The notes below the pieces were generated by a model that saw nothing but the letters and a program-made list of their open reading frames with translations, was not told the DNA's origin and made no database searches. The position numbers and the translations under genes were made by a program. A stretch of 64,000 nucleotides of DNA from an uncultured Bacillota bacterium (lineage in GTDB: Bacteria; Bacillota; Clostridia; Christensenellales; UBA1242). Of this stretch, positions 1 through 64,000 are shown piece after piece. Positions within the stretch are counted from its first letter, which is position 1, and each line of letters opens with the position of its first letter. Location: positions 1 through 64,000 of the forward strand of contig CASDUK010000002.1 in the NCBI GenBank assembly GCA_949283975.1, given 5' to 3'.

Positions 1-21
1 TAATTTTGCTTTTAAACTCAT
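1..21 (-). CDS. 5' end of a secreted-protein gene, cut by the window edge
   Basis: Only seven codons are present, reading MSLKAKL. The start follows a good ribosome binding site (AAGGGAG, 26-38 on the minus strand). The opening matches the first residues of the LRR proteins at 252 and 54096 (MSLKIKI) and of the TasA-like protein at 63056 (MKIKAKL). It is therefore probably another exported surface protein of this set. That is an inference from seven residues plus the upstream layout. Confidence 0.5.
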
Positions 22-79
22 AATTTTTCTCCCTTCCGTTTAATTTGCTTAAATTTAAAATTTAAATTCAATTAAATCT

Positions 80-113
80 ATTATAGTATCGAACATTTTG
101 GTTGTTTTGTCAA
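80..113 (-). promoter_or_regulatory. candidate promoter of the left-edge gene
   Basis: The minus strand has a perfect -35 TTGACA (108-113) and a perfect TATAAT (80-85). The gap between them is 22 bp, which is too long. An overlapping weaker -10 TACTAT (83-88) gives 19 bp. It lies about 60 bp upstream of the start at 21, so the gene has its own promoter between the LRR terminator and the RBS. Confidence 0.45.
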
Positions 114-160
114 ATTTTTTGAGCCATTTTATTAAAAATTGTTGCAATTTTTTTTGAAAC

Positions 161-185
161 AAAAAAAAGAGGCCGAAGCCTCTTT
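161..185 (-). terminator. terminator of the first LRR gene
   Basis: Stem AGAGGC/GCCTCT with loop CGAA, followed on the minus strand by a run of eight T. It lies about 70 bp beyond the stop of the LRR gene at 252. Confidence 0.75.
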
Positions 186-251
186 CTTCTCCTAATTTTA
201 AAGCAAAATGCAAATTATTCCGCCCTTTCCCCTTAAAATGTTCCGTTTTAT

Positions 252-2069
252 TTACGCCGGCTTTGTTGTTGAATATGTCCCCGCCCCGCTGAAACTTGTA
301 ACCGGGGTTGGGTCGTTGTTCTTATACCATGTTACATAACCTGGAAGCGCAATATTTTCATCAAGCTTTGACCCCTCTTCAACAACAATTTCGGTTAGGT
401 TTGTTAAATTGTGGTCTGTAAACAAATTGGTTGGAAGGCTTTCAACCCCCGCCCCCAGTGTTAACGAAGTTAACTTGTCGCATACAAAGAAAGTACTTGA
501 ACCCAAACTTGTAATATTTCCGTTGATTGTAATTTCGGTTAAACCGCTGCATACGTCGAAAACACTATTGCTAATTGTAGTTAACGAGCTTGGGAGAGAC
601 ACCGAAGTTAAATTGGTACACTGTCGAAAAGCATGCTCCCCAATTTCTGTTACTCCTTCTGGAATTGTTATTGAGGTTAAGCCTTTGCACTCAGCGAAAG
701 CAAACTCGCCAATTTCTGTCACTCCTTCTGGAATTGAAACTGAAGTTAAAGTTTTGCATGAATAAAAACTATAGTCGCCAAGCCTGGTCACTCCCTTTGG
801 AATTTGATAAAAAGATGCTGTGTTTCCTATTGCATACGCATAAAGGGTTTTCCCACCGTCAAGAAGAAGCGCGCGGCCGCTGTTATCAATAGTGTAATTA
901 TCGTTTCCTGCTCCTTTAAATGATTTTAAATTAATGCAATAGTAAAAAGGCATCATACCAAATGAAGTTAATGTGCTGGGCAATGTTACCGAAGTTAAAT
1001 ATATGCAAGACATAAAAGCACTATCAGCAAGTGAAGTCACTCCCTCTGGGATTGTTATGGAAGTAAGACGAGTGTAAGCAAAGGCCCCCTGAGCAATTTC
1101 GGTTACGCCTTCTGGAATTTTAATTGAGGTTAAACCGCTGCAATAAAAGAAGGCCACGCTACCAATTTCGGTTACCCCGTCTGGAATCGTTATTGAGGTT
1201 AAACTATAGCACATATAGAAAGCAGCCTCGCCAATTGAGGTCAATGTTTTTGGAAGAGATACCGAGGTTAAATTGCTGCAATTTTGGAATGTATTATTGC
1301 CAATTTCACTTATCCCTTCTGGAATTGAAACTGAGGTTAAGTCTTCGCAGTATCCGAACGCATAATTGCCAATTAAGGTTAATGTGCTTGGAAGAGACAC
1401 TGAGGTTAAACTGCTGCAACTTTGGAAAGCATAATCGCCAATTGAGGTCACTCCTTCTGGAATTGTAATTGAGGTTAACTTGCTGCAACTAGCGAAAGCA
1501 GAACTGCCAATTGAGAAAACTTTGTAAGATTTGTTTTCGTTTTGAACTTCAGGAAGAATTTCAGCGCTTGAAAGCTCTATTGAAGTTGTGTCCGTTACTT
1601 CTGCAAGTTCTGCATCTTCATAGATTGTGTATTTTAACTCCCCAACTGTTTGCTCTGTTGTTGTTTCGTTAAAGAGAGCAAAGTAAGTTGTTGGGCTGTC
1701 TGAAGAAAGCTTAAAGGAATATGTTGGAGAGGTTGAAACAATTTTCATTTCGTTTGGGTCTGTTGATGTTGCCCAGGCGAGGAAACTGTTAGAGCCGGAC
1801 GGCGTTGCGGTTAGGGTTACCGTTTCGCCAATTGTATATTCGCCAGAACCAGTTTCTGGGCCTAAGCCGGTTGATGAACCAGAGCCGGTTGTTGAGCCCA
1901 AAGTTGAAATATTTGGCGAAACCGAAATTGTTGCCTTTGCAACTTCATAACTTAAAGTTCCCTTTAAATTTAATTTTTCGCTTGGGGCGGCAAAGGCAAA
2001 GCCAACGCAAACCGCGGCAAGAAGAGCAAAGCAAATTGCAAGGATTGAAATTTTAATTTTAAGGCTCAT
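252..2069 (-). CDS. BspA-like leucine-rich-repeat surface protein (copy 1)
   Basis: A 605-residue exported protein. Residues 1-28 form a signal peptide (MSLKIKIS, hydrophobic core, AFA cleavage site). Residues about 45-135 form a small beta domain like the InlB B-repeat/Flg_new family, ending in YFALFNE. Then come about 14 BspA-type LRR_5 units (LTSITIPEGVTSIGDYAF pattern) and a short C-terminal tail. There is no LPXTG or membrane anchor, so attachment is unclear. BspA-type repeats in other bacteria mediate adhesion to host or microbial ligands; here that is inference. The start has GGAG about 10 nt upstream and an extended -10 (TGGTAAAAT, 2100-2108). A paralogue with the same ends, promoter and upstream repeat lies at 54096-56285. 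Confidence 0.9.
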   Translation of the reverse strand: MSLKIKISILAICFALLAAVCVGFAFAAPSEKLNLKGTLSYEVAKATISVSPNISTLGSTTGSGSSTGLGPETGSGEYTIGETVTLTATPSGSNSFLAWATSTDPNEMKIVSTSPTYSFKLSSDSPTTYFALFNETTTEQTVGELKYTIYEDAELAEVTDTTSIELSSAEILPEVQNENKSYKVFSIGSSAFASCSKLTSITIPEGVTSIGDYAFQSCSSLTSVSLPSTLTLIGNYAFGYCEDLTSVSIPEGISEIGNNTFQNCSNLTSVSLPKTLTSIGEAAFYMCYSLTSITIPDGVTEIGSVAFFYCSGLTSIKIPEGVTEIAQGAFAYTRLTSITIPEGVTSLADSAFMSCIYLTSVTLPSTLTSFGMMPFYYCINLKSFKGAGNDNYTIDNSGRALLLDGGKTLYAYAIGNTASFYQIPKGVTRLGDYSFYSCKTLTSVSIPEGVTEIGEFAFAECKGLTSITIPEGVTEIGEHAFRQCTNLTSVSLPSSLTTISNSVFDVCSGLTEITINGNITSLGSSTFFVCDKLTSLTLGAGVESLPTNLFTDHNLTNLTEIVVEEGSKLDENIALPGYVTWYKNNDPTPVTSFSGAGTYSTTKPA

Positions 2070-2461
2070 GATTTTTTCTCCATTTCTCTTATATTTTGTA
2101 TTTTACCACTAATTATTTAAAACATATTGACGGTTGCCCGTAAACAAGCGTTTTTTTGGCAGTTTTTTTGGCTAGGCAAAGCCTGTTTTGCCCGTTTTTT
2201 TAGGTTTTCTTCCGCTTTAGCCAAAGCAAATTGCTTTCCGCTTTGGTTCAAAAACCTTAAAACCAAACTAAGAGGTTGACCTCGCTTGCGACCGCCAATG
2301 GACGTTTCCACCAAAAAACTTTTCGTGGCTTTACATACCTATTGTACTGCCCCCCCCCCCCCTCATTGTCAAGTGTTTTGAGGGGTGTTTTGAAAATTTT
2401 TTTAAAATTTAGCCCTTTTTTTCTTTCTCCCCCGCTTTTTTCGGGGTTGGGGGCAGAAGGA
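2070..2461. repeat. non-coding repeat upstream of LRR copy 1, with a 13-C tract
   Basis: This stretch has no convincing gene and is repeated upstream of LRR copy 2 (56286-56754). It contains imperfect hairpin-forming units (CCAAAGC...GCTTTGG near 2220-2255), a conserved block near 2325-2345, a run of 13 C at 2350-2362, and a C-rich/G-rich block (2429-2458) shared with copy 2. Short ORFs in it are low-complexity and have no ribosome binding site. The LRR promoter occupies its first 60 bp. Confidence 0.75.
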
Positions 2462-2462
2462 A

Positions 2463-2491
2463 GAAAAAAAAGCGGCAAAAATTGCCGCTTT
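2463..2491 (-). terminator. terminator after the FtsX-like permease
   Basis: Ten-base-pair stem AAAGCGGCAA/TTGCCGCTTT (2469-2478 and 2482-2491), followed on the minus strand by a T run. It lies just beyond the permease stop at 2523. Confidence 0.85.
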
Positions 2492-2522
2492 AAATTTAAC
2501 ACTTCATTTATAACAAGTTTAA

Positions 2523-4313
2523 TTAATCAACCATTTTAAGCGAGGTGTTCATGTCGACCTTTTTAATCTTGTGGAGCAAAAGCAAATCGATTAGCCCTAT
2601 TAACGCGATAACAACCGCTATTGTCAATAGATAGACCCACCAGCTTACATCTGAAATTAAGCCAATATCCAAATAGCCAAACAAGAACCAAACAAGGAAA
2701 CATCCAACTGGAATTCCAATTAAGATTCCCATAAGTGACATAATAAAAATTTCGCGGTAGATATACCCTGCAACTTCTGCTTGGTGGTAGCCTAAAACTT
2801 TTAAAGTTGCAATTTCTCTTGTTCTCTCGCCAATATTCATGTTTGTTAAATTATATATAACCAAAACGCAAAGGGCGCACGCAAAAAGGACAATTACAGA
2901 CGAAATTAGCGAAACGGCGTCTGCAACAGCGCCAAGTTTTTCGCTTGTTGTTGTTGCGTTATAAAGCGCAACGCCAGCAAAAACAATTGCCGTTGAGCCC
3001 CCAACAGAAACAAGGGTCATAATTAAATGTTTTTTATATCTAAAAATGTTTCTAAAGGTGGATTTATACTTAAATTTAGTTCTGTTCCAAATAAACGGAA
3101 TTTTTTCTAGAAAAATTTTCTTTCCTGGCTTTGGCGCTTTTGGCCTTAAAAGGTCGGCTGGTTTTTCTTTTAAATAATTTCCAATAATAACTCCAGTAAC
3201 CCCGCAAACTGCAAGAATTATTCCAAGAGAAACAACTCCTCCAATTAAAATGTTATAGTAGCTTACCATTTCAGGGAGGAAAAGAATTGTGTTAAAGCCT
3301 GGATAGATTATGTTTGGAATTAAAAATGTTCCAGTTGCAAGCCCAAAGCCGCAACCCAAAATGCAACTTACCGCGGAAAATATTATATATTTAAAGGAGA
3401 TTTTTCCGTTTCCATAGCCAAGAGTTTTATAGCAACCAATAATTTGCCTTTCCTCTTCAATTAACCTTGTCATTGTTGTTAAAACAACTAAAACAACAAC
3501 GGCAATAAAAAACAGCGGGAAAATTAAACTAATTTTTTGAACTTTATCCGTGTAACTTTCCGTAATCATATAACTTTTGTTCTGTTCAACTGTTAAAATT
3601 TCAAAAGTGTCAAACGAAAGGGTTTCTTCAAGCTGCTGCGCCGCAGCCAATACCATTTCTTTGTAATCATCTGAAAAATAATTAATTCCCTCTTCTTTTT
3701 CCAATTTTAGATAGACATCTTTTGTTGGAAAAGGAAGGAAATTATATGTTGAATCTATGTAAACAATTAGCTCCAGCGGATTTTGATTTATAACATCTGG
3801 CTCAAAATCCTTGCTGTAAATCAACGGACTTCCAACAACGCCAACGATTTTGAAGGTAATTCCATATAATTCAACAGTGTCGCCCTCGGAAAATTTTTGC
3901 ATGTAGTCTGTTTGCCTTTCAACAACAATTTCGTTTGCCGCCTTAGGAAGCCTTCCAGAAACAAGTTCCAAGGTGTTAACATTGTTCTCGTTAAAATTCA
4001 TGTAAACAATTCTTGAATTTAATTCTCCAATTTCCATATCAATTGAAGAAACAGCTTGAAAATCAGCAACTCCTTCAAAGGAAGAAATTTCTTTAATTTG
4101 GCTTTGGGAAAAGTTTCCCGTTGTTGATTTAACAATTAAGTCTGAAAAATTATATGCTTCAAGGTTATTGCTAACAGAAACCCTTGTTATTGGCGAAAGA
4201 GCGCCAAGCCCAGAAATTATTGAAACTCCAAGCATTACAATCAATGCGATTGCAAAAAACCTTCCCAAATTATTTCTAAATGTTCTGTTAATTGTTTTTG
4301 GATAGGATTTCAT
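2523..4313 (-). CDS. ABC transporter permease, FtsX/MacB-like
   Basis: A 596-residue membrane protein and partner of the ATPase just upstream. It has one N-terminal membrane helix (about 15-40), a long extracytoplasmic region (about 45-250), and a first FtsX-type block of three helices (about 265-385). After a cytoplasmic linker rich in Lys and Pro comes a second FtsX block ending in a basic tail. This is the layout of MacB/YtrF-type exporters of peptides, antibiotics or lipoproteins; the substrate cannot be read. I place the start at ATG 4313, four bases after the ATPase stop, with GAGGAG further upstream. The in-frame TTG at 4328 sits on top of that RBS and is less likely. Confidence 0.88.
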   Translation of the reverse strand: MKSYPKTINRTFRNNLGRFFAIALIVMLGVSIISGLGALSPITRVSVSNNLEAYNFSDLIVKSTTGNFSQSQIKEISSFEGVADFQAVSSIDMEIGELNSRIVYMNFNENNVNTLELVSGRLPKAANEIVVERQTDYMQKFSEGDTVELYGITFKIVGVVGSPLIYSKDFEPDVINQNPLELIVYIDSTYNFLPFPTKDVYLKLEKEEGINYFSDDYKEMVLAAAQQLEETLSFDTFEILTVEQNKSYMITESYTDKVQKISLIFPLFFIAVVVLVVLTTMTRLIEEERQIIGCYKTLGYGNGKISFKYIIFSAVSCILGCGFGLATGTFLIPNIIYPGFNTILFLPEMVSYYNILIGGVVSLGIILAVCGVTGVIIGNYLKEKPADLLRPKAPKPGKKIFLEKIPFIWNRTKFKYKSTFRNIFRYKKHLIMTLVSVGGSTAIVFAGVALYNATTTSEKLGAVADAVSLISSVIVLFACALCVLVIYNLTNMNIGERTREIATLKVLGYHQAEVAGYIYREIFIMSLMGILIGIPVGCFLVWFLFGYLDIGLISDVSWWVYLLTIAVVIALIGLIDLLLLHKIKKVDMNTSLKMVD

Positions 4314-4317
4314 CGCG

Positions 4318-5025
4318 CTACCACTCAATCTCCTCTATGTCCTTTGGTTTTTCATTTCTTTCAATTTTTTCAACTTTTCCGTTTTTAATTTGAATAACTT
4401 TGTCTGCCATGTCTTTTAAAGCAGCGTTGTGGGTTACAATTATAATTGTTTTATGTTCTTCCTTACACATGTCGTGAAGCAACTTTAAAATGCTTTTTCC
4501 TGTTAAATAATCTAGCGCTCCGGTTGGCTCATCGCACAGCAAAATTTTTGGGTTTTTTGCAATTGCCCTTGCAATTGAAACTCTTTGCTGCTCGCCGCCA
4601 GAGAGTTGGGAGGGAAAATTGTTAATTCTATCTTTAAGCCCAACTTTTTCCAAAATTTCCGCCGGTTTAAAGGCATCTTTACACAACTCAACCGCAAGTT
4701 CAACATTTTCAAGCGCTGTTAAATTTGGCATCAAATTATAAAATTGAAAGACAAATCCAACATCATTTCTTCTGTAATCTGTTAAACTTTTTTGATTTAA
4801 TTCTCTAAGGTTTGTTCCGCTAACATATAGGTCGCCAGAGGTAATGCTGTCCATTCCGCCCATAAGATTTAAAAGCGTTGTTTTTCCCGCCCCGCTTGGG
4901 CCTAAAACAACGGCAAATTCACCTTCTTCAACGTCAAAAGAAATTCCATCAACGGCGTTAATTTCACTTGTTCCAACCTTAAATGTTTTAACAACGTTAT
5001 TTGCCTCAACAATTTTATTTTTCAT
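4318..5025 (-). CDS. ABC transporter ATPase, LolD/MacB-like
   Basis: A 235-residue cytoplasmic ATPase. Walker A is GPSGAGKTT, the signature is LSGGEQQR, Walker B is [12 protein letters not shown] and the switch histidine is in VTH. This composition is typical of the ATPases that work with FtsX-type permeases, and the permease follows after four bases. The ATG at 5025 has GGAGAAAG directly upstream; an in-frame TTG at 5037 precedes it and is rejected. The gene lies 24 nt after tpiA, so it may be co-transcribed with pgk-tpiA. Confidence 0.93.
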
Positions 5026-5049
5026 ATCTTTCTCCAAAAGTTTTAAAAA

Positions 5050-5787
5050 TTAACTAATAATTTTAATAAACTCATTAGGGTTTAAACTTGCCCCTCCAAC
5101 AAGAGCTCCGCCAATTCCACTAATTTTTAATATGCTCTTTGCCGTTTGTGAAGTTAAACTTCCGCCATACAAAATTTTTTGTTCCTGCGCCGCTTGGTTT
5201 GAATAGTGAGATGAAATTACCTTTTTAATTGTTTTAATTGCCTCTTCAATGTCTGCGTTACTTGCAACCTTTCCAGTTCCAATTGCCCAAACAGGCTCAT
5301 AGGCAATTATAATTCCCTTTAACTCGTTTTCAAAAATCCCTAAAAGCGCGCTTTCAATTTGCTCTTTTAAAACCTCTGTTGTCCTTTTAGAATTTCTTTG
5401 AACTTTTGTTTCTCCAACACATAAAATAACTTTCAAGCCATGGCGAAGGGCTGTTTTTATTTTTTTATTTATCTTCTCGTTGGTTTCGTTAAAATGCTTC
5501 CTTCTTTCACTGTGGCCAATAATAACATATTTAACGCCAAGAGAGCAAAGCATGTCCGCTGAAATTTCGCCAGTGAAAGACCCAAAATCTTCTTCGTGCA
5601 TGTTCTGAGCGCCAACTGAAATCCTCTCATCTAAAAACTTTCCCAAACAAAGCGAAGTGTATGGAAAACACAAGCAAACATCTGAAGATAAACTTTCTGG
5701 AAGATGGTTGTTTAGTTCTTGAATATAATCCAAAACTTCGGGGTTGGTTTTATTCATTTTAAAATTTGCAATAAAAATTTTTTTCAT
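5050..5787 (-). CDS. tpiA: triosephosphate isomerase
   Basis: A 245-residue glycolytic enzyme interconverting dihydroxyacetone phosphate and glyceraldehyde 3-phosphate. Catalytic residues are visible: Lys in NFKMNK, His in GHSERR, Glu in AYEPVWAIGTG, and the phosphate-binding GGS/GGA segments near the C-terminus. Length is normal. The start at 5787 is one base after the pgk stop, with an RBS (AAGGAAAA) inside the end of pgk, so the two are translationally coupled. An in-frame upstream TTG start would overlap pgk and is less likely. Confidence 0.97.
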   Translation of the reverse strand: MKKIFIANFKMNKTNPEVLDYIQELNNHLPESLSSDVCLCFPYTSLCLGKFLDERISVGAQNMHEEDFGSFTGEISADMLCSLGVKYVIIGHSERRKHFNETNEKINKKIKTALRHGLKVILCVGETKVQRNSKRTTEVLKEQIESALLGIFENELKGIIIAYEPVWAIGTGKVASNADIEEAIKTIKKVISSHYSNQAAQEQKILYGGSLTSQTAKSILKISGIGGALVGGASLNPNEFIKIIS

Positions 5788-5788
5788 A

Positions 5789-6982
5789 TTAATTTTCCTT
5801 AACATCTGTTAAAGCTTCAAGCCCGGGAAGCTCCGCCCCTTCCAAAAGAGCAAGCGTTGCGCCACCGCCCGTTGAAAGATGGGTAAATTTATTTTCTAAA
5901 TTAAGAATTTTAACTGAGGCAACACTGTCCCCGCCACCAACGATTGAAAAGCCACCAGTTTTGGCAATTGCTTTTGCAATTGACTCTGTTCCATTTGAGA
6001 AGTTTGAAAACTCATAAACCCCCATTGGCCCGTTCCAAATAAAAGTTCTTCCTTCTTTTATTATGCTTTTAAATAACTTAATTGTTTTTGGCCCTATGTC
6101 AAGCGCCATTAAATCGCTTGGGATATTGTCAACATCATAGAATTTTGCGCTTGCATTTGGGCTGTATGTTTCCGCCGCTGCAACATCAATTGGAAGAACA
6201 AGGTTTTTCCCCTCGGCCTCTGCCTTATCTAAAATTTCCTTTGCAACGCCAAGGCTTTCATCGTCAACAATTGATTTTCCAACATCAAAGCCCTTTGCTT
6301 TTAAGAAGGTGTATGCCATTGCCCCGCCAATTAGAACATAATCTGCCTTTTCCATAAGGTTTTTAACAACGCCAATTTTATCCGAAACTTTTGCTCCGCC
6401 AAGAACAACAACAAGCGGCCTTTTTGGCTTTTCCATTGCTTCTGTTATCGTGTTAATTTCCTTTCCCATCAAAAAGCCCATTCCATTTTTTGGAAGAAGT
6501 TTTGCAACGCGGTAAATTGACGCATGCTTTCTGTGGATAGTTCCAAAGGCATCATTTATGTAAATATCGGCCATGCTTGCAAGTTTTTTTGCAAAATATA
6601 GGTCATTAATTTCTTCTTCTTTGTGAAAACGCAAATTTTCCAAAAGTAAAATTTCGCCATCTTTTAAATTTTTTGCTTTTTCCATTGCGTCTGGGCCAAC
6701 AACATCAACGGCAAAATAAATTCTATTAATTAAATACTTAACAAGTTGTTGAGCAACGGGAAACATTGAATATCTTTTATTAAATTCCCCTTTTGGCCTG
6801 CCAAGATGAGAACAAATTATTAACTTTGCCCCCTGCTTTAAAATATATCTAATGGTTGGAAGCTCATTGTAAATTCTTGTATCATCAATTATGTTTCCTT
6901 TTTCGTCAAGAGGAACGTTTAAGTCCGCCCTCAGCAAAACCCTTTTTCCTTTTAAATCAAGGTCTGTTAACATTCTTTTCAT
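5789..6982 (-). CDS. pgk: phosphoglycerate kinase
   Basis: A 397-residue enzyme making ATP from 1,3-bisphosphoglycerate in glycolysis. Recognisable segments are the N-terminal RADLNVP, the substrate-binding SHLGRP, LLENLRFHKEEE, LGGAKVSDKI, and the C-terminal nucleotide-binding GGGDSVA and LSTGGGA. The start at 6982 has AGGGAGAAAG upstream. It leads the pgk-tpiA pair; gap, often part of such operons, is not in this window. The divergent SPT-like gene at 7113 is read from a separate promoter. Confidence 0.97.
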   Translation of the reverse strand: MKRMLTDLDLKGKRVLLRADLNVPLDEKGNIIDDTRIYNELPTIRYILKQGAKLIICSHLGRPKGEFNKRYSMFPVAQQLVKYLINRIYFAVDVVGPDAMEKAKNLKDGEILLLENLRFHKEEEINDLYFAKKLASMADIYINDAFGTIHRKHASIYRVAKLLPKNGMGFLMGKEINTITEAMEKPKRPLVVVLGGAKVSDKIGVVKNLMEKADYVLIGGAMAYTFLKAKGFDVGKSIVDDESLGVAKEILDKAEAEGKNLVLPIDVAAAETYSPNASAKFYDVDNIPSDLMALDIGPKTIKLFKSIIKEGRTFIWNGPMGVYEFSNFSNGTESIAKAIAKTGGFSIVGGGDSVASVKILNLENKFTHLSTGGGATLALLEGAELPGLEALTDVKEN

Positions 6983-7006
6983 ACTCTTTCTCCCTTTGTT
7001 ACAAAT

Positions 7007-7035
7007 AGTTTAACACCTTAAAAAAAATTTAACAA
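7007..7035 (-). promoter_or_regulatory. pgk promoter
   Basis: Minus-strand TTGTTA (7030-7035), 17 bp, TAAACT (7007-7012). It lies 24 bp upstream of the pgk start. Confidence 0.55.
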
Positions 7036-7054
7036 ATAATTTTATTAAAAATTA

Positions 7055-7083
7055 TTGCGGAAGTTAAATTTTTGTTGTATACT
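7055..7083 (+). promoter_or_regulatory. promoter of the SPT-like gene
   Basis: TTGCGG (7055-7060), 17 bp, TATACT (7078-7083), followed by AGGAGA at 7101. The AGGAGA abuts ATG 7107 but is well spaced for ATG 7113, which decides the start. Confidence 0.6.
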
Positions 7084-7112
7084 TTTTTTAACTTTTATTT
7101 AGGAGAATGAGA

Positions 7113-8300
7113 ATGGATCTATTTAAAAAGTGCTATGATTACACGCGAATTGATGATTTAAAACAAGTTGGTTTATATCCATATTTCCACTATTTAACAA
7201 CAGGCCAAGACACTGTTGTTCAAATGGAAGGAAAAAGAACAATCATGATTGGTTCAAACAACTATCTTGGGTTAACTTCAAACCAAGAAGTAATTGATGC
7301 CGGCGTTGAGGCAATTAAAAAATATGGAAGCGGGTGTTCTGGCTCAAGGTTTTTGAACGGAACGCTTGACATGCACATTCAACTTGAAAAAGAACTTGCA
7401 GAATTTTTACATAAAGAAGATTGCGTAACTTTTTCAACAGGGTTTCAATCTAATCTTGGAATTATTAGCGCTGTTGCAGGAAGAAATGATGTTATAGTTA
7501 GCGACAAGGAAAACCACGCAAGTATTTACGATGCTTGCCGCCTTTCTTTTGCAAAGCTTTTAAGATATGAACACAACAACATGGAAGATTTGGAAAGGCA
7601 ACTTTCTTCAATTGACAAAGACAAGGGAATTTTAATTGTAACCGACGGCGTTTTTTCAATGAGCGGCGAAATTTGCAACCTTCCAGAAATTGTTAGGCTT
7701 GCAAAGAAATATGGCGCAAGAGTTATGGTTGACGACGCCCATGGCCTTGGCGTAATTGGCGAAGGCGGAAGGGGAACGGCGTCCCACTTTGGCCTTGAAG
7801 ATGAAGTTGATTTAATTATGGGAACTTTTAGCAAATCTCTTGCAAGTTTGGGAGGTTATGTTGTTTGCAGCGCAAAAGTTGCAAATTATATTCGACACAA
7901 TTCGCGTCCGTTCATATTTAGCGCAAGCATAACCCCGGCAAGTGTTGCATGCGCAAGAAAGTCGCTTGAAATTTTAAAGCGTGAGCCAGAGCGCGTTGAA
8001 AACTTAAACAAACTGGGCGATTATTTCCGCGAAGGTTTAACAAAACGCAACATTAAATTTATTCCAGGTAAAGCTCCAATTGTTGCAATTTGGACATACA
8101 CAGACGAAAACTCCTTCCTTGCTTGCAAAATGCTTTTGGAAAGAGGCGTTTATGTAAACCCGGTTATCTCCCCCGCTGTTCCAGTTGGGCAAAGCATTTT
8201 AAGAACTTCTTTCACAGCAACCCACACAAAAGAACAGCTTGACGAAGCAATGGACAAAATTAAGGAAGTTTTGGATATAATTTTAAAAGAAAATAATTAG
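7113..8300 (+). CDS. alpha-oxoamine synthase, serine palmitoyltransferase-like
   Basis: A 395-residue PLP enzyme of the family that condenses an amino acid with an acyl-CoA (SPT, KBL, AONS). Visible are GSNNYLGL near the N-terminus, the YGSGCSGSRF segment, the cofactor Asp-His in VDDAHGLGV, and the Schiff-base Lys in GTFSKS. GTFSKS is the form I know from bacterial serine palmitoyltransferases; KBL and AONS usually have GT(L/M)GK. The following RPFIFSAS and the C-terminal VNPVISPA also resemble SPT. No other sphingolipid or biotin gene is nearby, so the acyl donor is open. Single-gene unit with its own promoter and terminator. Confidence 0.75.
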   Translation: MDLFKKCYDYTRIDDLKQVGLYPYFHYLTTGQDTVVQMEGKRTIMIGSNNYLGLTSNQEVIDAGVEAIKKYGSGCSGSRFLNGTLDMHIQLEKELAEFLHKEDCVTFSTGFQSNLGIISAVAGRNDVIVSDKENHASIYDACRLSFAKLLRYEHNNMEDLERQLSSIDKDKGILIVTDGVFSMSGEICNLPEIVRLAKKYGARVMVDDAHGLGVIGEGGRGTASHFGLEDEVDLIMGTFSKSLASLGGYVVCSAKVANYIRHNSRPFIFSASITPASVACARKSLEILKREPERVENLNKLGDYFREGLTKRNIKFIPGKAPIVAIWTYTDENSFLACKMLLERGVYVNPVISPAVPVGQSILRTSFTATHTKEQLDEAMDKIKEVLDIILKENN

Positions 8301-8414
8301 TTAATTTACACATAAAAATGTTTAATTAAATATGTTCAAATTAACTAAGTTTTTTCTTTGAAAAACTAGTCAAATTGCACAAAAATATACTACAATTTTT
8401 TAGTCAAATTAAAC

Positions 8415-8446
8415 AAAAAAACAACCGCTTTGGTTGTCTTTTTTAT
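8415..8446. terminator. bidirectional terminator
   Basis: Stem ACAACC/GGTTGT (8421-8426 and 8432-8437) with A/T runs on both sides. It serves the plus-strand SPT-like gene and the minus-strand fakA, whose stop lies in it. Confidence 0.8.
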
Positions 8447-10077
8447 TCAACTGAAACAATGTAATAATAAACCGGTTGGCCGCCATAAATTGCGGTTACC
8501 TCGCAATTTGGATATTTCTCTTCAAGCGAAGCACGAAGTTTTTCGGCGTCTTCTTCATTTATGTCTTCACCATAGAAAAGAGTTATATTAACGCTTTCTT
8601 CATCAACCAACTTTTCAATCAAATTTTCTGTTGTTGTTTGAACATCGCTTCCCTTTGCCAAAATTGCCTTATCATCAAGGCCAATAATTTCGCCAACAGA
8701 AAGATCAAACCCGTCAACATGCGTTGCTCTAACGGCGTAGGTAACGCTTCCCGCCTTAACGCTTTCAAGTGCGGCTGTCATTGCCTCCAAATTTTCTTCT
8801 GGTGAAACCTCTGGGTTAAACGCAAGTGAAGCTGAAATTCCCTCTGGAACATTCTTTGTTGGAACAACATAAATTGGCTTTTCGGCCAGCGCTTTTGCCT
8901 GTTCTGCTGCTAAAATTATGTTTTTGTTGTTAGGGAAGACAAAAACAGCTTCTGCTGGAACTTTTGAAACAGCATTCGCAATGTCCGCTGCGCTTGGGTT
9001 CATGGTTTGGCCGCCTGCTATAATTTGGTCAACTGTTAAATCTGTAAACAAATTTGCAAGCCCTTCGCCCGGAGCAACAGAAACCATTCCAAGCGGTTTT
9101 AACTCTTCAACTTTTTTCATGTTCTTTTTAAGTTCGCGGTTCTGCTCGCGCATATTTTCAATTTTTATATTCCAAATTTCGCCCAACCCAAGAGCATAGC
9201 CAAGCGCTCTGTTTGGTTCGTTTGTGTGAACATGAACCTTAACTAAGCTTAAATCGCCAATGCAAAGAACAGAGTCGCCAATATCCATAAGTTTTTCGCG
9301 AAGTTTATCAATGTCCGCCTCTGTTGTCTTTTTAAGCATGTGGATAATCATAAATTCTGTGCAATATCCAAATTCAATATCCGCCAAGTTATTGATGTCC
9401 GCAATAACATCATCAACAGATTGAACTGGCTTTGCATCGTCAAAGTTAAAAGTAAGCGTTTCATCGCCGCAAAGGGCTTTGTAATAACCAGTAAAAAGAA
9501 CAATAAGCCCTCTTCCACCGGCGTCAACAACGCCCGCTTTTTTCAAAACAGGCAACATTTCAGGCGTTTTTTGAAGAATTTCTTCGCCCTTGTCTAAGAC
9601 AATTTCCATGAATTCTTCAAAATCTTGGTGTTTTTTAGCCGCCTCGCCAGCCGCCTCTGCCATTGTTCTAATAACAGTTAAAATTGTTCCCTCTTTGGGT
9701 TTTGTAACCGCCTTGTAGGCAATGTTTGCACCTTCTTGAATTGCCTTTGCAAAAATTTTGGTTGTAATTTCCTGGTGTTGCCCCAAAACAGAGGTTAAGC
9801 CCTTTAAAATTTGAGATGTAATAACACCGGAATTTCCCCTTGCCCCTCTTAGCGCGCCTTTTGCATACGCCTCGCAAAGAGAATCCATGCTGTTGTTGAT
9901 GCAATTGTTAACCTCAGAAGAAGCTGACTTAATTGTTAGGAACATGTTTGTTCCCGTGTCCCCATCTGGAACAGGAAAAACATTTAGAGCATCAACAAGT
10001 TTTTTATTTTGTTCAAGCAAGCTAGCGCCTGCCATAATCATTTTCCTAAAAACGGAACCGTTAATCGTTTTTTGCAT
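8443..10077 (-). CDS. fakA: fatty acid kinase catalytic subunit, DAK2-like (YloV)
   Basis: A 544-residue protein of the YloV/FakA family. The N-terminal DhaL-like (DAK2) kinase domain is clear from FPVPDGDTGTN and ALRGARGNSGVI; in DhaL the aspartates of the first motif hold Mg-ATP. A middle domain and a C-terminal YloV domain follow. Known FakA proteins phosphorylate fatty acids bound to FakB (DegV) partners, feeding acyl phosphate to PlsX/PlsY. No fakB is in the window, but plsY is at 27703. The start has AAGGTGG upstream. It follows yloU in the order seen across Firmicutes. Confidence 0.9.
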   Translation of the reverse strand: MQKTINGSVFRKMIMAGASLLEQNKKLVDALNVFPVPDGDTGTNMFLTIKSASSEVNNCINNSMDSLCEAYAKGALRGARGNSGVITSQILKGLTSVLGQHQEITTKIFAKAIQEGANIAYKAVTKPKEGTILTVIRTMAEAAGEAAKKHQDFEEFMEIVLDKGEEILQKTPEMLPVLKKAGVVDAGGRGLIVLFTGYYKALCGDETLTFNFDDAKPVQSVDDVIADINNLADIEFGYCTEFMIIHMLKKTTEADIDKLREKLMDIGDSVLCIGDLSLVKVHVHTNEPNRALGYALGLGEIWNIKIENMREQNRELKKNMKKVEELKPLGMVSVAPGEGLANLFTDLTVDQIIAGGQTMNPSAADIANAVSKVPAEAVFVFPNNKNIILAAEQAKALAEKPIYVVPTKNVPEGISASLAFNPEVSPEENLEAMTAALESVKAGSVTYAVRATHVDGFDLSVGEIIGLDDKAILAKGSDVQTTTENLIEKLVDEESVNITLFYGEDINEEDAEKLRASLEEKYPNCEVTAIYGGQPVYYYIVSVE

Positions 10078-10094
10078 ATTTATCCACCTTATAG

Positions 10095-10445
10095 TTAAAC
10101 ACGGATTCCAACAACGTGGACATTAACAGTGTCCACTATCATACCCGTGAAATTTTCAACACTATATTTAACAGCGCTTTTTAAACTTTCTGCAACAGCG
10201 CTAACTGAAACTCCATATTTTAAAATGCAGTAGATATCAATAAAAATTCTGCTGTCAACACTTGAAATTTTAACACCTTTTGAATAGGGCTGTTTTTTAA
10301 TAAGCTCTGTTAAACTTTCTTTTAAAGAATTTGCAACAAGGTCTACAACGCCATAGCAATCTAGCGCTGCGTAACCCGCAACGACAGCTATGCTTTCATC
10401 TGATATTGTTATTCTTCCATAATAATTTTTAGTATCAACTGTCAT
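10095..10445 (-). CDS. Asp23/Gls24 family protein (YloU)
   Basis: A 116-residue Asp23 (DUF322) protein. The pattern YYGRITISDESIAVVAGYAA near the N-terminus and the repeated beta-strand segments (SRIFIDIYCILKYG, TVNVHVVGI) fit the family. In Firmicutes this small protein sits directly upstream of fakA, as here (17-nt gap), and members have been tied to envelope stress and membrane association. Its exact job is not settled. The RBS is weak. Confidence 0.85.
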   Translation of the reverse strand: MTVDTKNYYGRITISDESIAVVAGYAALDCYGVVDLVANSLKESLTELIKKQPYSKGVKISSVDSRIFIDIYCILKYGVSVSAVAESLKSAVKYSVENFTGMIVDTVNVHVVGIRV

Positions 10446-10609
10446 CTAAAAACCTAAACTAAACAAATTCTTACGAATACTACTATACAACATTTTTAAC
10501 TTTTATGCAACAATTTTATTGAGTTTGAATAAGTATTGCCTCTTTTTAAAAGTCTTAAATCTAACAAATCATTATATGAAAAATATTTTTAGTTAATTAT
10601 AAAATTTAC

Positions 10610-10638
10610 TTGCAATTTTAAAATACTTGTGTTAAACT
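10610..10638 (+). promoter_or_regulatory. rpmB promoter
   Basis: TTGCAA (10610-10615), 17 bp, TAAACT (10633-10638), followed by the RBS CGGAGG about 8 nt before the rpmB start. It is divergent from yloU. Confidence 0.55.
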
Positions 10639-10666
10639 TTGCTAGTATAAAAATTCGGAGGAAATT

Positions 10667-10849
10667 ATGAGCAGAGTTTGTGAAATTTGCGGAAAGGGAA
10701 AAATGAGCGGAAAAAACGTTAGCCATAGCAATAGAAAATCTAACAGAACATGGGGCGTTAACCTTCAACAAACAACAATTGAAGTTGACGGAAAAGAAAA
10801 ATCCGTTCGCGCTTGCACAAAGTGTATTAAAACCCAAAAGAAAGCATAG
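10667..10849 (+). CDS. rpmB: ribosomal protein bL28, zinc-binding form
   Basis: A 60-residue ribosomal protein of normal length. Two cysteine pairs (CEIC near the start and CTKC near the end) mark the zinc-binding C+ form. The core SHSNRKSNRTW is typical. The RBS GGAGGAAAT is strong. It is divergent from yloU-fakA, whereas in Bacillus all three are close and often co-directional. Confidence 0.97.
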   Translation: MSRVCEICGKGKMSGKNVSHSNRKSNRTWGVNLQQTTIEVDGKEKSVRACTKCIKTQKKA

Positions 10850-10851
10850 TT

Positions 10852-10875
10852 AAAGCGGCAACAGTTGCTTTTTAA
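10852..10875 (+). terminator. rpmB terminator
   Basis: Eight-base-pair stem AAAGCGGC/GTTGCTTT (two G-T pairs) with loop AACA, then a T run. Confidence 0.65.
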
Positions 10876-10880
10876 ACAAA

Positions 10881-10904
10881 AGAGCCAAATTAGTTTTGGC
10901 TCTT
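10881..10904 (-). terminator. alaS terminator overlapping its stop codon
   Basis: Stem AGAGCCAAA/TTTGGCTCT. The alaS stop codon (10890-10892) lies in the loop, so the last codons of alaS form one arm of the hairpin. Confidence 0.65.
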
Positions 10905-12692
10905 TTCTAATATTGCTTTAATTCTTCTAACGCCTGCGCTGCTGCTCTCTTCCTTAACTATTTTAAATTTCCCAAGCAAACCTGTTGATTTTGCGTGTGG
11001 CCCGCCGCAAATTTCTCGGCTGACTTCGCCAATTGTATAAACAGAAACATTTTCGCCATATTTGTCGCCAAAAACCCCTGTTGCGCCGCTTGCTTTTGCT
11101 TGATCAAGCGTCATGTTTTCGCAAACAACCGGAATGTTGCTTAAAATGTTTGCGTTAACCTCATCTTCAATTCTTCTAAGTTGCTCTTGGGTTAATTTTT
11201 CTGGGTAATTGAAATCAAAACGCAACCTTTCAGGGGTTATGTTAGACCCCTTTTGAACAATTCCCCCGCCCAAAACTTTGTTTAAAGCGGCAAGCAAAAG
11301 ATGGGTTGCCGTGTGAAGCTTTGCATTTTCTTCGGAAGAATCAATTAGCCCGCCTTTAAATGTTCCAACAGAAATTCTGCTTTTCTCTTGGTGTTCTTTG
11401 AAAGCTGAGTTGAACCCTTCAATGTCAACATCAAAGCCGTTTTCCTTTGCCATTTCAACCGTTAGTTCAACTGGAAAACCAAAGGTGTCGAACAACTTAA
11501 AGGCTTTAGAACCAGAAATTGTCTTAACCTCTGGCGCAAACTTTTTCATATTAGAAATCAACTTTTCAAACTCTTTGTTGCCCTGGATAAGGGTTTTTTC
11601 AAATTTTGAAAATTCGTGCTCCATTTCGGAAAGTATTTGCGCCCTTTTTTTGTTTAGGTTTGGATAAACATCTCCATAAACATCAATAAAATCCTCTGAA
11701 ATTCCTTTCATAAGGTTTGAATCTGCTCCAAGCCCCATGATATATCTAATTGCTCTTCGCATTAGCCTTCTTAAAACATATCCTGCGCCAACATTACTTG
11801 GAACAATTCCTTTCTCGTCGCCAATTAGCATAACAGCAGTTCGAACATGGTCGCAAATTATTCTAATCTGTCGAGTTGTGTTTTCATCTTCGCCATATTT
11901 AACATTACATTCATTTTCAATTCTTTTAACCGCTTTTTCGAAAAGGTCTGTTTGATATGGATCTGAAATTCCGTTAAGGAATGTTAACATTCTCTCAAAG
12001 CCAAAGCCCGTGTCAACATTTTTCTGAGAAAGCTCCTCAAGTTTCCCGCCGGGAAGCTGCTTATATTCCATGTAAACATCGTTTCCAATTTCAACAAATC
12101 TTCCACAAGGGCAATTTATATCACAACTAGGTGAACATTTATTATCATTTTTTGGATAGAACCATTCGTTATCTGGCCCACAAGGCGTGTTGTCAAGACC
12201 TTCTAAATTCCACCAGTTTTCATCTGTGAAATAGATGTTTTCTTTCTTAATTCCATTTTCCAAAAGCAATTTTTCTGTTTCAACGTCTCTTGGAATTTTG
12301 CCCTTGCCGGCAAAAACTGTTGAGCAAATTAAATCCTTTTTAAGCCCAAAAACTTTTGTTAAAAGTTCAATTGAATATGCAACTTTTTCTCTTTTAAAAT
12401 AATCGCCAATGCTCCAATTGCCCATCATTTCAAAAAAGGTGAAATGGCTTTCATCGCCAACATTATCTATATCAACGGTTCTAATGCAGCCTTGAATGTT
12501 GCAAAGCCTTCTTCCCATTTCATGCTCTTTTTCGCCAAGAAGATATGGCATAAGCGGTTGCATTCCAGCAACGTTGAACATAACGCCAGTTTCACCATCT
12601 CCAATTAATGAAACGCTTCCAATGTTTTTATGGCCTTTGCTTTCATAATAGGAAAGCCATTTTTCTCTTAACTCTTTGCTTGAAATTCTCAT
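10890..12692 (-). CDS. alaS: alanyl-tRNA synthetase, short form without C-Ala domain
   Basis: A 600-residue enzyme charging tRNA-Ala; typical bacterial AlaRS is about 870. The class II catalytic core (about 1-240), tRNA-recognition region (about 240-450) and editing domain (about 455-600) are present. The editing domain carries the zinc ligands in HTATH and CGGPH. The protein ends right after the editing domain (SAGVRRIKA), so the DHHA1/C-Ala segment that normally helps dimerise and bind the tRNA elbow is missing. A Cys-rich segment (about 183-203, spaced CSPSCDINCPCG) looks like an extra metal site. No frameshift is seen and a terminator follows at once, so this length looks genuine. Confidence 0.93.
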   Translation of the reverse strand: MRISSKELREKWLSYYESKGHKNIGSVSLIGDGETGVMFNVAGMQPLMPYLLGEKEHEMGRRLCNIQGCIRTVDIDNVGDESHFTFFEMMGNWSIGDYFKREKVAYSIELLTKVFGLKKDLICSTVFAGKGKIPRDVETEKLLLENGIKKENIYFTDENWWNLEGLDNTPCGPDNEWFYPKNDNKCSPSCDINCPCGRFVEIGNDVYMEYKQLPGGKLEELSQKNVDTGFGFERMLTFLNGISDPYQTDLFEKAVKRIENECNVKYGEDENTTRQIRIICDHVRTAVMLIGDEKGIVPSNVGAGYVLRRLMRRAIRYIMGLGADSNLMKGISEDFIDVYGDVYPNLNKKRAQILSEMEHEFSKFEKTLIQGNKEFEKLISNMKKFAPEVKTISGSKAFKLFDTFGFPVELTVEMAKENGFDVDIEGFNSAFKEHQEKSRISVGTFKGGLIDSSEENAKLHTATHLLLAALNKVLGGGIVQKGSNITPERLRFDFNYPEKLTQEQLRRIEDEVNANILSNIPVVCENMTLDQAKASGATGVFGDKYGENVSVYTIGEVSREICGGPHAKSTGLLGKFKIVKEESSSAGVRRIKAILEKSQN

Positions 12693-12708
12693 TCTTCTTA
12701 TCCTTAAA

Positions 12709-13422
12709 TCAATCTCTGCTAATTATAACAAGCAGAAGAAATCTAATTAAATTTAAAACACCCAAAACCAACGCAGCAACATATGTTAACCCCGCCGCTC
12801 TTAAAACTTTTTTGCAACCTGGAAGCTCTGTTGAATCCAAAATTTGAGTTTCTCTTAAAATTTTAAGCGCTCGATTAGAGGCGTTATATTCAACGGGCAG
12901 CGTTATCAAATTTATTACAATTGCCAAAAAGAAAAACACAACTCCAGCCAAAATGAAAATCATTCCCAAAAGGCCATCTAGCCAAAGAAAGTTAAACAAA
13001 ATTCCAAGAATAACCATTGGCCAAAGGAGGGTTGAAACAAAATTTGTGAACCTAACTGCTCCGTTTCTTAATTTTGCAGGGAAATATTTTCTGTTATGTT
13101 GAATTGCATGGCCAACCTCGTGAAGAGCAATTCCAAGCGCGGCAATTGAATCGGATTCCGCAACCTCTTCTGAAAGCGAAACGCAATTTTTTGAAGGGCT
13201 GTAATTGTCTGTTAACTTTCCGTGGATAACATTAATTGTAACCTGTTCAAGATTGGCCCCGTCCAAAACCCGCCTTGCCGCATCTTTTGCTTTAATTCCA
13301 CTCTTTGCCTTAACTTTGCTAAAATAATGATAGGCAGAGTTAACTTTTGCTTGGGCAACAGCCGCAAGAATAATTCCCGGCAAAAGAACAATTCCAAGTA
13401 AAATATACTGCCAATAAAGCAT
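12709..13422 (-). CDS. YugP-type membrane zinc metallopeptidase (1)
   Basis: A 237-residue membrane protein of the neutral zinc metallopeptidase family PF04298 (YugP). It has an N-terminal helix (about 3-22), the zinc-binding HEVGHAIQH (about 102-110), and three hydrophobic helices in the C-terminal half. It probably cuts membrane or exported proteins; no substrate is known to me. AAGGAGG stands 6 nt before ATG. A second member precedes it at 13435 with a 12-nt gap, so the two are a tandem pair in one transcript. Confidence 0.88.
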   Translation of the reverse strand: MLYWQYILLGIVLLPGIILAAVAQAKVNSAYHYFSKVKAKSGIKAKDAARRVLDGANLEQVTINVIHGKLTDNYSPSKNCVSLSEEVAESDSIAALGIALHEVGHAIQHNRKYFPAKLRNGAVRFTNFVSTLLWPMVILGILFNFLWLDGLLGMIFILAGVVFFFLAIVINLITLPVEYNASNRALKILRETQILDSTELPGCKKVLRAAGLTYVAALVLGVLNLIRFLLLVIISRD

Positions 13423-13434
13423 AAGCTAGCCTCC

Positions 13435-14145
13435 TTAAAAGAGTTTAGATTTTCTTGTTAAAAACGTCCACCACAAAATGCTTCGCAAAAAATCTCCAAC
13501 ATATGTTAAAAGCGCTGCCTTCAACAACTCTTTAGCCATTGTCATCTCTTCATCATCAAATGTATCTGTTCGCCTAAGAAGGTCAAGCCCTCTTTTAGAG
13601 GCGTCTTTTTCTAGCGGAATAAGTGAAAGCTTAACAATTAGTGCAAAAAGAAAAATTGCAAGTGCCAAAATTAAAAATGCAAGGCCAATGTAATATAAAT
13701 CTGGAAAAAGCAAAAACAAAAACAAACCAACAACCGTGAACGGAAACATAAAATATCCAATAATTTTAACAAGTTTTGACATTGTTCTGTTAATGCTAAG
13801 TTTTTTAGACGCATTTAGATGTTGGCTTGCATGGCCAAATTCATGGGCAACAACAGTAAGCGCCGCAACCGTTGCAGAATCGCACGTTGCCTCCGAAAGA
13901 ACAACCATTCGAGACTTTGTGCTGTAGCCATCTGTTAAATAACCCTTTGTTCTTCCAACCATAATTCTGCTTCCAAACACATTGTTGGTTAGAAAAAGAG
14001 CAAACTGCCCTCCCGTAATTTTTCTGTTGCAAGGAACATGGTTATACCTTTCAAAAGTGTCCTCTAATTGGGCGTTGGAATAAGTTGCTATTGCAAGCGC
14101 AAATAGCAAAAACAAAACAACAACACCAATTAAAATGTAAACCAT
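13435..14145 (-). CDS. YugP-type membrane zinc metallopeptidase (2)
   Basis: A 236-residue paralogue of the downstream gene, with the same layout: N-terminal helix, HEFGHASQH (about 101-109) and C-terminal helices. The two are clearly diverged, so the duplication is not recent. No Shine-Dalgarno is visible. A strong promoter (TTGTAA, 17 bp, TATAAT) ends 7 nt before ATG, which predicts a leaderless mRNA. No other start codon is available near the N-terminal helix. Confidence 0.87.
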   Translation of the reverse strand: MVYILIGVVVLFLLFALAIATYSNAQLEDTFERYNHVPCNRKITGGQFALFLTNNVFGSRIMVGRTKGYLTDGYSTKSRMVVLSEATCDSATVAALTVVAHEFGHASQHLNASKKLSINRTMSKLVKIIGYFMFPFTVVGLFLFLLFPDLYYIGLAFLILALAIFLFALIVKLSLIPLEKDASKRGLDLLRRTDTFDDEEMTMAKELLKAALLTYVGDFLRSILWWTFLTRKSKLF

Positions 14146-14152
14146 AGAATAA

Positions 14153-14181
14153 ATTATATACTTAAGTTAAACAAATTACAA
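14153..14181 (-). promoter_or_regulatory. promoter of the yugP pair, leaderless layout
   Basis: Minus-strand TTGTAA (14176-14181), 17 bp, TATAAT (14153-14158), then 7 nt to ATG 14145. The -35 overlaps the trxA stop codon. Confidence 0.7.
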
Positions 14182-14487
14182 ATATTTTTTAACCGCTTCT
14201 TCAATTTGGTTTTTCTGCCTAAGGCCAATCATTTTTTCTTGCTCTTGGCCCTCCTTAAAGACAATCATCGTTGGAACGCTCATAATTCCATATTTTCTAG
14301 CAAGATCCAAACTTTCGTCAATGTCAACCTTAACAACATTAAACTTGCCGTCGCTATCTTCTTCAACTTTCTCTAAAATTGGAGAAAGCATTTTACATGG
14401 CCCACACCATGTTGCAAAAAAATCAACAATTGTTGGCTTTTCGCCCTTAATAACCTCTTCAAATTCATTGCTTTGAACAATTTTCAT
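14176..14487 (-). CDS. trxA: thioredoxin
   Basis: A 103-residue cytoplasmic disulfide reductase. The active site WCGPC (about 28-32), cis-proline segment SVPTM and fold length are standard. Start ATG 14487 has GGAGGAG upstream. It overlaps the end of the preceding membrane-protein gene by 23 nt, which suggests translational coupling. No thioredoxin reductase is in the window. Confidence 0.95.
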   Translation of the reverse strand: MKIVQSNEFEEVIKGEKPTIVDFFATWCGPCKMLSPILEKVEEDSDGKFNVVKVDIDESLDLARKYGIMSVPTMIVFKEGQEQEKMIGLRQKNQIEEAVKKYL

Positions 14488-14872
14488 TTTTCTCCTCCTC
14501 TATATTATTATTAACTTTTTCAACAATATATTTATTAGTTGGAATTTTAGAAAGAAAAATTTTTATTAAAACCAAACAAATTAAACCAAAAATTGTCGTT
14601 CCTATAACCAAAAGAAAGTGATATAACTCTTCCTTAAAGAAAAACCCAAAGCCAAAGCCAAACAGAAATGTTATCATTGGAAGCATATAGATTAAAATTT
14701 CAAGCGCGCAACTCAAAAAAGGTTCTTTTAACAAATTAACCTTTTGGCCAACTTCAAGCTTTTCGTTTGACTTTGCAACAAATTTTTCTTCACCAGAAGA
14801 AACTAAAACAACTTTTTCGTTTGCCTCTAAAACCGTGCAATTTTCTTTAAAAATTTCCTTTTCTTTCATCAT
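14465..14872 (-). CDS. small membrane protein, RseC-like
   Basis: A 135-residue protein. Residues about 10-50 form a small beta-rich domain (CTVLEANEKVVLVS, VGQKVNL), then two membrane helices (about 60-80 and 86-108), then a charged tail. The layout fits the RseC/MucC family (PF04246), some of which act with Rnf-type electron transfer, but the Cys residues usual at its N-terminus are missing. The assignment is tentative. It overlaps trxA, hinting at a redox link. Confidence 0.5.
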   Translation of the reverse strand: MMKEKEIFKENCTVLEANEKVVLVSSGEEKFVAKSNEKLEVGQKVNLLKEPFLSCALEILIYMLPMITFLFGFGFGFFFKEELYHFLLVIGTTIFGLICLVLIKIFLSKIPTNKYIVEKVNNNIEEEKNENCSKQ

Positions 14873-14909
14873 TCGTATTATATCAAATTATAATCTCTAA
14901 TCAAAGCGT

Positions 14910-15581
14910 TTAATCAAGTAATTTATTAATTACATAAGCGCCAATTGTAATTCCGCAAGCAGAAGGATAGAAACTTGTTGAACCAACTTTTGAACTTTTA
15001 ATTGAATCATCTGGCGAATAACAAACCGTTAGGTTTTCAATTTTATTGTCTTTTGCAAGTTTTCTAAATTTTTTAGAAAGAGGGTCGTTGTGTGTTTTAA
15101 ATAAATCATCTATTTTAAAGTTTGGAATTGAAATTCTGTTTCCCGCCCCCATTGAGCTTATGATGTTAATTCCCCTTTCCTGGCAAATTTTTGCAAGCAA
15201 AATTTTTCCGTTTAAATCGTCAATTGCATCAACAACAAAGTTATAATTATCATTAAAAATTTGACAAATTGTTTCTTTATTTACTTTAACATTATATGTA
15301 AAAACATTGCAGTTTGGGTTAATTTCAAAAATTCTTTCCTTCATAACCTCAACTTTTGGGCGGCCAATTGTTGAGGAAAGCGCAATAATTTGCCTGTTTA
15401 TGTTGCTTTGGCTAACGTTGTCGAAATCTACAATTGAAAGATTTCCAACCCCGCCTCTTGCCAAAATTTCGCAAACATAGCCGCCAACTCCTCCAATTCC
15501 AACAACTAAAACATGGGCAAACTTTAATTTATCCATGTTTTCCTTCCCAAACAAAAGCTCAGACCTAGAAAATCTTTCCAT
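14910..15581 (-). CDS. tcdA: tRNA threonylcarbamoyladenosine dehydratase
   Basis: A 223-residue E1/ThiF-fold enzyme of the TcdA (CsdL/YgdL) family, which uses ATP to cyclise t6A37 of tRNA. Visible are the N-terminal RSELLFG, the nucleotide-binding GIGGVGGYV, Asp in VDFDNV followed by SNINRQ, and AIDD. It is somewhat shorter than the usual 240-270. Its ATG shares one base with the hslU stop (TAATG), so it is translated as the last gene of the topA-hslVU group. Confidence 0.9.
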   Translation of the reverse strand: MERFSRSELLFGKENMDKLKFAHVLVVGIGGVGGYVCEILARGGVGNLSIVDFDNVSQSNINRQIIALSSTIGRPKVEVMKERIFEINPNCNVFTYNVKVNKETICQIFNDNYNFVVDAIDDLNGKILLAKICQERGINIISSMGAGNRISIPNFKIDDLFKTHNDPLSKKFRKLAKDNKIENLTVCYSPDDSIKSSKVGSTSFYPSACGITIGAYVINKLLD

Positions 15582-16888
15582 TATAAAACATACTTTTTAA
15601 GGTCATATTTCTTTCTGTTTTCGCTAAATGCGTTTTGAACATATGGCCTGTCTATTTTAACTTTAAGCATTGGGTGGTCGCCTGTTGCGTTGAATGAAAT
15701 GTCCTCCAAAACCTTTTCAATAATTGAATGAAGACGCCTTGCCCCAATGTTTTCGCTGGTTTCATTTTCAACTTCCGCCATCTCTGAAATTTCTTTAAGA
15801 GCATCATCTGTAAATTCAAGGTCAATGTTGTCAACTTTCAAAAGCTCTGCATACTGCGTTGTTACAGAAGTTTTTGTTTCGGTTAAAATTCGATAGAAAT
15901 CTTCCTTGGTTAAATTTTTTAATTCAACTTTAATTGGAAATCTTCCTTGAAGTTCTGGAATCATATCCTCAATTTTCGAAACATGAAACGCGCCAGAAGC
16001 GATGAACAAAATATAGTCTGTCTTAACATTTCCATATTTTGTTGCAACTGTTGAACCTTCAACAATCGGAAGAATGTCCCTCTGAACGCCTTCGCGTGAA
16101 ACATCTGGGCCATTTGAAGCCGATTTTCCAATAATTTTATCCATCTCGTCAATGAAAATAATTCCATCCTCTTCTGCGCGGCGAATTGCTTCGCTGTTAA
16201 CGCTGTCCATGTCAATCATCTTCTCAGATTCTTCTGAAATTAAAAGTTCCCTTGCCTCTTTAATTGTAACTTTTCTTCTCTTCTTCTTCTGAGGGAAAAT
16301 TCCGCCCATAATTGTTCCAATGTTAATTTCTGCAACGCCGCTTGAAAGGTCAAGCGGTTTTGGCGTGTCTTTAACTTCAATTTCAACAATTTCTTCGTCC
16401 AACTTTCCCTCGAAGTAATCAGCCTTAACTTTTTCTTTTAACTCATCTGGATTTTCTGTTGGGTTTTTTGCAAGCTGAGCCTTTGTTATTGCGTCAAGCA
16501 AAATTCTATCAACAACTTCCTTTGCTTTGGTTTCAACTTCGTGTTGCTTTTCATCTTTAACCATTCTAACAGAAGTTTCAACAAGGTCTCTAACCATGCT
16601 TTCAACATCTCTTCCAACATAGCCAACTTCGGTGTATTTAGTTGCCTCAATTTTGATAAATGGCGCTTTAACAAGCTTTGCAAGCCTTCTTGCAATCTCC
16701 GTTTTTCCAACGCCGGTTGGGCCTTTCATTATAATATTTTTTGGCGTAATTTCATCTTTCATTTCTTTTGAAAGTTTGCTCCTGCGGTAGCGATTTCTAA
16801 GCGCAACAGCAACGGCCTTTTTCGCCTCGTTTTGGCCAATTATATATTGATTTAATTGTTCAACAATTTGTTTTGGCGTTAAATTCAT
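15581..16888 (-). CDS. hslU: HslU, ATPase subunit of the HslUV protease
   Basis: A 435-residue AAA+ unfoldase that feeds proteins to HslV. Walker A is GPTGVGKTE, Walker B is IIFIDEMDK, and the C-terminal GARRLH is the sensor-2 region. The I-domain (about 100-240) is present. The start is ATG 16888 (MNLTPKQIVEQL), preceded by AAAGGAGAG. An in-frame TTG at 16912 would extend it by eight residues across the RBS and into hslV, and is rejected. The gap to hslV is 10 nt. Confidence 0.97.
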   Translation of the reverse strand: MNLTPKQIVEQLNQYIIGQNEAKKAVAVALRNRYRRSKLSKEMKDEITPKNIIMKGPTGVGKTEIARRLAKLVKAPFIKIEATKYTEVGYVGRDVESMVRDLVETSVRMVKDEKQHEVETKAKEVVDRILLDAITKAQLAKNPTENPDELKEKVKADYFEGKLDEEIVEIEVKDTPKPLDLSSGVAEINIGTIMGGIFPQKKKRRKVTIKEARELLISEESEKMIDMDSVNSEAIRRAEEDGIIFIDEMDKIIGKSASNGPDVSREGVQRDILPIVEGSTVATKYGNVKTDYILFIASGAFHVSKIEDMIPELQGRFPIKVELKNLTKEDFYRILTETKTSVTTQYAELLKVDNIDLEFTDDALKEISEMAEVENETSENIGARRLHSIIEKVLEDISFNATGDHPMLKVKIDRPYVQNAFSENRKKYDLKKYVL

Positions 16889-16898
16889 AATCTCTCCT

Positions 16899-17432
16899 TT
16901 AAATTTCTTCAACAGTTAGGTTGTCATTTGTAAACACGCAAATTTTGCCTGCAATTTCAAGCGCTTTTTTAGCAATTTCCCTTGCGCTTAGTTTTGTGTT
17001 CTCAATTAATGCTTTTGCTGCTGCAAGTGCATAGTTCCCGCCAGAACCAATTGCACAAACTCCGTCTGAAGGTTCAATAACATCGCCGTTTCCAGAAAGA
17101 ATTAAAACTTGGTTTGAATCTGCAACAATCATCATTGCCTCAAGTTTTCTTAAAACTTTGTCTCCCCTCCAAAGCTGGGCAAGTTCAACCGCGCTTCTCA
17201 TTAAGTTTCCAGAATATTTGTTTAACATTTCTTCAAAGCGTTCGCAAAGGCTGAACGCATCTGCAACAGAACCGGCAAAGCCAACAACAACTTTGTCGTC
17301 ATAAATTCTTCTAACTTTAACTGCATTGTCTTTAAAAATAACACTATTTTGCATGGTAACTTGGCCGTCTCCGGCAATTGCCGTTTTTCCGTTGCGCTTT
17401 ACCGCGCAAATTGTTGTTCCTCTAAGTTCCAT
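16899..17432 (-). CDS. hslV: HslV, peptidase subunit of the HslUV protease
   Basis: A 177-residue threonine peptidase. A five-residue propeptide (MELRG) precedes the catalytic Thr of [10 protein letters not shown], as in the family, followed by AIAGDGQVT. The GSGG motif lies near residues 120-125. GGAGG is well placed upstream of the start. The order topA, hslV, hslU matches many Firmicutes, though trmFO and xerC are not in between here. Confidence 0.97.
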
Positions 17433-17482
17433 AGATCCTCCAAATAAATTATATATCTCTAAAACTTTTATTCAAAACATTT

Positions 17483-19480
17483 TTAGCTTGCTGGCGTTTC
17501 CTTTCCCTTCATTGGATTTGTGAAGGAATAGAATTTACATTTGTCACAAGCATAATAAGTTTTTCCTGCCCTACTTCGGCGAATTGAAACATTTCCCTCC
17601 TCACATTCAGGGCATTTTCCAATTATTTTCGGCTCATATTTTGGCTTGCTTGTTTCCAATTTCATGACATTTGTGCAATTTGGATATGCGCTGCAACCAA
17701 GGAATTTTCCAAATCTGCCCTCTCTAACAACCATTGGTGCTCCGCACCTGTCGCAAACAACATCTGTTTTCTCTGGTTGAATTTTAATTTTTTCCCTGCT
17801 TGCGCCCGCTTTAACCAAAAGCCCAGAAAAACTGTTCCAAAAACTTGTTGCAACATTTTGCCAGTTCTTGCCCTGTTCGGCAATTTCATCAAGACGGTTT
17901 TCCATGTCGGCAGTGAATTTAACATTAATAACCTGTCTAAAATTATTAGCAAGATATTGGTCAACAACTTTTCCAAGCTCTGTTGGAACAAGATATTTTC
18001 CATCGTGAACCGTGTAGCCTCTTGAATCTAGCGTTGTAATTGTCATTGCATATGTTGCTGGACGGCCAATTCCCTTTTCTTCCATTTCTTTAACAAGGCT
18101 TGCCTCGGTGTAGCGCGCAGGCGGTTTTGTAAATTTTTGTTCTGAAATTAGTTTAACAAAGTTAAGCTGCTCGCCTTCGCTCATCTTTGGAAGTTTTGAA
18201 GAGTCATCTTCCTTTTCCACATAGGATTTATAAACCGCCGTGTAACCCAAAAATTCAACAGTTTTTCCAACCGCTTTAAAACCATAGTTATTTGCAGAAA
18301 CTTCAACATTTACATTATTGTAAATTGCCTCTGCCATTTGGCTTGCCAAAAATCTTTCATAAATTAGTTTATACAACTTAAAATTATCTGGCGAAAGCGA
18401 TGACATAACGCTTGATGGCGTTCTTTCAATTGAAATTGGTCTAATTGCCTCGTGGGCGTCTTGGGCTGTTTCTTTTGTTTTATAAATGTTTGGTTTAGAC
18501 GGAACATATTGATCTCCAAACTCTCTTGCAATGTAGCTTAAAGCGCTTGCTTGGGCGTCTGGCGAAACCCTTGTGCTGTCTGTTCTAATATAGGTAATTA
18601 AGGCAATTTTCCCCTCGCCCTCAATTTCAACACCCTCATAAAGTTGTTGCGCGCAGAAAGAGGTTTTTTTAAGGTTCATTCCAAGTTTGTTAAGCGCATC
18701 TTGTTGCATTGTGCTTGTTGTAAAAGGCGCAGGCGCATGGCTTTTTGTTTGGGATTTTTTAATTTTAGAAACAAAGTAACTTGCGCCCTTTAAGTCGCCT
18801 TCAATTTGCTGAGCTTGCTCTTTGTTTTCAACTTTAATTTTCTTTCCGTCTTTGGTTGAAAGAGCGGCTTTAAATTTTTGTTTCTCTCCCGCCTTTTCAA
18901 GCTCTGCGCCTATGTTCCAATATTCCTCTGGAACAAAGGCCAAAATTTCTTTTTCTCTGTCAACAACAAGTTTAAGCGCAACGCTTTGAACGCGCCCAGC
19001 GCTTAACCTTGGCTTAATTCTCTTGCAAATAATTGGCGAAACTTTATATCCAACAATTCTGTCTAAAATTCGCCTTGTTTGCTGCGCGTTAACCAAGTTC
19101 ATGTCAATTTCTCTTGGATTTTTTAAAGCTTCTGTAACTGCCTTTTTTGAAATTTCGTTAAAAACAATTCTACACTTTGTTTTTGGGTCTATTCCAAGAA
19201 TATATGCAATGTGCCAAGCAATTGCCTCTCCCTCGCGGTCTGGGTCGGTTGCAATTAAAACTTCATCAGCCCTTTTTGCCTTCTTTTTAAGTTCTTCAAT
19301 AAGGTCTTCTTTGTCCTTCATAATTTCATATTTCGGCGTAATCGTTTTTAAATCAACGCCAAAATCTTTTTCAGGAAGATCTCTAACATGCCCCTTTGTT
19401 GCAAAAACATCAAAACCCGCCCCAAGATATTTTTTTAATGTTTCTCTTTTACCTGGCCCTTCAATAATAACTAATTTCAT
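17483..19480 (-). CDS. topA: DNA topoisomerase I
   Basis: A 665-residue type IA topoisomerase relaxing negative supercoils. The Toprim domain (IIEGPGK, TDPDREGEAIAWH) is N-terminal, the catalytic Tyr is in YIRTDSTRVS (about residue 298), and two C-terminal zinc-finger domains are intact (CDRCGAP...CSAYPNC and CPECEEG...CDKC). The start lies 10 nt after dprA. Confidence 0.97.
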   Translation of the reverse strand: MKLVIIEGPGKRETLKKYLGAGFDVFATKGHVRDLPEKDFGVDLKTITPKYEIMKDKEDLIEELKKKAKRADEVLIATDPDREGEAIAWHIAYILGIDPKTKCRIVFNEISKKAVTEALKNPREIDMNLVNAQQTRRILDRIVGYKVSPIICKRIKPRLSAGRVQSVALKLVVDREKEILAFVPEEYWNIGAELEKAGEKQKFKAALSTKDGKKIKVENKEQAQQIEGDLKGASYFVSKIKKSQTKSHAPAPFTTSTMQQDALNKLGMNLKKTSFCAQQLYEGVEIEGEGKIALITYIRTDSTRVSPDAQASALSYIAREFGDQYVPSKPNIYKTKETAQDAHEAIRPISIERTPSSVMSSLSPDNFKLYKLIYERFLASQMAEAIYNNVNVEVSANNYGFKAVGKTVEFLGYTAVYKSYVEKEDDSSKLPKMSEGEQLNFVKLISEQKFTKPPARYTEASLVKEMEEKGIGRPATYAMTITTLDSRGYTVHDGKYLVPTELGKVVDQYLANNFRQVINVKFTADMENRLDEIAEQGKNWQNVATSFWNSFSGLLVKAGASREKIKIQPEKTDVVCDRCGAPMVVREGRFGKFLGCSAYPNCTNVMKLETSKPKYEPKIIGKCPECEEGNVSIRRSRAGKTYYACDKCKFYSFTNPMKGKETPAS

Positions 19481-19489
19481 TAAATTCTC

Positions 19490-20632
19490 CTAAACTAATA
19501 TATAACTGTTTCCTGGAACTTGTTTAACAATTCCCCTAATTTCAAGCATTGTTAAATTTGCGTTTAACTTTCCAATTTGAAAACCAGTTAACTCTGCAAG
19601 TTGTTCAATTGTTTTTTCTCCACTTTCAAGATGTTTTAAAATTAACTGATCGTCAAGTGAAAGTTGCAAATTTGAAACCGAAGGTGATTTTACAACATTT
19701 TCTCGAAAAGTGCAAACAATATCTTCAAAGCTTAAAACACATGCTCCCTGGGCGCTTCTAATCAACCTGTTTGTTCCCTTGCTCATTGCGCTGTTAATGT
19801 TCCCAGGAACTGCAAAAACTTCTCGTCCAAGCTCCAAAGCAAATTCCTTTGTGTGAAGAGAACCGCTTTTCTCGCCCGCTTCGGTAAGCAAAATTCCAAG
19901 CGAAAGGCCGGCAATTATTCTGTTTCTTTGAGGAAATGTGTAAAGCGCGGGCTGCATGCTTGGCCTGTATTCTGTTATTAAAAGCCCCTCACGCGAAATT
20001 CGCTTTGCAAGTTCTGCGTTGAACGTTGGGAAAATGTGGTCAAACCCTCCTCCCAAAACCGCAATTGTTTTCCCTCCAGATTCAAGCGCTGTTTTATGGG
20101 CAACACTGTCAATTCCCGCCGCAAGGCCACTTACAATTGTAAAATTATTTTGCGAAAGACCTTTGCAAAATTTTTCGGTTACAAGTTTCCCATAGGAAGT
20201 TGGCGTTCTTGTTCCAACAACGCCAATGCAATCTGAATTTAAAAGAGAAATATCCCCCAAACAAAAGAGCGTTTGAGGAGGAAATTCAAGGTCTAAAAGT
20301 TTTTTAGGATAGTCCTTACTAAAAGGAGTTAGAACAACAATTTCCCTTGAATTTAAATTTTTAATATAGCTTTCCAAAAGGTTGTCTTCAATTGCCTTTT
20401 TCATTTGGGCAACTGTTTTGTGATATTTTTCAGAAATGTTTTCAGCCTGGGATTCTTTTTTCATAAGCTTTACAAACATTCTGTTAATTTCCCTTTCTCT
20501 TTCATAAAAATCTTCTAGAAGTTCGCCAGGTTCGTTAAAAAGGCTTAAAAGCTCGGCCTCCTTTTGAGGCATTAAATCAAACAAACTTAAAAATATCAAA
20601 GCTTTCTCATTTATACTATAATTTTTTTCCAT
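19490..20632 (-). CDS. dprA: DNA processing protein DprA
   Basis: A 380-residue protein loading RecA on incoming single-stranded DNA in natural transformation. The Rossmann-like core shows VGTRTPTSYG, SGLAAGIDSVAH, GGGFDHIFP and RNRIIAGLS. An N-terminal helical domain and a C-terminal winged-helix-like domain (about 320-380) flank it. The start is ATG 20632 with TAGGAAAA upstream; a longer in-frame start would add an unlikely basic stretch. DprA alone does not prove competence, as it is common in non-competent species. Confidence 0.95.
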   Translation of the reverse strand: MEKNYSINEKALIFLSLFDLMPQKEAELLSLFNEPGELLEDFYEREREINRMFVKLMKKESQAENISEKYHKTVAQMKKAIEDNLLESYIKNLNSREIVVLTPFSKDYPKKLLDLEFPPQTLFCLGDISLLNSDCIGVVGTRTPTSYGKLVTEKFCKGLSQNNFTIVSGLAAGIDSVAHKTALESGGKTIAVLGGGFDHIFPTFNAELAKRISREGLLITEYRPSMQPALYTFPQRNRIIAGLSLGILLTEAGEKSGSLHTKEFALELGREVFAVPGNINSAMSKGTNRLIRSAQGACVLSFEDIVCTFRENVVKSPSVSNLQLSLDDQLILKHLESGEKTIEQLAELTGFQIGKLNANLTMLEIRGIVKQVPGNSYILV

Positions 20633-20747
20633 CAAAATTTTCCTAAACTTAAAACCAAGTTTAGCACAAATCCTAGATTTATAAAACTTTTTTAACAAAA
20701 ATAAAAGTTACATAATATATTTTTGAATATGACAAATAATATTTTAG

Positions 20748-23009
20748 ATGAAAAAGGCAAAAAAGATTAGCTTAACAATTTTTTGTTGTCTTCTTGGCTT
20801 TTTGTTGATTGCAACAAGCGTTGGGCTTGGAGTTTATTTTTCAATAACAAAAAACCAGTCTTTTGAAAAAGAAAAACTTGTTGATCCAAGTTTACACATT
20901 GAGGTTTTTGATAGTGAAAATAACTTAATCTCAGATAAAAATATGTTCAACAATCAATACATAAACCTTTCTTCGTTAAATCAAAACACAATTGACGCCT
21001 TTATTTCAATTGAGGACAAGTCTTTTTTCAGCCACAACGGAATTAATTTAAAAAGAATGGCTAGCGCAATGCTTAAAAACCTTGGGAAGGGAAGGTTTGT
21101 TGAAGGCGCATCAACAATTAGCCAGCAGCTAATTAAAAACACCCACCTTTCAAGCGAAAAGACGCTTGAAAGAAAGATTAAAGAAATTTCTCTTGCTCTA
21201 AAAATGGAAAAGCAACTTTCCAAAGAGGAAATTTTGGAAAACTATTTAAATTTAATCTATTTTGGAAACAACATCTATGGAATTGAAAATGCAAGCAACT
21301 TCTATTTTTCAAAGCCTTCAAGCGAGCTTTCTCTTGAAGAAAGCGCTCTTCTTGCTGGGCTTATAAAATCCCCGGCAAACTACTGTCCAATTTCAAACCC
21401 AGAGCGCGCAAAACAGCGGCGAAACCTTGTTCTTTGCGAAATGAAAAGAGATGGAAAAATTTCAGACGAAACCTATAAAACTGCATGTGAAAGCGAAATT
21501 GTTTTGAACATAGATAAGAATTTTGATCGCGGGCAAAACAGCTATTCTCAACAAGCAATTTTTGAGGCGGAAAAGATTTTAAAAATGCCAGCAAAGCAAA
21601 TTGCGCTTGGCGGATACAAAATTTACACTTTTTTAAATCAAGAAAAACAAGCAAGCCTTCAAAATGCAATCTTAAATGAGGGGCTTGGTTTTGACCAAGC
21701 AGGAATTTCAATTAACAACAAAACCCATGGAATTGAGGCGTTTTTTGGGAAGAGTCCATATAACATTTTGAATTCAAAGCGCCAGCCAGGTTCGGCAATT
21801 AAACCAATTTTAGTTTATGGGCCAGCAATTAATGAAAACATAATTAGCCCCGCAACCAAAATTTTAGATGACGAAATTAACATAAACGGTTACTCTCCAA
21901 AAAACTACAACAACTCATATAGCGGATATATCAGCGTTAGAGAGGCCGTTAGCAAGTCAATTAACATTCCAGCTGTAAAAACTCTTTCCTATCTAAAAAT
22001 TCCAAAAGCAAAAAGGTATGCAACGCGGCTTGGAATTGAATTTGACAGTTTAGATTGCGGCTATGCACTTGCGCTTGGCGGAATGACCTATGGAACAACG
22101 CTTAAAACACTTTGCGGGGCATACACTGTTTTTGCCTCGAGCGGAAGCTATGTTGAACCCTCGTTTATTTCGCAAATAACAGATAAAAACGGACGCGTTG
22201 TTTATAAAAAAATTTGTGTTGAGGACCAAGTTTTTAGAGAGGATTCAAACTATTTAACTCTCTCAACTCTTTTAACTTGCGCTAAAGAGGGAACGGCAAA
22301 AAAACTTTCTTCTCTTCCCTATCAAGTTGCAGCAAAAACCGGAACAGTTGGCTCAAGCCTAAACAACAGCGATGCATATTGCCTTGCCCTATCAAGCGCA
22401 GACACTGTTGGAATTTGGATTGGAGATTATTCCAATAACAACATTGGCTCTTTAACCGGAGGAAACCAACCAACAAACATTGCAAAAAACTATTTTAAAT
22501 CAATTTATAAAACGGAAACTCCAAAGGATTTTGAAGTTCCGTCAAGCGTTTCAACCATTGAAATTGACGCAATTGAATATGACAAAAACAACATTGTCTT
22601 ACGGGCAAACGACTACACTCCTCAAAGGTATAAAATTTGCGAAGTTTTTTCAAGGTTCAACCTTCCAAAGGAAAAGTCAACAAACTTTTTAGAAATTGCT
22701 CCGCCAACCTTAAATGGAAAAGTTGAAAACGGAAATTGCGTGTTTAATTTTAACGCAGAAAGCTATCTTTGCTATGAACTATATCGCCAAGAGGAAGAGG
22801 AAGATGTTTTAATTAAAACCTTTGAAGGCGAAAGCGGAAACATAACCTACACTCTTCCAAAAAGCCAAAATAAAACAAAGTTCTATTTGATTACTAAAAT
22901 TAAAAACCATGCAACAAAACAAGAGCTTGTAAGCGAAAAATCAAACATTGTTGAATTTGTTGGCGAAAGCTCTTCGTCAACTCAAACGAAAAAAAGTTGG
23001 TATGTTTAA
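20748..23009 (+). CDS. class A penicillin-binding protein (PBP1A-like)
   Basis: A 753-residue bifunctional peptidoglycan synthase. It has a cytoplasmic/membrane segment (1-33), a GT51 glycosyltransferase (about 70-245; EDKSFFSHNG with the catalytic Glu, GASTISQQL), and a transpeptidase (about 330-600). The transpeptidase motifs are SAIK (GSAIKP, nucleophile Ser), SKS.N (SKSINIP) and KTGT. A beta-rich C-terminal domain (about 640-735) follows and may be Fn3-like. No SD sequence is evident; an AT-rich -10-like TAATAT ends 5 nt before ATG. It converges on yigZ, with the two stop codons overlapping. Confidence 0.95.
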   Translation: MKKAKKISLTIFCCLLGFLLIATSVGLGVYFSITKNQSFEKEKLVDPSLHIEVFDSENNLISDKNMFNNQYINLSSLNQNTIDAFISIEDKSFFSHNGINLKRMASAMLKNLGKGRFVEGASTISQQLIKNTHLSSEKTLERKIKEISLALKMEKQLSKEEILENYLNLIYFGNNIYGIENASNFYFSKPSSELSLEESALLAGLIKSPANYCPISNPERAKQRRNLVLCEMKRDGKISDETYKTACESEIVLNIDKNFDRGQNSYSQQAIFEAEKILKMPAKQIALGGYKIYTFLNQEKQASLQNAILNEGLGFDQAGISINNKTHGIEAFFGKSPYNILNSKRQPGSAIKPILVYGPAINENIISPATKILDDEININGYSPKNYNNSYSGYISVREAVSKSINIPAVKTLSYLKIPKAKRYATRLGIEFDSLDCGYALALGGMTYGTTLKTLCGAYTVFASSGSYVEPSFISQITDKNGRVVYKKICVEDQVFREDSNYLTLSTLLTCAKEGTAKKLSSLPYQVAAKTGTVGSSLNNSDAYCLALSSADTVGIWIGDYSNNNIGSLTGGNQPTNIAKNYFKSIYKTETPKDFEVPSSVSTIEIDAIEYDKNNIVLRANDYTPQRYKICEVFSRFNLPKEKSTNFLEIAPPTLNGKVENGNCVFNFNAESYLCYELYRQEEEEDVLIKTFEGESGNITYTLPKSQNKTKFYLITKIKNHATKQELVSEKSNIVEFVGESSSSTQTKKSWYV

Positions 23010-23353
23010 AACTCGCTAAGCGCCAAGCTTGCAGCCTTTGAATATGCCCTAACAAGTCCGCCTGCGCCAAGCTTAATTCCGCCAAAATATCTTACAACAA
23101 CAACTAAAACATTTGACAAATTTTGTTTTTGAATTACATTTAAAATTGGTTTTCCTGCCGTTCCGCTTGGCTCGCCATCGTCAAAGGCTTTAACCAAAAA
23201 TTCTGTTCCAGAAATAACATAGGCAAAGCAAACATGAGTTGCCTTTTTGTTTTTAAGTTTAATTTCCTCTAAAACATTTTTAACTTCTTCAAGTGTTTCA
23301 ACCTTGAAAGAAGAGGAAATGAATTTGCTTTTTTTAATTTCAATTTCTGCCAT
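23006..23353 (-). CDS. YigZ/Impact family protein, N-terminal domain only
   Basis: A 115-residue protein matching the UPF0029/Impact N-terminal domain: KKSKFISS, THVCFAYV, DGEPSGTAGKPIL and VVRYFGGIKLGAGGL. Typical bacterial YigZ is about 200 residues with a second DUF1949 domain, absent here because the frame ends at SEF and the convergent PBP gene begins. It follows tyrS by 6 nt. Function in bacteria is poorly known, possibly ribosome-linked. Confidence 0.85.
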   Translation of the reverse strand: MAEIEIKKSKFISSSFKVETLEEVKNVLEEIKLKNKKATHVCFAYVISGTEFLVKAFDDGEPSGTAGKPILNVIQKQNLSNVLVVVVRYFGGIKLGAGGLVRAYSKAASLALSEF

Positions 23354-23359
23354 AAAAGC

Positions 23360-24622
23360 CTAACTTAAAACAACTTTAACAAAGTTTTTCTTTCCCTTTT
23401 TCAAAAGGGCAAAACCTTCATTAAAATCAACATCAGAAAAAAATTCGTTTGGGTCTAAAAGTTTTTTGTTGTTTACAAAAAAACCTCCCTGAGAAACAAG
23501 CCTTCTTCCCTCGGAAATGCTTGAAATTAAATTTGCCCTTTGCGCAACTTCCAAAATTCTAACCTTTTCTTTAAATTCTTTCATTGTAAGATTATATGTT
23601 GGAACAGAAGAGGTGTCAAATCCGCCTTCAAAAAGCGCTGCAGCCGCGCTAACCGCCTTGTTTGCCTCCTCTTCTCCGTGAATCAATTTTGTTATCTCAA
23701 ATGCCATAAGTTTTTTGGCCGCGCGAACATCTGTTTCGGCAAGGCTTTCAATTTCCGAAATTTCATAATTTGTAAAAAGCTTTAAAAGTTTAACAACATC
23801 TCTGTCGTCAACATTTATGAAATATTGATAAAACTCATATGGCGAAGTTTTTTCCTTTGAAATCCAAAGAGCACCCTTTGAAGTTTTTCCCATCTTTTTT
23901 CCGTTTGCATCGGTTAGAAGCGGACATGTTAGCGCTTGAAAAGCCTCTGGGTCTTTCCCCTCCAAAAAGTTGAGTTTTCGGCCAAGCTCTGCCCCGGCAA
24001 CAATGTTCCCCCATTGGTCGCTTCCTCCAATTTGAAGTTGGCAGCCATATTTCCTGTTTAAATACACGAAATCATATGCTTGAATGAGCATGTAGCCCAT
24101 TTCCAAGAATGTTAGCCCGCCAGCAGCCAAACGGCTTGCACAAGACTCCGAGGCAAGCATGTGGTTAACGTTAAAATGTTGGCCTATGTCCCTCATAAAA
24201 TCAACATAGTCATAGCCTCTAATCCAATCCGCATTGTTAACAATTATTGCTGGGTTTTCTCCTTCTAACCTAACGGCCTTTCCAATTGTTTTTTTAATGT
24301 TTTGAAAGTTTGCTTTAATGAAGTCGTCTGTAACCATGCTTCTCATGTCGTTCCTTCCGCTTGGGTCGCCAATCATTGCCGTTGCGCCGCCAAGAAGAAC
24401 AATAACCCTGTGGCCAACTTGCTGAAATTTTCTAAGCATTAAAAGCGAAAAAAAGTGGCCAATATGAAGGCTGTCTGCCGTTGGGTCAATTCCAACATAG
24501 ATTGTTGTTTTTTTGCTGTTGCAAAGTTTTCTAACTTCCTCCTCATTAGTCATTTGATAAACAAAGCCGCGCTGCTTTAGATGCTCAAAAAGATTTTCTT
24601 TTTTAATTTCAACTTCTTTCAT
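23360..24622 (-). CDS. tyrS: tyrosyl-tRNA synthetase
   Basis: A 420-residue class I synthetase (TyrRS-F1). The catalytic HIGH is in DSLHIGHFF, KMSKS appears as KMGKTS, tyrosine-binding segments GGSDQWGN and QAYDF are present, and the C-terminal S4 RNA-binding domain (about 350-415) is intact. The ATG at 24622 has AGGAGAAAG at good spacing; a GTG three bases earlier is closer than ideal. No T-box leader fits in the short upstream region, so regulation is not by that route. Confidence 0.96.
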   Translation of the reverse strand: MKEVEIKKENLFEHLKQRGFVYQMTNEEEVRKLCNSKKTTIYVGIDPTADSLHIGHFFSLLMLRKFQQVGHRVIVLLGGATAMIGDPSGRNDMRSMVTDDFIKANFQNIKKTIGKAVRLEGENPAIIVNNADWIRGYDYVDFMRDIGQHFNVNHMLASESCASRLAAGGLTFLEMGYMLIQAYDFVYLNRKYGCQLQIGGSDQWGNIVAGAELGRKLNFLEGKDPEAFQALTCPLLTDANGKKMGKTSKGALWISKEKTSPYEFYQYFINVDDRDVVKLLKLFTNYEISEIESLAETDVRAAKKLMAFEITKLIHGEEEANKAVSAAAALFEGGFDTSSVPTYNLTMKEFKEKVRILEVAQRANLISSISEGRRLVSQGGFFVNNKKLLDPNEFFSDVDFNEGFALLKKGKKNFVKVVLS

Positions 24623-24641
24623 CACTTTCTCCTATGAGGTT

Positions 24642-24670
24642 ATAATAGTTTCTTTAAATAGATTTGTCAA
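24642..24670 (-). promoter_or_regulatory. tyrS promoter sharing its -35 with the recX promoter
   Basis: Minus-strand TTGACA (24665-24670), 17 bp, TATTAT (24642-24647). The -35 overlaps the plus-strand recX -35 almost completely. Confidence 0.75.
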
Positions 24671-24691
24671 ATAAAAAAGAAGTGATATAAT
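24664..24691 (+). promoter_or_regulatory. recX promoter, leaderless layout
   Basis: TTGTCA (24664-24669), 16 bp, extended -10 TGATATAAT (TATAAT at 24686-24691), then 7 nt to ATG 24699. There is no SD sequence. Confidence 0.75.
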
Positions 24692-24698
24692 ATTTTTA

Positions 24699-25325
24699 AT
24701 GCAAGAAATAACAAATTTAGTTAAAAGCGGAAAGGATAATTACAACGTTTTTTTAGACGGTGTTTTCTTTTGCAAATTAAACGCAGAAACAATTTTAAAA
24801 GAAAAATTAAAAGTTGGAATGTTTATTTCAAAAGAAAAATTGGAATCTGCCCAACTTGAAAATGAAAAAATTGTTGCCTTTGAAAAAAGCCTTAAATATC
24901 TTTCAAACCCAAAAACAAAAAAGCAGGTTTCGGATTATCTTTTTTCAAAGGGTTATGCTTCGCAAACGGTTTCACACTGTTTGGGCAAGTTAGATGAATA
25001 TGGCTATTTAAACGATGAGGCCTTTGCAAGGCAATTTATTGAAAGTTATAAACACAAAAAAGGAAGGCGGCTTTTAGAATTTGAGCTAGGCTCAAAAGGT
25101 GTTAGCCCAGAAGTTTCAAAAAAGGTTTTAGAAGATTTAACAACCGATGAGGAATACATAATTAATTTGGCAGAAAAATATTTAAAAAATAAAGAAAAAA
25201 ATAGTCAAACTGCAAAAAAACTTTTTAACCATCTTTTTTCAAAAGGTTTTTCATTTGAAGAAATTAGCCCCGTTGTAAAAAAATTAATTTATGAATTTGG
25301 AGATGAAAATGAAGATTGGAATTGA
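24699..25325 (+). CDS. recX: RecX, regulator of RecA
   Basis: A 208-residue RecX family protein that modulates RecA filaments. Three-helix repeats are seen around DYLFSKGYASQTVSHCL, LNDEAFARQFIE and the C-terminal HLFSKGFSFEEI. An N-terminal extension (about 1-60) resembles that of Firmicute RecX. Translation probably starts on a leaderless mRNA. Its end overlaps acpS by 17 nt. recA itself is not here. Confidence 0.88.
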   Translation: MQEITNLVKSGKDNYNVFLDGVFFCKLNAETILKEKLKVGMFISKEKLESAQLENEKIVAFEKSLKYLSNPKTKKQVSDYLFSKGYASQTVSHCLGKLDEYGYLNDEAFARQFIESYKHKKGRRLLEFELGSKGVSPEVSKKVLEDLTTDEEYIINLAEKYLKNKEKNSQTAKKLFNHLFSKGFSFEEISPVVKKLIYEFGDENEDWN

Positions 25326-25656
25326 CCTATTGGAAATTGAAAGAATTAATTTGTCTAAAAATTTTTTAAACAAAATATTAACAGAAAATGAACAAAAATT
25401 TATTGAAAAATTCCAAAATAAAAAAGAAAAAATAGGCGGGCTTTTTTGCGCAAAAGAGGCTGTTTTCAAAGCCCTTGATTTAAAAATTTTCAAGCCAAAA
25501 TTAATTGAAATTTCCAAATCCTCTTCCGGCCGCCCAATTGTTAAATTGTTTGGAGAATATTTGGAACACTTTAATTCTAACTACAAAAAAATTGACATTT
25601 CAATTACACACACCAAAACTCTTGCCCAAGCAATTTGTTTAATTGAAGAAAAATAA
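25309..25656 (+). CDS. acpS: holo-[acyl-carrier-protein] synthase
   Basis: A 115-residue phosphopantetheinyl transferase moving 4'-phosphopantetheine from CoA to acyl carrier protein. The family's Asp is in GIDLLEIERI and the Glu in FCAKEAVFKAL, both Mg ligands in known AcpS. The start at ATG 25309 (MKIGID) has GGAG about 9 nt upstream; earlier in-frame ATGs at 25291 and 25303 are less fitting because the core begins at MKIG. It overlaps recX by 17 nt. Confidence 0.9.
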   Translation: MKIGIDLLEIERINLSKNFLNKILTENEQKFIEKFQNKKEKIGGLFCAKEAVFKALDLKIFKPKLIEISKSSSGRPIVKLFGEYLEHFNSNYKKIDISITHTKTLAQAICLIEEK

Positions 25657-25663
25657 TATTTAG

Positions 25664-25697
25664 AAAAAAGGAACTTGCATTATTAAAGTTCCTTTTT
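25664..25697. terminator. bidirectional terminator, acpS/rubrerythrin
   Basis: Stem AAGGAACTT/AAGTTCCTT with a nine-base loop and A/T runs on both sides. It separates the convergent acpS and rubrerythrin genes. Confidence 0.85.
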
Positions 25698-25722
25698 GTT
25701 TATTTATTTTTTATTTATTTAA

Positions 25723-26274
25723 TTATTTATTTTCTGGTTTAATACACTTAATTTCTTTGAAATATGATTGAGGGTGTTCGCAAACTGGGCAAACAGAAGG
25801 AGCAGCTTTTCCAAAGTGGATATGGCCGCAATTTAAACATTTCCATGCAACAATTTCGTCCTTTTTAAATGTTGAGCCAGCTTTAATTTCATCAATCAAT
25901 TTTTGATATCTTTCCTCATGGTGTTTTTCAATTGCAGCAACTGCCTCAAATTGATATGCAAGCCTTTCGAAGCCCTCTTCCCTTGCTTCTTTTGCCATAC
26001 GTTTATACATTTCTGTCCATTCGCCATGTTCGCCTTGTGCGGCGTCAAGCAAATTGTCAAGAGTCATTGGAATTGCGCCGCCGTGAAGAGCTTTAAACCA
26101 CATTTTTGCGTGTTCTTTTTCGTTGTTTGCCGTTTCTTCAAAAATGTTTGCAATTGCCTCATAGCCGTCCTTCTTTGCTTTGGAAGCGTAATATGTATAT
26201 TTGTTTCTTGCTTGGCTTTCCCCTGCGAAAGCTTCCATTAAATTCTTTTCTGTTTTACTTCCTTTCAAATTCAT
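25723..26274 (-). CDS. rubrerythrin
   Basis: A 183-residue peroxide-reducing protein of anaerobes. The ferritin-like four-helix domain carries the di-iron ligands ([25 protein letters not shown]). The C-terminal rubredoxin domain has CLNC and CPVC. Its ATG overlaps the hydA stop (ATGA), with an RBS (AAAGGAGAT) inside hydA, so the two are coupled. Confidence 0.96.
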
Positions 26275-27701
26275 TTTCTATCTCCTTTAAATTTAATTTC
26301 ATCTGAGCGGTCGAAATATTTTGTGTGAAGAAGCATTTTGCTAATGTCACTAAGCGGCCTTTCCAAAAACTCTTCATAAATTTTCTTAATTTCTGGGTTT
26401 TTGTGGGCGCTTCTAATTTCAAGCCCCTCGTCTTTTAAGTATAGCGCATCTCCTCTTTTTTTCCTAATAAAATCATCAACATTTTTAACCTTTGGCTGGC
26501 CTCCTCCGCCGGCGCAACCTCCGCGGCAGGTCATAACCTCAATAAAATCATAGTCAGCAGTTTTGTTCTTAATTTTTTTAATAAGTTCATGGGCGTTTCT
26601 AATTCCGTTAACAACCGCAACTTTAACCGTTGCCCCGCCAATGTTAACTTCGTCTTCCTTAACGCCCTCCATTCCTCTAACTTTTTCAAGTTTTAAAATG
26701 TGGTCGGTTGGTTCTTTCCCAGTTAAAATGTAATGGGCTTCGCGAAGAGCGGCTTGCATAACGCCGCCCGTTGAGCCAAAAATTACGCCCCCTCCCGAGC
26801 CTCTTTGGCAAATTTCATCAAAATTTCCGTCATACAAATTTCCATATGGAATGTTCTGTCGCCTAATCAAATGGGCAAGTTCTCGCGTTGTTAAAACATA
26901 GTCAACATCTTTAATTCCGGGCATATACCCAAAATCGTCCGAAACCGAAAGTTCTTCTCTTGTTATCTCATATTTTTTGGAAGTGCAAGGGGTTATAACA
27001 ACATGAACAATATCTTCTGGCTTTTTGCGCTTTTGTCTTGCAAAATATGTTTTTATAATTGCGCCTTGCATTGAAATTGGGCTTTTTGCCGTTGATAAAT
27101 TTGGAATTAGCGAAGGCTCGAAAAGTTCAACAAACCTAACCCAAGAAGGGCAACAACTTGTAAACATCGGAAGTTTCCCCTCCTTTTTTGTAATTCTATT
27201 TACAAGTTCATTTGCCTCTTCCATAATTGTTAAATCTGCCCCAAAGGTAACGTCAAAAACATAGTCAAACCCAAGCATTCTAAGCGCCGTAACCATCTTT
27301 CCTTCGTCATAAAGACCAACATCAAACCCAAACTCCTCTGCAAGGGCAACTCTAACCGCCGGCGCAGTTGAAACAACTAAAACTTTGTCAAAATTGTTCA
27401 GCTCCTCTAAAACCTTTCGATAGCTTGCCTTTTCTCTAAGAGCGTTAACGCCGCAAGCAAGCGTGCACTGGCCGCAGCCAATGCAAACATCAATTGTTCC
27501 TTGTTTGTTAACGCCATAATATTCCCCAAGTCCCGTTGCCTCCTCACACATCTGCTTGCAACGGCCGCATTTTATACACTTTGAAACATCGCGAAACAAA
27601 CATGGGTTTTTTTCGTCAACAAAAACCCTAATGCTTTCATCTAACTTCTTTTTTAAATTCTCTTTAAGTTTTGCTTGTTTTAATTTTTTAACATCCACCA
27701 T
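26271..27701 (-). CDS. [FeFe] hydrogenase
   Basis: A 476-residue monomeric iron hydrogenase. Two N-terminal [4Fe-4S] sites are present ([11 protein letters not shown] and [11 protein letters not shown]). The H-cluster motifs are L1 TSCCPSW, L2 [10 protein letters not shown] and L3 [13 protein letters not shown]. The four Cys ligands and the proton-transfer Cys of L1 are intact. L2 has Thr where classical group A enzymes have Met (MPC), which suggests a group B-type or otherwise divergent enzyme. The start at 27701 lies one base after the plsY stop; an upstream in-frame TTG is rejected. Maturases hydEFG are not in the window. Confidence 0.92.
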
Positions 27702-27702
27702 T

Positions 27703-28455
27703 CTATCCAATTTCCTTTGTTTTATCTTCTTTCTTTTCTTGTTTAATTTCTTTCTTTTCTGCCTTAATATCCTCTTTTGAATAAACTTTTTTTAAGGATT
27801 TTTTTAAGTTTGCTTTATTTTCTTTTCCAACAAGTAATCTGAAAATATTTTGCCTGTGCATGAACCAAGTTAAACAGAACATGACAAACAAAAGAATTGT
27901 TACAACAAGGTTTTTATTTTCGCCTGTATATTTAAGTGCTTCAATGAAAGTTAAAATCGAAATAAAAATAAACGATGCAACTGCTGCATAATCAAAAATG
28001 TAAAGATAGATAAAACCAAAAACAAAGCAAATTGCAACCCAAAGAGGCGAAGAAACAAGAAAAACACCAAGCATGCAAGCAACGCCCTTTCCGCCTTTAA
28101 ATTTATATATAACTGGAAAATTATGGCCAAGAATTACGGAAATTCCGCCAATATAAAGCCCCATCATTGCCTCTTGAGAGGAATGGAGCCCCCAAATATC
28201 TAAACTGCTTCCATCAAGCCCGCCAAACATAAAAAAGCCCAAAAGAGCGGCAATTGCGCCTTTAAAGGCATCAAAAACCAAAGTTAAAAAACCTGCCTTA
28301 AACCCAAATGATCTTAGCATGTTCATCGTTCCGGGGTTTCCGCTTCCCTTTTTAGTTATGTCTTCCTTCATTCTTCCAGAAAGGATTCTTGCAAAGTTAA
28401 TGTTGCCAAGAAAGTAGGAAACAACTATAACAACAACAAATCTCCACCATTCCAT
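27703..28455 (-). CDS. plsY: acyl-phosphate:glycerol-3-phosphate acyltransferase
   Basis: A 250-residue membrane enzyme making lysophosphatidate, the first step of phospholipid synthesis. Family motifs are SYFLGNINFARI, GSGNPGTMN and GHNFPVIYKFKGGKG. Five or so membrane helices are followed by an unusual Lys/Glu-rich C-terminal tail (about 215-250) not needed in the family. Acyl phosphate could come from FakA (8443) or PlsX. It follows der by 4 nt. Confidence 0.94.
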   Translation of the reverse strand: MEWWRFVVVIVVSYFLGNINFARILSGRMKEDITKKGSGNPGTMNMLRSFGFKAGFLTLVFDAFKGAIAALLGFFMFGGLDGSSLDIWGLHSSQEAMMGLYIGGISVILGHNFPVIYKFKGGKGVACMLGVFLVSSPLWVAICFVFGFIYLYIFDYAAVASFIFISILTFIEALKYTGENKNLVVTILLFVMFCLTWFMHRQNIFRLLVGKENKANLKKSLKKVYSKEDIKAEKKEIKQEKKEDKTKEIG

Positions 28456-28459
28456 AACG

Positions 28460-29788
28460 CTACTGCTCCTTTTCCTTTCTGCTTCTAAAAATTAGCTTTA
28501 TTGGCGTTCCTTCAAAGTTTATAGAAGCTCTTAGCCTATTTTCCAAAAACCTTTCATACGAAAAGTGGACAATACTTGAATCATTGACAAAAATAACAAA
28601 AGTTGGCGGCGAAACTTCCGCCTGGGTTGCATACAAAATCTTAAGCGCTTTTCCCTTTTTTGTTGGCGGCTGCTGAGATAAAATTGCCTTTTGAATAACC
28701 TCGTTTAAAACGCCGGTTGTAATTCTTTTTGTGCTGTTGGAGTAAACTTCCAAAACGCTTGGCATAATTTTTTCAACGCGCTTACCAGAGAGCGCTGAAA
28801 TAAAAACAGGCTTAAAATAGTCCATAAACGAAAGTTTTTCTTTAAGCATTGAAGCATAATCGTTAATTGTGTTACCATTTTTTTCAATTTTGTCCCACTT
28901 GTTCATAACAATTAAACTTGGCTTTCCTTCTTCGTGAACATAGCCCGCAATTCTAACATCTTGCTCGCTAATTTCCTCGCTAGCATCAAAAACAATCAAA
29001 ACAACATCTGCGCGCCCAATTGCCTCTCGCGCCCTTAGCGCGCTATAACCCTCAACGCTTTCCTTCTCAACGCTTCGCTTACGCCTTAGCCCAGCAGTAT
29101 CAATTAAAACAAAATCTTTTCCGCCATATCTAAAGGGCGTGTCAATTGCGTCTCGCGTTGTTCCGGCAACATTTGAAACAACAACTCTCTCCTCGCCCAA
29201 AAGGCGGTTAACAATTGAACTTTTCCCGGCGTTTGGCCTTCCAACAACGGCAATTTTAATTGTTGAAGTTTCCTCAAAATTTGAAATTTCTTTAAAACAC
29301 GGCGCGCTTATAATCTCGTCTAAAACTTCGCCAAGCCCCTTTCCTTGTTGGCATGAAATTGGAAATGGCTCGCCAAAGCCAAGGCTGTAAAAGTCATAGG
29401 TGTTTTCAACTTCAAAGCGGTCAAGCTTGTTAACAACCAAAATAACGCGTTTTTTTGCCCGCCTTAAAAGGGCGGCAACCTCTTCATCTGCTGGCGTAAC
29501 CCCCTCTCTTCCGTCAACCATAAAAATTATTACATCTGCAAGGTCAATTGCAATTTGGGCTTGGCTTCGAATTGTCTTTTGAAAAACGTCGCTGCTCTTG
29601 CTGTCCAGCCCGCCCGTGTCAACAAGCGTAAAAACCTTGCCACACCATTCGGCATCGCAATAAATCCTGTCTCTAGTAACGCCAGGAAGGTCGTCAATTA
29701 TGCTAATTCGTTTTCCACATATTTTATTAAAAAACGAACTTTTCCCCGTATTTGGCCTTCCAACAATTGCAACAAGCGGTTTTTTCAT
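28460..29788 (-). CDS. der: GTPase Der (EngA), ribosome assembly
   Basis: A 442-residue protein with two GTPase domains and a KH-like C-terminal domain, needed for 50S assembly. The first G1 is GRPNTGKSS, the second GRPNAGKSS; G3 DTGG/DTAG and G4 NKLD/NKWD are intact. A TATAAT (minus strand) lies 17 nt before ATG, giving a short leader with no clear SD. First gene of the der-plsY-hydA-rubrerythrin operon. Confidence 0.97.
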   Translation of the reverse strand: MKKPLVAIVGRPNTGKSSFFNKICGKRISIIDDLPGVTRDRIYCDAEWCGKVFTLVDTGGLDSKSSDVFQKTIRSQAQIAIDLADVIIFMVDGREGVTPADEEVAALLRRAKKRVILVVNKLDRFEVENTYDFYSLGFGEPFPISCQQGKGLGEVLDEIISAPCFKEISNFEETSTIKIAVVGRPNAGKSSIVNRLLGEERVVVSNVAGTTRDAIDTPFRYGGKDFVLIDTAGLRRKRSVEKESVEGYSALRAREAIGRADVVLIVFDASEEISEQDVRIAGYVHEEGKPSLIVMNKWDKIEKNGNTINDYASMLKEKLSFMDYFKPVFISALSGKRVEKIMPSVLEVYSNSTKRITTGVLNEVIQKAILSQQPPTKKGKALKILYATQAEVSPPTFVIFVNDSSIVHFSYERFLENRLRASINFEGTPIKLIFRSRKEKEQ

Positions 29789-29843
29789 CTAAATTAATTT
29801 ACCACATTATATCTAAAATAACAAATAAAATACAAAAATCCGT

Positions 29844-31925
29844 CTATTTCTTTCTGCAATTTTTGCAAGAACTTTTATCTTTGCAATATGAACAAAAGTT
29901 TCTTTTTTTAAGTTTTAAATACAGGTAGAACAAACAAACTAAAATTAACCCTATCCCAAAGAAAATAAAAATTGAATTAACGGCGCCAACCCCTTCAACA
30001 AGCCTATAAATGTTATAAGTTAAAAGCGCAAGAATATATGCAATTGCAAATTGAATAACAACTGAAATTGCCGTCCACCTCCCTCCTATTTCCTTTTTAA
30101 ACACGGAAATGGTTGCCAAACACGGAGAATATAAAAGGCAAAAAACCATGAAAGAAAGAGCGCTTGCCGGCGTGAAGAAAACAACAGAAAGCGGGCTTGT
30201 TATTGAGCGCATTGTTTGGCTTTTTATGCTGTCGCCAAGAACATCAACGCCATTAAACATTGCAATTGAACTGACAATAATTTCCTTTGCGGCAAGGCCC
30301 GCAACAAGCGCAGAAGCTGCCCCCCAATTTCCAAATCCAAGAGGAACAAAAATTGGCGCAATTACTGTTCCAATTGCTTTAAGCATGCTTGTTCCGCCCT
30401 CTGTTGGAACAAATTTAAAACCAAAGGAAAAACTTTGAAGAACCCAAACAATTAAATTTAAAGAAAAAATTACCGTTCCAATTCTAATTAGAAAAAGTTT
30501 AACATTTTCCCAAAGAATTTTAAACGTTCTTTTTATTGAAGGAAGCCGGTATGCTGGAAACTCCAAGATAAAGGATTGGGCTTTGCTTTTTAAAACCTTT
30601 TGCTCCAAAAGTAGGCTTAGCAAAATTGCAACAACAACGCCAAGCATGTATAGCCCAAAAATAATTAAAACATTTGAAACGCCAAAAAACGCCCCTCCAA
30701 TAACGGCATAGATTGGAAGCTTTGCAGAACAACTCATATATGGAGTTAAAATTGCAGTTTTAATTTTTGCGTTTTTATCCTCCATGTTTCTTGCCGTTAG
30801 CGCGGCTGTTGTTGAGCAGCCAAAGCCCATTAAAAGAGAATAAACGCTTTTTCCGCTTAGCCCAACCTTTGCAAAAATGTCTTCAAACAAAAAGGCAACT
30901 CTTGCCAAATAGCCGCTATCTTCAATTAGCGAAAGGAAGAAAAACAAAAGAATAACTTGCGGCAAAAATGAAAGAATGCTTCCAACTCCGCCAATAATTC
31001 CTGTTTCAACAAGGTCAACAACCCAAGCAACATTGCAAACAGATTTTAGCCACGAAACAATTTGCCCCCCAATAACATTTTGAATTAAATCTCTTAAAAG
31101 GTCGGAAAGCGCCGCGCCAAGGGAAAAGAATGTTAAATAAAAAACTAAAAATAGAATTCCAAAAAAAATTGGAAGAGCAAAATATTTATTTAATAAAATA
31201 CTATCCAATTTAGAATTTCCATATGCCCTTTCTTCTTTTATTTCTAAATTAAATAAAGAATTAATTTTTAAAAATGTTTCTTTGTTTTCCTTTAAAAAAT
31301 TTAAATTATTTTCTTTTTTAAATTTTTTTTCGATTTTTTTTATTTGATTATTTGAATTCAGTTTTAAATTTAATATCATTTTTTTAAATTTTTCTATATC
31401 TTTTTTATTTTCAGCATTTCCAATAAAAAATTTAACATCCAATTTTTTTAAGGCATTTTCAGATTGCTTAATTTTTCCCTTTAATTTCTTGTTGTTTTTT
31501 ATGTTCTGAAAAGTATTTACAAACAAAATAATCTCGTTTGAAATTTCTTTAAGTTGAAGAGTTAGGAAAAGATTTCTTTTTAAATTATTAATGTCACATA
31601 TGTTAATAATTGGGCAAGAGTTGTTTTCAAAGATATATTTGCTTGCAACTTCTTCTTCATAGCTAAGTGGTGTTAAAGAATATAACCCAGGTAGGTCAAC
31701 TAAAACAAACTTTTTTTCGGCAACAAAAAAAGGCTTTTCCTTTTCGCTAACCGTAACGCCATGCCAGTTTCCAACATGTTCGCTAGATTTTGTAAGCGAA
31801 TTGAAAAGCGTTGTTTTCCCGGTGTTTGGATTTCCAACAAGCAAAATCTTAAGCGGGCTTTCAAGCGCTTTAACCCTGCTTTTAAAAAATTTTTTAAGTG
31901 GGACATTAATTCTTCTTAAATTCAT
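29844..31925 (-). CDS. feoB: ferrous iron transporter FeoB
   Basis: A 693-residue inner-membrane Fe(II) importer. The G domain (about 25-190) has G1 GNPNTGKT and G3 DLPG. The usual G4 NxxD is NTFQ, lacking the guanine-reading Asp. The Gate domains contain the conserved Cys motifs (MGFGCSTT and YMSCSAK). The C-terminus carries a Cys-rich tail (FCSYCKDKSSCKNC), which may bind metal. The G-domain end and linker (nt 31200-31560) are strikingly rich in A/T and Lys/Asn. The ATG lies inside feoA (20-nt overlap). Confidence 0.95.
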   Translation of the reverse strand: MNLRRINVPLKKFFKSRVKALESPLKILLVGNPNTGKTTLFNSLTKSSEHVGNWHGVTVSEKEKPFFVAEKKFVLVDLPGLYSLTPLSYEEEVASKYIFENNSCPIINICDINNLKRNLFLTLQLKEISNEIILFVNTFQNIKNNKKLKGKIKQSENALKKLDVKFFIGNAENKKDIEKFKKMILNLKLNSNNQIKKIEKKFKKENNLNFLKENKETFLKINSLFNLEIKEERAYGNSKLDSILLNKYFALPIFFGILFLVFYLTFFSLGAALSDLLRDLIQNVIGGQIVSWLKSVCNVAWVVDLVETGIIGGVGSILSFLPQVILLFFFLSLIEDSGYLARVAFLFEDIFAKVGLSGKSVYSLLMGFGCSTTAALTARNMEDKNAKIKTAILTPYMSCSAKLPIYAVIGGAFFGVSNVLIIFGLYMLGVVVAILLSLLLEQKVLKSKAQSFILEFPAYRLPSIKRTFKILWENVKLFLIRIGTVIFSLNLIVWVLQSFSFGFKFVPTEGGTSMLKAIGTVIAPIFVPLGFGNWGAASALVAGLAAKEIIVSSIAMFNGVDVLGDSIKSQTMRSITSPLSVVFFTPASALSFMVFCLLYSPCLATISVFKKEIGGRWTAISVVIQFAIAYILALLTYNIYRLVEGVGAVNSIFIFFGIGLILVCLFYLYLKLKKRNFCSYCKDKSSCKNCRKK

Positions 31926-32151
31926 TTAAAAACACCAAATCGCAAACGCTTTTTCTAAGTGAAAGCGTGTAGGAGGAAATTTCAACAAGAAAGGTCTTTT
32001 TAAGCGCAGAATAGCCCAAAACAACAACTTCTGCCCCGCTATAAAAGCCAAGTTCGCTAAGTCTTCTTGCAACGGCCAAGTCTTTTAGGCTTATTTTTGA
32101 AATAGTATATTTCTTATTTTTCTCTGCACTTGAAAGCAAAATTTCTTCCAC
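31906..32151 (-). CDS. feoA: FeoA, small SH3-like partner of FeoB
   Basis: An 81-residue protein with the FeoA pattern: VARRLSELGFYSGAEVVVLGYS then VEISSYTLSLRKSVCD. It starts at GTG 32151; no ATG or clear RBS is available. A TAAGAT box lies 6 nt upstream, so a leaderless GTG start is possible. It overlaps feoB. Confidence 0.85.
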   Translation of the reverse strand: MEEILLSSAEKNKKYTISKISLKDLAVARRLSELGFYSGAEVVVLGYSALKKTFLVEISSYTLSLRKSVCDLVFLNEFKKN

Positions 32152-32243
32152 GAAAATATCTTATGTTAAACAAACCCTCAAAATAACTTGCCAAAAACAA
32201 AAAAATGTGTTAGTCTAAAACAAGATGTAGTTAGAGGTGGAAA

Positions 32244-32687
32244 ATGAAGTGTATATATTGTGGACATTTTGACAGCAAAGTTATAGATTCTCGTTCAACA
32301 GATGAATCAAATTCAATTAGAAGAAGGCGCGAATGTTTAAATTGTGGAAAGCGCTTTACAACATATGAAACAGTTGAAACAACGCCAATTTTGGTAATTA
32401 AAAACGATGGTAGCCGCCAAAGTTTTGACCCAGAAAAAATAAAAAAAGGCTTAATAAAAGCCTGTGAAAAGCGCCCTGTTAGCATGAGCCAAATTGAAGA
32501 AATTGTCTTTGACATTGAAAAAACCCTTTCAAACAGCCTAAACCAAGAAGTTAAGTCCAGCGAAATTGGCGAAATGGTTATGAAAAGGCTAAAGAACATT
32601 GACGAAATTGCCTACATTCGCTTTGCCTGCGTTTACCGAAAATTTGAAGATGTTTCAAATTTAATCAATTTTCTTAAAACGCTTTAA
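32244..32687 (+). CDS. nrdR: NrdR, repressor of ribonucleotide reductase genes
   Basis: A 147-residue repressor with an N-terminal zinc ribbon (CIYC at 3-6 and CLNC) and an ATP-cone domain (about 49-139). It senses ATP/dATP and represses nrd operons. RBS GAGGTGG. A weak promoter TTGCCA, 17 bp, TAGTCT precedes it. No nrd gene or NrdR box pair is evident nearby. Confidence 0.95.
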   Translation: MKCIYCGHFDSKVIDSRSTDESNSIRRRRECLNCGKRFTTYETVETTPILVIKNDGSRQSFDPEKIKKGLIKACEKRPVSMSQIEEIVFDIEKTLSNSLNQEVKSSEIGEMVMKRLKNIDEIAYIRFACVYRKFEDVSNLINFLKTL

Positions 32688-32709
32688 ACCAGGTTAACTG
32701 GTTTTTTTT
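32686..32709 (+). terminator. nrdR terminator
   Basis: Stem AAACCAG/CTGGTTT with loop GTTAA, then eight T. The stem also covers the last codons of the convergent HAMP-like gene. Confidence 0.8.
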
Positions 32710-33371
32710 CTTTTTTCTGGTTTAACTTCTTTAACAACTTTCTTGTTTTCAACAACAACCACATCGTTTTCTGGTGTTAACTGTTTTATAATTTTTTCCT
32801 GTTGTTTATAATTTTCGTTAATCTGATTTAAATCATATTCAATTCCCAAAAACTGTTTGCTGTTTCCAAGTTTTATTGGCTTTTTGGTTTTGCCATCTCT
32901 CAAAACTTCAACTGCTCTCTCAATTTTTCTAACTGGTTTTGCAAGGTTGGTGTAAGTTAAATAAAGAAAAAGTGCATACGCCAAAACAATTACAATCATC
33001 CAAATATACCTTGAAGTTGGGTCAAAAATTCCAAGCCCAACTCTAACGGCGGTTACAATGTCTGTTTGCTCTCTAACATTAATTGTAAAAATAAAGAGCA
33101 TTAAAAAAACAAAGGTAACAGTTGGCGGAATTGTTGAAAAAAATATTTGGCGGTTCAAAGGCTGGGTTCTAACAAATCTAACAAATATTATTGCGCCAGA
33201 AATGTTCGCTAAAATAAACATTGCAAGCCCAACATACCACTCCCAATTAATTTGCAAATAAACTCCGTTTTCGCCATATTTAATTGCGTCAATTAGCGGC
33301 CTGAAAAAATAAAACAGTCCAACGTTTGATATAATTGCCAAAACAAGCCAAATTTTTGTTGAAGTTCTCAT
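32694..33371 (-). CDS. membrane protein with a HAMP-like segment, no output domain
   Basis: A 225-residue protein. Four membrane helices (about 5-25, 43-62, 76-98, 117-137) are followed by a HAMP-like amphipathic region (NLAKPVRKIERAVEVL, then LNQINENYKQQEK) and a basic tail ending in KRKKTS. HAMP segments normally pass signals to a kinase or cyclase domain, but none follows. Start ATG 33371 is my choice; it lacks an SD, and a longer TTG frame would run over the divergent gene. Function unknown; signalling adaptor is a guess. Confidence 0.6.
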   Translation of the reverse strand: MRTSTKIWLVLAIISNVGLFYFFRPLIDAIKYGENGVYLQINWEWYVGLAMFILANISGAIIFVRFVRTQPLNRQIFFSTIPPTVTFVFLMLFIFTINVREQTDIVTAVRVGLGIFDPTSRYIWMIVIVLAYALFLYLTYTNLAKPVRKIERAVEVLRDGKTKKPIKLGNSKQFLGIEYDLNQINENYKQQEKIIKQLTPENDVVVVENKKVVKEVKPEKRKKTS

Positions 33372-33434
33372 AAATCTATGTTGTGCATTGAATAATAATT
33401 TATTCCCTGCAAATAATAGTTGTAAGGAGAAAAT

Positions 33435-33884
33435 ATGGAAAACGAAAATAAAGATAAAACTCAAAATCAATTGTTGCTAACATCAATCTATCAAAATGTT
33501 CAAACTGCTCTTCAATCTCTTAACAACATTATCAAATCGGTTAAATGCGACACGCTCGCCGCAGAAATTTCAAAGCAAGAGGGAGAATATAACATAATTT
33601 CGGAAGAATGCGAGATGATTGCAAAGTCTGAGAACATTGATATAAAAGATAACAACATGTTTGAAAAAATTAGGCTTTGGGGAAGCATTAAAATGTCAAC
33701 AATATCGGATAAATCAACTTCCCATATTGCTCAAATGCTTTTAATTGGAACGTTCATGGGCGTTATAACCTGCATAAAAGACCAAAGCGACCACGCCGGC
33801 GCAGACGAAGAAATTTTAAACTTGCTTTCAAAACTTTTAAAGCTTGAACAGGATAACATTGAATCGCTTAAAACATATCTTTAA
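33435..33884 (+). CDS. hypothetical all-helical protein
   Basis: A 149-residue soluble protein I do not recognise. It is almost entirely helical by eye, with a break near residues 65-75, and could form a four-helix bundle like DUF2383 or ferritin-like proteins; no metal-ligand pattern (ExxH) is evident. The RBS AAGGAGAA is strong, so it is a real gene. It is divergent from the HAMP-like membrane protein with 63 bp between starts and converges with the glmU-like gene, overlapping by 4 nt. Confidence 0.7.
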   Translation: MENENKDKTQNQLLLTSIYQNVQTALQSLNNIIKSVKCDTLAAEISKQEGEYNIISEECEMIAKSENIDIKDNNMFEKIRLWGSIKMSTISDKSTSHIAQMLLIGTFMGVITCIKDQSDHAGADEEILNLLSKLLKLEQDNIESLKTYL

Positions 33885-34456
33885 TTTTTCAAAGGGCGAA
33901 ATTCATCTCTAACCCTCCCAATAGAAAAAGAACCGCTTGGAAGATCTTTGGTTAAAGTTGTTCCGGCGGCTATAAAACATCTATCTCCAATTTGTCTTGG
34001 CGCAACAATGTTGCAATTACAACCAATAAAGACATCGCTTCCAACTTGGGAGCGGTGTTTTTTCTTTCCATCATAATTTGCAAAAACAACGCCGCAACCA
34101 ACGTTAACCCTCTCTCCAAGCGTTGCGTCGCCTATATAAGAAAGGTGGGCGCATTTTGTTTGATTTCCAATAGTTGAATTTTTAATTTCAACAAAGTTTC
34201 CAATTCTACACTTGTTTCCAATTTTCGAATTTTGCCTAATGTGGGCATATGGGCCAACGGTTGTTTGTTCTCCAATTAAACTATCAACAATATAGCTAGA
34301 TTTAATTTGGCAAAAATCTCCAATTTTTGAATTTTCAATGTAGCAGTCTCCAAAAATTTCAACATTTTCGCCAATTTCACACTTTCCAACCAAAACAACA
34401 TCTTTTCCAATTCTTGAAGTTTTTGGAATTTTAAATTTATAAGAAGAATTTCTCAT
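33881..34456 (-). CDS. solo left-handed beta-helix acetyltransferase, GlmU C-domain-like
   Basis: A 191-residue hexapeptide-repeat protein. From about residue 60 it follows the GlmU acetyltransferase domain closely: GPYAHIRQNSKIG with the catalytic His, IGNFVEIKNSTIG, AHLSYIGDA, then NYDGKKKHRSQVG and FIGCN. GlmU's N-terminal uridylyltransferase domain is absent, and the repeats begin almost at once. It may acetylate glucosamine 1-phosphate with a separate uridylyltransferase elsewhere. The start has no SD. Another sugar-phosphate acetyltransferase role is possible. Confidence 0.8.
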   Translation of the reverse strand: MRNSSYKFKIPKTSRIGKDVVLVGKCEIGENVEIFGDCYIENSKIGDFCQIKSSYIVDSLIGEQTTVGPYAHIRQNSKIGNKCRIGNFVEIKNSTIGNQTKCAHLSYIGDATLGERVNVGCGVVFANYDGKKKHRSQVGSDVFIGCNCNIVAPRQIGDRCFIAAGTTLTKDLPSGSFSIGRVRDEFRPLKN

Positions 34457-34499
34457 ATAAATATTTATTCCAGTTGACTTAAGATTGTTTAAATAATCT

Positions 34500-34529
34500 T
34501 TGACAATTTGCTAATTTAAGTGGTATAAT
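34500..34529 (+). promoter_or_regulatory. glyS promoter (consensus)
   Basis: Perfect TTGACA (34500-34505), 18 bp, perfect TATAAT (34524-34529). The leader is about 22 nt and contains AAGGAGAAG. No T-box is present. Confidence 0.85.
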
Positions 34530-34558
34530 TTCGCTTGAATAATTTTAAGGAGAAGTTT

Positions 34559-35929
34559 ATGGCTAAAACAATGGAAGAAATAGTTGCCCACTGCAAAAAC
34601 ACAGGTTTCATTTTCCCGGGAAGCGAAATTTATGGCGGCCTTGCAAACTCTTGGGACTATGGCCCTCTTGGGGTTGAACTTAAAAACAACATTAAAAAAC
34701 TTTGGTGGGAAAAATTTGTTCAAAAAAGAGAAAATTCTTTTGGAATAGATTGTGCAATTTTAATGAACCCTCGCGTTTGGGAGGCAAGCGGCCATGTTTC
34801 TTCTTTTTCAGACCCTCTTGTTGATTGCAAGGAATGCAAAGCAAGGTTCAGAGCAGACAACTTAATTTCAGATTTTTCAAAGGGAGAAGTTAACCCAGAT
34901 TTAATGACCCGCGAAGAAATGAGCAAATATCTCTCGGAAAACCATGTTCCCTGCCCTGTTTGCAAAAAAAGTAATTTTACGCCAATTCGCGAATTTAATC
35001 TTCTTTTTCAAACCCACAGAGGTGTTACAAAAGAAAGCCAGCAAGATATTTATCTTCGCCCAGAAACAGCCCAAGGCGAATATGTTAATTTTCTAAATGT
35101 TCAAAGAACAATGAGAGCAAAAGTTCCGTTTGGTATCGGCCAAATTGGAAAAGCTTTTAGAAACGAAATTACGCCGGGAAATTTCACTTTTAGACAAATT
35201 GAATTTGAACAGATGGAATATCAGTGGTTCTGCCACGAAGGCGAAGATGAAAAGTATTACGAAGAATTTAAAAATGCGTCAAAAGATTTCTTTTTAAGCC
35301 TAGGAATAAGTGAAGACAAGTTAAGGTTTCACGACCACGACAAATTGGCTTTCTATGCAAAAGCTGCGTGCGACCTTCAGTTCCTCTTTCCCTTTGGTTG
35401 GGACGAAGTTAACGGAATTCACAACAGAACAAACTATGACCTTTCGCGCCACCAAGAGTTCAGCGGAAAGGCAATGCAATATCTAGACCCAATAACAAAC
35501 GAAAAATTCATTCCGTTTGTAATTGAAAATTCCTATGGGTTAGACCGCGCAATTCTAGCTGTAATTTGCAACAGCTATGAAACAGAAAAACTTGAAGACG
35601 GCGAGGAAAGAGAAATTATGAGAATAATTCCAAAACTTGCCCCGTTTAAAGTTGCAGTTTTGCCGCTTATGAAAAAAGATTTGTCGGAAAAAGCAAAAGA
35701 ACTCTTCTCAAAACTTTCTCAAAGTTTTAGAACAATTTATGACGACACTGGTTCAATTGGAAAGCGTTACCGCAGGCAAGACCAAATTGGAACGCCGCTT
35801 TGCGTAACAGTTGACTATGAAACACTTGAAAACCAAACGGTAACAGTTAGAGACCGCGACACAATGGCTCAAATTAGGCTTCCAATTTCAGAGCTTGAGG
35901 GCTATATTTCAAAAATTGTAAATTGCTAA
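34559..35929 (+). CDS. glyS: glycyl-tRNA synthetase, dimeric (GlyQS) type
   Basis: A 456-residue class II enzyme of the alpha-2 type. Motifs include the N-terminal IFPGSEIYGG.A.SWDYGP, the zinc-type Cys set CKECKARF...CPVCKK, motif 2 RNEITPGNFTFRQIEFEQME, and GLDRA in motif 3, then an anticodon-binding domain (about 350-456). Start ATG 34559 follows AAGGAGAAG; an in-frame TTG at 34535 is rejected because the RBS would lie inside. Confidence 0.96.
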   Translation: MAKTMEEIVAHCKNTGFIFPGSEIYGGLANSWDYGPLGVELKNNIKKLWWEKFVQKRENSFGIDCAILMNPRVWEASGHVSSFSDPLVDCKECKARFRADNLISDFSKGEVNPDLMTREEMSKYLSENHVPCPVCKKSNFTPIREFNLLFQTHRGVTKESQQDIYLRPETAQGEYVNFLNVQRTMRAKVPFGIGQIGKAFRNEITPGNFTFRQIEFEQMEYQWFCHEGEDEKYYEEFKNASKDFFLSLGISEDKLRFHDHDKLAFYAKAACDLQFLFPFGWDEVNGIHNRTNYDLSRHQEFSGKAMQYLDPITNEKFIPFVIENSYGLDRAILAVICNSYETEKLEDGEEREIMRIIPKLAPFKVAVLPLMKKDLSEKAKELFSKLSQSFRTIYDDTGSIGKRYRRQDQIGTPLCVTVDYETLENQTVTVRDRDTMAQIRLPISELEGYISKIVNC

Positions 35930-37098
35930 TTAGAAACCAGTTCTAAAAAGTCATCTGCAAAGTTAACAATAATTTCATTTGCAACCAAAATCCCCTTTCC
36001 CGTTAAACGAAGAAAATTTCCTTCAAGGGAAATTAGGCCGGCTTTTAAATAGGTTGCAATTTTTTTTGCGTGAACTTTCTCAATGTCGAAAAAATTTTCC
36101 TTAAATTCCTTTAAGTTTAGCCCTTCGCTAGTTCTAAGTGAGAGCATAAGCGTTTCTTCGGCGCACTGTTTTTTTGTTAAATTTTCTGTTTTAATAACGC
36201 CGCTTTCAATTAAATTTTTTTTGTTTGGAGCTTTTTCAAAAACCTTTAAATACAGCCTAAAATCCTCTGTGTTTGCAAATCTTTGATTTTCAACAAACGA
36301 GTGGGCAGCAAGACCAAAACCAAGGTAGTTTTGTCTTTTCCAATAGGCTTGATTGTGGCAAGATTCAAAAGACGGCTTTGCAAAGTTTGAAATTTCATAG
36401 CGCTTAAACCCAAGTTTTTTAAGCGTTTTAACGCTTGCTTCATACTGCTCTATAATTTCTTCCTCGTTCGGCTTGTAATATTGTTCAAGTTTAGTTCCCT
36501 CCGTCTCTAACATATAGCAAGAAAAATGTGTGACGAATGTTCCAAGTTTTTTAAGAGTTGAAACAAGTTGGGTTTTTGTTTGGAAGGGAAGAGCCAAAAT
36601 AAAATCAACCGAAATGTTTTTAAACCCAATTTTATTTGCAAATTTTAAAAGAGAAATAACTTTTGTTTTATAGCTTTCCGCCTCCTTTGCCGAAAGCCTT
36701 CCAACAAAAGTTAGCGATCGCTTGTTAAATGTTTGAACCCCAAAACTAATTCTGTTTATTCCAAAAGATAAATAACTTAGAAGCATTTCTTCGCTTGTTG
36801 AATTTGGATTTAGTTCAATTGTTATCTCTGCATCATCTAAAACAAAAAAATTTTGTTTAATTTTATCCAAAATCCTTTTAATTTGTTTTGTTTCAACAAT
36901 CGATGGTGTTCCTCCGCCAAGATAAATTGTTTTAACTGGTTGGTTTTTAAACTGACTTGCTCTAAATTCAATTTCTTTTTCTAGCGCGTTGAAATATTGC
37001 TCCTGTTCACTTAAATTTGCTTTAAAGGAACAGAAGTTGCAATAGTAACACTTTTTTGAGCAAAACGGAACGTGAACATAAATTGAAAGCTTTTTCAT
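35926..37098 (-). CDS. hemW: HemW-like radical SAM protein
   Basis: A 390-residue radical SAM protein. The cluster motif CSKKCYYCNF, the following GGGTPS and the C-terminal HemW domain (about 300-385) match the coproporphyrinogen-oxidase-like HemW family, thought to be a haem chaperone. The HemN-type catalytic extras are absent. It lies 40 nt after lepA, the usual Firmicute neighbour (lepA-hemW), and converges with glyS with a 4-nt overlap. Confidence 0.92.
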   Translation of the reverse strand: MKKLSIYVHVPFCSKKCYYCNFCSFKANLSEQEQYFNALEKEIEFRASQFKNQPVKTIYLGGGTPSIVETKQIKRILDKIKQNFFVLDDAEITIELNPNSTSEEMLLSYLSFGINRISFGVQTFNKRSLTFVGRLSAKEAESYKTKVISLLKFANKIGFKNISVDFILALPFQTKTQLVSTLKKLGTFVTHFSCYMLETEGTKLEQYYKPNEEEIIEQYEASVKTLKKLGFKRYEISNFAKPSFESCHNQAYWKRQNYLGFGLAAHSFVENQRFANTEDFRLYLKVFEKAPNKKNLIESGVIKTENLTKKQCAEETLMLSLRTSEGLNLKEFKENFFDIEKVHAKKIATYLKAGLISLEGNFLRLTGKGILVANEIIVNFADDFLELVSN

Positions 37099-37138
37099 TG
37101 TTTCTCAATCCTGTCATTAATTTTCAACATTTTTCTAC

Positions 37139-38944
37139 TTAGTTTTCATCTAATTTTAAAATGCTCATAAAAGCCTCGCTTGGAAGTTGAACAGAACCAA
37201 TTTGCCTCATCTTTTTCTTCCCGGCTTTTTGCTTTTCAAGCAGCTTTCTTTTTCGCGAAATATCTCCGCCATAACATTTTGCCAAAACATCTTTTCTCAT
37301 TGCCTTAACGGTTTCTCGCGCAATAACCTTGTTTCCAATTGAAGCTTGAATTGGAATTTCAAAAAGCTGACGCGGAATTACATTTTTAAGTTTTTCCGCA
37401 ATTGCCCTCCCGCGCGAATAAGCCTTATCTCTGTGAACAATTATGCTTAGTGCGTCGCACGGCTCTCCGTTTAGAAGAATGTCAAGCTTAACCAAATCGC
37501 TTTCCTCAAAACCAATGAACTCATAGTCCAAACTCGCATATCCTCGCGTTCTAGATTTCAAACTATCAAAAAAGTCATAAATAATTTCATTTAGCGGAAG
37601 TTTGTAAACAATTTTAACTCTTGAAGCATCAAGGTATTGCATGTCTAAATATACGCCGCGCTTTTCTTGGCAGAGCTCCATAATTGCCCCAACATATTCT
37701 GACGGCGTTAAAATTTGCGCGCGAACAATTGGCTCTTCAATTTTAACAATATCTGTTGGCTTTGGAAGAAGTGAAGGATTTGAAACAGAAACAACCTCGC
37801 CATTTGTTTTATAAACATTGTAAGCAACGCCGGGGGCTGTTGTTATAAGCTCCAAGTTAAACTCGCGCTCCAACCTTTCCGTTATGATTTCCATGTGCAA
37901 AAGCCCAAGAAAGCCGCATCTAAACCCAAATCCAAGCGCCGCAGAGTTCTCTGGGCTAAACGAAAGCGCAGCATCGTTAAGTTTAAGTTTTTCAAGCGCA
38001 TCTTTAAGGTCATTATACTTAGAGCCATCAACCAAAAAAATTCCGCTGTAAACAACAGGAACAGCATCTTTATAGCCTGGAAGCGGAGTTGTTGCCGGGT
38101 TTTGCGCATCTGTAATTGTGTCTCCAACGCGTGTTTCGGAAACATTTTTTATGCTAGCACAAAGATAGCCAACCTCGCCTGCCTCAAGTTTTTCACATGG
38201 TTGCATCTCTGGAACAAAACAGCCAACTTCGGTTACTTCGAAAACTTTTTTTGTTTTCATCATTTGAATTTTGCTTCCAACCTTAACGCTTCCATCAACA
38301 ATTCTAACAACGCAAATTGCGCCCTTAAAATTGTCATAAACGCTGTCAAAAATAAGCGCTTTTAGCGGCGCATTCTCATCGCCCTTTGGCGCGGGAACTT
38401 TTTCAACAATCATGTCCAAAACTTTTTCGATGTTAGTTCCCTCTTTTGCAGAAATTGCCGGCGCATCAGAAGCGGAAAGCCCAATTACATCTTCAATCTC
38501 CTTCCTAACTTTTTCAACATCTGCACTTGGAAGGTCAATTTTATTTATAACCGGCAAAATTTCAAGGTTGTTGTCAAGCGCCAAATAGCAGTTTGCAAGC
38601 GTTTGCGCCTCAACCCCTTGGGTTGCATCAACAATTAAAAGCGCGCCTTCGCAAGCTGCAAGAGACCTAGAAACTTCATAGGTAAAATCAACATGCCCAG
38701 GCGTGTCAATTAAATTAAGCGTGTATTCAACGCCGCCCTTAACATATTTCATCTTTGTTGGGGTTAATTTAATTGTAATTCCCCTTTCGCGCTCCAAATC
38801 CATGCTGTCTAGAAGTTGATTTTCCATGTCTCTTAAAGAAACAGTGTTTGTTTTTTCTAAAAGCCTGTCTGCAAGCGTGCTCTTTCCATGGTCAATGTGG
38901 GCAACAATTGAAAAATTTCTAATTTTACTCATTCTCTCGTTCAT
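37139..38944 (-). CDS. lepA: elongation factor 4 (LepA)
   Basis: A 601-residue translational GTPase that acts on stalled or assembling ribosomes. G1 [10 protein letters not shown]3 DTPGHVDF, G4 NKID and the LepA C-terminal domain (ending [13 protein letters not shown]) are all present. Two ATGs are possible: 38944 ([10 protein letters not shown]) and 38932 (MSKIRN, nearer the usual family start). A TATAAT box sits 7 nt before 38944, so that start would be leaderless; 38932 would have only a GAGAG-like RBS. Confidence 0.95.
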
Positions 38945-38951
38945 CAAAAGT

Positions 38952-38980
38952 ATTATAATTCAAACCATCAAATTCAACAA
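38952..38980 (-). promoter_or_regulatory. lepA promoter, leaderless layout
   Basis: Minus-strand TTGTTG (38975-38980), 17 bp, TATAAT (38952-38957), then 7 nt to ATG 38944. Confidence 0.65.
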
Positions 38981-39061
38981 ATATTTTATTATTTTTTTTA
39001 AATTTACTTTTTAAATAATGGTTTTTATGGTAACATATATATGTTAAGAAAGGTGGGAAAA

Positions 39062-39787
39062 ATGGATTTATTTAAGTCTTGGCTGGTTGAAAAATATGTT
39101 GCCCATAGGGGGCTTCATGACGAACAGAGCCCAGAAAATTCGCTTTCGGCCTTTGAAAAGGCAATTGAAAATGGATATGTAATTGAACTTGATGTTCAAC
39201 AAATTTCAGACGGAACTGTAATTGTTTTTCACGATTCAACGCTCTCTCGCCTAACCGGTCATGACGGTTATGTTAAATATCTAATTAAAGAAGATCTTTC
39301 TTCCTGCTTTCTTGGAGGAACTAAAGAAACAATTCCAACTTTTCAAGAGGCGCTGGACAAAATTGCCGGGCAAACGCCAATTATAATTGAAATTAAAAAT
39401 TCAGGAAAGCCGGGAAAATTAGAGAGTCAAGTTTTGGAACACCTTAAAAATTATTCCGGAGAATATGCAATTATGTCATTCAACCCATATGTTTTAAAGT
39501 GGTTTAAAGACAATGCTCCAAACATAATTCGCGGCCAACTCTCCTCCTTTTTTAAAAATGAAAAATTAAGCTTGTTAAAAAGAGTTGTTTTAAAGAAAAT
39601 GCTTTTAAACAAGGTTTGCGAGCCAAATTTTATTGCATACAACGCGCAAAACCTTCCAAACCGTTTTGTAAGAAAATATAACACTCTTCCCCTTTTAGCC
39701 TGGACAATTAGAAGTCAAGAAGAATATATGAAAGTTGTTAAATATTGCGACAACATAATTTTTGAGGGCTTTCAGCCCAAAATTTAA
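39062..39787 (+). CDS. glycerophosphodiester phosphodiesterase
   Basis: A 241-residue cytoplasmic GDPD of the GlpQ/UgpQ fold, releasing glycerol 3-phosphate from deacylated phospholipids. Metal and catalytic residues are in AHRGLHDEQSPENSLSAF, ELDVQ and VFHDSTLSRLTG; EIK is the third metal site. There is no signal peptide. Start ATG 39062 (MDLFKS) has AGGTGGG upstream; an in-frame ATG at 39041 lacks one. Confidence 0.92.
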   Translation: MDLFKSWLVEKYVAHRGLHDEQSPENSLSAFEKAIENGYVIELDVQQISDGTVIVFHDSTLSRLTGHDGYVKYLIKEDLSSCFLGGTKETIPTFQEALDKIAGQTPIIIEIKNSGKPGKLESQVLEHLKNYSGEYAIMSFNPYVLKWFKDNAPNIIRGQLSSFFKNEKLSLLKRVVLKKMLLNKVCEPNFIAYNAQNLPNRFVRKYNTLPLLAWTIRSQEEYMKVVKYCDNIIFEGFQPKI

Positions 39788-39806
39788 ACGGCATTGCCGT
39801 TTTTTT
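39786..39806 (+). terminator. terminator of the GDPD gene
   Basis: Stem AAACGGC/GCCGTTT with loop ATT, then a T run. Confidence 0.8.
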
Positions 39807-39812
39807 GGGGTA

Positions 39813-39842
39813 TTGACAAAATACAACATTCGATGATAAAAT
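39813..39842 (+). promoter_or_regulatory. promoter of the PIN-like gene
   Basis: TTGACA (39813-39818), 18 bp, TAAAAT (39837-39842), then GAGGG 7 nt before ATG 39858. It directly follows the upstream terminator. Confidence 0.75.
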
Positions 39843-39857
39843 ATTAATGAGGGTAAC

Positions 39858-40523
39858 ATGAGAAGAATTGCGGTTGATACTAATACTTTAAGCGAACTTG
39901 TTGGAATTTACAAGTTCATAAAAAAATACCGAGCTAAAGGATACGCAATGGAGGCAATTACAACAGCCTTAATAATGAACTTCAGCCCGCTAAAATTGCC
40001 CAACGCTGTAAGTTTGTATAATGCATATAGCCTTATTGCAATTGGCAAAATAAAGTTAATAATTCTTCCAACTGTTTTTAAAGAAGCAACTCAATATGGA
40101 GATTTTAACCCAGAACATCCAGATTATCAAAAATATTTCGATGACAGCAAAAGTAATTTATCAGTTTTCATTCGCGATTATTGTTCAAACGGGTGTGTAA
40201 AATTCAATAAAACAGAGAAGCGACATATCGAAGAGCTAACTAAACGTTTTATGGATGGCGAGGCCTTTCATCCAAACAAGAATCCAGAAAACGCAACAAA
40301 TGATGCAAGAATTATGGCAGAAACAATGTTTGCAGGAGTTGATTATCTGTTGACACTCGACAATCACTTCTTTAATAACGAAGACAAAATAAATATTATT
40401 GCACGTGGTCTAAATCTTGAAAACAACGGCGACATTAGAAACTTTAATCCGAGTGCTAGGCCAGTCTCCCCTGGAAAAGATTTAACAGATTTACTTGAAA
40501 AAATACAAGGGTCAGAGTTTTAA
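39858..40523 (+). CDS. PIN-domain-like ribonuclease, orphan
   Basis: A 221-residue protein. Acidic positions of the PIN fold can be placed: Asp in AVDTNTLSE near residue 7, Glu in TVFKEATQ, Asp in NDARIMAE and Asp in LLTLDNHFF. VapC-type RNases have this order but are usually about 130 residues; here an insertion lies between the first two motifs and an extra tail follows. No antitoxin-like gene sits beside it; it is monocistronic with its own promoter and terminator. A housekeeping or defence nuclease is as likely as a toxin. Confidence 0.7.
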   Translation: MRRIAVDTNTLSELVGIYKFIKKYRAKGYAMEAITTALIMNFSPLKLPNAVSLYNAYSLIAIGKIKLIILPTVFKEATQYGDFNPEHPDYQKYFDDSKSNLSVFIRDYCSNGCVKFNKTEKRHIEELTKRFMDGEAFHPNKNPENATNDARIMAETMFAGVDYLLTLDNHFFNNEDKINIIARGLNLENNGDIRNFNPSARPVSPGKDLTDLLEKIQGSEF

Positions 40524-40538
40524 CTCTTGCCCTTTTTT
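40508..40538. terminator. bidirectional terminator, PIN gene/rarA
   Basis: Hairpin AAGGGTCAGAG/CTCTTGCCCTT (one mismatch, one G-T pair) with T run. It contains the overlapping stop codons of both convergent genes. Confidence 0.75.
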
Positions 40539-41779
40539 ATTACAATGTTCTTTTCCTTTCCATTTTTTGAAGGAACATAGAACACTTCGTTTTTAATCTC
40601 ATCCGGAAGATATTGCTGGTCGACAAATCCTCCGTAGTCATGAGGATATTTATATTTAATCTTCTTTGTGTCATTCGTTGACGGATGATTTCTTAAATGA
40701 AAGGGAACTTCGCTGTCTGCAAATTTTTCCGCCATGCTCCCCGCTTTGTTCATTGCAATTAGAACAGAGTTTGATTTTTCTGCAGTGCAGGCATAAATTA
40801 TTGCATGAGAAAGGTTTAACAACCCTTCGGGAAGGCCAAGGTTTTTAAGCGAATAAAGCGCGCAATTTGCAAGCAGAAGCGCGTTGCTGTCCGCCATTCC
40901 AATATCCTCGCTGCAATGAGCAATTAGGCGTCTTGCAATAATCAATGGGTCGCAACCGGCTTTAATCAGCCTTTGGGCGTAAAAAAGCGCTGCGTCTGGG
41001 TCGCTTCCTCTAATGCTTTTACAAAAGGCGCTTAATATGTCATAAAATTTTGTTTCATCAACCGAAAGCGCTTTTTTTTGAATACAGTTCTCTGCAATTT
41101 CAAGATTTATGTTTACAACTCCGTTCTTATCTGGCTGGGTTGTTAAAAAGGCAAGCTCAAGGCCGTTTAACGCCGCGCGCAAATCTCCCCCGCAAACCCA
41201 TGCAAAATGTTCAAGCGCCTGCTGCGTTATGTTAACCTTGCTTTTTCCAAAGCCGCGTTCGTCTTTAATTGCTCTTTTAAGCGCAAGAACAATATCTTTT
41301 TTTTCAAGTGGCTTAAACTCAAAAACCATACATCTTGAAACAATTGCCGGCGTCATGGAATGATATGGGCTTTCGGTTGTTGTTCCAATAAAAACAATTG
41401 TTCCATCTTCAACCGCAGGCAAAATGCTGTCGCTTTGAGCTTTGCTCCATCTGTGACATTCATCTAAAAGCAAATATGTTTGTCTTGAAAAAAGACTTTT
41501 GTCCCTTCTTGCTTCATCAATTATTTTTTTAACATCGGCAACTCCGCTTGAAACTGCATTTAATTTTTTGAAAATTCCATTATCCAAATTTGCAATTATG
41601 TTTGCAAGAGTTGACTTTCCCGTTCCGGGCGGGCCAAAGAAAATTGCGCTTCCAAGCGTTCCCGCCTCAATTGCGCGCCTAAAAAGCGAACCTTTCTTTG
41701 CAATGTGTTCTTGACCAACAAATTCCTCAAATGTTCTCGGCCTAACCCTTTGGGCAAGCGGAACTCTTTTTTCTTCCAT
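40520..41779 (-). CDS. rarA: replication-associated recombination protein RarA (MgsA)
   Basis: A 419-residue AAA+ ATPase acting at stalled forks. Walker A is GPPGTGKST, Walker B LLLDECHRW (DECH), sensor TTTESP, and the C-terminal tetramerisation domain ends in YLPDE. The ATG at 41779 must be the start because a perfect extended -10 (TGGTATAAT) lies 6 nt upstream, inside the longer in-frame TTG extension. This predicts a leaderless mRNA; no SD exists. Confidence 0.94.
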   Translation of the reverse strand: MEEKRVPLAQRVRPRTFEEFVGQEHIAKKGSLFRRAIEAGTLGSAIFFGPPGTGKSTLANIIANLDNGIFKKLNAVSSGVADVKKIIDEARRDKSLFSRQTYLLLDECHRWSKAQSDSILPAVEDGTIVFIGTTTESPYHSMTPAIVSRCMVFEFKPLEKKDIVLALKRAIKDERGFGKSKVNITQQALEHFAWVCGGDLRAALNGLELAFLTTQPDKNGVVNINLEIAENCIQKKALSVDETKFYDILSAFCKSIRGSDPDAALFYAQRLIKAGCDPLIIARRLIAHCSEDIGMADSNALLLANCALYSLKNLGLPEGLLNLSHAIIYACTAEKSNSVLIAMNKAGSMAEKFADSEVPFHLRNHPSTNDTKKIKYKYPHDYGGFVDQQYLPDEIKNEVFYVPSKNGKEKNIVIKKGKS

Positions 41780-41785
41780 AAAATT

Positions 41786-41791
41786 ATTATA
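41786..41791 (-). promoter_or_regulatory. rarA extended -10, leaderless layout
   Basis: TATAAT preceded by TGG on the minus strand, ending 6 nt before ATG 41779. Only a weak -35 (TTTCAA, 18 bp upstream) is present, as expected with an extended -10. Confidence 0.7.
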
Positions 41792-41818
41792 CCACAAACT
41801 AAAATATATTTGAAATAA

Positions 41819-43276
41819 TTAAGAGATTAAAACAACGGGTTTTTTCAAACTTTGCAAATTAATAACAGAAATGTTTTTAAGCGAAAGTGATTCAATCTTT
41901 TTCCCGCCCATAAAATTGCCACAATAAATTTGCTTGTCTTCTCCATTGTAATTAAAACAAATTTTAAAAGGAATTTGAGTCTTTGGAGAAATTAAAAGTT
42001 TTTCTCCCATAAGATTAACTCCAAAAACCTTGTTTAAAAGAAAGCTATATAAATCTGAATAACATTTTGAGTTTGAAACAAGGGTTTTGTAATCAAGCTT
42101 TAAAAACTCTGAAATAAATTTTCTGTTTAATTCAACCTTTTTTTGTTTTAAATAATTTATTGAATAAAACTCATCAACAAGTTTTTTTCTAAGAAAAATA
42201 TTAAAAAATTCATTAAATTTCCTATTTTTCGTATAAATTTTTAAATTATATAGTTTATTTTTATTAATTTTATCTTCAAAAATAATTTTTTTATAATTTT
42301 CGATGTGATTTGAGTTTAAAAAAAGAAATTCAAAGTTTTTTTTAACATTAAATTCAACGCATAAAAAACTTTTTCCAAAGTTGTTAATTTTATAGGCCTT
42401 AGAGATTTTTTGATTGGAAACAAAATTGGTTTCTTCACCAAGGGGTGAAACTATTTTAATGTTGTTTTTATTGATATAAAAATTAAAATAAAAATTTTTC
42501 TGGGCCAAAATAATTGTAAGTTTCTCGCTTGCTTTTGGAATTATCTTGTAACTTAAATTACCTTTGGAGTAAAACCTTTTAATTTCAACTTCGCCTGAAA
42601 AGAGAAAATCTGTTTCAGTTTTTGGCGCTTCAAAAGAATAATTTGGATTATAATTCAAATCCAGCTTGCAAAGCTCTTCATAAAGTTTTAGGTTGATATC
42701 CAAAGGCGAAATTTGTTTTAAATTAGTTTCAAGAGTTGAATCTGAAACCAAAATTGGTTGAAAACTTGTTCTTTTCATAACCTCAAAAACAGCCTCTTCC
42801 AAAACTGTTTGCGAATATCTTAAAGAATTAAAAAGCATGGTTGGTTTAGTTAAATCAAACCCCGCATGGCAAATTTTATTAAAATCAATTTCACAGCTAA
42901 GAAGAGTTTGGTTTAAGCTAAGCCTTCTATAAATTTTGTCAATTAAAAACTTTGTTGAAAGGCTTGTTTTAAAAAATTCCTTTCCATATAAAAATTTTGC
43001 AAAAAAGGGTCGCGATTGAACCGTTCTTTTTGGAATAACCTTTAAAAGGTTATATCTCTTTTTCGCAAAAGCCTTTTTCTTTGGCGCTTTAAAAGCGTTT
43101 CGTGCCGTCTCCCTTTCCAAAATAAAGAGAACTGCCAAAAAAAGCTGTTTTAAAAAAGCAAAAACAAAAATTAATGTTAAGCATAAAAAGAAGGAAAAAA
43201 TTCCCATAAGAAAATTTTTTCCATATGTAGAATTATTAAACCTCTTTCTTCTCTTCCACTTCTTGCTTTTTAACAA
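41819..43276 (-). CDS. membrane-anchored protein of unknown function
   Basis: Up to 485 residues. A very basic N-terminus, one or two membrane helices (about 24-55), then a long region rich in Lys, Asn and Phe. The start is uncertain: TTG 43276 as given, or ATG 43207 just before the helix; neither has a strong RBS. A 31-codon ORF with a good RBS ends just upstream and could couple translation. Two segments (FNEFFNIFLRKKLVDEFYSI and, near the C-terminus, VFGVNLMGEKLLISP) faintly recall GH94/NdvB-type glycan phosphorylases, but the catalytic core is not there. I do not recognise a function; a decayed glycan enzyme is one option. Confidence 0.6.
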   Translation of the reverse strand: MLKSKKWKRRKRFNNSTYGKNFLMGIFSFFLCLTLIFVFAFLKQLFLAVLFILERETARNAFKAPKKKAFAKKRYNLLKVIPKRTVQSRPFFAKFLYGKEFFKTSLSTKFLIDKIYRRLSLNQTLLSCEIDFNKICHAGFDLTKPTMLFNSLRYSQTVLEEAVFEVMKRTSFQPILVSDSTLETNLKQISPLDINLKLYEELCKLDLNYNPNYSFEAPKTETDFLFSGEVEIKRFYSKGNLSYKIIPKASEKLTIILAQKNFYFNFYINKNNIKIVSPLGEETNFVSNQKISKAYKINNFGKSFLCVEFNVKKNFEFLFLNSNHIENYKKIIFEDKINKNKLYNLKIYTKNRKFNEFFNIFLRKKLVDEFYSINYLKQKKVELNRKFISEFLKLDYKTLVSNSKCYSDLYSFLLNKVFGVNLMGEKLLISPKTQIPFKICFNYNGEDKQIYCGNFMGGKKIESLSLKNISVINLQSLKKPVVLIS

Positions 43277-43331
43277 AAGGTTTTAGCAAAAAAGAAAGAA
43301 ACTTTGGCGCTTTAAAACAAAAAATTTTCAT
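43236..43331 (-). CDS. small basic peptide ORF, 31 residues
   Basis: ATG 43331 has AAAAGGGG about 7 nt upstream. The product begins MKIFCFKAPK, has a short hydrophobic stretch (about 11-20) and ends in a Lys/Glu-rich tail. It overlaps the longest form of the next gene in another frame. It may be a real small membrane peptide, a leader for coupling, or the true N-terminus separated by a frameshift. Confidence 0.4.
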   Translation of the reverse strand: MKIFCFKAPKFLSFLLKPFVKKQEVEEKKEV

Positions 43332-43481
43332 CTTTCATCCCCTTTTCTAGTTTATGTTATGCTAAACCAAGTTTTTTTGTTACGAACAAATTAGCTACTT
43401 CTTTTATAAAATGAAATAGCGGAAAATTTTTCCGCGCCAAAAGAAAAAGTTTATAAGAAAAATTTAAGATAAAAGAAAAAT

Positions 43482-44366
43482 ATGGAAAGCAAAAGAAAAG
43501 AAATTTTAAAATTTGAAAATGTTTCATTGACATACCACACAAAATCAGACGAAATTTTGGCGCTTGAAAATGTTAATTTTAGCGTTTATGAGGGAGAATT
43601 TGTTGCAATTGTTGGCCCAAGCGGCTGCGGAAAAACAACAATTTTGAGCCTAATTTCTGGAATTCTTTCGCCTAGCAGCGGAAAAATTTTTCTAGATGGA
43701 CGCGATATAACAAAAAAGCCAGAGAGCGCACAAAAAAAACTTTTAAAACTTTTTAAAAAAAAGTCAAAAGAAAAAAATAAGCAAAGTGAAATTGGATATA
43801 TGTTTCAAAAAGACCATCTTTTTGATTGGCGAACAATTTGGAAAAATGTAACGCTTGGCCTAGAAGTTCAAGGAAGAAAAAACGACATAGAAACAAAGGA
43901 AAAATTAGACAACTTACTTAACAAATATGGCCTTGGGCCGTTTAAAAACAAAAAACCAACCCAACTTTCTGGCGGAATGCGTCAGCGCGTTGCGCTTATT
44001 CGAACGCTTGCAATTAACCCAAAAATTTTGCTTTTAGACGAACCCTTCTCTGCCCTAGATTTTCAAACCCGCCTAAGCGTTTGTGACAGCGTTTCCGAAA
44101 TAATTGCAAATGAGAAAAAAACAGCGGTTTTAGTTACCCATGACATTGCCGAAGCAACAAGCATGGCCGACAGAATTATAATTCTTTCCTCTCGTCCGGG
44201 AACTGTTAAACGAATTGTTGATGTCAACCTAAAACATCTTGGCCCTCCAATTGTAAGGCGCGAAAGCGAAATTGCAAGAGGATTGTTTGATGAAATTTGG
44301 AAAGATTTAATTGTTTATAACACAGAGCCATCTTCTTCAAAGGAGAAAACAGATGAAAAAATTTAA
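43482..44366 (+). CDS. ABC transporter ATPase, SsuB/TauB/ThiZ-like
   Basis: A 294-residue ATPase. Walker A GPSGCGKTT, signature LSGGMRQRVALIRTL, Walker B ILLLDEPFSALD, switch VTHD. The MRQR signature and DEPFSALD..TR match the nitrate/sulfonate/taurine/pyrimidine-precursor group. An insert of basic residues (about 90-110) precedes the Q-loop. The permease follows with an overlap; a substrate-binding protein is absent, so the substrate is unknown. Confidence 0.9.
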   Translation: MESKRKEILKFENVSLTYHTKSDEILALENVNFSVYEGEFVAIVGPSGCGKTTILSLISGILSPSSGKIFLDGRDITKKPESAQKKLLKLFKKKSKEKNKQSEIGYMFQKDHLFDWRTIWKNVTLGLEVQGRKNDIETKEKLDNLLNKYGLGPFKNKKPTQLSGGMRQRVALIRTLAINPKILLLDEPFSALDFQTRLSVCDSVSEIIANEKKTAVLVTHDIAEATSMADRIIILSSRPGTVKRIVDVNLKHLGPPIVRRESEIARGLFDEIWKDLIVYNTEPSSSKEKTDEKI

Positions 44367-45177
44367 ATTTTTTAAAAGAGAAAAAAGCGTTAATTATTCT
44401 AAAGAACACCAAATTTATGTTAGGAAATTGACAAAAGAAAAGTGGATAATTCGTTTGATTCAAGTTTTAATTCTTGTTGCTTTCTTTGTTTTGTGGGAAG
44501 TTTTAACAATGTTTGGCGTTTTAGATCCGTTTTTCATAAGCTCTCCCTCAAGAATGATTGCAACAATTGAAGACCTTTATGTTTCGGGCGAACTTTTCCT
44601 CCACATTGGAACAACGCTTTATGAAACCGTTATTGGTTTTGTTTTAGCAACGGCAATTGGATATTTAATTGCTGTGATATTATGGTGGAGTGAAAGGCTT
44701 AGAAGAATTTTCGACCCATACATTGTTGTTTTAAACAGCCTTCCAAAAATTGCCCTTGGGCCGCTTATCATAATTTGGTTTGGCGCTGGAACAACGGCCA
44801 TAATTGTAATGTGCATATTAATTTGTGTAATTATAACAACATTAAGCTTGCTTGGTTCCTTTCTTTCCTGCGACAAGGACAAAATTCTTTTAATGAAGTC
44901 AATGAATGCAAAAAAATATCAAATTTTCTTTAAATTGATTGTTCCAAATTCAATGGTCGATTTTATTTCTGTTCTAAAAATAAATGTTGGAATGAGCTGG
45001 GTTGGCTCAATTATGGGCGAATATTTAGTTTCGAAGGCGGGTCTTGGCTATTTAATTGTCTATGGCGGAACTGTTTTCAAACTTGATTTAGTTATGACAA
45101 GCACGGTTATTCTCTGTCTTCTTGCTGGTTTGATGTATTTTATCGTTGCCCGAATTGAAGCCCATTTTAAAAGATAA
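44353..45177 (+). CDS. ABC transporter permease, SsuC/TauC-like
   Basis: A 274-residue permease with six or so membrane helices (first at about 37-57) and a BPD_transp_1 domain. The EAA-type loop is recognisable around LLMKSMNAKKYQIFFKLIVPNS. The start at ATG 44353 has AAGGAG upstream and overlaps the ATPase by 14 nt. Its last 90 nt overlap the end of the convergent YkvI-like gene. Confidence 0.9.
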   Translation: MKKFKFFKREKSVNYSKEHQIYVRKLTKEKWIIRLIQVLILVAFFVLWEVLTMFGVLDPFFISSPSRMIATIEDLYVSGELFLHIGTTLYETVIGFVLATAIGYLIAVILWWSERLRRIFDPYIVVLNSLPKIALGPLIIIWFGAGTTAIIVMCILICVIITTLSLLGSFLSCDKDKILLMKSMNAKKYQIFFKLIVPNSMVDFISVLKINVGMSWVGSIMGEYLVSKAGLGYLIVYGGTVFKLDLVMTSTVILCLLAGLMYFIVARIEAHFKR

Positions 45178-46179
45178 ATCTTTTAAATAGAACATCATAA
45201 CAAAGCCAAATGCGCCAATTATTGGATAGAAATATTTTACAATATCTCCAAAGCCAATTAAACTAATTAAAAAGAAAAGCAGTCCACTCGAAAGTGTTAT
45301 AAGAGCCTTTTTTGTTTTGCCAAACCGTGAAAAAGCAATCTCAACAAAGGAATATTGCGTTGTTAGAAGCGTTGTTACAATGCTTAAAATCATTACAAAA
45401 GAAAAACAAATTCCCGCCGGATTTCCAATTAAATAGGCCATGTAAACAAGCGGAAGGTCTGCATATAAAATTGCCTCGTCAATTACAAGAATTGATGCAA
45501 TAATTAGGCCAATTATAATTGTTAAAATTCCTCCAACAACAAAGGAAACAATTTTTGTTTGCCTTTTGTTTAATTTAAATCCAACATCAAACAAAATTCT
45601 GTTTGATGTAACTAAATTACAACAGCAATAGCTAACACAACTTAAACCTAAAAGGCCAACTGTTGGAAGATCTGTTGAAAGCGCGGGCGCGGAGAGAGGG
45701 GAAATTGTTAAACATTTTATGCAAATATAAATAATTCCAACAACTATAAACGGAACAAGGTATATGCTTAAATTTAAAAGTGCTCTAAGGCCAAAGAAAA
45801 TAACAACCGTTGAAACAAAAACCAAAACAAGGCTGTAAATTGGAAAATTAAACTGGTGGAAATGGGCGTTGCAAAGTTGGTTAACGCCGGCTAACATTGC
45901 AGAACCAATTATTGCTAAAAACAAAATTGAACAATAATCAAAAACTTTAATTGCTCTTGGGCTATTTTTAAAATCTGGACTGTAATAAACCTTTCCAAAA
46001 CTTAAAAACTGGTTAGCCCCAAGGAAAAAAAGCAGAAACAAAGCAATTAAAAAGAACATGCTAACAAAGCCATATTGCGCAAAAAAAACAACAATTTCTT
46101 GGCCAGAGGCAAGACCTGCCCCAACAATTGCCCCAACAACTAAAAGCGAAAATTTTAGGGCAACAAAAAATTCTTTCAT
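45088..46179 (-). CDS. YkvI-like membrane protein
   Basis: A 363-residue integral membrane protein with about ten helices. The N-terminal VVGAIVGAGLASGQEI is typical of the YkvI family, related to the LeuT-fold transporters, whose substrates are not known. The last 29 codons lie antisense to the ABC permease end, encoding a hydrophilic tail. The start ATG has a TAAAAT box ending exactly 6 nt upstream and no SD, again a leaderless layout. Confidence 0.85.
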   Translation of the reverse strand: MKEFFVALKFSLLVVGAIVGAGLASGQEIVVFFAQYGFVSMFFLIALFLLFFLGANQFLSFGKVYYSPDFKNSPRAIKVFDYCSILFLAIIGSAMLAGVNQLCNAHFHQFNFPIYSLVLVFVSTVVIFFGLRALLNLSIYLVPFIVVGIIYICIKCLTISPLSAPALSTDLPTVGLLGLSCVSYCCCNLVTSNRILFDVGFKLNKRQTKIVSFVVGGILTIIIGLIIASILVIDEAILYADLPLVYMAYLIGNPAGICFSFVMILSIVTTLLTTQYSFVEIAFSRFGKTKKALITLSSGLLFFLISLIGFGDIVKYFYPIIGAFGFVMMFYLKDLSFKMGFNSGNDKIHQTSKKTENNRACHN

Positions 46180-46254
46180 CTAAATATTTTACGATTGTGA
46201 AATTCAACATATGTTAATTTAAATAATTTTTCAAAATAAAAGCAAACTAAACCT

Positions 46255-46893
46255 ATGAGCCTAAAATTTGTTTATTATTTCGTTCTTATTCTATTGTTTG
46301 CTGGGTTTGCAGTTTGCGTAATTCCAATTCCAACCCATCAAATTGGATATGATGCTCTTTCTGAAACAGAAAAAGAACTTTACAATGATGCATACGAAAC
46401 CGAAAACTCGCCTTTTTATGACGCAGAATCTAACGGCCAAGTTATAAGCGAAATTGGAAATGTTGTAAATTTAGATTGGTTTGATGTTGTTGACAACTTT
46501 TTTACCAAATACACTCTTGTTGCAAGAGTTATTGATGTTGAAACAAAGAAATCATATTATGTTAAAAGGGTTGGAGGCTACAACCACGCAGACGTTCAAC
46601 CAATTGATTCCAAAAACACAGAAATTATGAAAAGCCTTTACAACGGTGTTTGGAGTTGGGCTCGCCGCGCGGTTTGGGTTGAAATTAACGGAACATATGT
46701 TGCCGCTTCTATAAACGGAATGCCCCACGGTTACACGCTTATTGAGGGCAACAACATGGACGGCCACACTTGCATCCACTTTCTAAACAGCAAAACCCAT
46801 GGAACAAAGCGCGTTGATGAAGCCCATCAAAACGCAGTTGCAACAGCATATGCACGAAAAGACGAGCTTTACAAGTTTTTGTTAAATAATTAA
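46255..46893 (+). CDS. exported protein with an L,D-transpeptidase-like HG...HxC motif
   Basis: A 212-residue protein with an N-terminal signal anchor (about 5-26) and an extracytoplasmic domain. The segment NGMPHGYTLIEG followed by GHTCIHF resembles the catalytic His and SHGC-Cys of YkuD-type L,D-transpeptidases (His and Cys 14 residues apart), though GH-T-C replaces SHGC. A nearby SWARRAVWVEING precedes it. It could crosslink or trim peptidoglycan. No SD is evident. The assignment rests on this motif only. Confidence 0.5.
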   Translation: MSLKFVYYFVLILLFAGFAVCVIPIPTHQIGYDALSETEKELYNDAYETENSPFYDAESNGQVISEIGNVVNLDWFDVVDNFFTKYTLVARVIDVETKKSYYVKRVGGYNHADVQPIDSKNTEIMKSLYNGVWSWARRAVWVEINGTYVAASINGMPHGYTLIEGNNMDGHTCIHFLNSKTHGTKRVDEAHQNAVATAYARKDELYKFLLNN

Positions 46894-46915
46894 AGCCACA
46901 AAATTGTGGCCTTAA
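46894..46915. terminator. hairpin between convergent genes
   Basis: Stem AGCCACAA/TTGTGGCC-like followed by short A/T runs, between the exported protein and the MreB-like gene. The T tract is weak. Confidence 0.5.
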
Positions 46916-47910
46916 AAATTATCAATAATTTCTAAAAGTAATTTTTTGTTTGAAAGAAGTTTTCCCGCCGCAATCAGCGGCGCGTTGTCGCCGTCTGGAA
47001 TTACATTAACTTTAATTTGAAGTTTCTTTGCCAAAAACTTTGAAAGCCCCAAAATTGATGAAAGCCCGCCCGAAACAAAAATTCCCTCCTGTGCAACATC
47101 GCCCGAAACTTCTGGCGGACAAACATTTAATGTTGTTTCAATTGCCGAAATAATGTTATCCATAAAAGTTTGTAGCATTGGAAAGATTTCTTCGCTTGAA
47201 ACAACAATTTGTTTTGGCTTTCCGCTCGCCTCGTCAATTCCAATTACACTTGAGGTTCTAACATCTCCCTCAACCAACGTTGCAATTTCTTCTTTAAGCC
47301 GCTTTGCGCTTGCAATGCTAATTTCAACCTTGTGTTTCTTTGAAATGTATTGCGCAATTTCAATATCTAAATATCTTCCGCCAAGTTCAATTGAACAGCC
47401 CTTTAAAATTGAATTCATGTTAATTGCTGCAACATCTGTTAGCGTTCCGCCAATGTGGACGCAAAGCTTTGTTTTGCTCTGCTCAACTTCGCCCGTTGCA
47501 TATGCGCTGCAAACAACAGTTGGAATTAAGCAAACTTTTCCAATTCCGGCAATTTTTGCTGCGCGAGCATAGTCTTTTTTTGCCTCATCTGAAATTCCTG
47601 TTGGAACTAAAATAATTGCACTTTCCTTTGGAAATTTCCTTAGTTCAACTTTTCTAAAAAAATATTTAAGCATTTCCGCCGTGTAATCAAGGCTTTTAAC
47701 TTCTCCGCAAACAACAGGGCTAAAAATGTAAGTTGAATCGTTTGTTTTTCCCTGAAGTTTTTCTGCGTCAAACCCAATTGCTTTAATTTCATATTGCTGG
47801 CCAACATTCGCTGCGCAAACCAGGCTTGGCTCTTTTAAAACAAGCCCTTGCCCTCTTCTGTAAATAAGCGTGTTAACTCCGCCAAATTCAATTGCTAAAT
47901 TAAAAGCCAT
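46912..47910 (-). CDS. divergent MreB-like actin-fold protein
   Basis: A 332-residue protein that aligns by eye along the whole MreB/Mbl family (NTLIYRRGQGLVLKEPS, LKYFFRKV, VPTGISDEAKK, ISSEE-like region, VSGGLSSILGLSKFLAKK). The nucleotide motifs are altered. Phosphate 1 is EFGGVNT instead of D(L)GT.NT, phosphate 2 is HIGGTLTD instead of DIGGGTT, and the EEP catalytic segment reads IPT. It may bind nucleotide without hydrolysis, or be a pseudo-actin. Last gene of a four-gene operon, one base after the protease gene. It is probably not the main MreB. Confidence 0.8.
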   Translation of the reverse strand: MAFNLAIEFGGVNTLIYRRGQGLVLKEPSLVCAANVGQQYEIKAIGFDAEKLQGKTNDSTYIFSPVVCGEVKSLDYTAEMLKYFFRKVELRKFPKESAIILVPTGISDEAKKDYARAAKIAGIGKVCLIPTVVCSAYATGEVEQSKTKLCVHIGGTLTDVAAINMNSILKGCSIELGGRYLDIEIAQYISKKHKVEISIASAKRLKEEIATLVEGDVRTSSVIGIDEASGKPKQIVVSSEEIFPMLQTFMDNIISAIETTLNVCPPEVSGDVAQEGIFVSGGLSSILGLSKFLAKKLQIKVNVIPDGDNAPLIAAGKLLSNKKLLLEIIDNF

Positions 47911-47911
47911 G

Positions 47912-49087
47912 TTAATTTATTATTGCCAGTTCGACAATATTTCCTCCTCTGTTAACTTTAAATATTGCGTTTTGAGCGTAAAGCAAGTTTAGTCTTGCAT
48001 ATCTAAACGAATTATTATCCCAAACTTCAAAGGTTTCTGTTCCATCGGCAGTTTGAATTTTAACTTCAACTATAACATCTCCAACTTGAAGGCCGCTGAT
48101 AAGACACGAATTTTCAATTCCAGTTACATAAAGCCCTTCTTCTTCAAAACCAACAGAGGTTTGAGACATGCTATCTAAAACAGAGTCCGTTCCGGTGAAC
48201 CCAAGAACAATTTCCTCTGTTTTTGAGCCTGATTCATAGTAATTTTCAACAACTTTGTCCAAAACGGCAATTGCCGGATAGATTGAAACAGCAAAGAAAA
48301 GAGAGTTTGCATCGTCATCTCCAAGCGTGTTTAACCCAATTACATTTCCGTCCATGTCAATTAGCGCCCCGCCGCTGTTGCCGTGGTTAATTGATGCATT
48401 GTGTTGAATTAGATGTTCATACACATTAGTTTCCGAAGTTGCAACTCTCAATATAGTTGAAGAAATGTCTCCAATTGTTGCTGAGGCATGATAGGATTTT
48501 TGATTTCCAACAGTTATAACCTGCTCTAAAACCCCAATCCTCTCCTCATCGCTGCAATAAATTGTTCTATCTTTAAGTTTTGCAGCCGGAAGAGAGGCAA
48601 ATTCCTCGCAAATTATAATTGCCATGTCGAAAACAGAGTTTTCCCACAAAATTTCAGCTGGATAATATGTTTCACCTCCATCTTGGCTAACATAGCATTG
48701 ATAATAAACATTTGTTGCGCCATAGGAAACAGGGTCTGCCAAAACATCTTCAATAACATGATAGTTCGTTAAAATAAAACCGCCGGTGTGAACAACAAAT
48801 CCACTTCCATAGCTTGATAGTTCCATAGATTTAGAACTTCCATCATTTATTTCCGTTACTTGATATATTAAAACAGTAAAAGAAATATCAATATATTTTT
48901 GTGCAATTTCAGAAGCAGTGCTCCCCTCTTCAACCGTTATTGGCGTGTTTTCTTGATATTGCGAAACATGCTGAGAATTTCCGCCTGTTATTGTTGAAGA
49001 AACAGGGCCAAATATTTCGCATCCGCTAAAAGCAAAAACGCAACAAATTAAAAATGCAAAAACACTTAAAATTCTGGCCTTTTCCAT
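47912..49087 (-). CDS. trypsin-like lipoprotein protease (HtrA/DegP-like)
   Basis: A 391-residue protein. A lipobox (FSGC, Cys about 23) ends the signal peptide, so it should be a membrane-anchored lipoprotein outside the cell. The catalytic triad is visible: His in LTNYHVIED, Asp in VFDMAIII, Ser in GNSGGALID. A PDZ-like region follows (about 310-391, ISGLQVGDVIVEV). Its ATG shares a base with the stop of the upstream gene (TAATG). As an HtrA-type protease it may respond to envelope stress. Confidence 0.88.
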   Translation of the reverse strand: MEKARILSVFAFLICCVFAFSGCEIFGPVSSTITGGNSQHVSQYQENTPITVEEGSTASEIAQKYIDISFTVLIYQVTEINDGSSKSMELSSYGSGFVVHTGGFILTNYHVIEDVLADPVSYGATNVYYQCYVSQDGGETYYPAEILWENSVFDMAIIICEEFASLPAAKLKDRTIYCSDEERIGVLEQVITVGNQKSYHASATIGDISSTILRVATSETNVYEHLIQHNASINHGNSGGALIDMDGNVIGLNTLGDDDANSLFFAVSIYPAIAVLDKVVENYYESGSKTEEIVLGFTGTDSVLDSMSQTSVGFEEEGLYVTGIENSCLISGLQVGDVIVEVKIQTADGTETFEVWDNNSFRYARLNLLYAQNAIFKVNRGGNIVELAIIN

Positions 49088-50601
49088 TAAATAACCTCAA
49101 TAAACTTGGTGAAAACCTTTTTAAAGTTTTTGTTAACTTTCATTGCTTCTTTAATCTCAAAATCTGCATCTTTGTTAACAATTGTTTTAACAATTATTGA
49201 GTCTCCCAAAATGTCGCAATTAAGGTCATCAACAGCCCCGCTCTTGCTTGCATCAAGAGCCGCGGAAAGTTGGATTAAAACACCAACCTTTTTAACAGCA
49301 ACAGAATCTTCTTCTGTTACCAAACTTGAATATCTAATCCACTCTGAAAGATTGAAATTGTCAAGGTCTTGAAGTTTGCATGCAAATGCTCCAAGCAAAA
49401 TTTCTTTCTGAGAAGCCCCTTTAATTTTTGAATTTAAAATAACTTCAAAAGAATTTTTAACCGCGTTGTCAAAGTTAATTCTCTTTCCGCAGTCATATAA
49501 ATAACCTGCAATTCTAAGAGGTTTAATATAGTTCCTTGGAAGTTTGTGAACAACTTTAAGTTGTTTAAAAACATTAATTGAAAGCTCATAAACTTTGTCG
49601 TTGTTTGAATTTGGGCCAGAGAAAAACGCGCTTATGTTTTCCAAACTGTAAATAAACATATCGCTAAGCGGACGCTCGTTAATTGCAGGAACTACCGATG
49701 TTGAAATCAAACCATCTAAAATTTTGTCTGCACTAATTGAAACTTGTTTTGCGCCAAGGCTGTCAATAAACAATTTGGCCAAAATTGCCCCTGCAAAAAC
49801 CCTGTCTGCGCTTTCAGAACTAATTCCCTTAATTTTTTTTGTGCTATCAAGCCCAAGACCTTCAACCAAAGAATAGACGCTATTAAAATTTTCAAGTGAA
49901 AGAACATAGTTGTTTTCCATTTCAAGCGGATATCTTGTTGCCTTTCTTGCAATTTTCCCAATTGAAAGCATTGTGCTTCCGCTTGTTAAAATTTCCGTTT
50001 CCGCGTCAATTGATTTTACAAAATCTGCTTTGGAAAAATATGAATTAAACAGGTTTGAAATTTCCTGTTTTTTTTCTTGAATGTTGCCCTCTGAATTCAA
50101 AATTTTTGCAACTTGAAAAACCCCAAATGGGAAAATAACAGAATTTAAAATGTTCCTCCTGTTAAAGCTTAAAAGATAGCAAAACCTTGAACCAACATAG
50201 AAATAAACGCCCTTTTGAACATCGCTTGAGTTAACCGCGCCAATAAAAGTGTTTTTCATTTCATCTTCACGGGTTAAAATGTTTAGCAAAAAGCCGCAAG
50301 TGTTATATATTTCTTCAGAAATGCTCTTGTTGTTTTTTGCCTCAGCAAAAAAACTTCCCGAATAGGAATAGATTTCTGTTATGGAATTATTATCGCAAAT
50401 TCTGCGATACATTTTTAAAATCTTCAAAAGATCTTTTATTAAAACTGGCCTTAAAATTCCGTTCTTGTCAATGTCTTCAACAAGCGGAATTGAATCTGAA
50501 AAAACATCAACAATGTTGAAATATAAGTTATCTTTACATTCAATCAAAACTAAATTAACATTTTCATGATCAATTTGAATAATTGCCTTCTTTGTCGTCA
50601 T
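49087..50601 (-). CDS. degenerate Ppx/GppA-like protein with HD-like C-domain
   Basis: A 504-residue protein resembling exopolyphosphatase/pppGpp phosphatase in layout: N-terminal actin-like domains, the SADRVFAGAILAKLF and VSADKILDGLI helices, then a C-terminal HD-like domain (about 340-440). Key motifs are lost. The phosphate loop DxGGGS is YVGSRFC, and the HD motif is YDCG. Enzyme activity is therefore doubtful and a sensing or scaffolding role is likely. Start ATG 50601 (MTTKKA) has AGGAGAAAT; a longer frame is rejected. It follows the ferredoxin by 7 nt. Confidence 0.7.
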   Translation of the reverse strand: MTTKKAIIQIDHENVNLVLIECKDNLYFNIVDVFSDSIPLVEDIDKNGILRPVLIKDLLKILKMYRRICDNNSITEIYSYSGSFFAEAKNNKSISEEIYNTCGFLLNILTREDEMKNTFIGAVNSSDVQKGVYFYVGSRFCYLLSFNRRNILNSVIFPFGVFQVAKILNSEGNIQEKKQEISNLFNSYFSKADFVKSIDAETEILTSGSTMLSIGKIARKATRYPLEMENNYVLSLENFNSVYSLVEGLGLDSTKKIKGISSESADRVFAGAILAKLFIDSLGAKQVSISADKILDGLISTSVVPAINERPLSDMFIYSLENISAFFSGPNSNNDKVYELSINVFKQLKVVHKLPRNYIKPLRIAGYLYDCGKRINFDNAVKNSFEVILNSKIKGASQKEILLGAFACKLQDLDNFNLSEWIRYSSLVTEEDSVAVKKVGVLIQLSAALDASKSGAVDDLNCDILGDSIIVKTIVNKDADFEIKEAMKVNKNFKKVFTKFIEVI

Positions 50602-50608
50602 ATTTCTC

Positions 50609-50779
50609 CTAATCCTCAATTTTAATTGCGCCAACTGGGCACATTCCCTCGCAAGAATGACACTTAATACACTTGTTAGGATCTATGTGGGCCTTTCCGT
50701 CATTACCCCAAGAAATTGCGTTAACTGGGCAAATATCGATGCATGTTCCACAAGATATACACTTATTTTTATCTACCAT
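50609..50779 (-). CDS. 2[4Fe-4S] ferredoxin
   Basis: A 56-residue clostridial-type ferredoxin starting MVDKNKC. It has two complete CxxCxxCxxxCP sites (CISCGTCIDICP and CIKCHSCEGMCP). AGGAGAAATTT precedes ATG 50779. First gene of the four-gene operon leading to the MreB-like protein. It could serve the [FeFe] hydrogenase, but its operon partners are not redox enzymes. Confidence 0.95.
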   Translation of the reverse strand: MVDKNKCISCGTCIDICPVNAISWGNDGKAHIDPNKCIKCHSCEGMCPVGAIKIED

Positions 50780-50789
50780 AAATTTCTCC

Positions 50790-50814
50790 TATGCTACGCT
50801 TGAATTTTAGCATA
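50790..50814. promoter_or_regulatory. inverted repeat (operator-like) at the ferredoxin operon promoter
   Basis: Perfect arms TATGCTA (50790-50796) and TAGCATA (50808-50814) with 11 bp between. On the minus strand, TTTACA, 17 bp, TAAAAT forms the promoter and its -10 overlaps the upstream arm. The repeat could be a repressor site or a 5' hairpin just before the RBS. Confidence 0.55.
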
Positions 50815-50849
50815 GAATAAAAATTTTGTAAAGCAAACTGAGGGCTATT

Positions 50850-51218
50850 TTAGTTTTTTTCAAAAATTAAACAGCAAATTTCATAAACTGCAATCAAAAT
50901 TAGATATGAACCAAAAAGCATTCTTAAAATTTCGTTGTCAAGCGTGCTTGCCAGAAAAGCAAAGCCAACAGAAGAGGCAACTCCTGGAATAATAATCCAA
51001 AGAATTCCCTTTGTTTCAACCATCTTGTTTTTAAAATGGATAATAAGCGCAACAATTGCCATTGGCAAGAAGGCAAGAAGGTTAATTCCTTGGGCAACCT
51101 TTTGTTCAACGGCCAAAAAAATTGTTAAAAGCGGAATTAAAAGCGTTCCCCCGCCCATTCCCATTCCGCCGAGGATTCCGCCAATAATTCCAAAAACTAT
51201 ATAAAGAGCAATTTCCAT
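50850..51218 (-). CDS. TauE/SafE (TSUP) transporter, second half
   Basis: A 122-residue membrane protein with four helices. GGILGGMGMGGGTLLIPLL is the TSUP repeat motif. Full TauE/SafE proteins are about 250 residues with two such repeats; here the repeats are separate genes (this and 51228). The pair presumably forms a heterodimer exporting a sulfonate, sulfite or organic acid. RBS AAGGTGG is present. Confidence 0.85.
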   Translation of the reverse strand: MEIALYIVFGIIGGILGGMGMGGGTLLIPLLTIFLAVEQKVAQGINLLAFLPMAIVALIIHFKNKMVETKGILWIIIPGVASSVGFAFLASTLDNEILRMLFGSYLILIAVYEICCLIFEKN

Positions 51219-51227
51219 AAACCCACC

Positions 51228-51590
51228 TTAAATTAAAAGCCTAACGCCGGCGGCAAGAACAACAAGAATGAAAACAATTCTAACAATTTTCCCGTTGAGT
51301 TTTGAAAGCAGAAATGCGCCAAGTGCTCCGCCCAAAACAAACCCTCCGCCAACAAATCCAAACATTGGCCAATCTATTCTAACTTTTATTACATAGACAA
51401 TAATTGAAAAGAGTGCAATTGGAAGCATAACGGCAAGCGCAGTTGAATGGGATTTTTTATTATCGACATTTAAAACCTTTTCAAGAAGTGGAACGCAAAT
51501 CATTCCACCTCCGCCCCCGAAAAAACCATTTGCAATTCCAATTGCAAATCCGCTTAAAATTAAAACAACTTTATCCTTAAACTTTTTCAT
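51228..51590 (-). CDS. TauE/SafE (TSUP) transporter, first half
   Basis: A 120-residue membrane protein with the motif NGFFGGGGGMICVPLL and four helices. It is the upstream partner of the gene at 50850, from which it is separated by 9 nt. The start at ATG 51590 has no clear SD. Confidence 0.85.
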   Translation of the reverse strand: MKKFKDKVVLILSGFAIGIANGFFGGGGGMICVPLLEKVLNVDNKKSHSTALAVMLPIALFSIIVYVIKVRIDWPMFGFVGGGFVLGGALGAFLLSKLNGKIVRIVFILVVLAAGVRLLI

Positions 51591-51636
51591 AATCAAAACT
51601 TATTATCTTGAATTTTTAAATTTTTATTAAATTGCT

Positions 51637-51664
51637 TTGTAATTTTTTAAAAGTTAAGTATACT
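51637..51664 (+). promoter_or_regulatory. promoter of the large surface protein
   Basis: TTGTAA (51637-51642), 16 bp, TATACT (51659-51664), followed by AAAAGGTGG before ATG 51693. Confidence 0.6.
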
Positions 51665-51692
51665 AATTTGGAATTATTTAAAAAGGTGGAAT

Positions 51693-53732
51693 ATGACAAC
51701 AAAAAAATCTTTTACAAAACTTATAATTTGCTTGCTTTTGATCCTTGCGCTTTTTCCAATTGGATATGCAACAACACTTTATGCAGCAGATGATGACAAA
51801 GAGAAAATTGAATTTTCAATTGAGGATTTAATCAATCAAAACGGAGAAGGCTCTGAAAACAGCCAAGAACTAACCTCTGGCCTTGGGCTAAACCTAAACT
51901 TTGAAAGCAATTCAAAAGATGGCTGGACAATTCCAAATTTTGCTGGAACAGAAATTGTTCAAGCTGGTGTTGGAGATTTTACTAGCGAAGACGGAATTTT
52001 TACTTATGGAGGAGAAAGCATAACCGGAGTTTCAATTGGAACAGACGGAACTGAAGGAAACAAATTTGGCCTTGTTTTCTATTTAAACGATAAGGGAATT
52101 GCTGGAATTGAAAGCCCAGAGTTAACAATCCCCGCCCATGCATACTATGTTTTAACTTTCAATGTTAAAGTTGCAGAGCTTGGAAACAGCGGAACAAACT
52201 ATGGAATAAACGCAAAGCTGGTCAACCAAGCAACCGGCGATGTTATAGCCATGAATGCAATTAAAACAGAATCTGAAGATTATGTAACCTATGCTTTCTT
52301 AATTCAAGGAAACGAGTTTAGCGAAACAAAAGTTAAACTCCAACTTCTCTTCGGAAACGCAGTTGAAACAGACGGCGTAACAACGAAAAGCGAACAAATT
52401 GGCTATGCTGCGGTTGATACAATTAGGCTTTTCAGCGTAACATATGAACAATTTATCAACTTAACAGAAGACGACAACGCCAAACAAGTTTCCTATCTAA
52501 CCCAAAACAGCAACTATGTTTTTATTGATAACGGATATTTTAACATAACAGAAAACCAAAATTGGAACATAGATAACTACACTACTCTTTCCGACCTTCG
52601 CCCACTTAACTGGGCTCAAAGCCAAGCCGGCGGCGAAACAGATTGGGGAATTATCAACACAAATAAAACAATTTTTGAAACAATAATAAAAAATCTTGGG
52701 CTTTCTGCAACAAACCCAAAGAATGCAGACGGCTCGAGCATAGAAAATTCAAACAACAATGTTTTAATGTTAACCAATCTAAACGGCCATCAAACAATTA
52801 CAAGTTCTGAAATTGTTCTAACAAAAAACAAATATTACGAAATTCAATTTAAATTTAACACCCAAGCAACAAAGGATCAAACAAACCCATTAAGCTTTTA
52901 TATAGTTGATTCCAATGACAGAACAATCTATTCAAAAGAAAACGTCTTTTCCTATGTTGAATACAGCGAGAACAGCAACGAATGGGCAACCTTCCACGCC
53001 TTTATAAAAATTGACGGAACGGACAAAAAAGTTAACTTTATAATTGAATTTGGAACGGAAGAAAATCCAACAACCGGTGTTGTGTTTATTGACGATGTCC
53101 GTTTGATAACAAAATCAAGCGCCTCAGCTGTTTTTGTTAACAACGAAGAAAACAAATATTTGTTAAAGGCAGAAGAAGGCCAAACAGAGGCCGAATATCT
53201 TCCAACCGGCGCAATAACTTTTGACGATCTTTTAAATTTAGATCAAACTTCTGAAACAAACAGAAACCTTGTTGCTTTTACTTATGATGTTCCAGAAGAA
53301 ACGCCAACCGATGACCCAGAGGAAGATAAAGACGATGACGAAACGCCGGCGGCCGACCCCTCAATTGCATGGTATATTGTCCCCTCAATATTGCTTGCTG
53401 TTGCTTTAATTGCCGGAATTGTGTTATATTATGTTAAGAAAATTAAAATTAAAAAGCCAAGAAAAAAATCTAAAAACCAATATGACCGAAACAAAACTTT
53501 AAACAAACAAGTTGAAAAGCGCGAGCGCGAACAAAAGGCGCTTGAAAAACAAAATCTTGATGCCCAGCTTGAGCAAGTTAGAAGTGAAATTAAATCTCTT
53601 GAAGAAAAATATGAAAGTTCTAAAAAAGCAAAAACCAACATGAAAGATTTAAAAGCATATCTTGCAAAGCGCCAAAAACTTCAAAACAAAGAGGCAACGC
53701 TTTTAGAGCAAATTGAAAAATTGTCTAAATAA
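51693..53732 (+). CDS. surface protein: two carbohydrate-binding-like domains, membrane helix, coiled coil
   Basis: A 679-residue protein. Signal peptide about 1-31 (ending ATTLYAA). Two beta-sandwich regions (about 65-250 and 285-490) each pair an ENxxFE/NITE-like start with an AVDTIRLF or FIDDVRLI end, the signature of galactose-binding-like CBM folds. Then come an acidic linker, one membrane helix (about 565-588), a basic stretch and a cytoplasmic coiled coil (about 610-679). The long cytoplasmic coil is unusual for a plain surface adhesin. Monocistronic with its own promoter and a strong terminator. No known family name. Confidence 0.75.
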   Translation: MTTKKSFTKLIICLLLILALFPIGYATTLYAADDDKEKIEFSIEDLINQNGEGSENSQELTSGLGLNLNFESNSKDGWTIPNFAGTEIVQAGVGDFTSEDGIFTYGGESITGVSIGTDGTEGNKFGLVFYLNDKGIAGIESPELTIPAHAYYVLTFNVKVAELGNSGTNYGINAKLVNQATGDVIAMNAIKTESEDYVTYAFLIQGNEFSETKVKLQLLFGNAVETDGVTTKSEQIGYAAVDTIRLFSVTYEQFINLTEDDNAKQVSYLTQNSNYVFIDNGYFNITENQNWNIDNYTTLSDLRPLNWAQSQAGGETDWGIINTNKTIFETIIKNLGLSATNPKNADGSSIENSNNNVLMLTNLNGHQTITSSEIVLTKNKYYEIQFKFNTQATKDQTNPLSFYIVDSNDRTIYSKENVFSYVEYSENSNEWATFHAFIKIDGTDKKVNFIIEFGTEENPTTGVVFIDDVRLITKSSASAVFVNNEENKYLLKAEEGQTEAEYLPTGAITFDDLLNLDQTSETNRNLVAFTYDVPEETPTDDPEEDKDDDETPAADPSIAWYIVPSILLAVALIAGIVLYYVKKIKIKKPRKKSKNQYDRNKTLNKQVEKREREQKALEKQNLDAQLEQVRSEIKSLEEKYESSKKAKTNMKDLKAYLAKRQKLQNKEATLLEQIEKLSK

Positions 53733-53741
53733 TCTAAATGA

Positions 53742-53772
53742 AACCCGCCAGCACTGCTGGCGGGTTCTTTAA
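53742..53772 (+). terminator. strong terminator
   Basis: Ten-base-pair GC-rich stem (AACCCGCCAG/CTGGCGGGTT) with loop CACTG, then a T-rich run. Confidence 0.9.
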
Positions 53773-54064
53773 ATAAAAATTTATTATGTTGCAAAAAATT
53801 AAAAAGAAATTTTGCCGCTAACAGTTTTTCTTGTTTATTTATAAAATTTTTTATGAAAAATTAAACATTTTCTTTGCCTCGTTAATTTGGCAAGATTGTT
53901 ATTTTGGAAATTTTATTTAATTTGTTGCCGCAAAATAAAAAGAATTCCGATAAAATTTTGTTCTTTGCTCTACGCCTCTTTATTCTAACAATCTTTTGTT
54001 TTATTGAGCAAAACCTTCCTGTTATCATAAAAATTATCTATATCGCAAAGAAAAAGAGCATCCC
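53773..54064. other. AT-rich intergenic stretch
   Basis: Between the surface-protein terminator and the homology to LRR copy 1 (which resumes at about 54065). No ORF with an RBS, no clear hairpin and no terminator for the minus-strand LRR copy 2 are visible. Confidence 0.6.
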
Positions 54065-54095
54065 TGCCCTTTCCCCTTAAAATGTTCCGTTTTAT

Positions 54096-56285
54096 TTACG
54101 CCGGCTTTGTTGTTGAATATGTCCCCGCCCCGCTGAAACTTGTAACTGGGGTTGGGTCGTTGTTCTTATACCATGTTCCGCTTGGGAAAGTTGTTGAGGT
54201 TAAATCCCCAAGAACTTCAATTTCGGTTAGGTGTGTTAACCTGTCAAACAGATCGCTTGGAAGGGTTGAAACATCTTTTCCCAGCGTTAGTTTTGTTAGA
54301 TTATCGCAACCAACAAAAATACCCCCATACCAATCAAGATTTGTAATATTTCCGTTGATTGTTATTTCGGTTAAACTGCTACAATTTTGAAAAGCCGCAA
54401 AGCCAATTGAGGTAACTCCTTCCGGAATTGTTATTGAGGTTAAACTATCGCAACCATAGAAAACATAATCGCCAATTTCTGTCACTCCTTCTGGGATTGA
54501 GATTGAGGTTAAACTATCGCAACCATAGAAAGCAGAATTGCCAATTTCTGTCACTCCTTCTGGGATTGTTATTTCGGTTAAACTGCTGCAATTTTGGAAA
54601 GCCCCATAGCCAATTGATGTTACTCCTTCTGGGATTTTTATTGAGGTTAAACCTCTGCAACTAGAGAAAGCACTATCGCCAATTTCTGTTGTTCCATCTC
54701 TAATTGTTACGCTTGTTAAGGAATCTCTAGAAACTGAAAGCGCTATGGCGATGTTTTCTCCTGTTTGCCCATTTACATAGTATTGAACATCATCTACAAT
54801 TTCAATTCTTACAACCGCCTCTTCTCCGCTTGAAACTACTTCTTTTGCATAATATCCAACTTTGCCATAATCAGAAGAACCTGCCGTTATGTTTAAACTT
54901 GAATTGTTATAAACTATTGCTAATTTAGAACAATTTTGAAAAGCAGAACTGCCAATTGAGGTCAACGTGGTTGGAAGGGTTACTGAGGTTAAAATGTAGC
55001 ATTGAAGAAAAGCATCCTTGCCAATTGAAGTCACTCCTTCTGGAATTGTTATTGAAGTTAAACTGGTGCAGTCTCCGAAAGCCCTTTCGCCAATTGAAGT
55101 TAAAGTGCTTGGAAGAGACACTGAGGTTAAACGGCTGCAACCAGAGAAAACATAATCGCCAATTGAGGTCACTCCTACTGGGATTGTGTATGAAGTTGCT
55201 GTGTTTGCTACCGCATATGCCAAAAGAGTTTTTCCGCCGTCTACAAGAAGCGCGCGGCTCTTGTCAATTGTGTAATAGTCGTTGCCTTCTCCATAGAAAG
55301 CCTCTAAACTGCTGCAACCATAGAAAGCATTATAGCCAATTGAGGTCACGCCTTCTGGAATTGTTATTGAAGTTAAAGCGGTGCAATGAGCGAAAGCCCA
55401 TTCGCCAATTGAGGTCACACTTTCTGGGATTGTTATTTCAATTAATTTCCCGCAAAGATTGAAAGCATAATCACCAATTGAAGTCACTCCTTCTGGGATT
55501 GTTATTGTGGTTAAACTGCCGCATTGAGCGAAAGCCCATTCACTAATTAAGGTCACTCCTTCTGGGATTATTATTGAGGTTATGCCGCAACTAAGGAAAG
55601 CATGACTGCCAATTGATGTCAATGTGCTTGGAAGAGAAACTGAGGTTAAACTGGTGCAATAATAGAAAGCAGAATTGCCAATTTTTGTCACTCCTTCTGG
55701 AATGGTTATTGAGGTTAAACTGGTGCAGTCTCGGAAAGCAAAATCACCAATTGAGAAAACCTTGTAAGAGTTTCCCTTGCTTTCAACAACGGAAGAAATT
55801 TCCAGCGCGCCGGAAAGATCGGTTGAAGTTGTGTCTGTTACGCTTGCAAGTTTTGCGTCGCTATAGAAGATGTAAGTTAAATCTCCAACTGTTTGGTAGG
55901 TTAAGGTTGATTTGTTAAAGAGGGCGTAATAGTCTTTTGGAGAACTCTCCAAAAACTCAAAGGAATATGTTGCGGAAGTTGAAACAATTTCCATTTCCTT
56001 TGGGTCGGTTGAGGTTGCCCAGGCGATGAACGTGCTATTAGAGCTGGACGACGGCGTTGCGGTTAGGGTTACCGTTTCTCCAATTGTGTAATCCCCAGAG
56101 CCGGTTGTTGAGCCCAAATCTGAATCGTTTGGCGAAACCATAACAACTGGCCTAGGAACGTCATAACTCAAAGTTCCCTTTAAGTTTAATTTTTCGCTTG
56201 GGGCGGCAAAGGCAAAGCCAACGCAAACCGCGGCAAGAAGAGCAAAGCAAATTGCAAGAATTGAAATTTTAATTTTAAGGCTCAT
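54096..56285 (-). CDS. BspA-like leucine-rich-repeat surface protein (copy 2)
   Basis: A 729-residue paralogue of the protein at 252. Signal peptide (identical first 40 residues), InlB/Flg_new-like domain (about 47-135), about 17 LRR_5 units, and the same closing segment (WYKNNDPTPVTSF, ending TTKPA). A non-LRR insert (about 475-530, starting near YYAKEVVSSGEE) splits the repeats. DNA near both ends is almost identical to copy 1, while the repeat region differs in number and order, as expected from recombination among repeats. No C-terminal anchor is seen. Confidence 0.9.
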   Translation of the reverse strand: MSLKIKISILAICFALLAAVCVGFAFAAPSEKLNLKGTLSYDVPRPVVMVSPNDSDLGSTTGSGDYTIGETVTLTATPSSSSNSTFIAWATSTDPKEMEIVSTSATYSFEFLESSPKDYYALFNKSTLTYQTVGDLTYIFYSDAKLASVTDTTSTDLSGALEISSVVESKGNSYKVFSIGDFAFRDCTSLTSITIPEGVTKIGNSAFYYCTSLTSVSLPSTLTSIGSHAFLSCGITSIIIPEGVTLISEWAFAQCGSLTTITIPEGVTSIGDYAFNLCGKLIEITIPESVTSIGEWAFAHCTALTSITIPEGVTSIGYNAFYGCSSLEAFYGEGNDYYTIDKSRALLVDGGKTLLAYAVANTATSYTIPVGVTSIGDYVFSGCSRLTSVSLPSTLTSIGERAFGDCTSLTSITIPEGVTSIGKDAFLQCYILTSVTLPTTLTSIGSSAFQNCSKLAIVYNNSSLNITAGSSDYGKVGYYAKEVVSSGEEAVVRIEIVDDVQYYVNGQTGENIAIALSVSRDSLTSVTIRDGTTEIGDSAFSSCRGLTSIKIPEGVTSIGYGAFQNCSSLTEITIPEGVTEIGNSAFYGCDSLTSISIPEGVTEIGDYVFYGCDSLTSITIPEGVTSIGFAAFQNCSSLTEITINGNITNLDWYGGIFVGCDNLTKLTLGKDVSTLPSDLFDRLTHLTEIEVLGDLTSTTFPSGTWYKNNDPTPVTSFSGAGTYSTTKPA

Positions 56286-56754
56286 AATTTTTTCTCCCTT
56301 TCTCTTATATTTTGTATTTTACCACTTATTATTTAAAACATATTGACGGTTGCCCGTAAACAAGCGTTTTTTTGCTAGGCAAAGCCTGTTTTGCCCGTTT
56401 TTTTAGGTTTTCTCCCGCTTTAGCCGTAACAAATTGCTTTCCGCTTTGAGGTTTATAAACCCAAAACCAAACAATTTAGGCCGCCTGCTAAAGCCAAGTT
56501 TTCTCTTCCGTTTTAGCCAAAGCAAATTGCTTTCTGCTTTAAGGTTTGAAAACCTTAAATCAACCTAAGGGGTTTAGCCTCGCCAGCGACCGCCAAAGGG
56601 CGTTTCCACCCAAAAAAACTTTTCGTGGCTTTACATACCTATTGTACCCCCCACCCTGTCAAGTTTTTTGAGGCATTTTTTGAATTTTTTTTAAAATTTA
56701 GCCCTTTTTTTCCTTTCTCCCCCGCTTTTTTCGGGGTTGGGGGCAGAAGGAAGG
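56286..56754. repeat. non-coding repeat upstream of LRR copy 2
   Basis: Second copy of the region at 2070-2461. The hairpin-forming unit is present twice in tandem (about 56404-56495 and 56496-56580) where copy 1 has one. The 13-C tract of copy 1 is here CCCCCC-A-CCC (about 56646-56655). The promoter block next to the gene and the C/G-rich block near 56717-56748 are conserved. Confidence 0.75.
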
Positions 56755-56792
56755 GAATTTTTTATTATAACCGTTGTAAAAAAAGCGCTATT

Positions 56793-56818
56793 AAAAAATC
56801 CGCCAAAATGGCGGATTT
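56793..56818 (-). terminator. ftsZ terminator
   Basis: Stem AAATCCGCC/GGCGGATTT with loop AAAAT, then a T run on the minus strand. Confidence 0.85.
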
Positions 56819-56839
56819 AATTTCTTAATTTTTATGTAA

Positions 56840-58033
56840 CTATCTATCTCTTTTAATTTTCCTAAGGAATGGCGGAATGTCTGCCTCCTTGATTGAAATT
56901 CTTGATGTTGGAGCTTCAACAGGCCTCTCTGGCGCTCTTTCAACCGGGGTTTCAACTTGCCTTCTAACACCCAAATCAATTGCCTCGCTTTGAGCATATT
57001 GGTCATACTTCTTCTTGTCAAACCCGCCATATGCTTCAACTTCTTCGCGCGCCTTCTCAACCTCTTCTGGTTCTTCTTCTGGAAGGGCTTTAAAGCCGGT
57101 TGCAATAATTGTTATTTCAACCTCGTCGCTCATTGCTTCATCAATTGCAGCGCCGAAAATTATGTTACTTTCTTGGTCAACAACTTCTTTAACAAGGTCA
57201 ACCGCTTCATAAACTTCGTCAAGCGGCAAATCGTTTCCGCCTTTAACATTGATTAAAACACCTGTTGCGCCCTCAATTGTTGTTTCCAAAAGCGGGCTTG
57301 AAACAGCCTGTCTAACAGCTTCAATTGTTTTATTTTCGCCCGTTCCGCGGCCAATTCCCATGTGGGCAAGCCCCTTGTTTTTCATAATTGATCTAACATC
57401 TGCAAAATCCAAATTGATTAAACTTGGGGTAACAATCAAATCTGAAATCCCTTGAATTCCCTGACGCAAAACATCGTCTGCATATCTAAACGCCTCAACA
57501 ATTGGCGTTCCTTTTGGAACAAGCTTTAAAAGCTTGTCGTTTGGAATTACAACAAGTGTGTCAACATATTTGCTAAGATTTTCAAGGCCAAGCTCTGCAT
57601 TTTCCATTCTCTTTCTTCCCTCGAAATTGAACGGTTTTGTTACAACGGCAATTGTTAAAATTCCCATTTCCTTTGCAATTTGAGCAACAACTGGCGCAGC
57701 GCCTGTTCCTGTTCCTCCGCCCATTCCCGCGGTTATGAAAACAAGGTCGGAATCCTTTAACATTTCTGTTATGCTTGCCTTAGATTCTTCAGCAGCTTTT
57801 TGGCCAACTTCTGGGTCTGCGCCCGCTCCAAGCCCACGCGTTAATTTTTCGCCAATTTGAAGGCGCAAGTCTGCCTTGCTCATTAAAAGAGCTTGTTTAT
57901 CCGTGTTAATTGCAACAAACTGGGCGCTTGTTATGTTTGCGTTAATCATTCTGTTAACTGCGTTATTTCCGCCTCCGCCAATTCCAACAACTTTAATGTT
58001 TGCAACTGGTCCAATGCTGCTTTCTGAATACAT
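56840..58033 (-). CDS. ftsZ: cell division protein FtsZ
   Basis: A 397-residue tubulin homologue. The GTP signature [10 protein letters not shown], the N-terminal [15 protein letters not shown], the T7 loop (NLDFADVR) and the C-terminal peptide [11 protein letters not shown] that binds FtsA are all present. It follows ftsA by 11 nt. Confidence 0.97.
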
Positions 58034-58044
58034 ATTACTTCTCC

Positions 58045-59199
58045 TTATTTAAAAAATTTAGTAAACCAATTTTTTGCTTGATTCTGTTTTTTTAGCGCTT
58101 CGCTTAAAACGCTTATTGAACTTGAGAAATGTGGTTTAGCAAAGGCAGGAATATTGGGGGCAAGAATTTTAATTTCTTTTCCCAAACATTCTTCAAGATA
58201 TTCTCTACCTCCAGTTATATACGAAAGTCCGCCTCCTGTCAAGTAAACTTGGGCATTTTCCAAATTTTGTTCCGAAATTTTCTGAAAGCACCTTTTTATT
58301 AAAGATGCAAACATTTCAATTCTTTCTCTAACTATTTCATTTGCAGAAACAATTGGCACAAGCAAAACTTGATTTTCAACATTAACTTCATAATTTCCCA
58401 CCTTTTTTGAATTCACACTTAAAACTATTTCATTTTTTAATTTTTCTGCTTCAGAAAAACTAATGTCAAACGCCTCGCAAAAATCTCCGCTTATGTGCGC
58501 GCCGCCCAGCGAAAATGAATTTAAGCCCGCTAGCCCCTCGCCCAAAACGCCGCTTACGCTTGTTGTTATGTAACCAACATCAACAACAACCGCGCCCCTT
58601 TGCCTTTCAACTTGGTCAAGCAAAAAATCTGACTGAGCAAGCGGAGCTGAAATGTATTCAACAGAAACAATTCCTGCCTCTCCCAAAACCTGATTAAAAG
58701 TTGAAATAAAAGAATTTTCAACATAAATCAAACTAACTTTTGCGCGAAGTTTGTTGCTCTTTTGTTTTTCAACATCAAAAATCTTTCGCCCATCGTCAAG
58801 TTTAAACCAAAGTGTTCTGCAAGAGAGCAATGTTTTTGTTTTCATAAGCTCTTTGTTTAGCGCTTTTGAATATAGATAGGAAACATCTTCTTCTCCAATC
58901 GTAACCCGTTTTTTAAAGTTTGTTTCAACTTCTGTGCAATCACAAAAAGAAAACTCAGCCGGAACACCAACAAAAATTGCCTCAATTTTCATGCCCGCCT
59001 GTTTCTCTGCATTTGAAATTGCAAGCGCAGCAGCATATTTTAGGTTTTCTGGCTCTAAAAATTCGCCCTCAGCAAAACCGGCATATTCGCTTTCGCCAAC
59101 GCCTTTAATGATAAAGGAATTGTTAACGCCGCTTTGGCCAATTAAAACGCTTATTTTAGACGAACCAACATCCATTATTGCTGCGCATTTCTTTGGCAT
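58045..59199 (-). CDS. ftsA: FtsA-like division protein
   Basis: A 384-residue actin-fold membrane anchor for FtsZ. The N-terminal [14 protein letters not shown], an SHS2-like region (about 80-160), GGAHISGD and [11 protein letters not shown] support FtsA, and the C-terminal amphipathic NWFTKFFK is the membrane-targeting helix. The phosphate-2 motif is DVGYITTS instead of DIGGGTT, so nucleotide handling may be altered. AAGGAG stands before ATG. A consensus promoter lies upstream. Confidence 0.85.
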
Positions 59200-59274
59200 T
59201 TCTAACTTTTTCTCCTTAGTTACTCAAAGAAAAATTGATTCTATGTAAATGCATAAATAACCAATTTTTTTATA

Positions 59275-59313
59275 ATTATAAAAAAAATAGTTGGATTTGT
59301 CAACTATTTTTTT
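59275..59313 (-). promoter_or_regulatory. ftsA promoter overlapping the upstream terminator
   Basis: Minus-strand perfect TTGACA (59298-59303), 17 bp, perfect TATAAT (59275-59280). The -35 is inside the terminator hairpin (stem AATAGTTG/CAACTATT, 59281-59313) that ends the preceding transcript. Confidence 0.85.
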
Positions 59314-59325
59314 GCAAATGTATAA

Positions 59326-59985
59326 TTAATTTGTCTTTCGGTTAAGGGCGCTTCTAACGAACAAATATATGAATGTGAAGGCTATAAAAACATATAGCGG
59401 CCACTTAACATGGGAAACAAGGCTTGTTATTGCCCCGTCAATCTTCAGCGCAAATTCAATCGTTAGCGCAAGCGCAACGCTGATTAAAAATGCAATAAGA
59501 GTAAAGAAAGTTCCAAGCCCTTTTAATTTTTTGCTGTTAAAAATCATGCAGACTAATGTTATTAAAACAGTTAGCGCCGCGCAAATCAAATAAACAATTA
59601 TAAGCGCCGAAACCGCCTTTGTTTGAACAATTAAATTCCCAGAAGCTGATGTAAAACCATGGGAAACAAGCGTTTCGCTTGTTGCAAATTGATAAACATC
59701 ATATCTATTTTTTTCTGGCGAATTTCTAAGTTTTTCATCAAACTCATCGCCCGAAAACTCAAGCGCAAGTTCTGTGCTTTTCGCAATTAAATCTGCGCTT
59801 GCCTTTAAAACGTCTTCTTCGCTTACAAACAAGCTTTCAATAAAGTAAAGCGAAATTGCATTCTGCCCTTCTTTTAGCTCCGCGCTGCCAGCAACCCTGT
59901 TAAAAGAGGCAATTGGGCAAATCAAAATTAAAAGCATTGCCCCAGCCAAAATTAAATTAACAAGCGAAAGAATAAATCTTTTCAT
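59326..59985 (-). CDS. unknown four-helix membrane protein in the division cluster
   Basis: A 219-residue protein with membrane helices at about 5-26, 127-148, 157-180 and 189-209. An extracytoplasmic loop (about 28-120, rich in acidic and small residues) follows the first helix. I recognise no family. AAGGAGG precedes ATG; it is 9 nt after ftsQ and ends in a terminator before ftsA, so it is co-transcribed with ftsQ. The place suggests a role in division or wall assembly, which is inference. Confidence 0.7.
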   Translation of the reverse strand: MKRFILSLVNLILAGAMLLILICPIASFNRVAGSAELKEGQNAISLYFIESLFVSEEDVLKASADLIAKSTELALEFSGDEFDEKLRNSPEKNRYDVYQFATSETLVSHGFTSASGNLIVQTKAVSALIIVYLICAALTVLITLVCMIFNSKKLKGLGTFFTLIAFLISVALALTIEFALKIDGAITSLVSHVKWPLYVFIAFTFIYLFVRSALNRKTN

Positions 59986-59994
59986 AAAACCTCC

Positions 59995-60888
59995 TTATCT
60001 TTCAACAAAACTATATGCAAAATCTCCATTTGCGTTTTGATAAATCATTAAATATGTTCCTTCTAAAAGGCTTGGCTCGTTAGCGGCTGCTGTTAGCGCA
60101 CTGTAAAGAACGGAAATTTTTTCTGGCAAATTAATTTCCGCGTCAACAATTTGAAATTCATAGCCGCTTCTGTCAACAAGCCTTAAACACGTTCTCCAAA
60201 CATAATTCCCCTCCGAAATTCGCTCTGGCCTATAGAAAATTTCAAACTGCTCAAACTGGCTTTTAACATATGAAATTTCCCTGTTATTCTGCTCAAATGC
60301 GGTTAAAACCGAGGTTGAAATTTTTTGCATCTTATCTGCAAAATATGAGCTTTGGCTGCTTCCAAGCGTTAAAAACTGGCCTGTTTCAGAGGAAGAAAGG
60401 TTGAGGTTTAGTTTTGTTGCGTAATATTGCCCTGTTTGCTCGTTGTAATCTATTCCCTCAAATTCAAACGAAACAAGAGAATCGTCCTTAGAATTGGAAA
60501 TTCTTAAAATTTTAAATTCCTCATCTAAAATGTAATATTTTCCGTTGGACTCAATTGAAAAAAGCTCTTCTCTTTCCGCGCAATGAATTACAAATTTGTT
60601 TGGAATTTTAGTTTCAATGTTAACAATTTTTAAGTATGGAAATTGCTTTTCAAGCTCACTAACAATTTTATCTTTATTTATAAAAAGAACGCTTCCCCCA
60701 TAGGAAAGGGTTTTTTGCTCAATTTGCTCCGTTTGCTCCGCTGTTATGTTTAAAGTTTCTGTTTTAAAAGAAAGCTCAACACTTTTCAAAGAAAAAAGCG
60801 TGAACATAAGAATTATAATAACAATAATAATTGCTAATATAACAGAACTTATAATTAACGCTTTTTTATGTTTTTTAACAAATTCCAC
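59995..60888 (-). CDS. ftsQ: FtsQ/DivIB-like division protein
   Basis: A 297-residue bitopic protein. A short cytoplasmic N-terminus, membrane helix (about 12-34), a POTRA-type domain (about 35-105, with FPYLKIVNIETKIPNKFVI) and a DivIB beta domain. It starts at GTG 60888. An extended -10 (TGATATAAT) lies exactly 6 nt upstream with no SD, a leaderless GTG start. Confidence 0.8.
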   Translation of the reverse strand: MEFVKKHKKALIISSVILAIIIVIIILMFTLFSLKSVELSFKTETLNITAEQTEQIEQKTLSYGGSVLFINKDKIVSELEKQFPYLKIVNIETKIPNKFVIHCAEREELFSIESNGKYYILDEEFKILRISNSKDDSLVSFEFEGIDYNEQTGQYYATKLNLNLSSSETGQFLTLGSSQSSYFADKMQKISTSVLTAFEQNNREISYVKSQFEQFEIFYRPERISEGNYVWRTCLRLVDRSGYEFQIVDAEINLPEKISVLYSALTAAANEPSLLEGTYLMIYQNANGDFAYSFVER

Positions 60889-60894
60889 GGGTTT

Positions 60895-60900
60895 ATTATA
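60895..60900 (-). promoter_or_regulatory. ftsQ extended -10, leaderless layout
   Basis: Minus-strand TGATATAAT, then 6 nt to GTG 60888. No strong -35. Confidence 0.65.
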
Positions 60901-60930
60901 TCACAGTTTTTTATAAAAGGAAATAATATT

Positions 60931-61515
60931 TTAACTTTGAGTTTCGTCCAAATATGTTGCTTCAACATCTGAAAGATGAAACAAAAGCGCAAGCGGATAG
61001 GCATAGAATGCATCTTTAAGGGCATATGAGCCGCCCATAACCCTTGCATCAAAGCCGCCCATGTGCCAATTTATTGCAATTGCCTCCTCTCTTGTAAGGC
61101 GCAAAAAGCCGTTGATTATGTAAACAGACTTTTCGCCGTGGCCATATGGAAGCTTGTCCTCAACGGTGTAATATGGCTTTTGAACCCACTTGTCGTTTTC
61201 CTTAACATTTCTCATTTCGGTTTTATAGCAATCAACTTTGCAAACATCATGCAAAAGCGCAATTATGGCAACGGATTCTTTTGAAACTTTTTCTTCAAAA
61301 TTTTCGCCAAACTCCTCTTTAACTCTTCTTAAAAACCTTTTGTAAACTTTAACTGAATGCTCGCAAAGGCCGCCTTCGTGGCAGCTGTGAAACCTTGTTG
61401 AAGCGGGCGCGGTAAAAAAATCGCTTTTTTCAAGATAATCCAAAAGTTTGTCTGCCCCTTCGCGGGCAATGTTTTGCCTGTAAAGTTTAACAAATTCTTC
61501 TTTATAATTTTCCAT
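60931..61515 (-). CDS. HD-domain hydrolase
   Basis: A 194-residue protein with an HD metal-binding domain: His in GGLCEHSVKVY, HD in ALLHDVCKV, then His in YGHGEKS and NWHMGG, and Asp near HLSDV. It resembles the HD part of YhaM-type exoribonucleases and related phosphohydrolases; substrate unknown. Start ATG 61515 (MENYKEE) has AAAGGAAAA; longer in-frame starts are rejected. Confidence 0.82.
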   Translation of the reverse strand: MENYKEEFVKLYRQNIAREGADKLLDYLEKSDFFTAPASTRFHSCHEGGLCEHSVKVYKRFLRRVKEEFGENFEEKVSKESVAIIALLHDVCKVDCYKTEMRNVKENDKWVQKPYYTVEDKLPYGHGEKSVYIINGFLRLTREEAIAINWHMGGFDARVMGGSYALKDAFYAYPLALLFHLSDVEATYLDETQS

Positions 61516-61640
61516 AACAAATTTTCCTTTATATCTCATAAAAATAATATCAAACATATCCAAAATTTGTCAAATTAATTTTCAAAAAACTATTGAAATA
61601 TGTTTTATATTGTTATATATTTATATTGTAGAGGTGAATT

Positions 61641-62198
61641 ATGAATAAAACAACAAAGATAAAGGTGTATCCTTATAAAAAAATGGCAGAAATTTTACAA
61701 AAGGCAACAAACCTCTCACCGTCAGATGAAAGAATTTTATATGTTGTTTGTGGGCCAAGCGGAAGCGGAAAATCAACTATTATTGCAAATTTATATAAAT
61801 CAGGGAAAATTAATGTCCCTTTCTTCAATTTAGCAACATTGAAAAAAAGCGGAACAGAAAAACCCCTTAACCAAGTTGTTAAAGACAAAATTTCAGAGGG
61901 AAAAGGCTTTGCCTTTGAATGGGATTCTTCAAGCAAAGAAATTTTAAGGCTTTTACAATATGCAAAAGCAAATGATTTTAAAATAAAAACATATTTTGTT
62001 TACACAACATCTGCCTCGGTTAATGAACTTCGCGCAGAGATAAGACATAAACAAGGCGGAGAAACTTATGACCATGAAGAAATCTCTGAAAATTACAGAA
62101 ACACCCTTCCGCTAAGCAAATCTCTTAAAAAAATTAGCGATGAATTCGTTTTAATTGACAGCACATTTATTAAAGGCGCTCCAATTCCAGAATTTTAA
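61641..62198 (+). CDS. P-loop kinase-like protein, zeta-toxin-like
   Basis: A 185-residue protein. Walker A is GPSGSGKST (about 39-47). The segment RHKQGGETYDHEEISENYRN and the closing VLIDST resemble the zeta-toxin/AAA_33 kinases, where an Arg-rich GGH motif precedes such a run and DNS closes it. No epsilon-type antitoxin gene is beside it. RBS GAGGTGA. A toxin role is not supported; a small-molecule kinase fits as well. Confidence 0.65.
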   Translation: MNKTTKIKVYPYKKMAEILQKATNLSPSDERILYVVCGPSGSGKSTIIANLYKSGKINVPFFNLATLKKSGTEKPLNQVVKDKISEGKGFAFEWDSSSKEILRLLQYAKANDFKIKTYFVYTTSASVNELRAEIRHKQGGETYDHEEISENYRNTLPLSKSLKKISDEFVLIDSTFIKGAPIPEF

Positions 62199-62220
62199 TA
62201 AATCTAGATTTAATTCATAA

Positions 62221-62246
62221 AAAAAACCCTTAATAAAGGGTTTTTT
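62221..62246. terminator. bidirectional terminator
   Basis: Stem AAAAACCCTT/AAGGGTTTTT with a 5-base loop, between the convergent kinase-like and signal-peptidase genes. Confidence 0.85.
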
Positions 62247-62258
62247 AATAACTGTTTG

Positions 62259-62990
62259 CTATTTTTTCAAATCTCCTGGTTTTTTAATTTCGTCTCCTTC
62301 TTCATCATCATCAAGCAACCCAGCTTTAACCGCCATTGCGGTGTTTTGCCTTTTAACGCTAACAATTCTATCTGAAAGATGAATAATATCCCATGCAAGA
62401 AGGAAAAGAACAATTGCAGCCGGAACAACTACAACAACAATAATTCCCGTTGTGCTAGACAAGAAATTTAAGAAACCAGCCAATCCAGAATCAACATATT
62501 CCCCAATAACATAGTCGCCACGGAGATAATATTTGTCATATTCTATTTCACCTTCGGGATCAAGGTTGCTTGTTCCATATGTTCTAAACCAGGTTTGGCC
62601 TTCTGAATCAACATGAACTTCTGCAACTTTGTGGAAAATAATTCTTGTATCTTCAAAAGAAGTTTCGCCTGTTTTATATACTAGTTGCTCCCCAGAAGGT
62701 TTGCTGAGATCGGGAGTTAAAAAACATTCATAAAATGCAATTATATCTCCCTCTTTAATTTCTGTTATATCTGTTCTTTCAATAACTGCAACATCGTTTT
62801 TCTTAAACCCGCTCGCTTCCATGGACCCGCTTGCAATTCTAACATATGACTGGCCAAAGAACGAAGGAATTTTGTTTTGCGCCCTTGTTGTAAGACCATA
62901 AACCAAATTGATTATAAGAAATATCATAACCAAAACAAATAAAACATTTGTTATGATGCTAAGAGCCTTTGCTAATTTGTATTTGTTCAT
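62259..62990 (-). CDS. sipW: signal peptidase I, SipW (ER) type
   Basis: A 243-residue membrane peptidase. An N-terminal helix (about 11-33) precedes the catalytic Ser in SGSM (about 54-57); His in RIIFHKV takes the place of the usual Lys, which defines the SipW/ER type. A second helix (about 180-201) is followed by an acidic tail. It is paired with the TasA-like gene, as sipW-tasA in Bacillus. RBS TAGGAG. Confidence 0.9.
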   Translation of the reverse strand: MNKYKLAKALSIITNVLFVLVMIFLIINLVYGLTTRAQNKIPSFFGQSYVRIASGSMEASGFKKNDVAVIERTDITEIKEGDIIAFYECFLTPDLSKPSGEQLVYKTGETSFEDTRIIFHKVAEVHVDSEGQTWFRTYGTSNLDPEGEIEYDKYYLRGDYVIGEYVDSGLAGFLNFLSSTTGIIVVVVVPAAIVLFLLAWDIIHLSDRIVSVKRQNTAMAVKAGLLDDDEEGDEIKKPGDLKK

Positions 62991-63055
62991 AATTTTTTCT
63001 CCTACTCTTTGATAAAAACCTTATCAATAAAACTATAAATGTAAGGTTTAATCAA

Positions 63056-63625
63056 TTATGCAATTGATTCAACATTTTTTAAAGCCAAGTTAAAAGCCAA
63101 ATTTCCGCTGGCAGAATCATTTGCATCTTGAATATGAACCGTAACTTTAAAAGTTATGCTTTGCTCTGGTTGAATTGTTATTTCTGCTCCGCTTGTGTAT
63201 GATGCGCTTCCATCGGCGTTTCCGCCAGCAAGCGAAACAGCAATGTTATCCAATTGAGATGAGTTATCTGTAAAGATAACTTCAATTGGGCGCTTTGAAT
63301 TTTCGTTTTTAATGGTGATTGTTAAAACAATGTCCTCAAACTTATCTGCAAAATTCAAAGTCCAACCTTGCCATGTTGAATAGCCGTCAACATCTTCAAC
63401 ATTTTCGGTTTCTGCATCAAGATTTAAAGTTGCTAAATTTTGCGTTCCAGAAATCCCGGTTATTGAGCCGCTTATTGTTGCCTCAACATCATCTGCTGTA
63501 TACCCAACACCACCTCCCATTGGAACGTTGCTTCCTGTTGTAACAGCCCAAACACCAACAATTGCTAGGCAAAGAACCAAACAAAATGCTGCACATGTTG
63601 TAGCCAATTTTGCTTTAATCTTCAT
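63056..63625 (-). CDS. TasA/camelysin-like secreted protein
   Basis: A 189-residue exported protein. A signal peptide (MKIKAKL, hydrophobic core, about 1-29) is followed by a beta-rich domain (LTITIKNENSKRP, ITFKVTVHIQ, LAFNLALKNV) like TasA/CalY of biofilm fibres. It is processed in all likelihood by the SipW-type peptidase just downstream. RBS GAGGAGGGG. The signal peptide resembles those of the LRR proteins. Confidence 0.8.
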   Translation of the reverse strand: MKIKAKLATTCAAFCLVLCLAIVGVWAVTTGSNVPMGGGVGYTADDVEATISGSITGISGTQNLATLNLDAETENVEDVDGYSTWQGWTLNFADKFEDIVLTITIKNENSKRPIEVIFTDNSSQLDNIAVSLAGGNADGSASYTSGAEITIQPEQSITFKVTVHIQDANDSASGNLAFNLALKNVESIA

Positions 63626-63660
63626 TTTTTGCCCCTCCTCTTTTTTTATTAGTCATTGTG

Positions 63661-63689
63661 ATTATACTCATTATTTTTTGTTGTGTCAA
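63661..63689 (-). promoter_or_regulatory. tasA-like/sipW promoter
   Basis: Minus-strand perfect TTGACA (63684-63689), 17 bp, perfect TATAAT (63661-63666). It leads the TasA-like gene and sipW. Confidence 0.9.
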
Positions 63690-63772
63690 ACAAATTACAC
63701 AAATTTTTTGAAAATTTCAACAATTTTTTCTTTTAAACAATTTTATTTTATCCACTTACAAGATAAATATTA

Positions 63773-63803
63773 AAAAACTTTGCCCTTTTGGACAAAGTTT
63801 TTG
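63773..63803 (-). terminator. terminator of the right-edge gene
   Basis: Stem AAAACTTTG/CAAAGTTTT with a ten-base loop and T runs. It follows the stop at 63824. Confidence 0.8.
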
Positions 63804-63823
63804 CTTTTTCTATCAGTTTTTTA

Positions 63824-64000
63824 TTACTGTAAAACCAATGGAACAATTATTCCAACAATAACTAAAAGCAAGCAAATTATATAAAGAACTTTCCAAACAG
63901 CTTGTTTTGGTTTTACATAGCGCCAAGCCAAAATTGAAACAATTATAACCATAATTGCTGCTGCAACGCCTTGAAGCGCACTAACAACAATCAAGTTAAC
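63824..64000 (-). CDS. 3' end of a membrane protein, cut by the window edge
   Basis: The last 58 codons and stop (TAA 63824-63826) of a protein that enters from the right. Two hydrophobic helices (about VSALQGVAAAIMVIIVSIL and VLYIICLLLVIVGIIVPLV) flank a short loop WRYVKPKQAVWK. I cannot name the family. It ends at its own terminator before the TasA-like promoter. Confidence 0.75.
   Translation of the reverse strand, partial: VNLIVVSALQGVAAAIMVIIVSILAWRYVKPKQAVWKVLYIICLLLVIVGIIVPLVLQ

Follow-up and report, generated by a model that had tools for sequence, protein, structure and literature searches.

An operon pairing a sole, motif-degenerate MreB with a degenerate Ppx-like protein is probably the remnant of an older gene cluster in a Christensenellales family with small genomes

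The window analyzed here is a 64,000-nucleotide stretch of a contig (CASDUK010000002.1) from an uncultured member of the Christensenellales. It contains four tightly packed minus-strand open reading frames spanning 46912–50779, which encode, in operon order, a 56-residue ferredoxin matching Pfam 4Fe-4S ferredoxin families (50609–50779); a Ppx/GppA-like protein of 504 residues from its ATG, which has lost its active-site motifs and is better conserved in its C-terminal half (49087–50601); a 391-residue HtrA/Do-like serine protease with a lipobox-like signal and an intact His-Asp-Ser triad (47912–49087); and a 332-residue MreB, the only copy found in the genome, with substitutions at its catalytic Glu and Thr and at both Asp residues of the phosphate loop (46912–47910). 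The genes are separated by 7 nt, a 1-nt overlap (TAATG), and 1 nt, which agrees with the order and spacing given in the initial annotation. That annotation also placed them behind one promoter. A promoter-like site (TTTACA-17-TAAAAT, with TG before the second hexamer) does lie upstream at 50804–50832 on the minus strand, and an 11-pair terminator-like hairpin lies directly 3′ of mreB on the same strand (46890–46915). Both are consensus matches only and constitute weak evidence, because such sites are no commoner in the scan than in shuffled sequence (17 versus 14.3 for promoters, 4 versus 4.4 for terminators). Further upstream on the minus strand are two TauE-like halves (PF01925; 50850–51218 and 51228–51596), the first of which is a neighbor common to many relatives.

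The genome is 893 kb and 98% complete, and genomes of its family, a lineage sampled in 28 genera, are about 1 Mb. We compared 36 family genomes with 24 genomes of other families (genomes are designated G and loci L below), with Ppx counts drawn from 34 family loci or sequences and 14 from other families; one further Ppx match in G042, a weak one, was left out. For MreB residue counts (family n = 31), four alignment rows were dropped beforehand (two fragments and two taken as FtsA-like). Further rows of L099, L102, and L108 were dropped when comparing fold glycines, Lys 213, and the membrane loop, and L034 and L035 were dropped when comparing Ppx column conservation, for which the numbering counts 27 residues before the ATG.

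The last gene of the operon encodes a protein with a full-length profile match to Pfam MreB_Mbl (PF06723; 226 bits) and full-length sequence matches to solved CcMreB chains (E about 1e-45). Alignment to these chains confirms the degenerate phosphate motifs that had been noted: the Asp of DLGT corresponds to E8, E140 to T131, D162 to H152, T167 to L157, and E169 to D159. The E-T-X-[D/E] ATP hydrolysis motif is accordingly absent, with Thr131 standing in the place of Glu and Leu157 in that of Thr; the acidic residue is kept as Asp159. Its sequence at the loop that aligns to the putative MreB membrane-insertion site is LRKFPKES. An AlphaFold model of the protein was of low confidence (mean pLDDT 42) and was set aside. 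A search of the same genome for a second, canonical mreB, proposed as a check on the initial annotation, found none; the only other match to the MreB profile (C1:167114–168157) falls within a 613-residue frame that we assign to DnaK on the grounds of its length and of the profile's relatedness to Hsp70.

These losses extend across the family. One MreB per genome, scoring 111–267 bits, was detected in 31 of 36 family genomes; our search found none in G005 and G021, and the matches in G007 and G018 are partial and doubtful. Best scores in the MreC-bearing genomes of other families are 443–482 bits in seven of eight, and 374 in G038. The catalytic Glu is lost from 30 of 31 family MreBs, versus 12 of 14 MreBs of MreC genomes that keep it. 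Its substitutes are S, N, T, C, Q, R, or A. The complete E-T-X-[D/E] motif occurs in one of the 31 family proteins; passages of a study of Spiroplasma report it in 95.8% of non-Spiroplasma MreBs (PMC9597168). Within our set, a same-genus fragment, G003, has Glu at the catalytic place and carries the motif.

The conventional picture of MreB is of a dynamic ATPase coupled to the Rod complex. A search of the window's own genome for MreC gave no match, and the genome encodes one FtsW/RodA and one PBP_dimer protein. Division proteins are present: FtsZ and FtsA are encoded in the window at 56840–59199, and the genome also has FtsW and a PBP. MreC matched in one of 36 family genomes (G031), compared with 8 of the 24 other-family genomes, and we read the G031 match as contamination because its contig also bears a second rplS; G+C content does not separate the G031 contigs. 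Two full-length copies of FtsW/RodA occur in none of the 36 family genomes, against at least two copies in all eight MreC genomes of other families. PBP_dimer proteins number one in 34 family genomes and none in the other two, against three or more in seven of the eight MreC genomes and one in G038. The link between loss of the Glu and loss of MreC is not strict: both MreBs of G038 lack the Glu despite MreC, and among 19 other-family MreB rows from genomes without MreC, 11 lack it and 8 retain it (five of these are extra tandem copies from G037 and G053; the others are single cases from G041, G045, and G057).

The Ppx-like protein matches Pfam Ppx-GppA (PF02541) at 45.9 bits (cut-off 27) and domain III at 21.4 bits, below the cut-off of 27.3. 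Its best solved sequence match is chain 6pc1, a guanosine pentaphosphate phosphohydrolase, with similarity over residues 8–401 of 504; here too the AlphaFold model was of low confidence (mean pLDDT 31) and was set aside. In this protein DLGSNS reads QIDHEN, GGGS reads GSRF, and LHD reads LYD, so that HD has become YD. The reported loss of the phosphate and HD motifs is thus real, and it does not reflect intact motifs at shifted positions, as neighboring columns align with intact relatives. Of the 36 family genomes, 34 carry the protein, and the GGG loop is present in 0 of these 34 sequences (12 of 14 in other families), the P1 Asp in 1 of 34 (14 of 14), and the HD motif in 6 of 34 (14 of 14). 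In block averages, mean conservation of columns 26–175 is 0.46 in the family versus 0.73 in other families, and that of columns 376–525 is 0.62 versus 0.68; judged from these alignments, constraint has moved toward the C-terminal half. PPK1 is absent from all 36 family genomes, and RelA/SpoT from 14; the Ppx-like protein is present in each of those 14.

The protease matches Pfam Trypsin_2 (76.3 bits), carries a lipobox-like FSGC, and, as originally described, retains its full catalytic triad (TNYHV, FDMA, GNSGG). No Pfam PDZ match was obtained at E 0.1; the degP_htrA_DO profile aligns to residues 77–346. Among the loci fetched, htrA of this type is limited to one subclade of five genera and immediately precedes mreB at all 7 loci that carry it, including G030, in which ppx is on another contig. 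Likewise, 21 of the 34 family loci have a short ferredoxin gene immediately before ppx; the same place is occupied by a longer RnfB in 4 of 14 other-family loci and in G025. The ferredoxin may be either a shortened RnfB or a small ferredoxin of separate origin.

The complete order ferredoxin-ppx-htrA-mreB is not unique to the window, as a search for it across the set showed: it recurs in six genomes of four genera (G000, G004, G002, G016, G023, and G035). The genes are nevertheless often apart in relatives. An mreB lies downstream of ppx, on the same strand and within 1.5 kb, at 21 of the 34 family loci, six of which have htrA between the two, and at 4 of 14 other-family loci; the remaining 13 family loci have no mreB near ppx, in one case (G001) because the contig stops there. 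G005 and G021 have Ppx and showed no MreB, and G029 has MreB and showed no Ppx. Paired degeneration of the two proteins is ruled out by nine other-family genomes that combine a Glu-less MreB with a Ppx whose GGG is intact. The losses are therefore sequential and either gene can be missing alone, which means that the two do not form an obligate pair. In related families the corresponding loci read Rnf genes-ppx-maf-mreB-minD-minE-M50 (L056) or Rnf genes-ppx-mreB followed by MinD/MinE-type genes (L065), and it is for this reason that the operon looks like an eroded remnant. The ferredoxin-ppx and htrA-mreB neighborhoods are fairly stable, so real functional links within them are possible.

The initial annotation had proposed that the four genes form an envelope-sensing unit, with two pseudo-ATPases that scaffold or signal to the protease and a ferredoxin that provides redox input. 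The tight operon, the degenerate motifs in both actin-fold proteins, and the recurrence of the four-gene order, of ferredoxin beside ppx, and of htrA beside mreB are all consistent with this proposal. We nonetheless consider it very unlikely, given the frequent separation of the genes, the occurrence of ppx and mreB without one another, the sequential loss of their motifs, and a ferredoxin that occupies the place of RnfB; that position favors a historical origin, although the ferredoxin could still act as a redox input. The constancy of the htrA-mreB adjacency raises a narrower pairing, in which the protease acts on or depends on an envelope zone marked by MreB. Its confinement to one subclade among the fetched loci leaves us regarding it as improbable.

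Two further explanations concern the fate of the degenerate proteins themselves. Were MreB and the Ppx-like protein simply becoming pseudogenes in a shrinking genome, one would point to the reduced genome, the absence of MreB from G005 and G021, and the divergence between G000 and same-genus G002, whose MreBs are only 36% identical (Ppx 69%; synonymous sites near saturation), so that in places MreB could be heading for loss. Such neutral decay is nevertheless hardly probable: all 34 family Ppx matches are free of stops, an in-frame stop is reported for 2 of 31 family MreB matches (G006 and G030, whose open frames run to 326 and 333 residues), Ppx persists in nearly all family genomes, and in one close pair (G000 versus G004) dN/dS is 0.031 for mreB, 0.043 for ppx, and 0.097 for htrA. 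Degenerate as they are, both genes still look protected by selection in this comparison. Conversely, the proteins might remain enzymes with rebuilt active sites, for example a slow MreB ATPase using other residues and a Ppx acting on another ligand. The E169 position remains acidic in 29 of 31 family MreBs, most fold glycines and the Lys at reference position 213 persist in the majority of cases, and the second Glu of the Ppx EE pair is kept in 18 of 34 sequences; but the water-positioning Glu of MreB has no common substitute and the Ppx P2 triplet has been replaced by 31 different triplets with no new consensus, making this explanation unlikely.

The reading we consider most likely, with a probability of roughly 0.58, is that the operon is the remnant of an old cluster from which MreB and the Ppx-like protein survive as non-catalytic scaffold or binding proteins. 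An older cluster of the form Rnf complex-ppx-maf-mreB-minD-minE-M50 peptidase would have worn down in this family of approximately 1-Mb genomes, in which, the G031 match aside, no MreC, no second full-length FtsW/RodA, and no second PBP_dimer protein were found. The sole remaining MreB no longer has the residues by which the attacking water is positioned. We predict that MreB forms a stable, non- or very slowly hydrolyzing filament or a membrane-associated scaffold that serves division or sporulation rather than rod growth, in a manner comparable to Spiroplasma MreB3. The Ppx-like protein may be kept for binding a ligand or partner, chiefly through its C-terminal half, and not for phosphatase activity. 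The ferredoxin would be a general electron carrier in RnfB's place, and the HtrA lipoprotein an ordinary active envelope protease that arrived beside mreB in one subclade, leaving the four genes together mainly for historical reasons. It is also conceivable, but rather unlikely, that both dead actin-fold proteins, joined by HtrA in one subclade, form a static membrane scaffold that marks the site of division or sporulation; this would combine a family-wide dead actin, following loss of the elongation machine, with a ligand-binding pseudo-phosphatase.

Comparison with known systems shows where this proposed remnant departs from them. Spiroplasma MreB3, according to passages of PMC9597168, lacks the E-T-X-[D/E] motif, has very slow ATPase activity, and forms stable filaments. 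The window MreB resembles it in lacking the motif, a likeness drawn from sequence; the replacing residues are not the same (Thr for Glu and Leu for Thr here, Asp and Lys in MreB3), and Spiroplasma has five MreBs and no wall, unlike the single MreB found here in a genome with FtsZ, FtsA, FtsW, and a PBP. With Rod-complex MreB of E. coli, B. subtilis, and Caulobacter, the protein shares its full-length profile match and, in relatives, a gene order with maf, minD, and minE, but it differs in its replaced catalytic and phosphate-loop residues and in a genome that gave no MreC match and no second FtsW/RodA or PBP_dimer protein. Similarly, the Ppx-like protein resembles Ppx/GppA exopolyphosphatases and guanosine pentaphosphatases in its region of similarity and weak domain III match, and departs from them in lacking the P1, P2, and HD motifs in a family where no PPK1 was found. 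The protease is like HtrA/DegP in its trypsin-like domain and intact triad, and unlike it in its lipoprotein-like N terminus and in giving no PDZ match at the Pfam threshold used. Sections of PMC10591338 describe retention of MreB in reduced intracellular bacteria and MreB-dependent division in Chlamydia; here, too, a small genome keeps MreB with few or no elongasome partners, although in contrast to Chlamydia, which lacks FtsZ, the window encodes FtsZ and FtsA.

The titles and abstract openings returned by our literature searches contained no MreB-Ppx link and no pseudo-MreB for this lineage, and the main text of a paper on UBA1242, the probable family, mentions MreB once, about two other lineages (PMC12306168). 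The relatives compared here form a graded series, from MreB and Ppx both intact, through a Glu-less MreB with an intact Ppx, to loss of both sets of motifs and finally of MreB itself, which renders the order of events testable. Retention of one MreB in a lineage without MreC, in nearly every case with the catalytic Glu gone, would reveal which portion of MreB function depends on neither.

The four tightly packed minus-strand genes of the initial annotation are borne out, with spacing as close as described there, and Pfam and NCBIfam type them as a ferredoxin (window 50609-50779), a Ppx/GppA relative (49087-50601), an HtrA-like protease (47912-49087) and MreB (46912-47910). A promoter-like site lies 5' of the ferredoxin gene and a terminator-like hairpin 3' of mreB; because neither kind of site is enriched over shuffled sequence, the claim of a single transcript rests on gene spacing. 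Within the organism's own genome (893 kb, 7 contigs, 98% complete), the Ppx-GppA profile matches the window protein only, and the MreB profile, applied to the annotation's question of another mreB, returned the window MreB and one 613-aa frame, taken for DnaK. FtsZ and FtsA genes (56840-59199) and a gene for an FtsQ-type POTRA protein (59995-60888; 24.7 bits, cut-off 23) are present in the window, and FtsZ division genes are therefore in place. A divergently transcribed gene (51693-53732) encodes a 679-aa protein with no Pfam match; its relatives (cluster c4, 24 members) adjoin TauE halves in many related genomes and are mostly 970-1250 aa long where the fetched stretch does not cut them.

Our search covered 60 genomes including this one: 36 from its family (f1; 32 genera) and 24 belonging to the order but to other families. 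Of these 60, 54 gave a match to the Ppx-like protein and 48 have its full-length form of about 500 aa (34 in f1, 14 in other families); surroundings were fetched for these 48 loci and for nine of ten weak matches. The P2 glycines (GGG) of Ppx are retained in 0/34 f1 proteins versus 12/14 from other families, the P1 Asp in 1/34 versus 14/14 and the domain III HD motif in 6/34 versus 14/14. In a tree with its root set at G046 and G047, shown without support values, the f1 proteins form one clade. Block-averaged conservation is 0.46 in f1 versus 0.73 in other families over columns 26-175, and 0.62 versus 0.68 over columns 376-525; since the f1 set is larger (32 sequences versus 14) and more diverged, the informative comparison is that between the two halves of Ppx. 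None of the 36 f1 genomes gave a PPK1 match. The own genome has RelA/SpoT; 14 of the 36 gave no match to it, and all 14 have the Ppx-like protein.

MreC has no match in the own genome and occurs in 1/36 f1 genomes versus 8/24 of other families; the f1 case (G031) was read as contamination, its contig bearing a second rplS. Two full-length FtsW/RodA copies occur in no f1 genome of the 36, additional matches being short C-terminal pieces; no copy was matched in G016 or G029, and G018 has a split one. The eight other-family MreC genomes hold two to four matches apiece. PBP_dimer is found once in 34/36 f1 genomes (none in G016 or G033), three or four times in seven of the eight MreC genomes and once in the remaining one, G038.

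The 3' end of ftsW is itself repeated in some relatives. In L127 (G008:C27:53000-62000), a series of unrelated single genes at 1881-7085 is arranged head to tail 3' of ftsW: a GH10 glycosidase, three GNAT acetyltransferases, a rhomboid-like protein and unknowns. Between most of them stands a repeat of about 155 nt that copies the ftsW 3' end (6 copies spaced 0.75-1.4 kb, with 60-100% similarity to the reference copy). The series looks like an integron-like cassette array whose attachment site would lie in the ftsW end; no integrase was seen by inspection among ORFs of at least 90 aa in the 9 kb. Repeats of the same kind occur in L128 (G014:C7:1000-8500) at 1363-4927, and a single additional fragment of the ftsW end is present in each of G001, G002, G009 and G017. 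The own genome carries a 113-nt repeat in four copies about 130 nt apart (L126, G000:C1:36000-47000, at 9111-9617), some 6 kb 3' of ftsW.

MreB residues follow Caulobacter MreB (CcMreB) numbering, with an assumed offset of 7 from the solved chain. In keeping with this numbering, the chain's Glu-27-Thr-2-Glu spacing equals that of E140, T167 and E169 in PMC9597168; E140 and T167 position the attacking water in the MreB filament, according to PMC4051119. A single MreB (111-267 bits) was found in 31/36 f1 genomes and a fragment in G001; G005 and G021 yielded none, and G007 and G018 merely partial, doubtful matches. The catalytic Glu is lost in 30/31 f1 sequences, the exception being a fragment (L099) from G003, of the window's own genus; the P2 Asp is lost in 19/31 and the P1 Asp retained in 11/31, one sequence not being covered there. 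With L099 left out, the Glu is retained in 0/30 f1 sequences of the conservation alignment, where 20 of 86 positions near-invariant in 12 canonical MreBs, mostly glycines, are retained in at least 80%.

In MreC genomes, MreB retains the Glu in 12/14 and the P2 Asp in 14/14; both Glu exceptions belong to G038 (L107, L108), which has MreC and carries Lys and Arg instead. Among other-family MreBs from genomes without an MreC match, 8/19 still have the Glu. Five of these are additional tandem copies (G037, G053), and the others are single MreBs from G041, G045 and G057, three genomes with no 500-aa Ppx. The tandem MreBs, two or three per locus (L104, G037:C4:98911-100969; L105, G053:C85:5733-8836), form their own branch and exist beside a divergent MreB; neither genome has an MreC match. 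A midpoint-rooted tree, shown without support values, separates f1 and divergent MreC-less MreBs from canonical and tandem copies, and places copies of G053 and G055 among f1. MreC loss is mostly accompanied by Glu loss, a rule broken by G038, G041, G045 and G057.

The initial annotation's four-gene order occurs in a part of the family. A short ferredoxin frame lies directly 5' of ppx at 21/34 f1 loci versus 0/14 in other families and therefore goes with f1; it is present in G005 and G021 though no MreB was found there. A long ferredoxin takes this position at 4/14 other-family loci and, RnfB-like, in G025 of f1. Among fetched loci, htrA occurs in seven of f1 (three of the own genus, G016, G023, G035 and G030), directly 5' of mreB in all seven and between ppx and mreB in six; because the same six carry the short ferredoxin, the order ferredoxin-ppx-htrA-mreB stands in six genomes of four genera. 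The protease His, Asp and Ser are retained in all six aligned sequences, and G043 has a more distant match (91 bits).

Locus L056 reads TauE halves, Rnf genes, ppx, maf, mreB, minD, minE and M50 peptidase (ppx, maf, mreB, MinD-type ATPase, MinE, M50 and RnfC Pfam-checked); the relatives' M50 peptidase is of sporulation type. In f1, L065 reads TauE halves, divergent Rnf genes, ppx, mreB, MinD/MinE-type genes, a 175-aa gene (an M23 peptidase gene in L054) and an M50-type gene, followed by rplU/ysxB/rpmA-like genes named by eye. No single fetched locus holds every one of these genes; taken together they resemble the maf-mreB-minD-spoIVF-rplU order of Bacillus. Because relatives' loci hold Rnf, maf and min genes there, the window operon is read as a probable remnant left after their loss from the site. 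The Rnf-Nqr profile has no match in the own genome, nor in 33/36 f1 genomes overall; two full matches occur in G013 and a single weak one in each of G025 and G029. The G025 Rnf operon (L065, 8665-12891) is a divergent example in this reduced family, its Rnf-Nqr match scoring 28.6 bits versus 168-231 in other families.

Compared with G004, the own genome gives dN/dS values of 0.031 (mreB), 0.043 (ppx), 0.097 (htrA) and 0.075 (ferredoxin), and seven neighbouring genes are 87-98% identical; against G002, where synonymous sites are near saturation, MreB is 36% and Ppx 69% identical. The losses are sequential: nine other-family genomes combine an MreB that has lost the Glu with a Ppx that keeps GGG; the Ppx active site disappeared at the f1 base, htrA came in within one subclade, and a few genera lost MreB. 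Ppx persists where MreB is gone, and G029 has MreB with no Ppx found; that each is kept without the other speaks for two separate non-catalytic roles. Judged from these sequences, the most likely arrangement would be a static MreB scaffold and a Ppx remnant that binds a ligand or partner.
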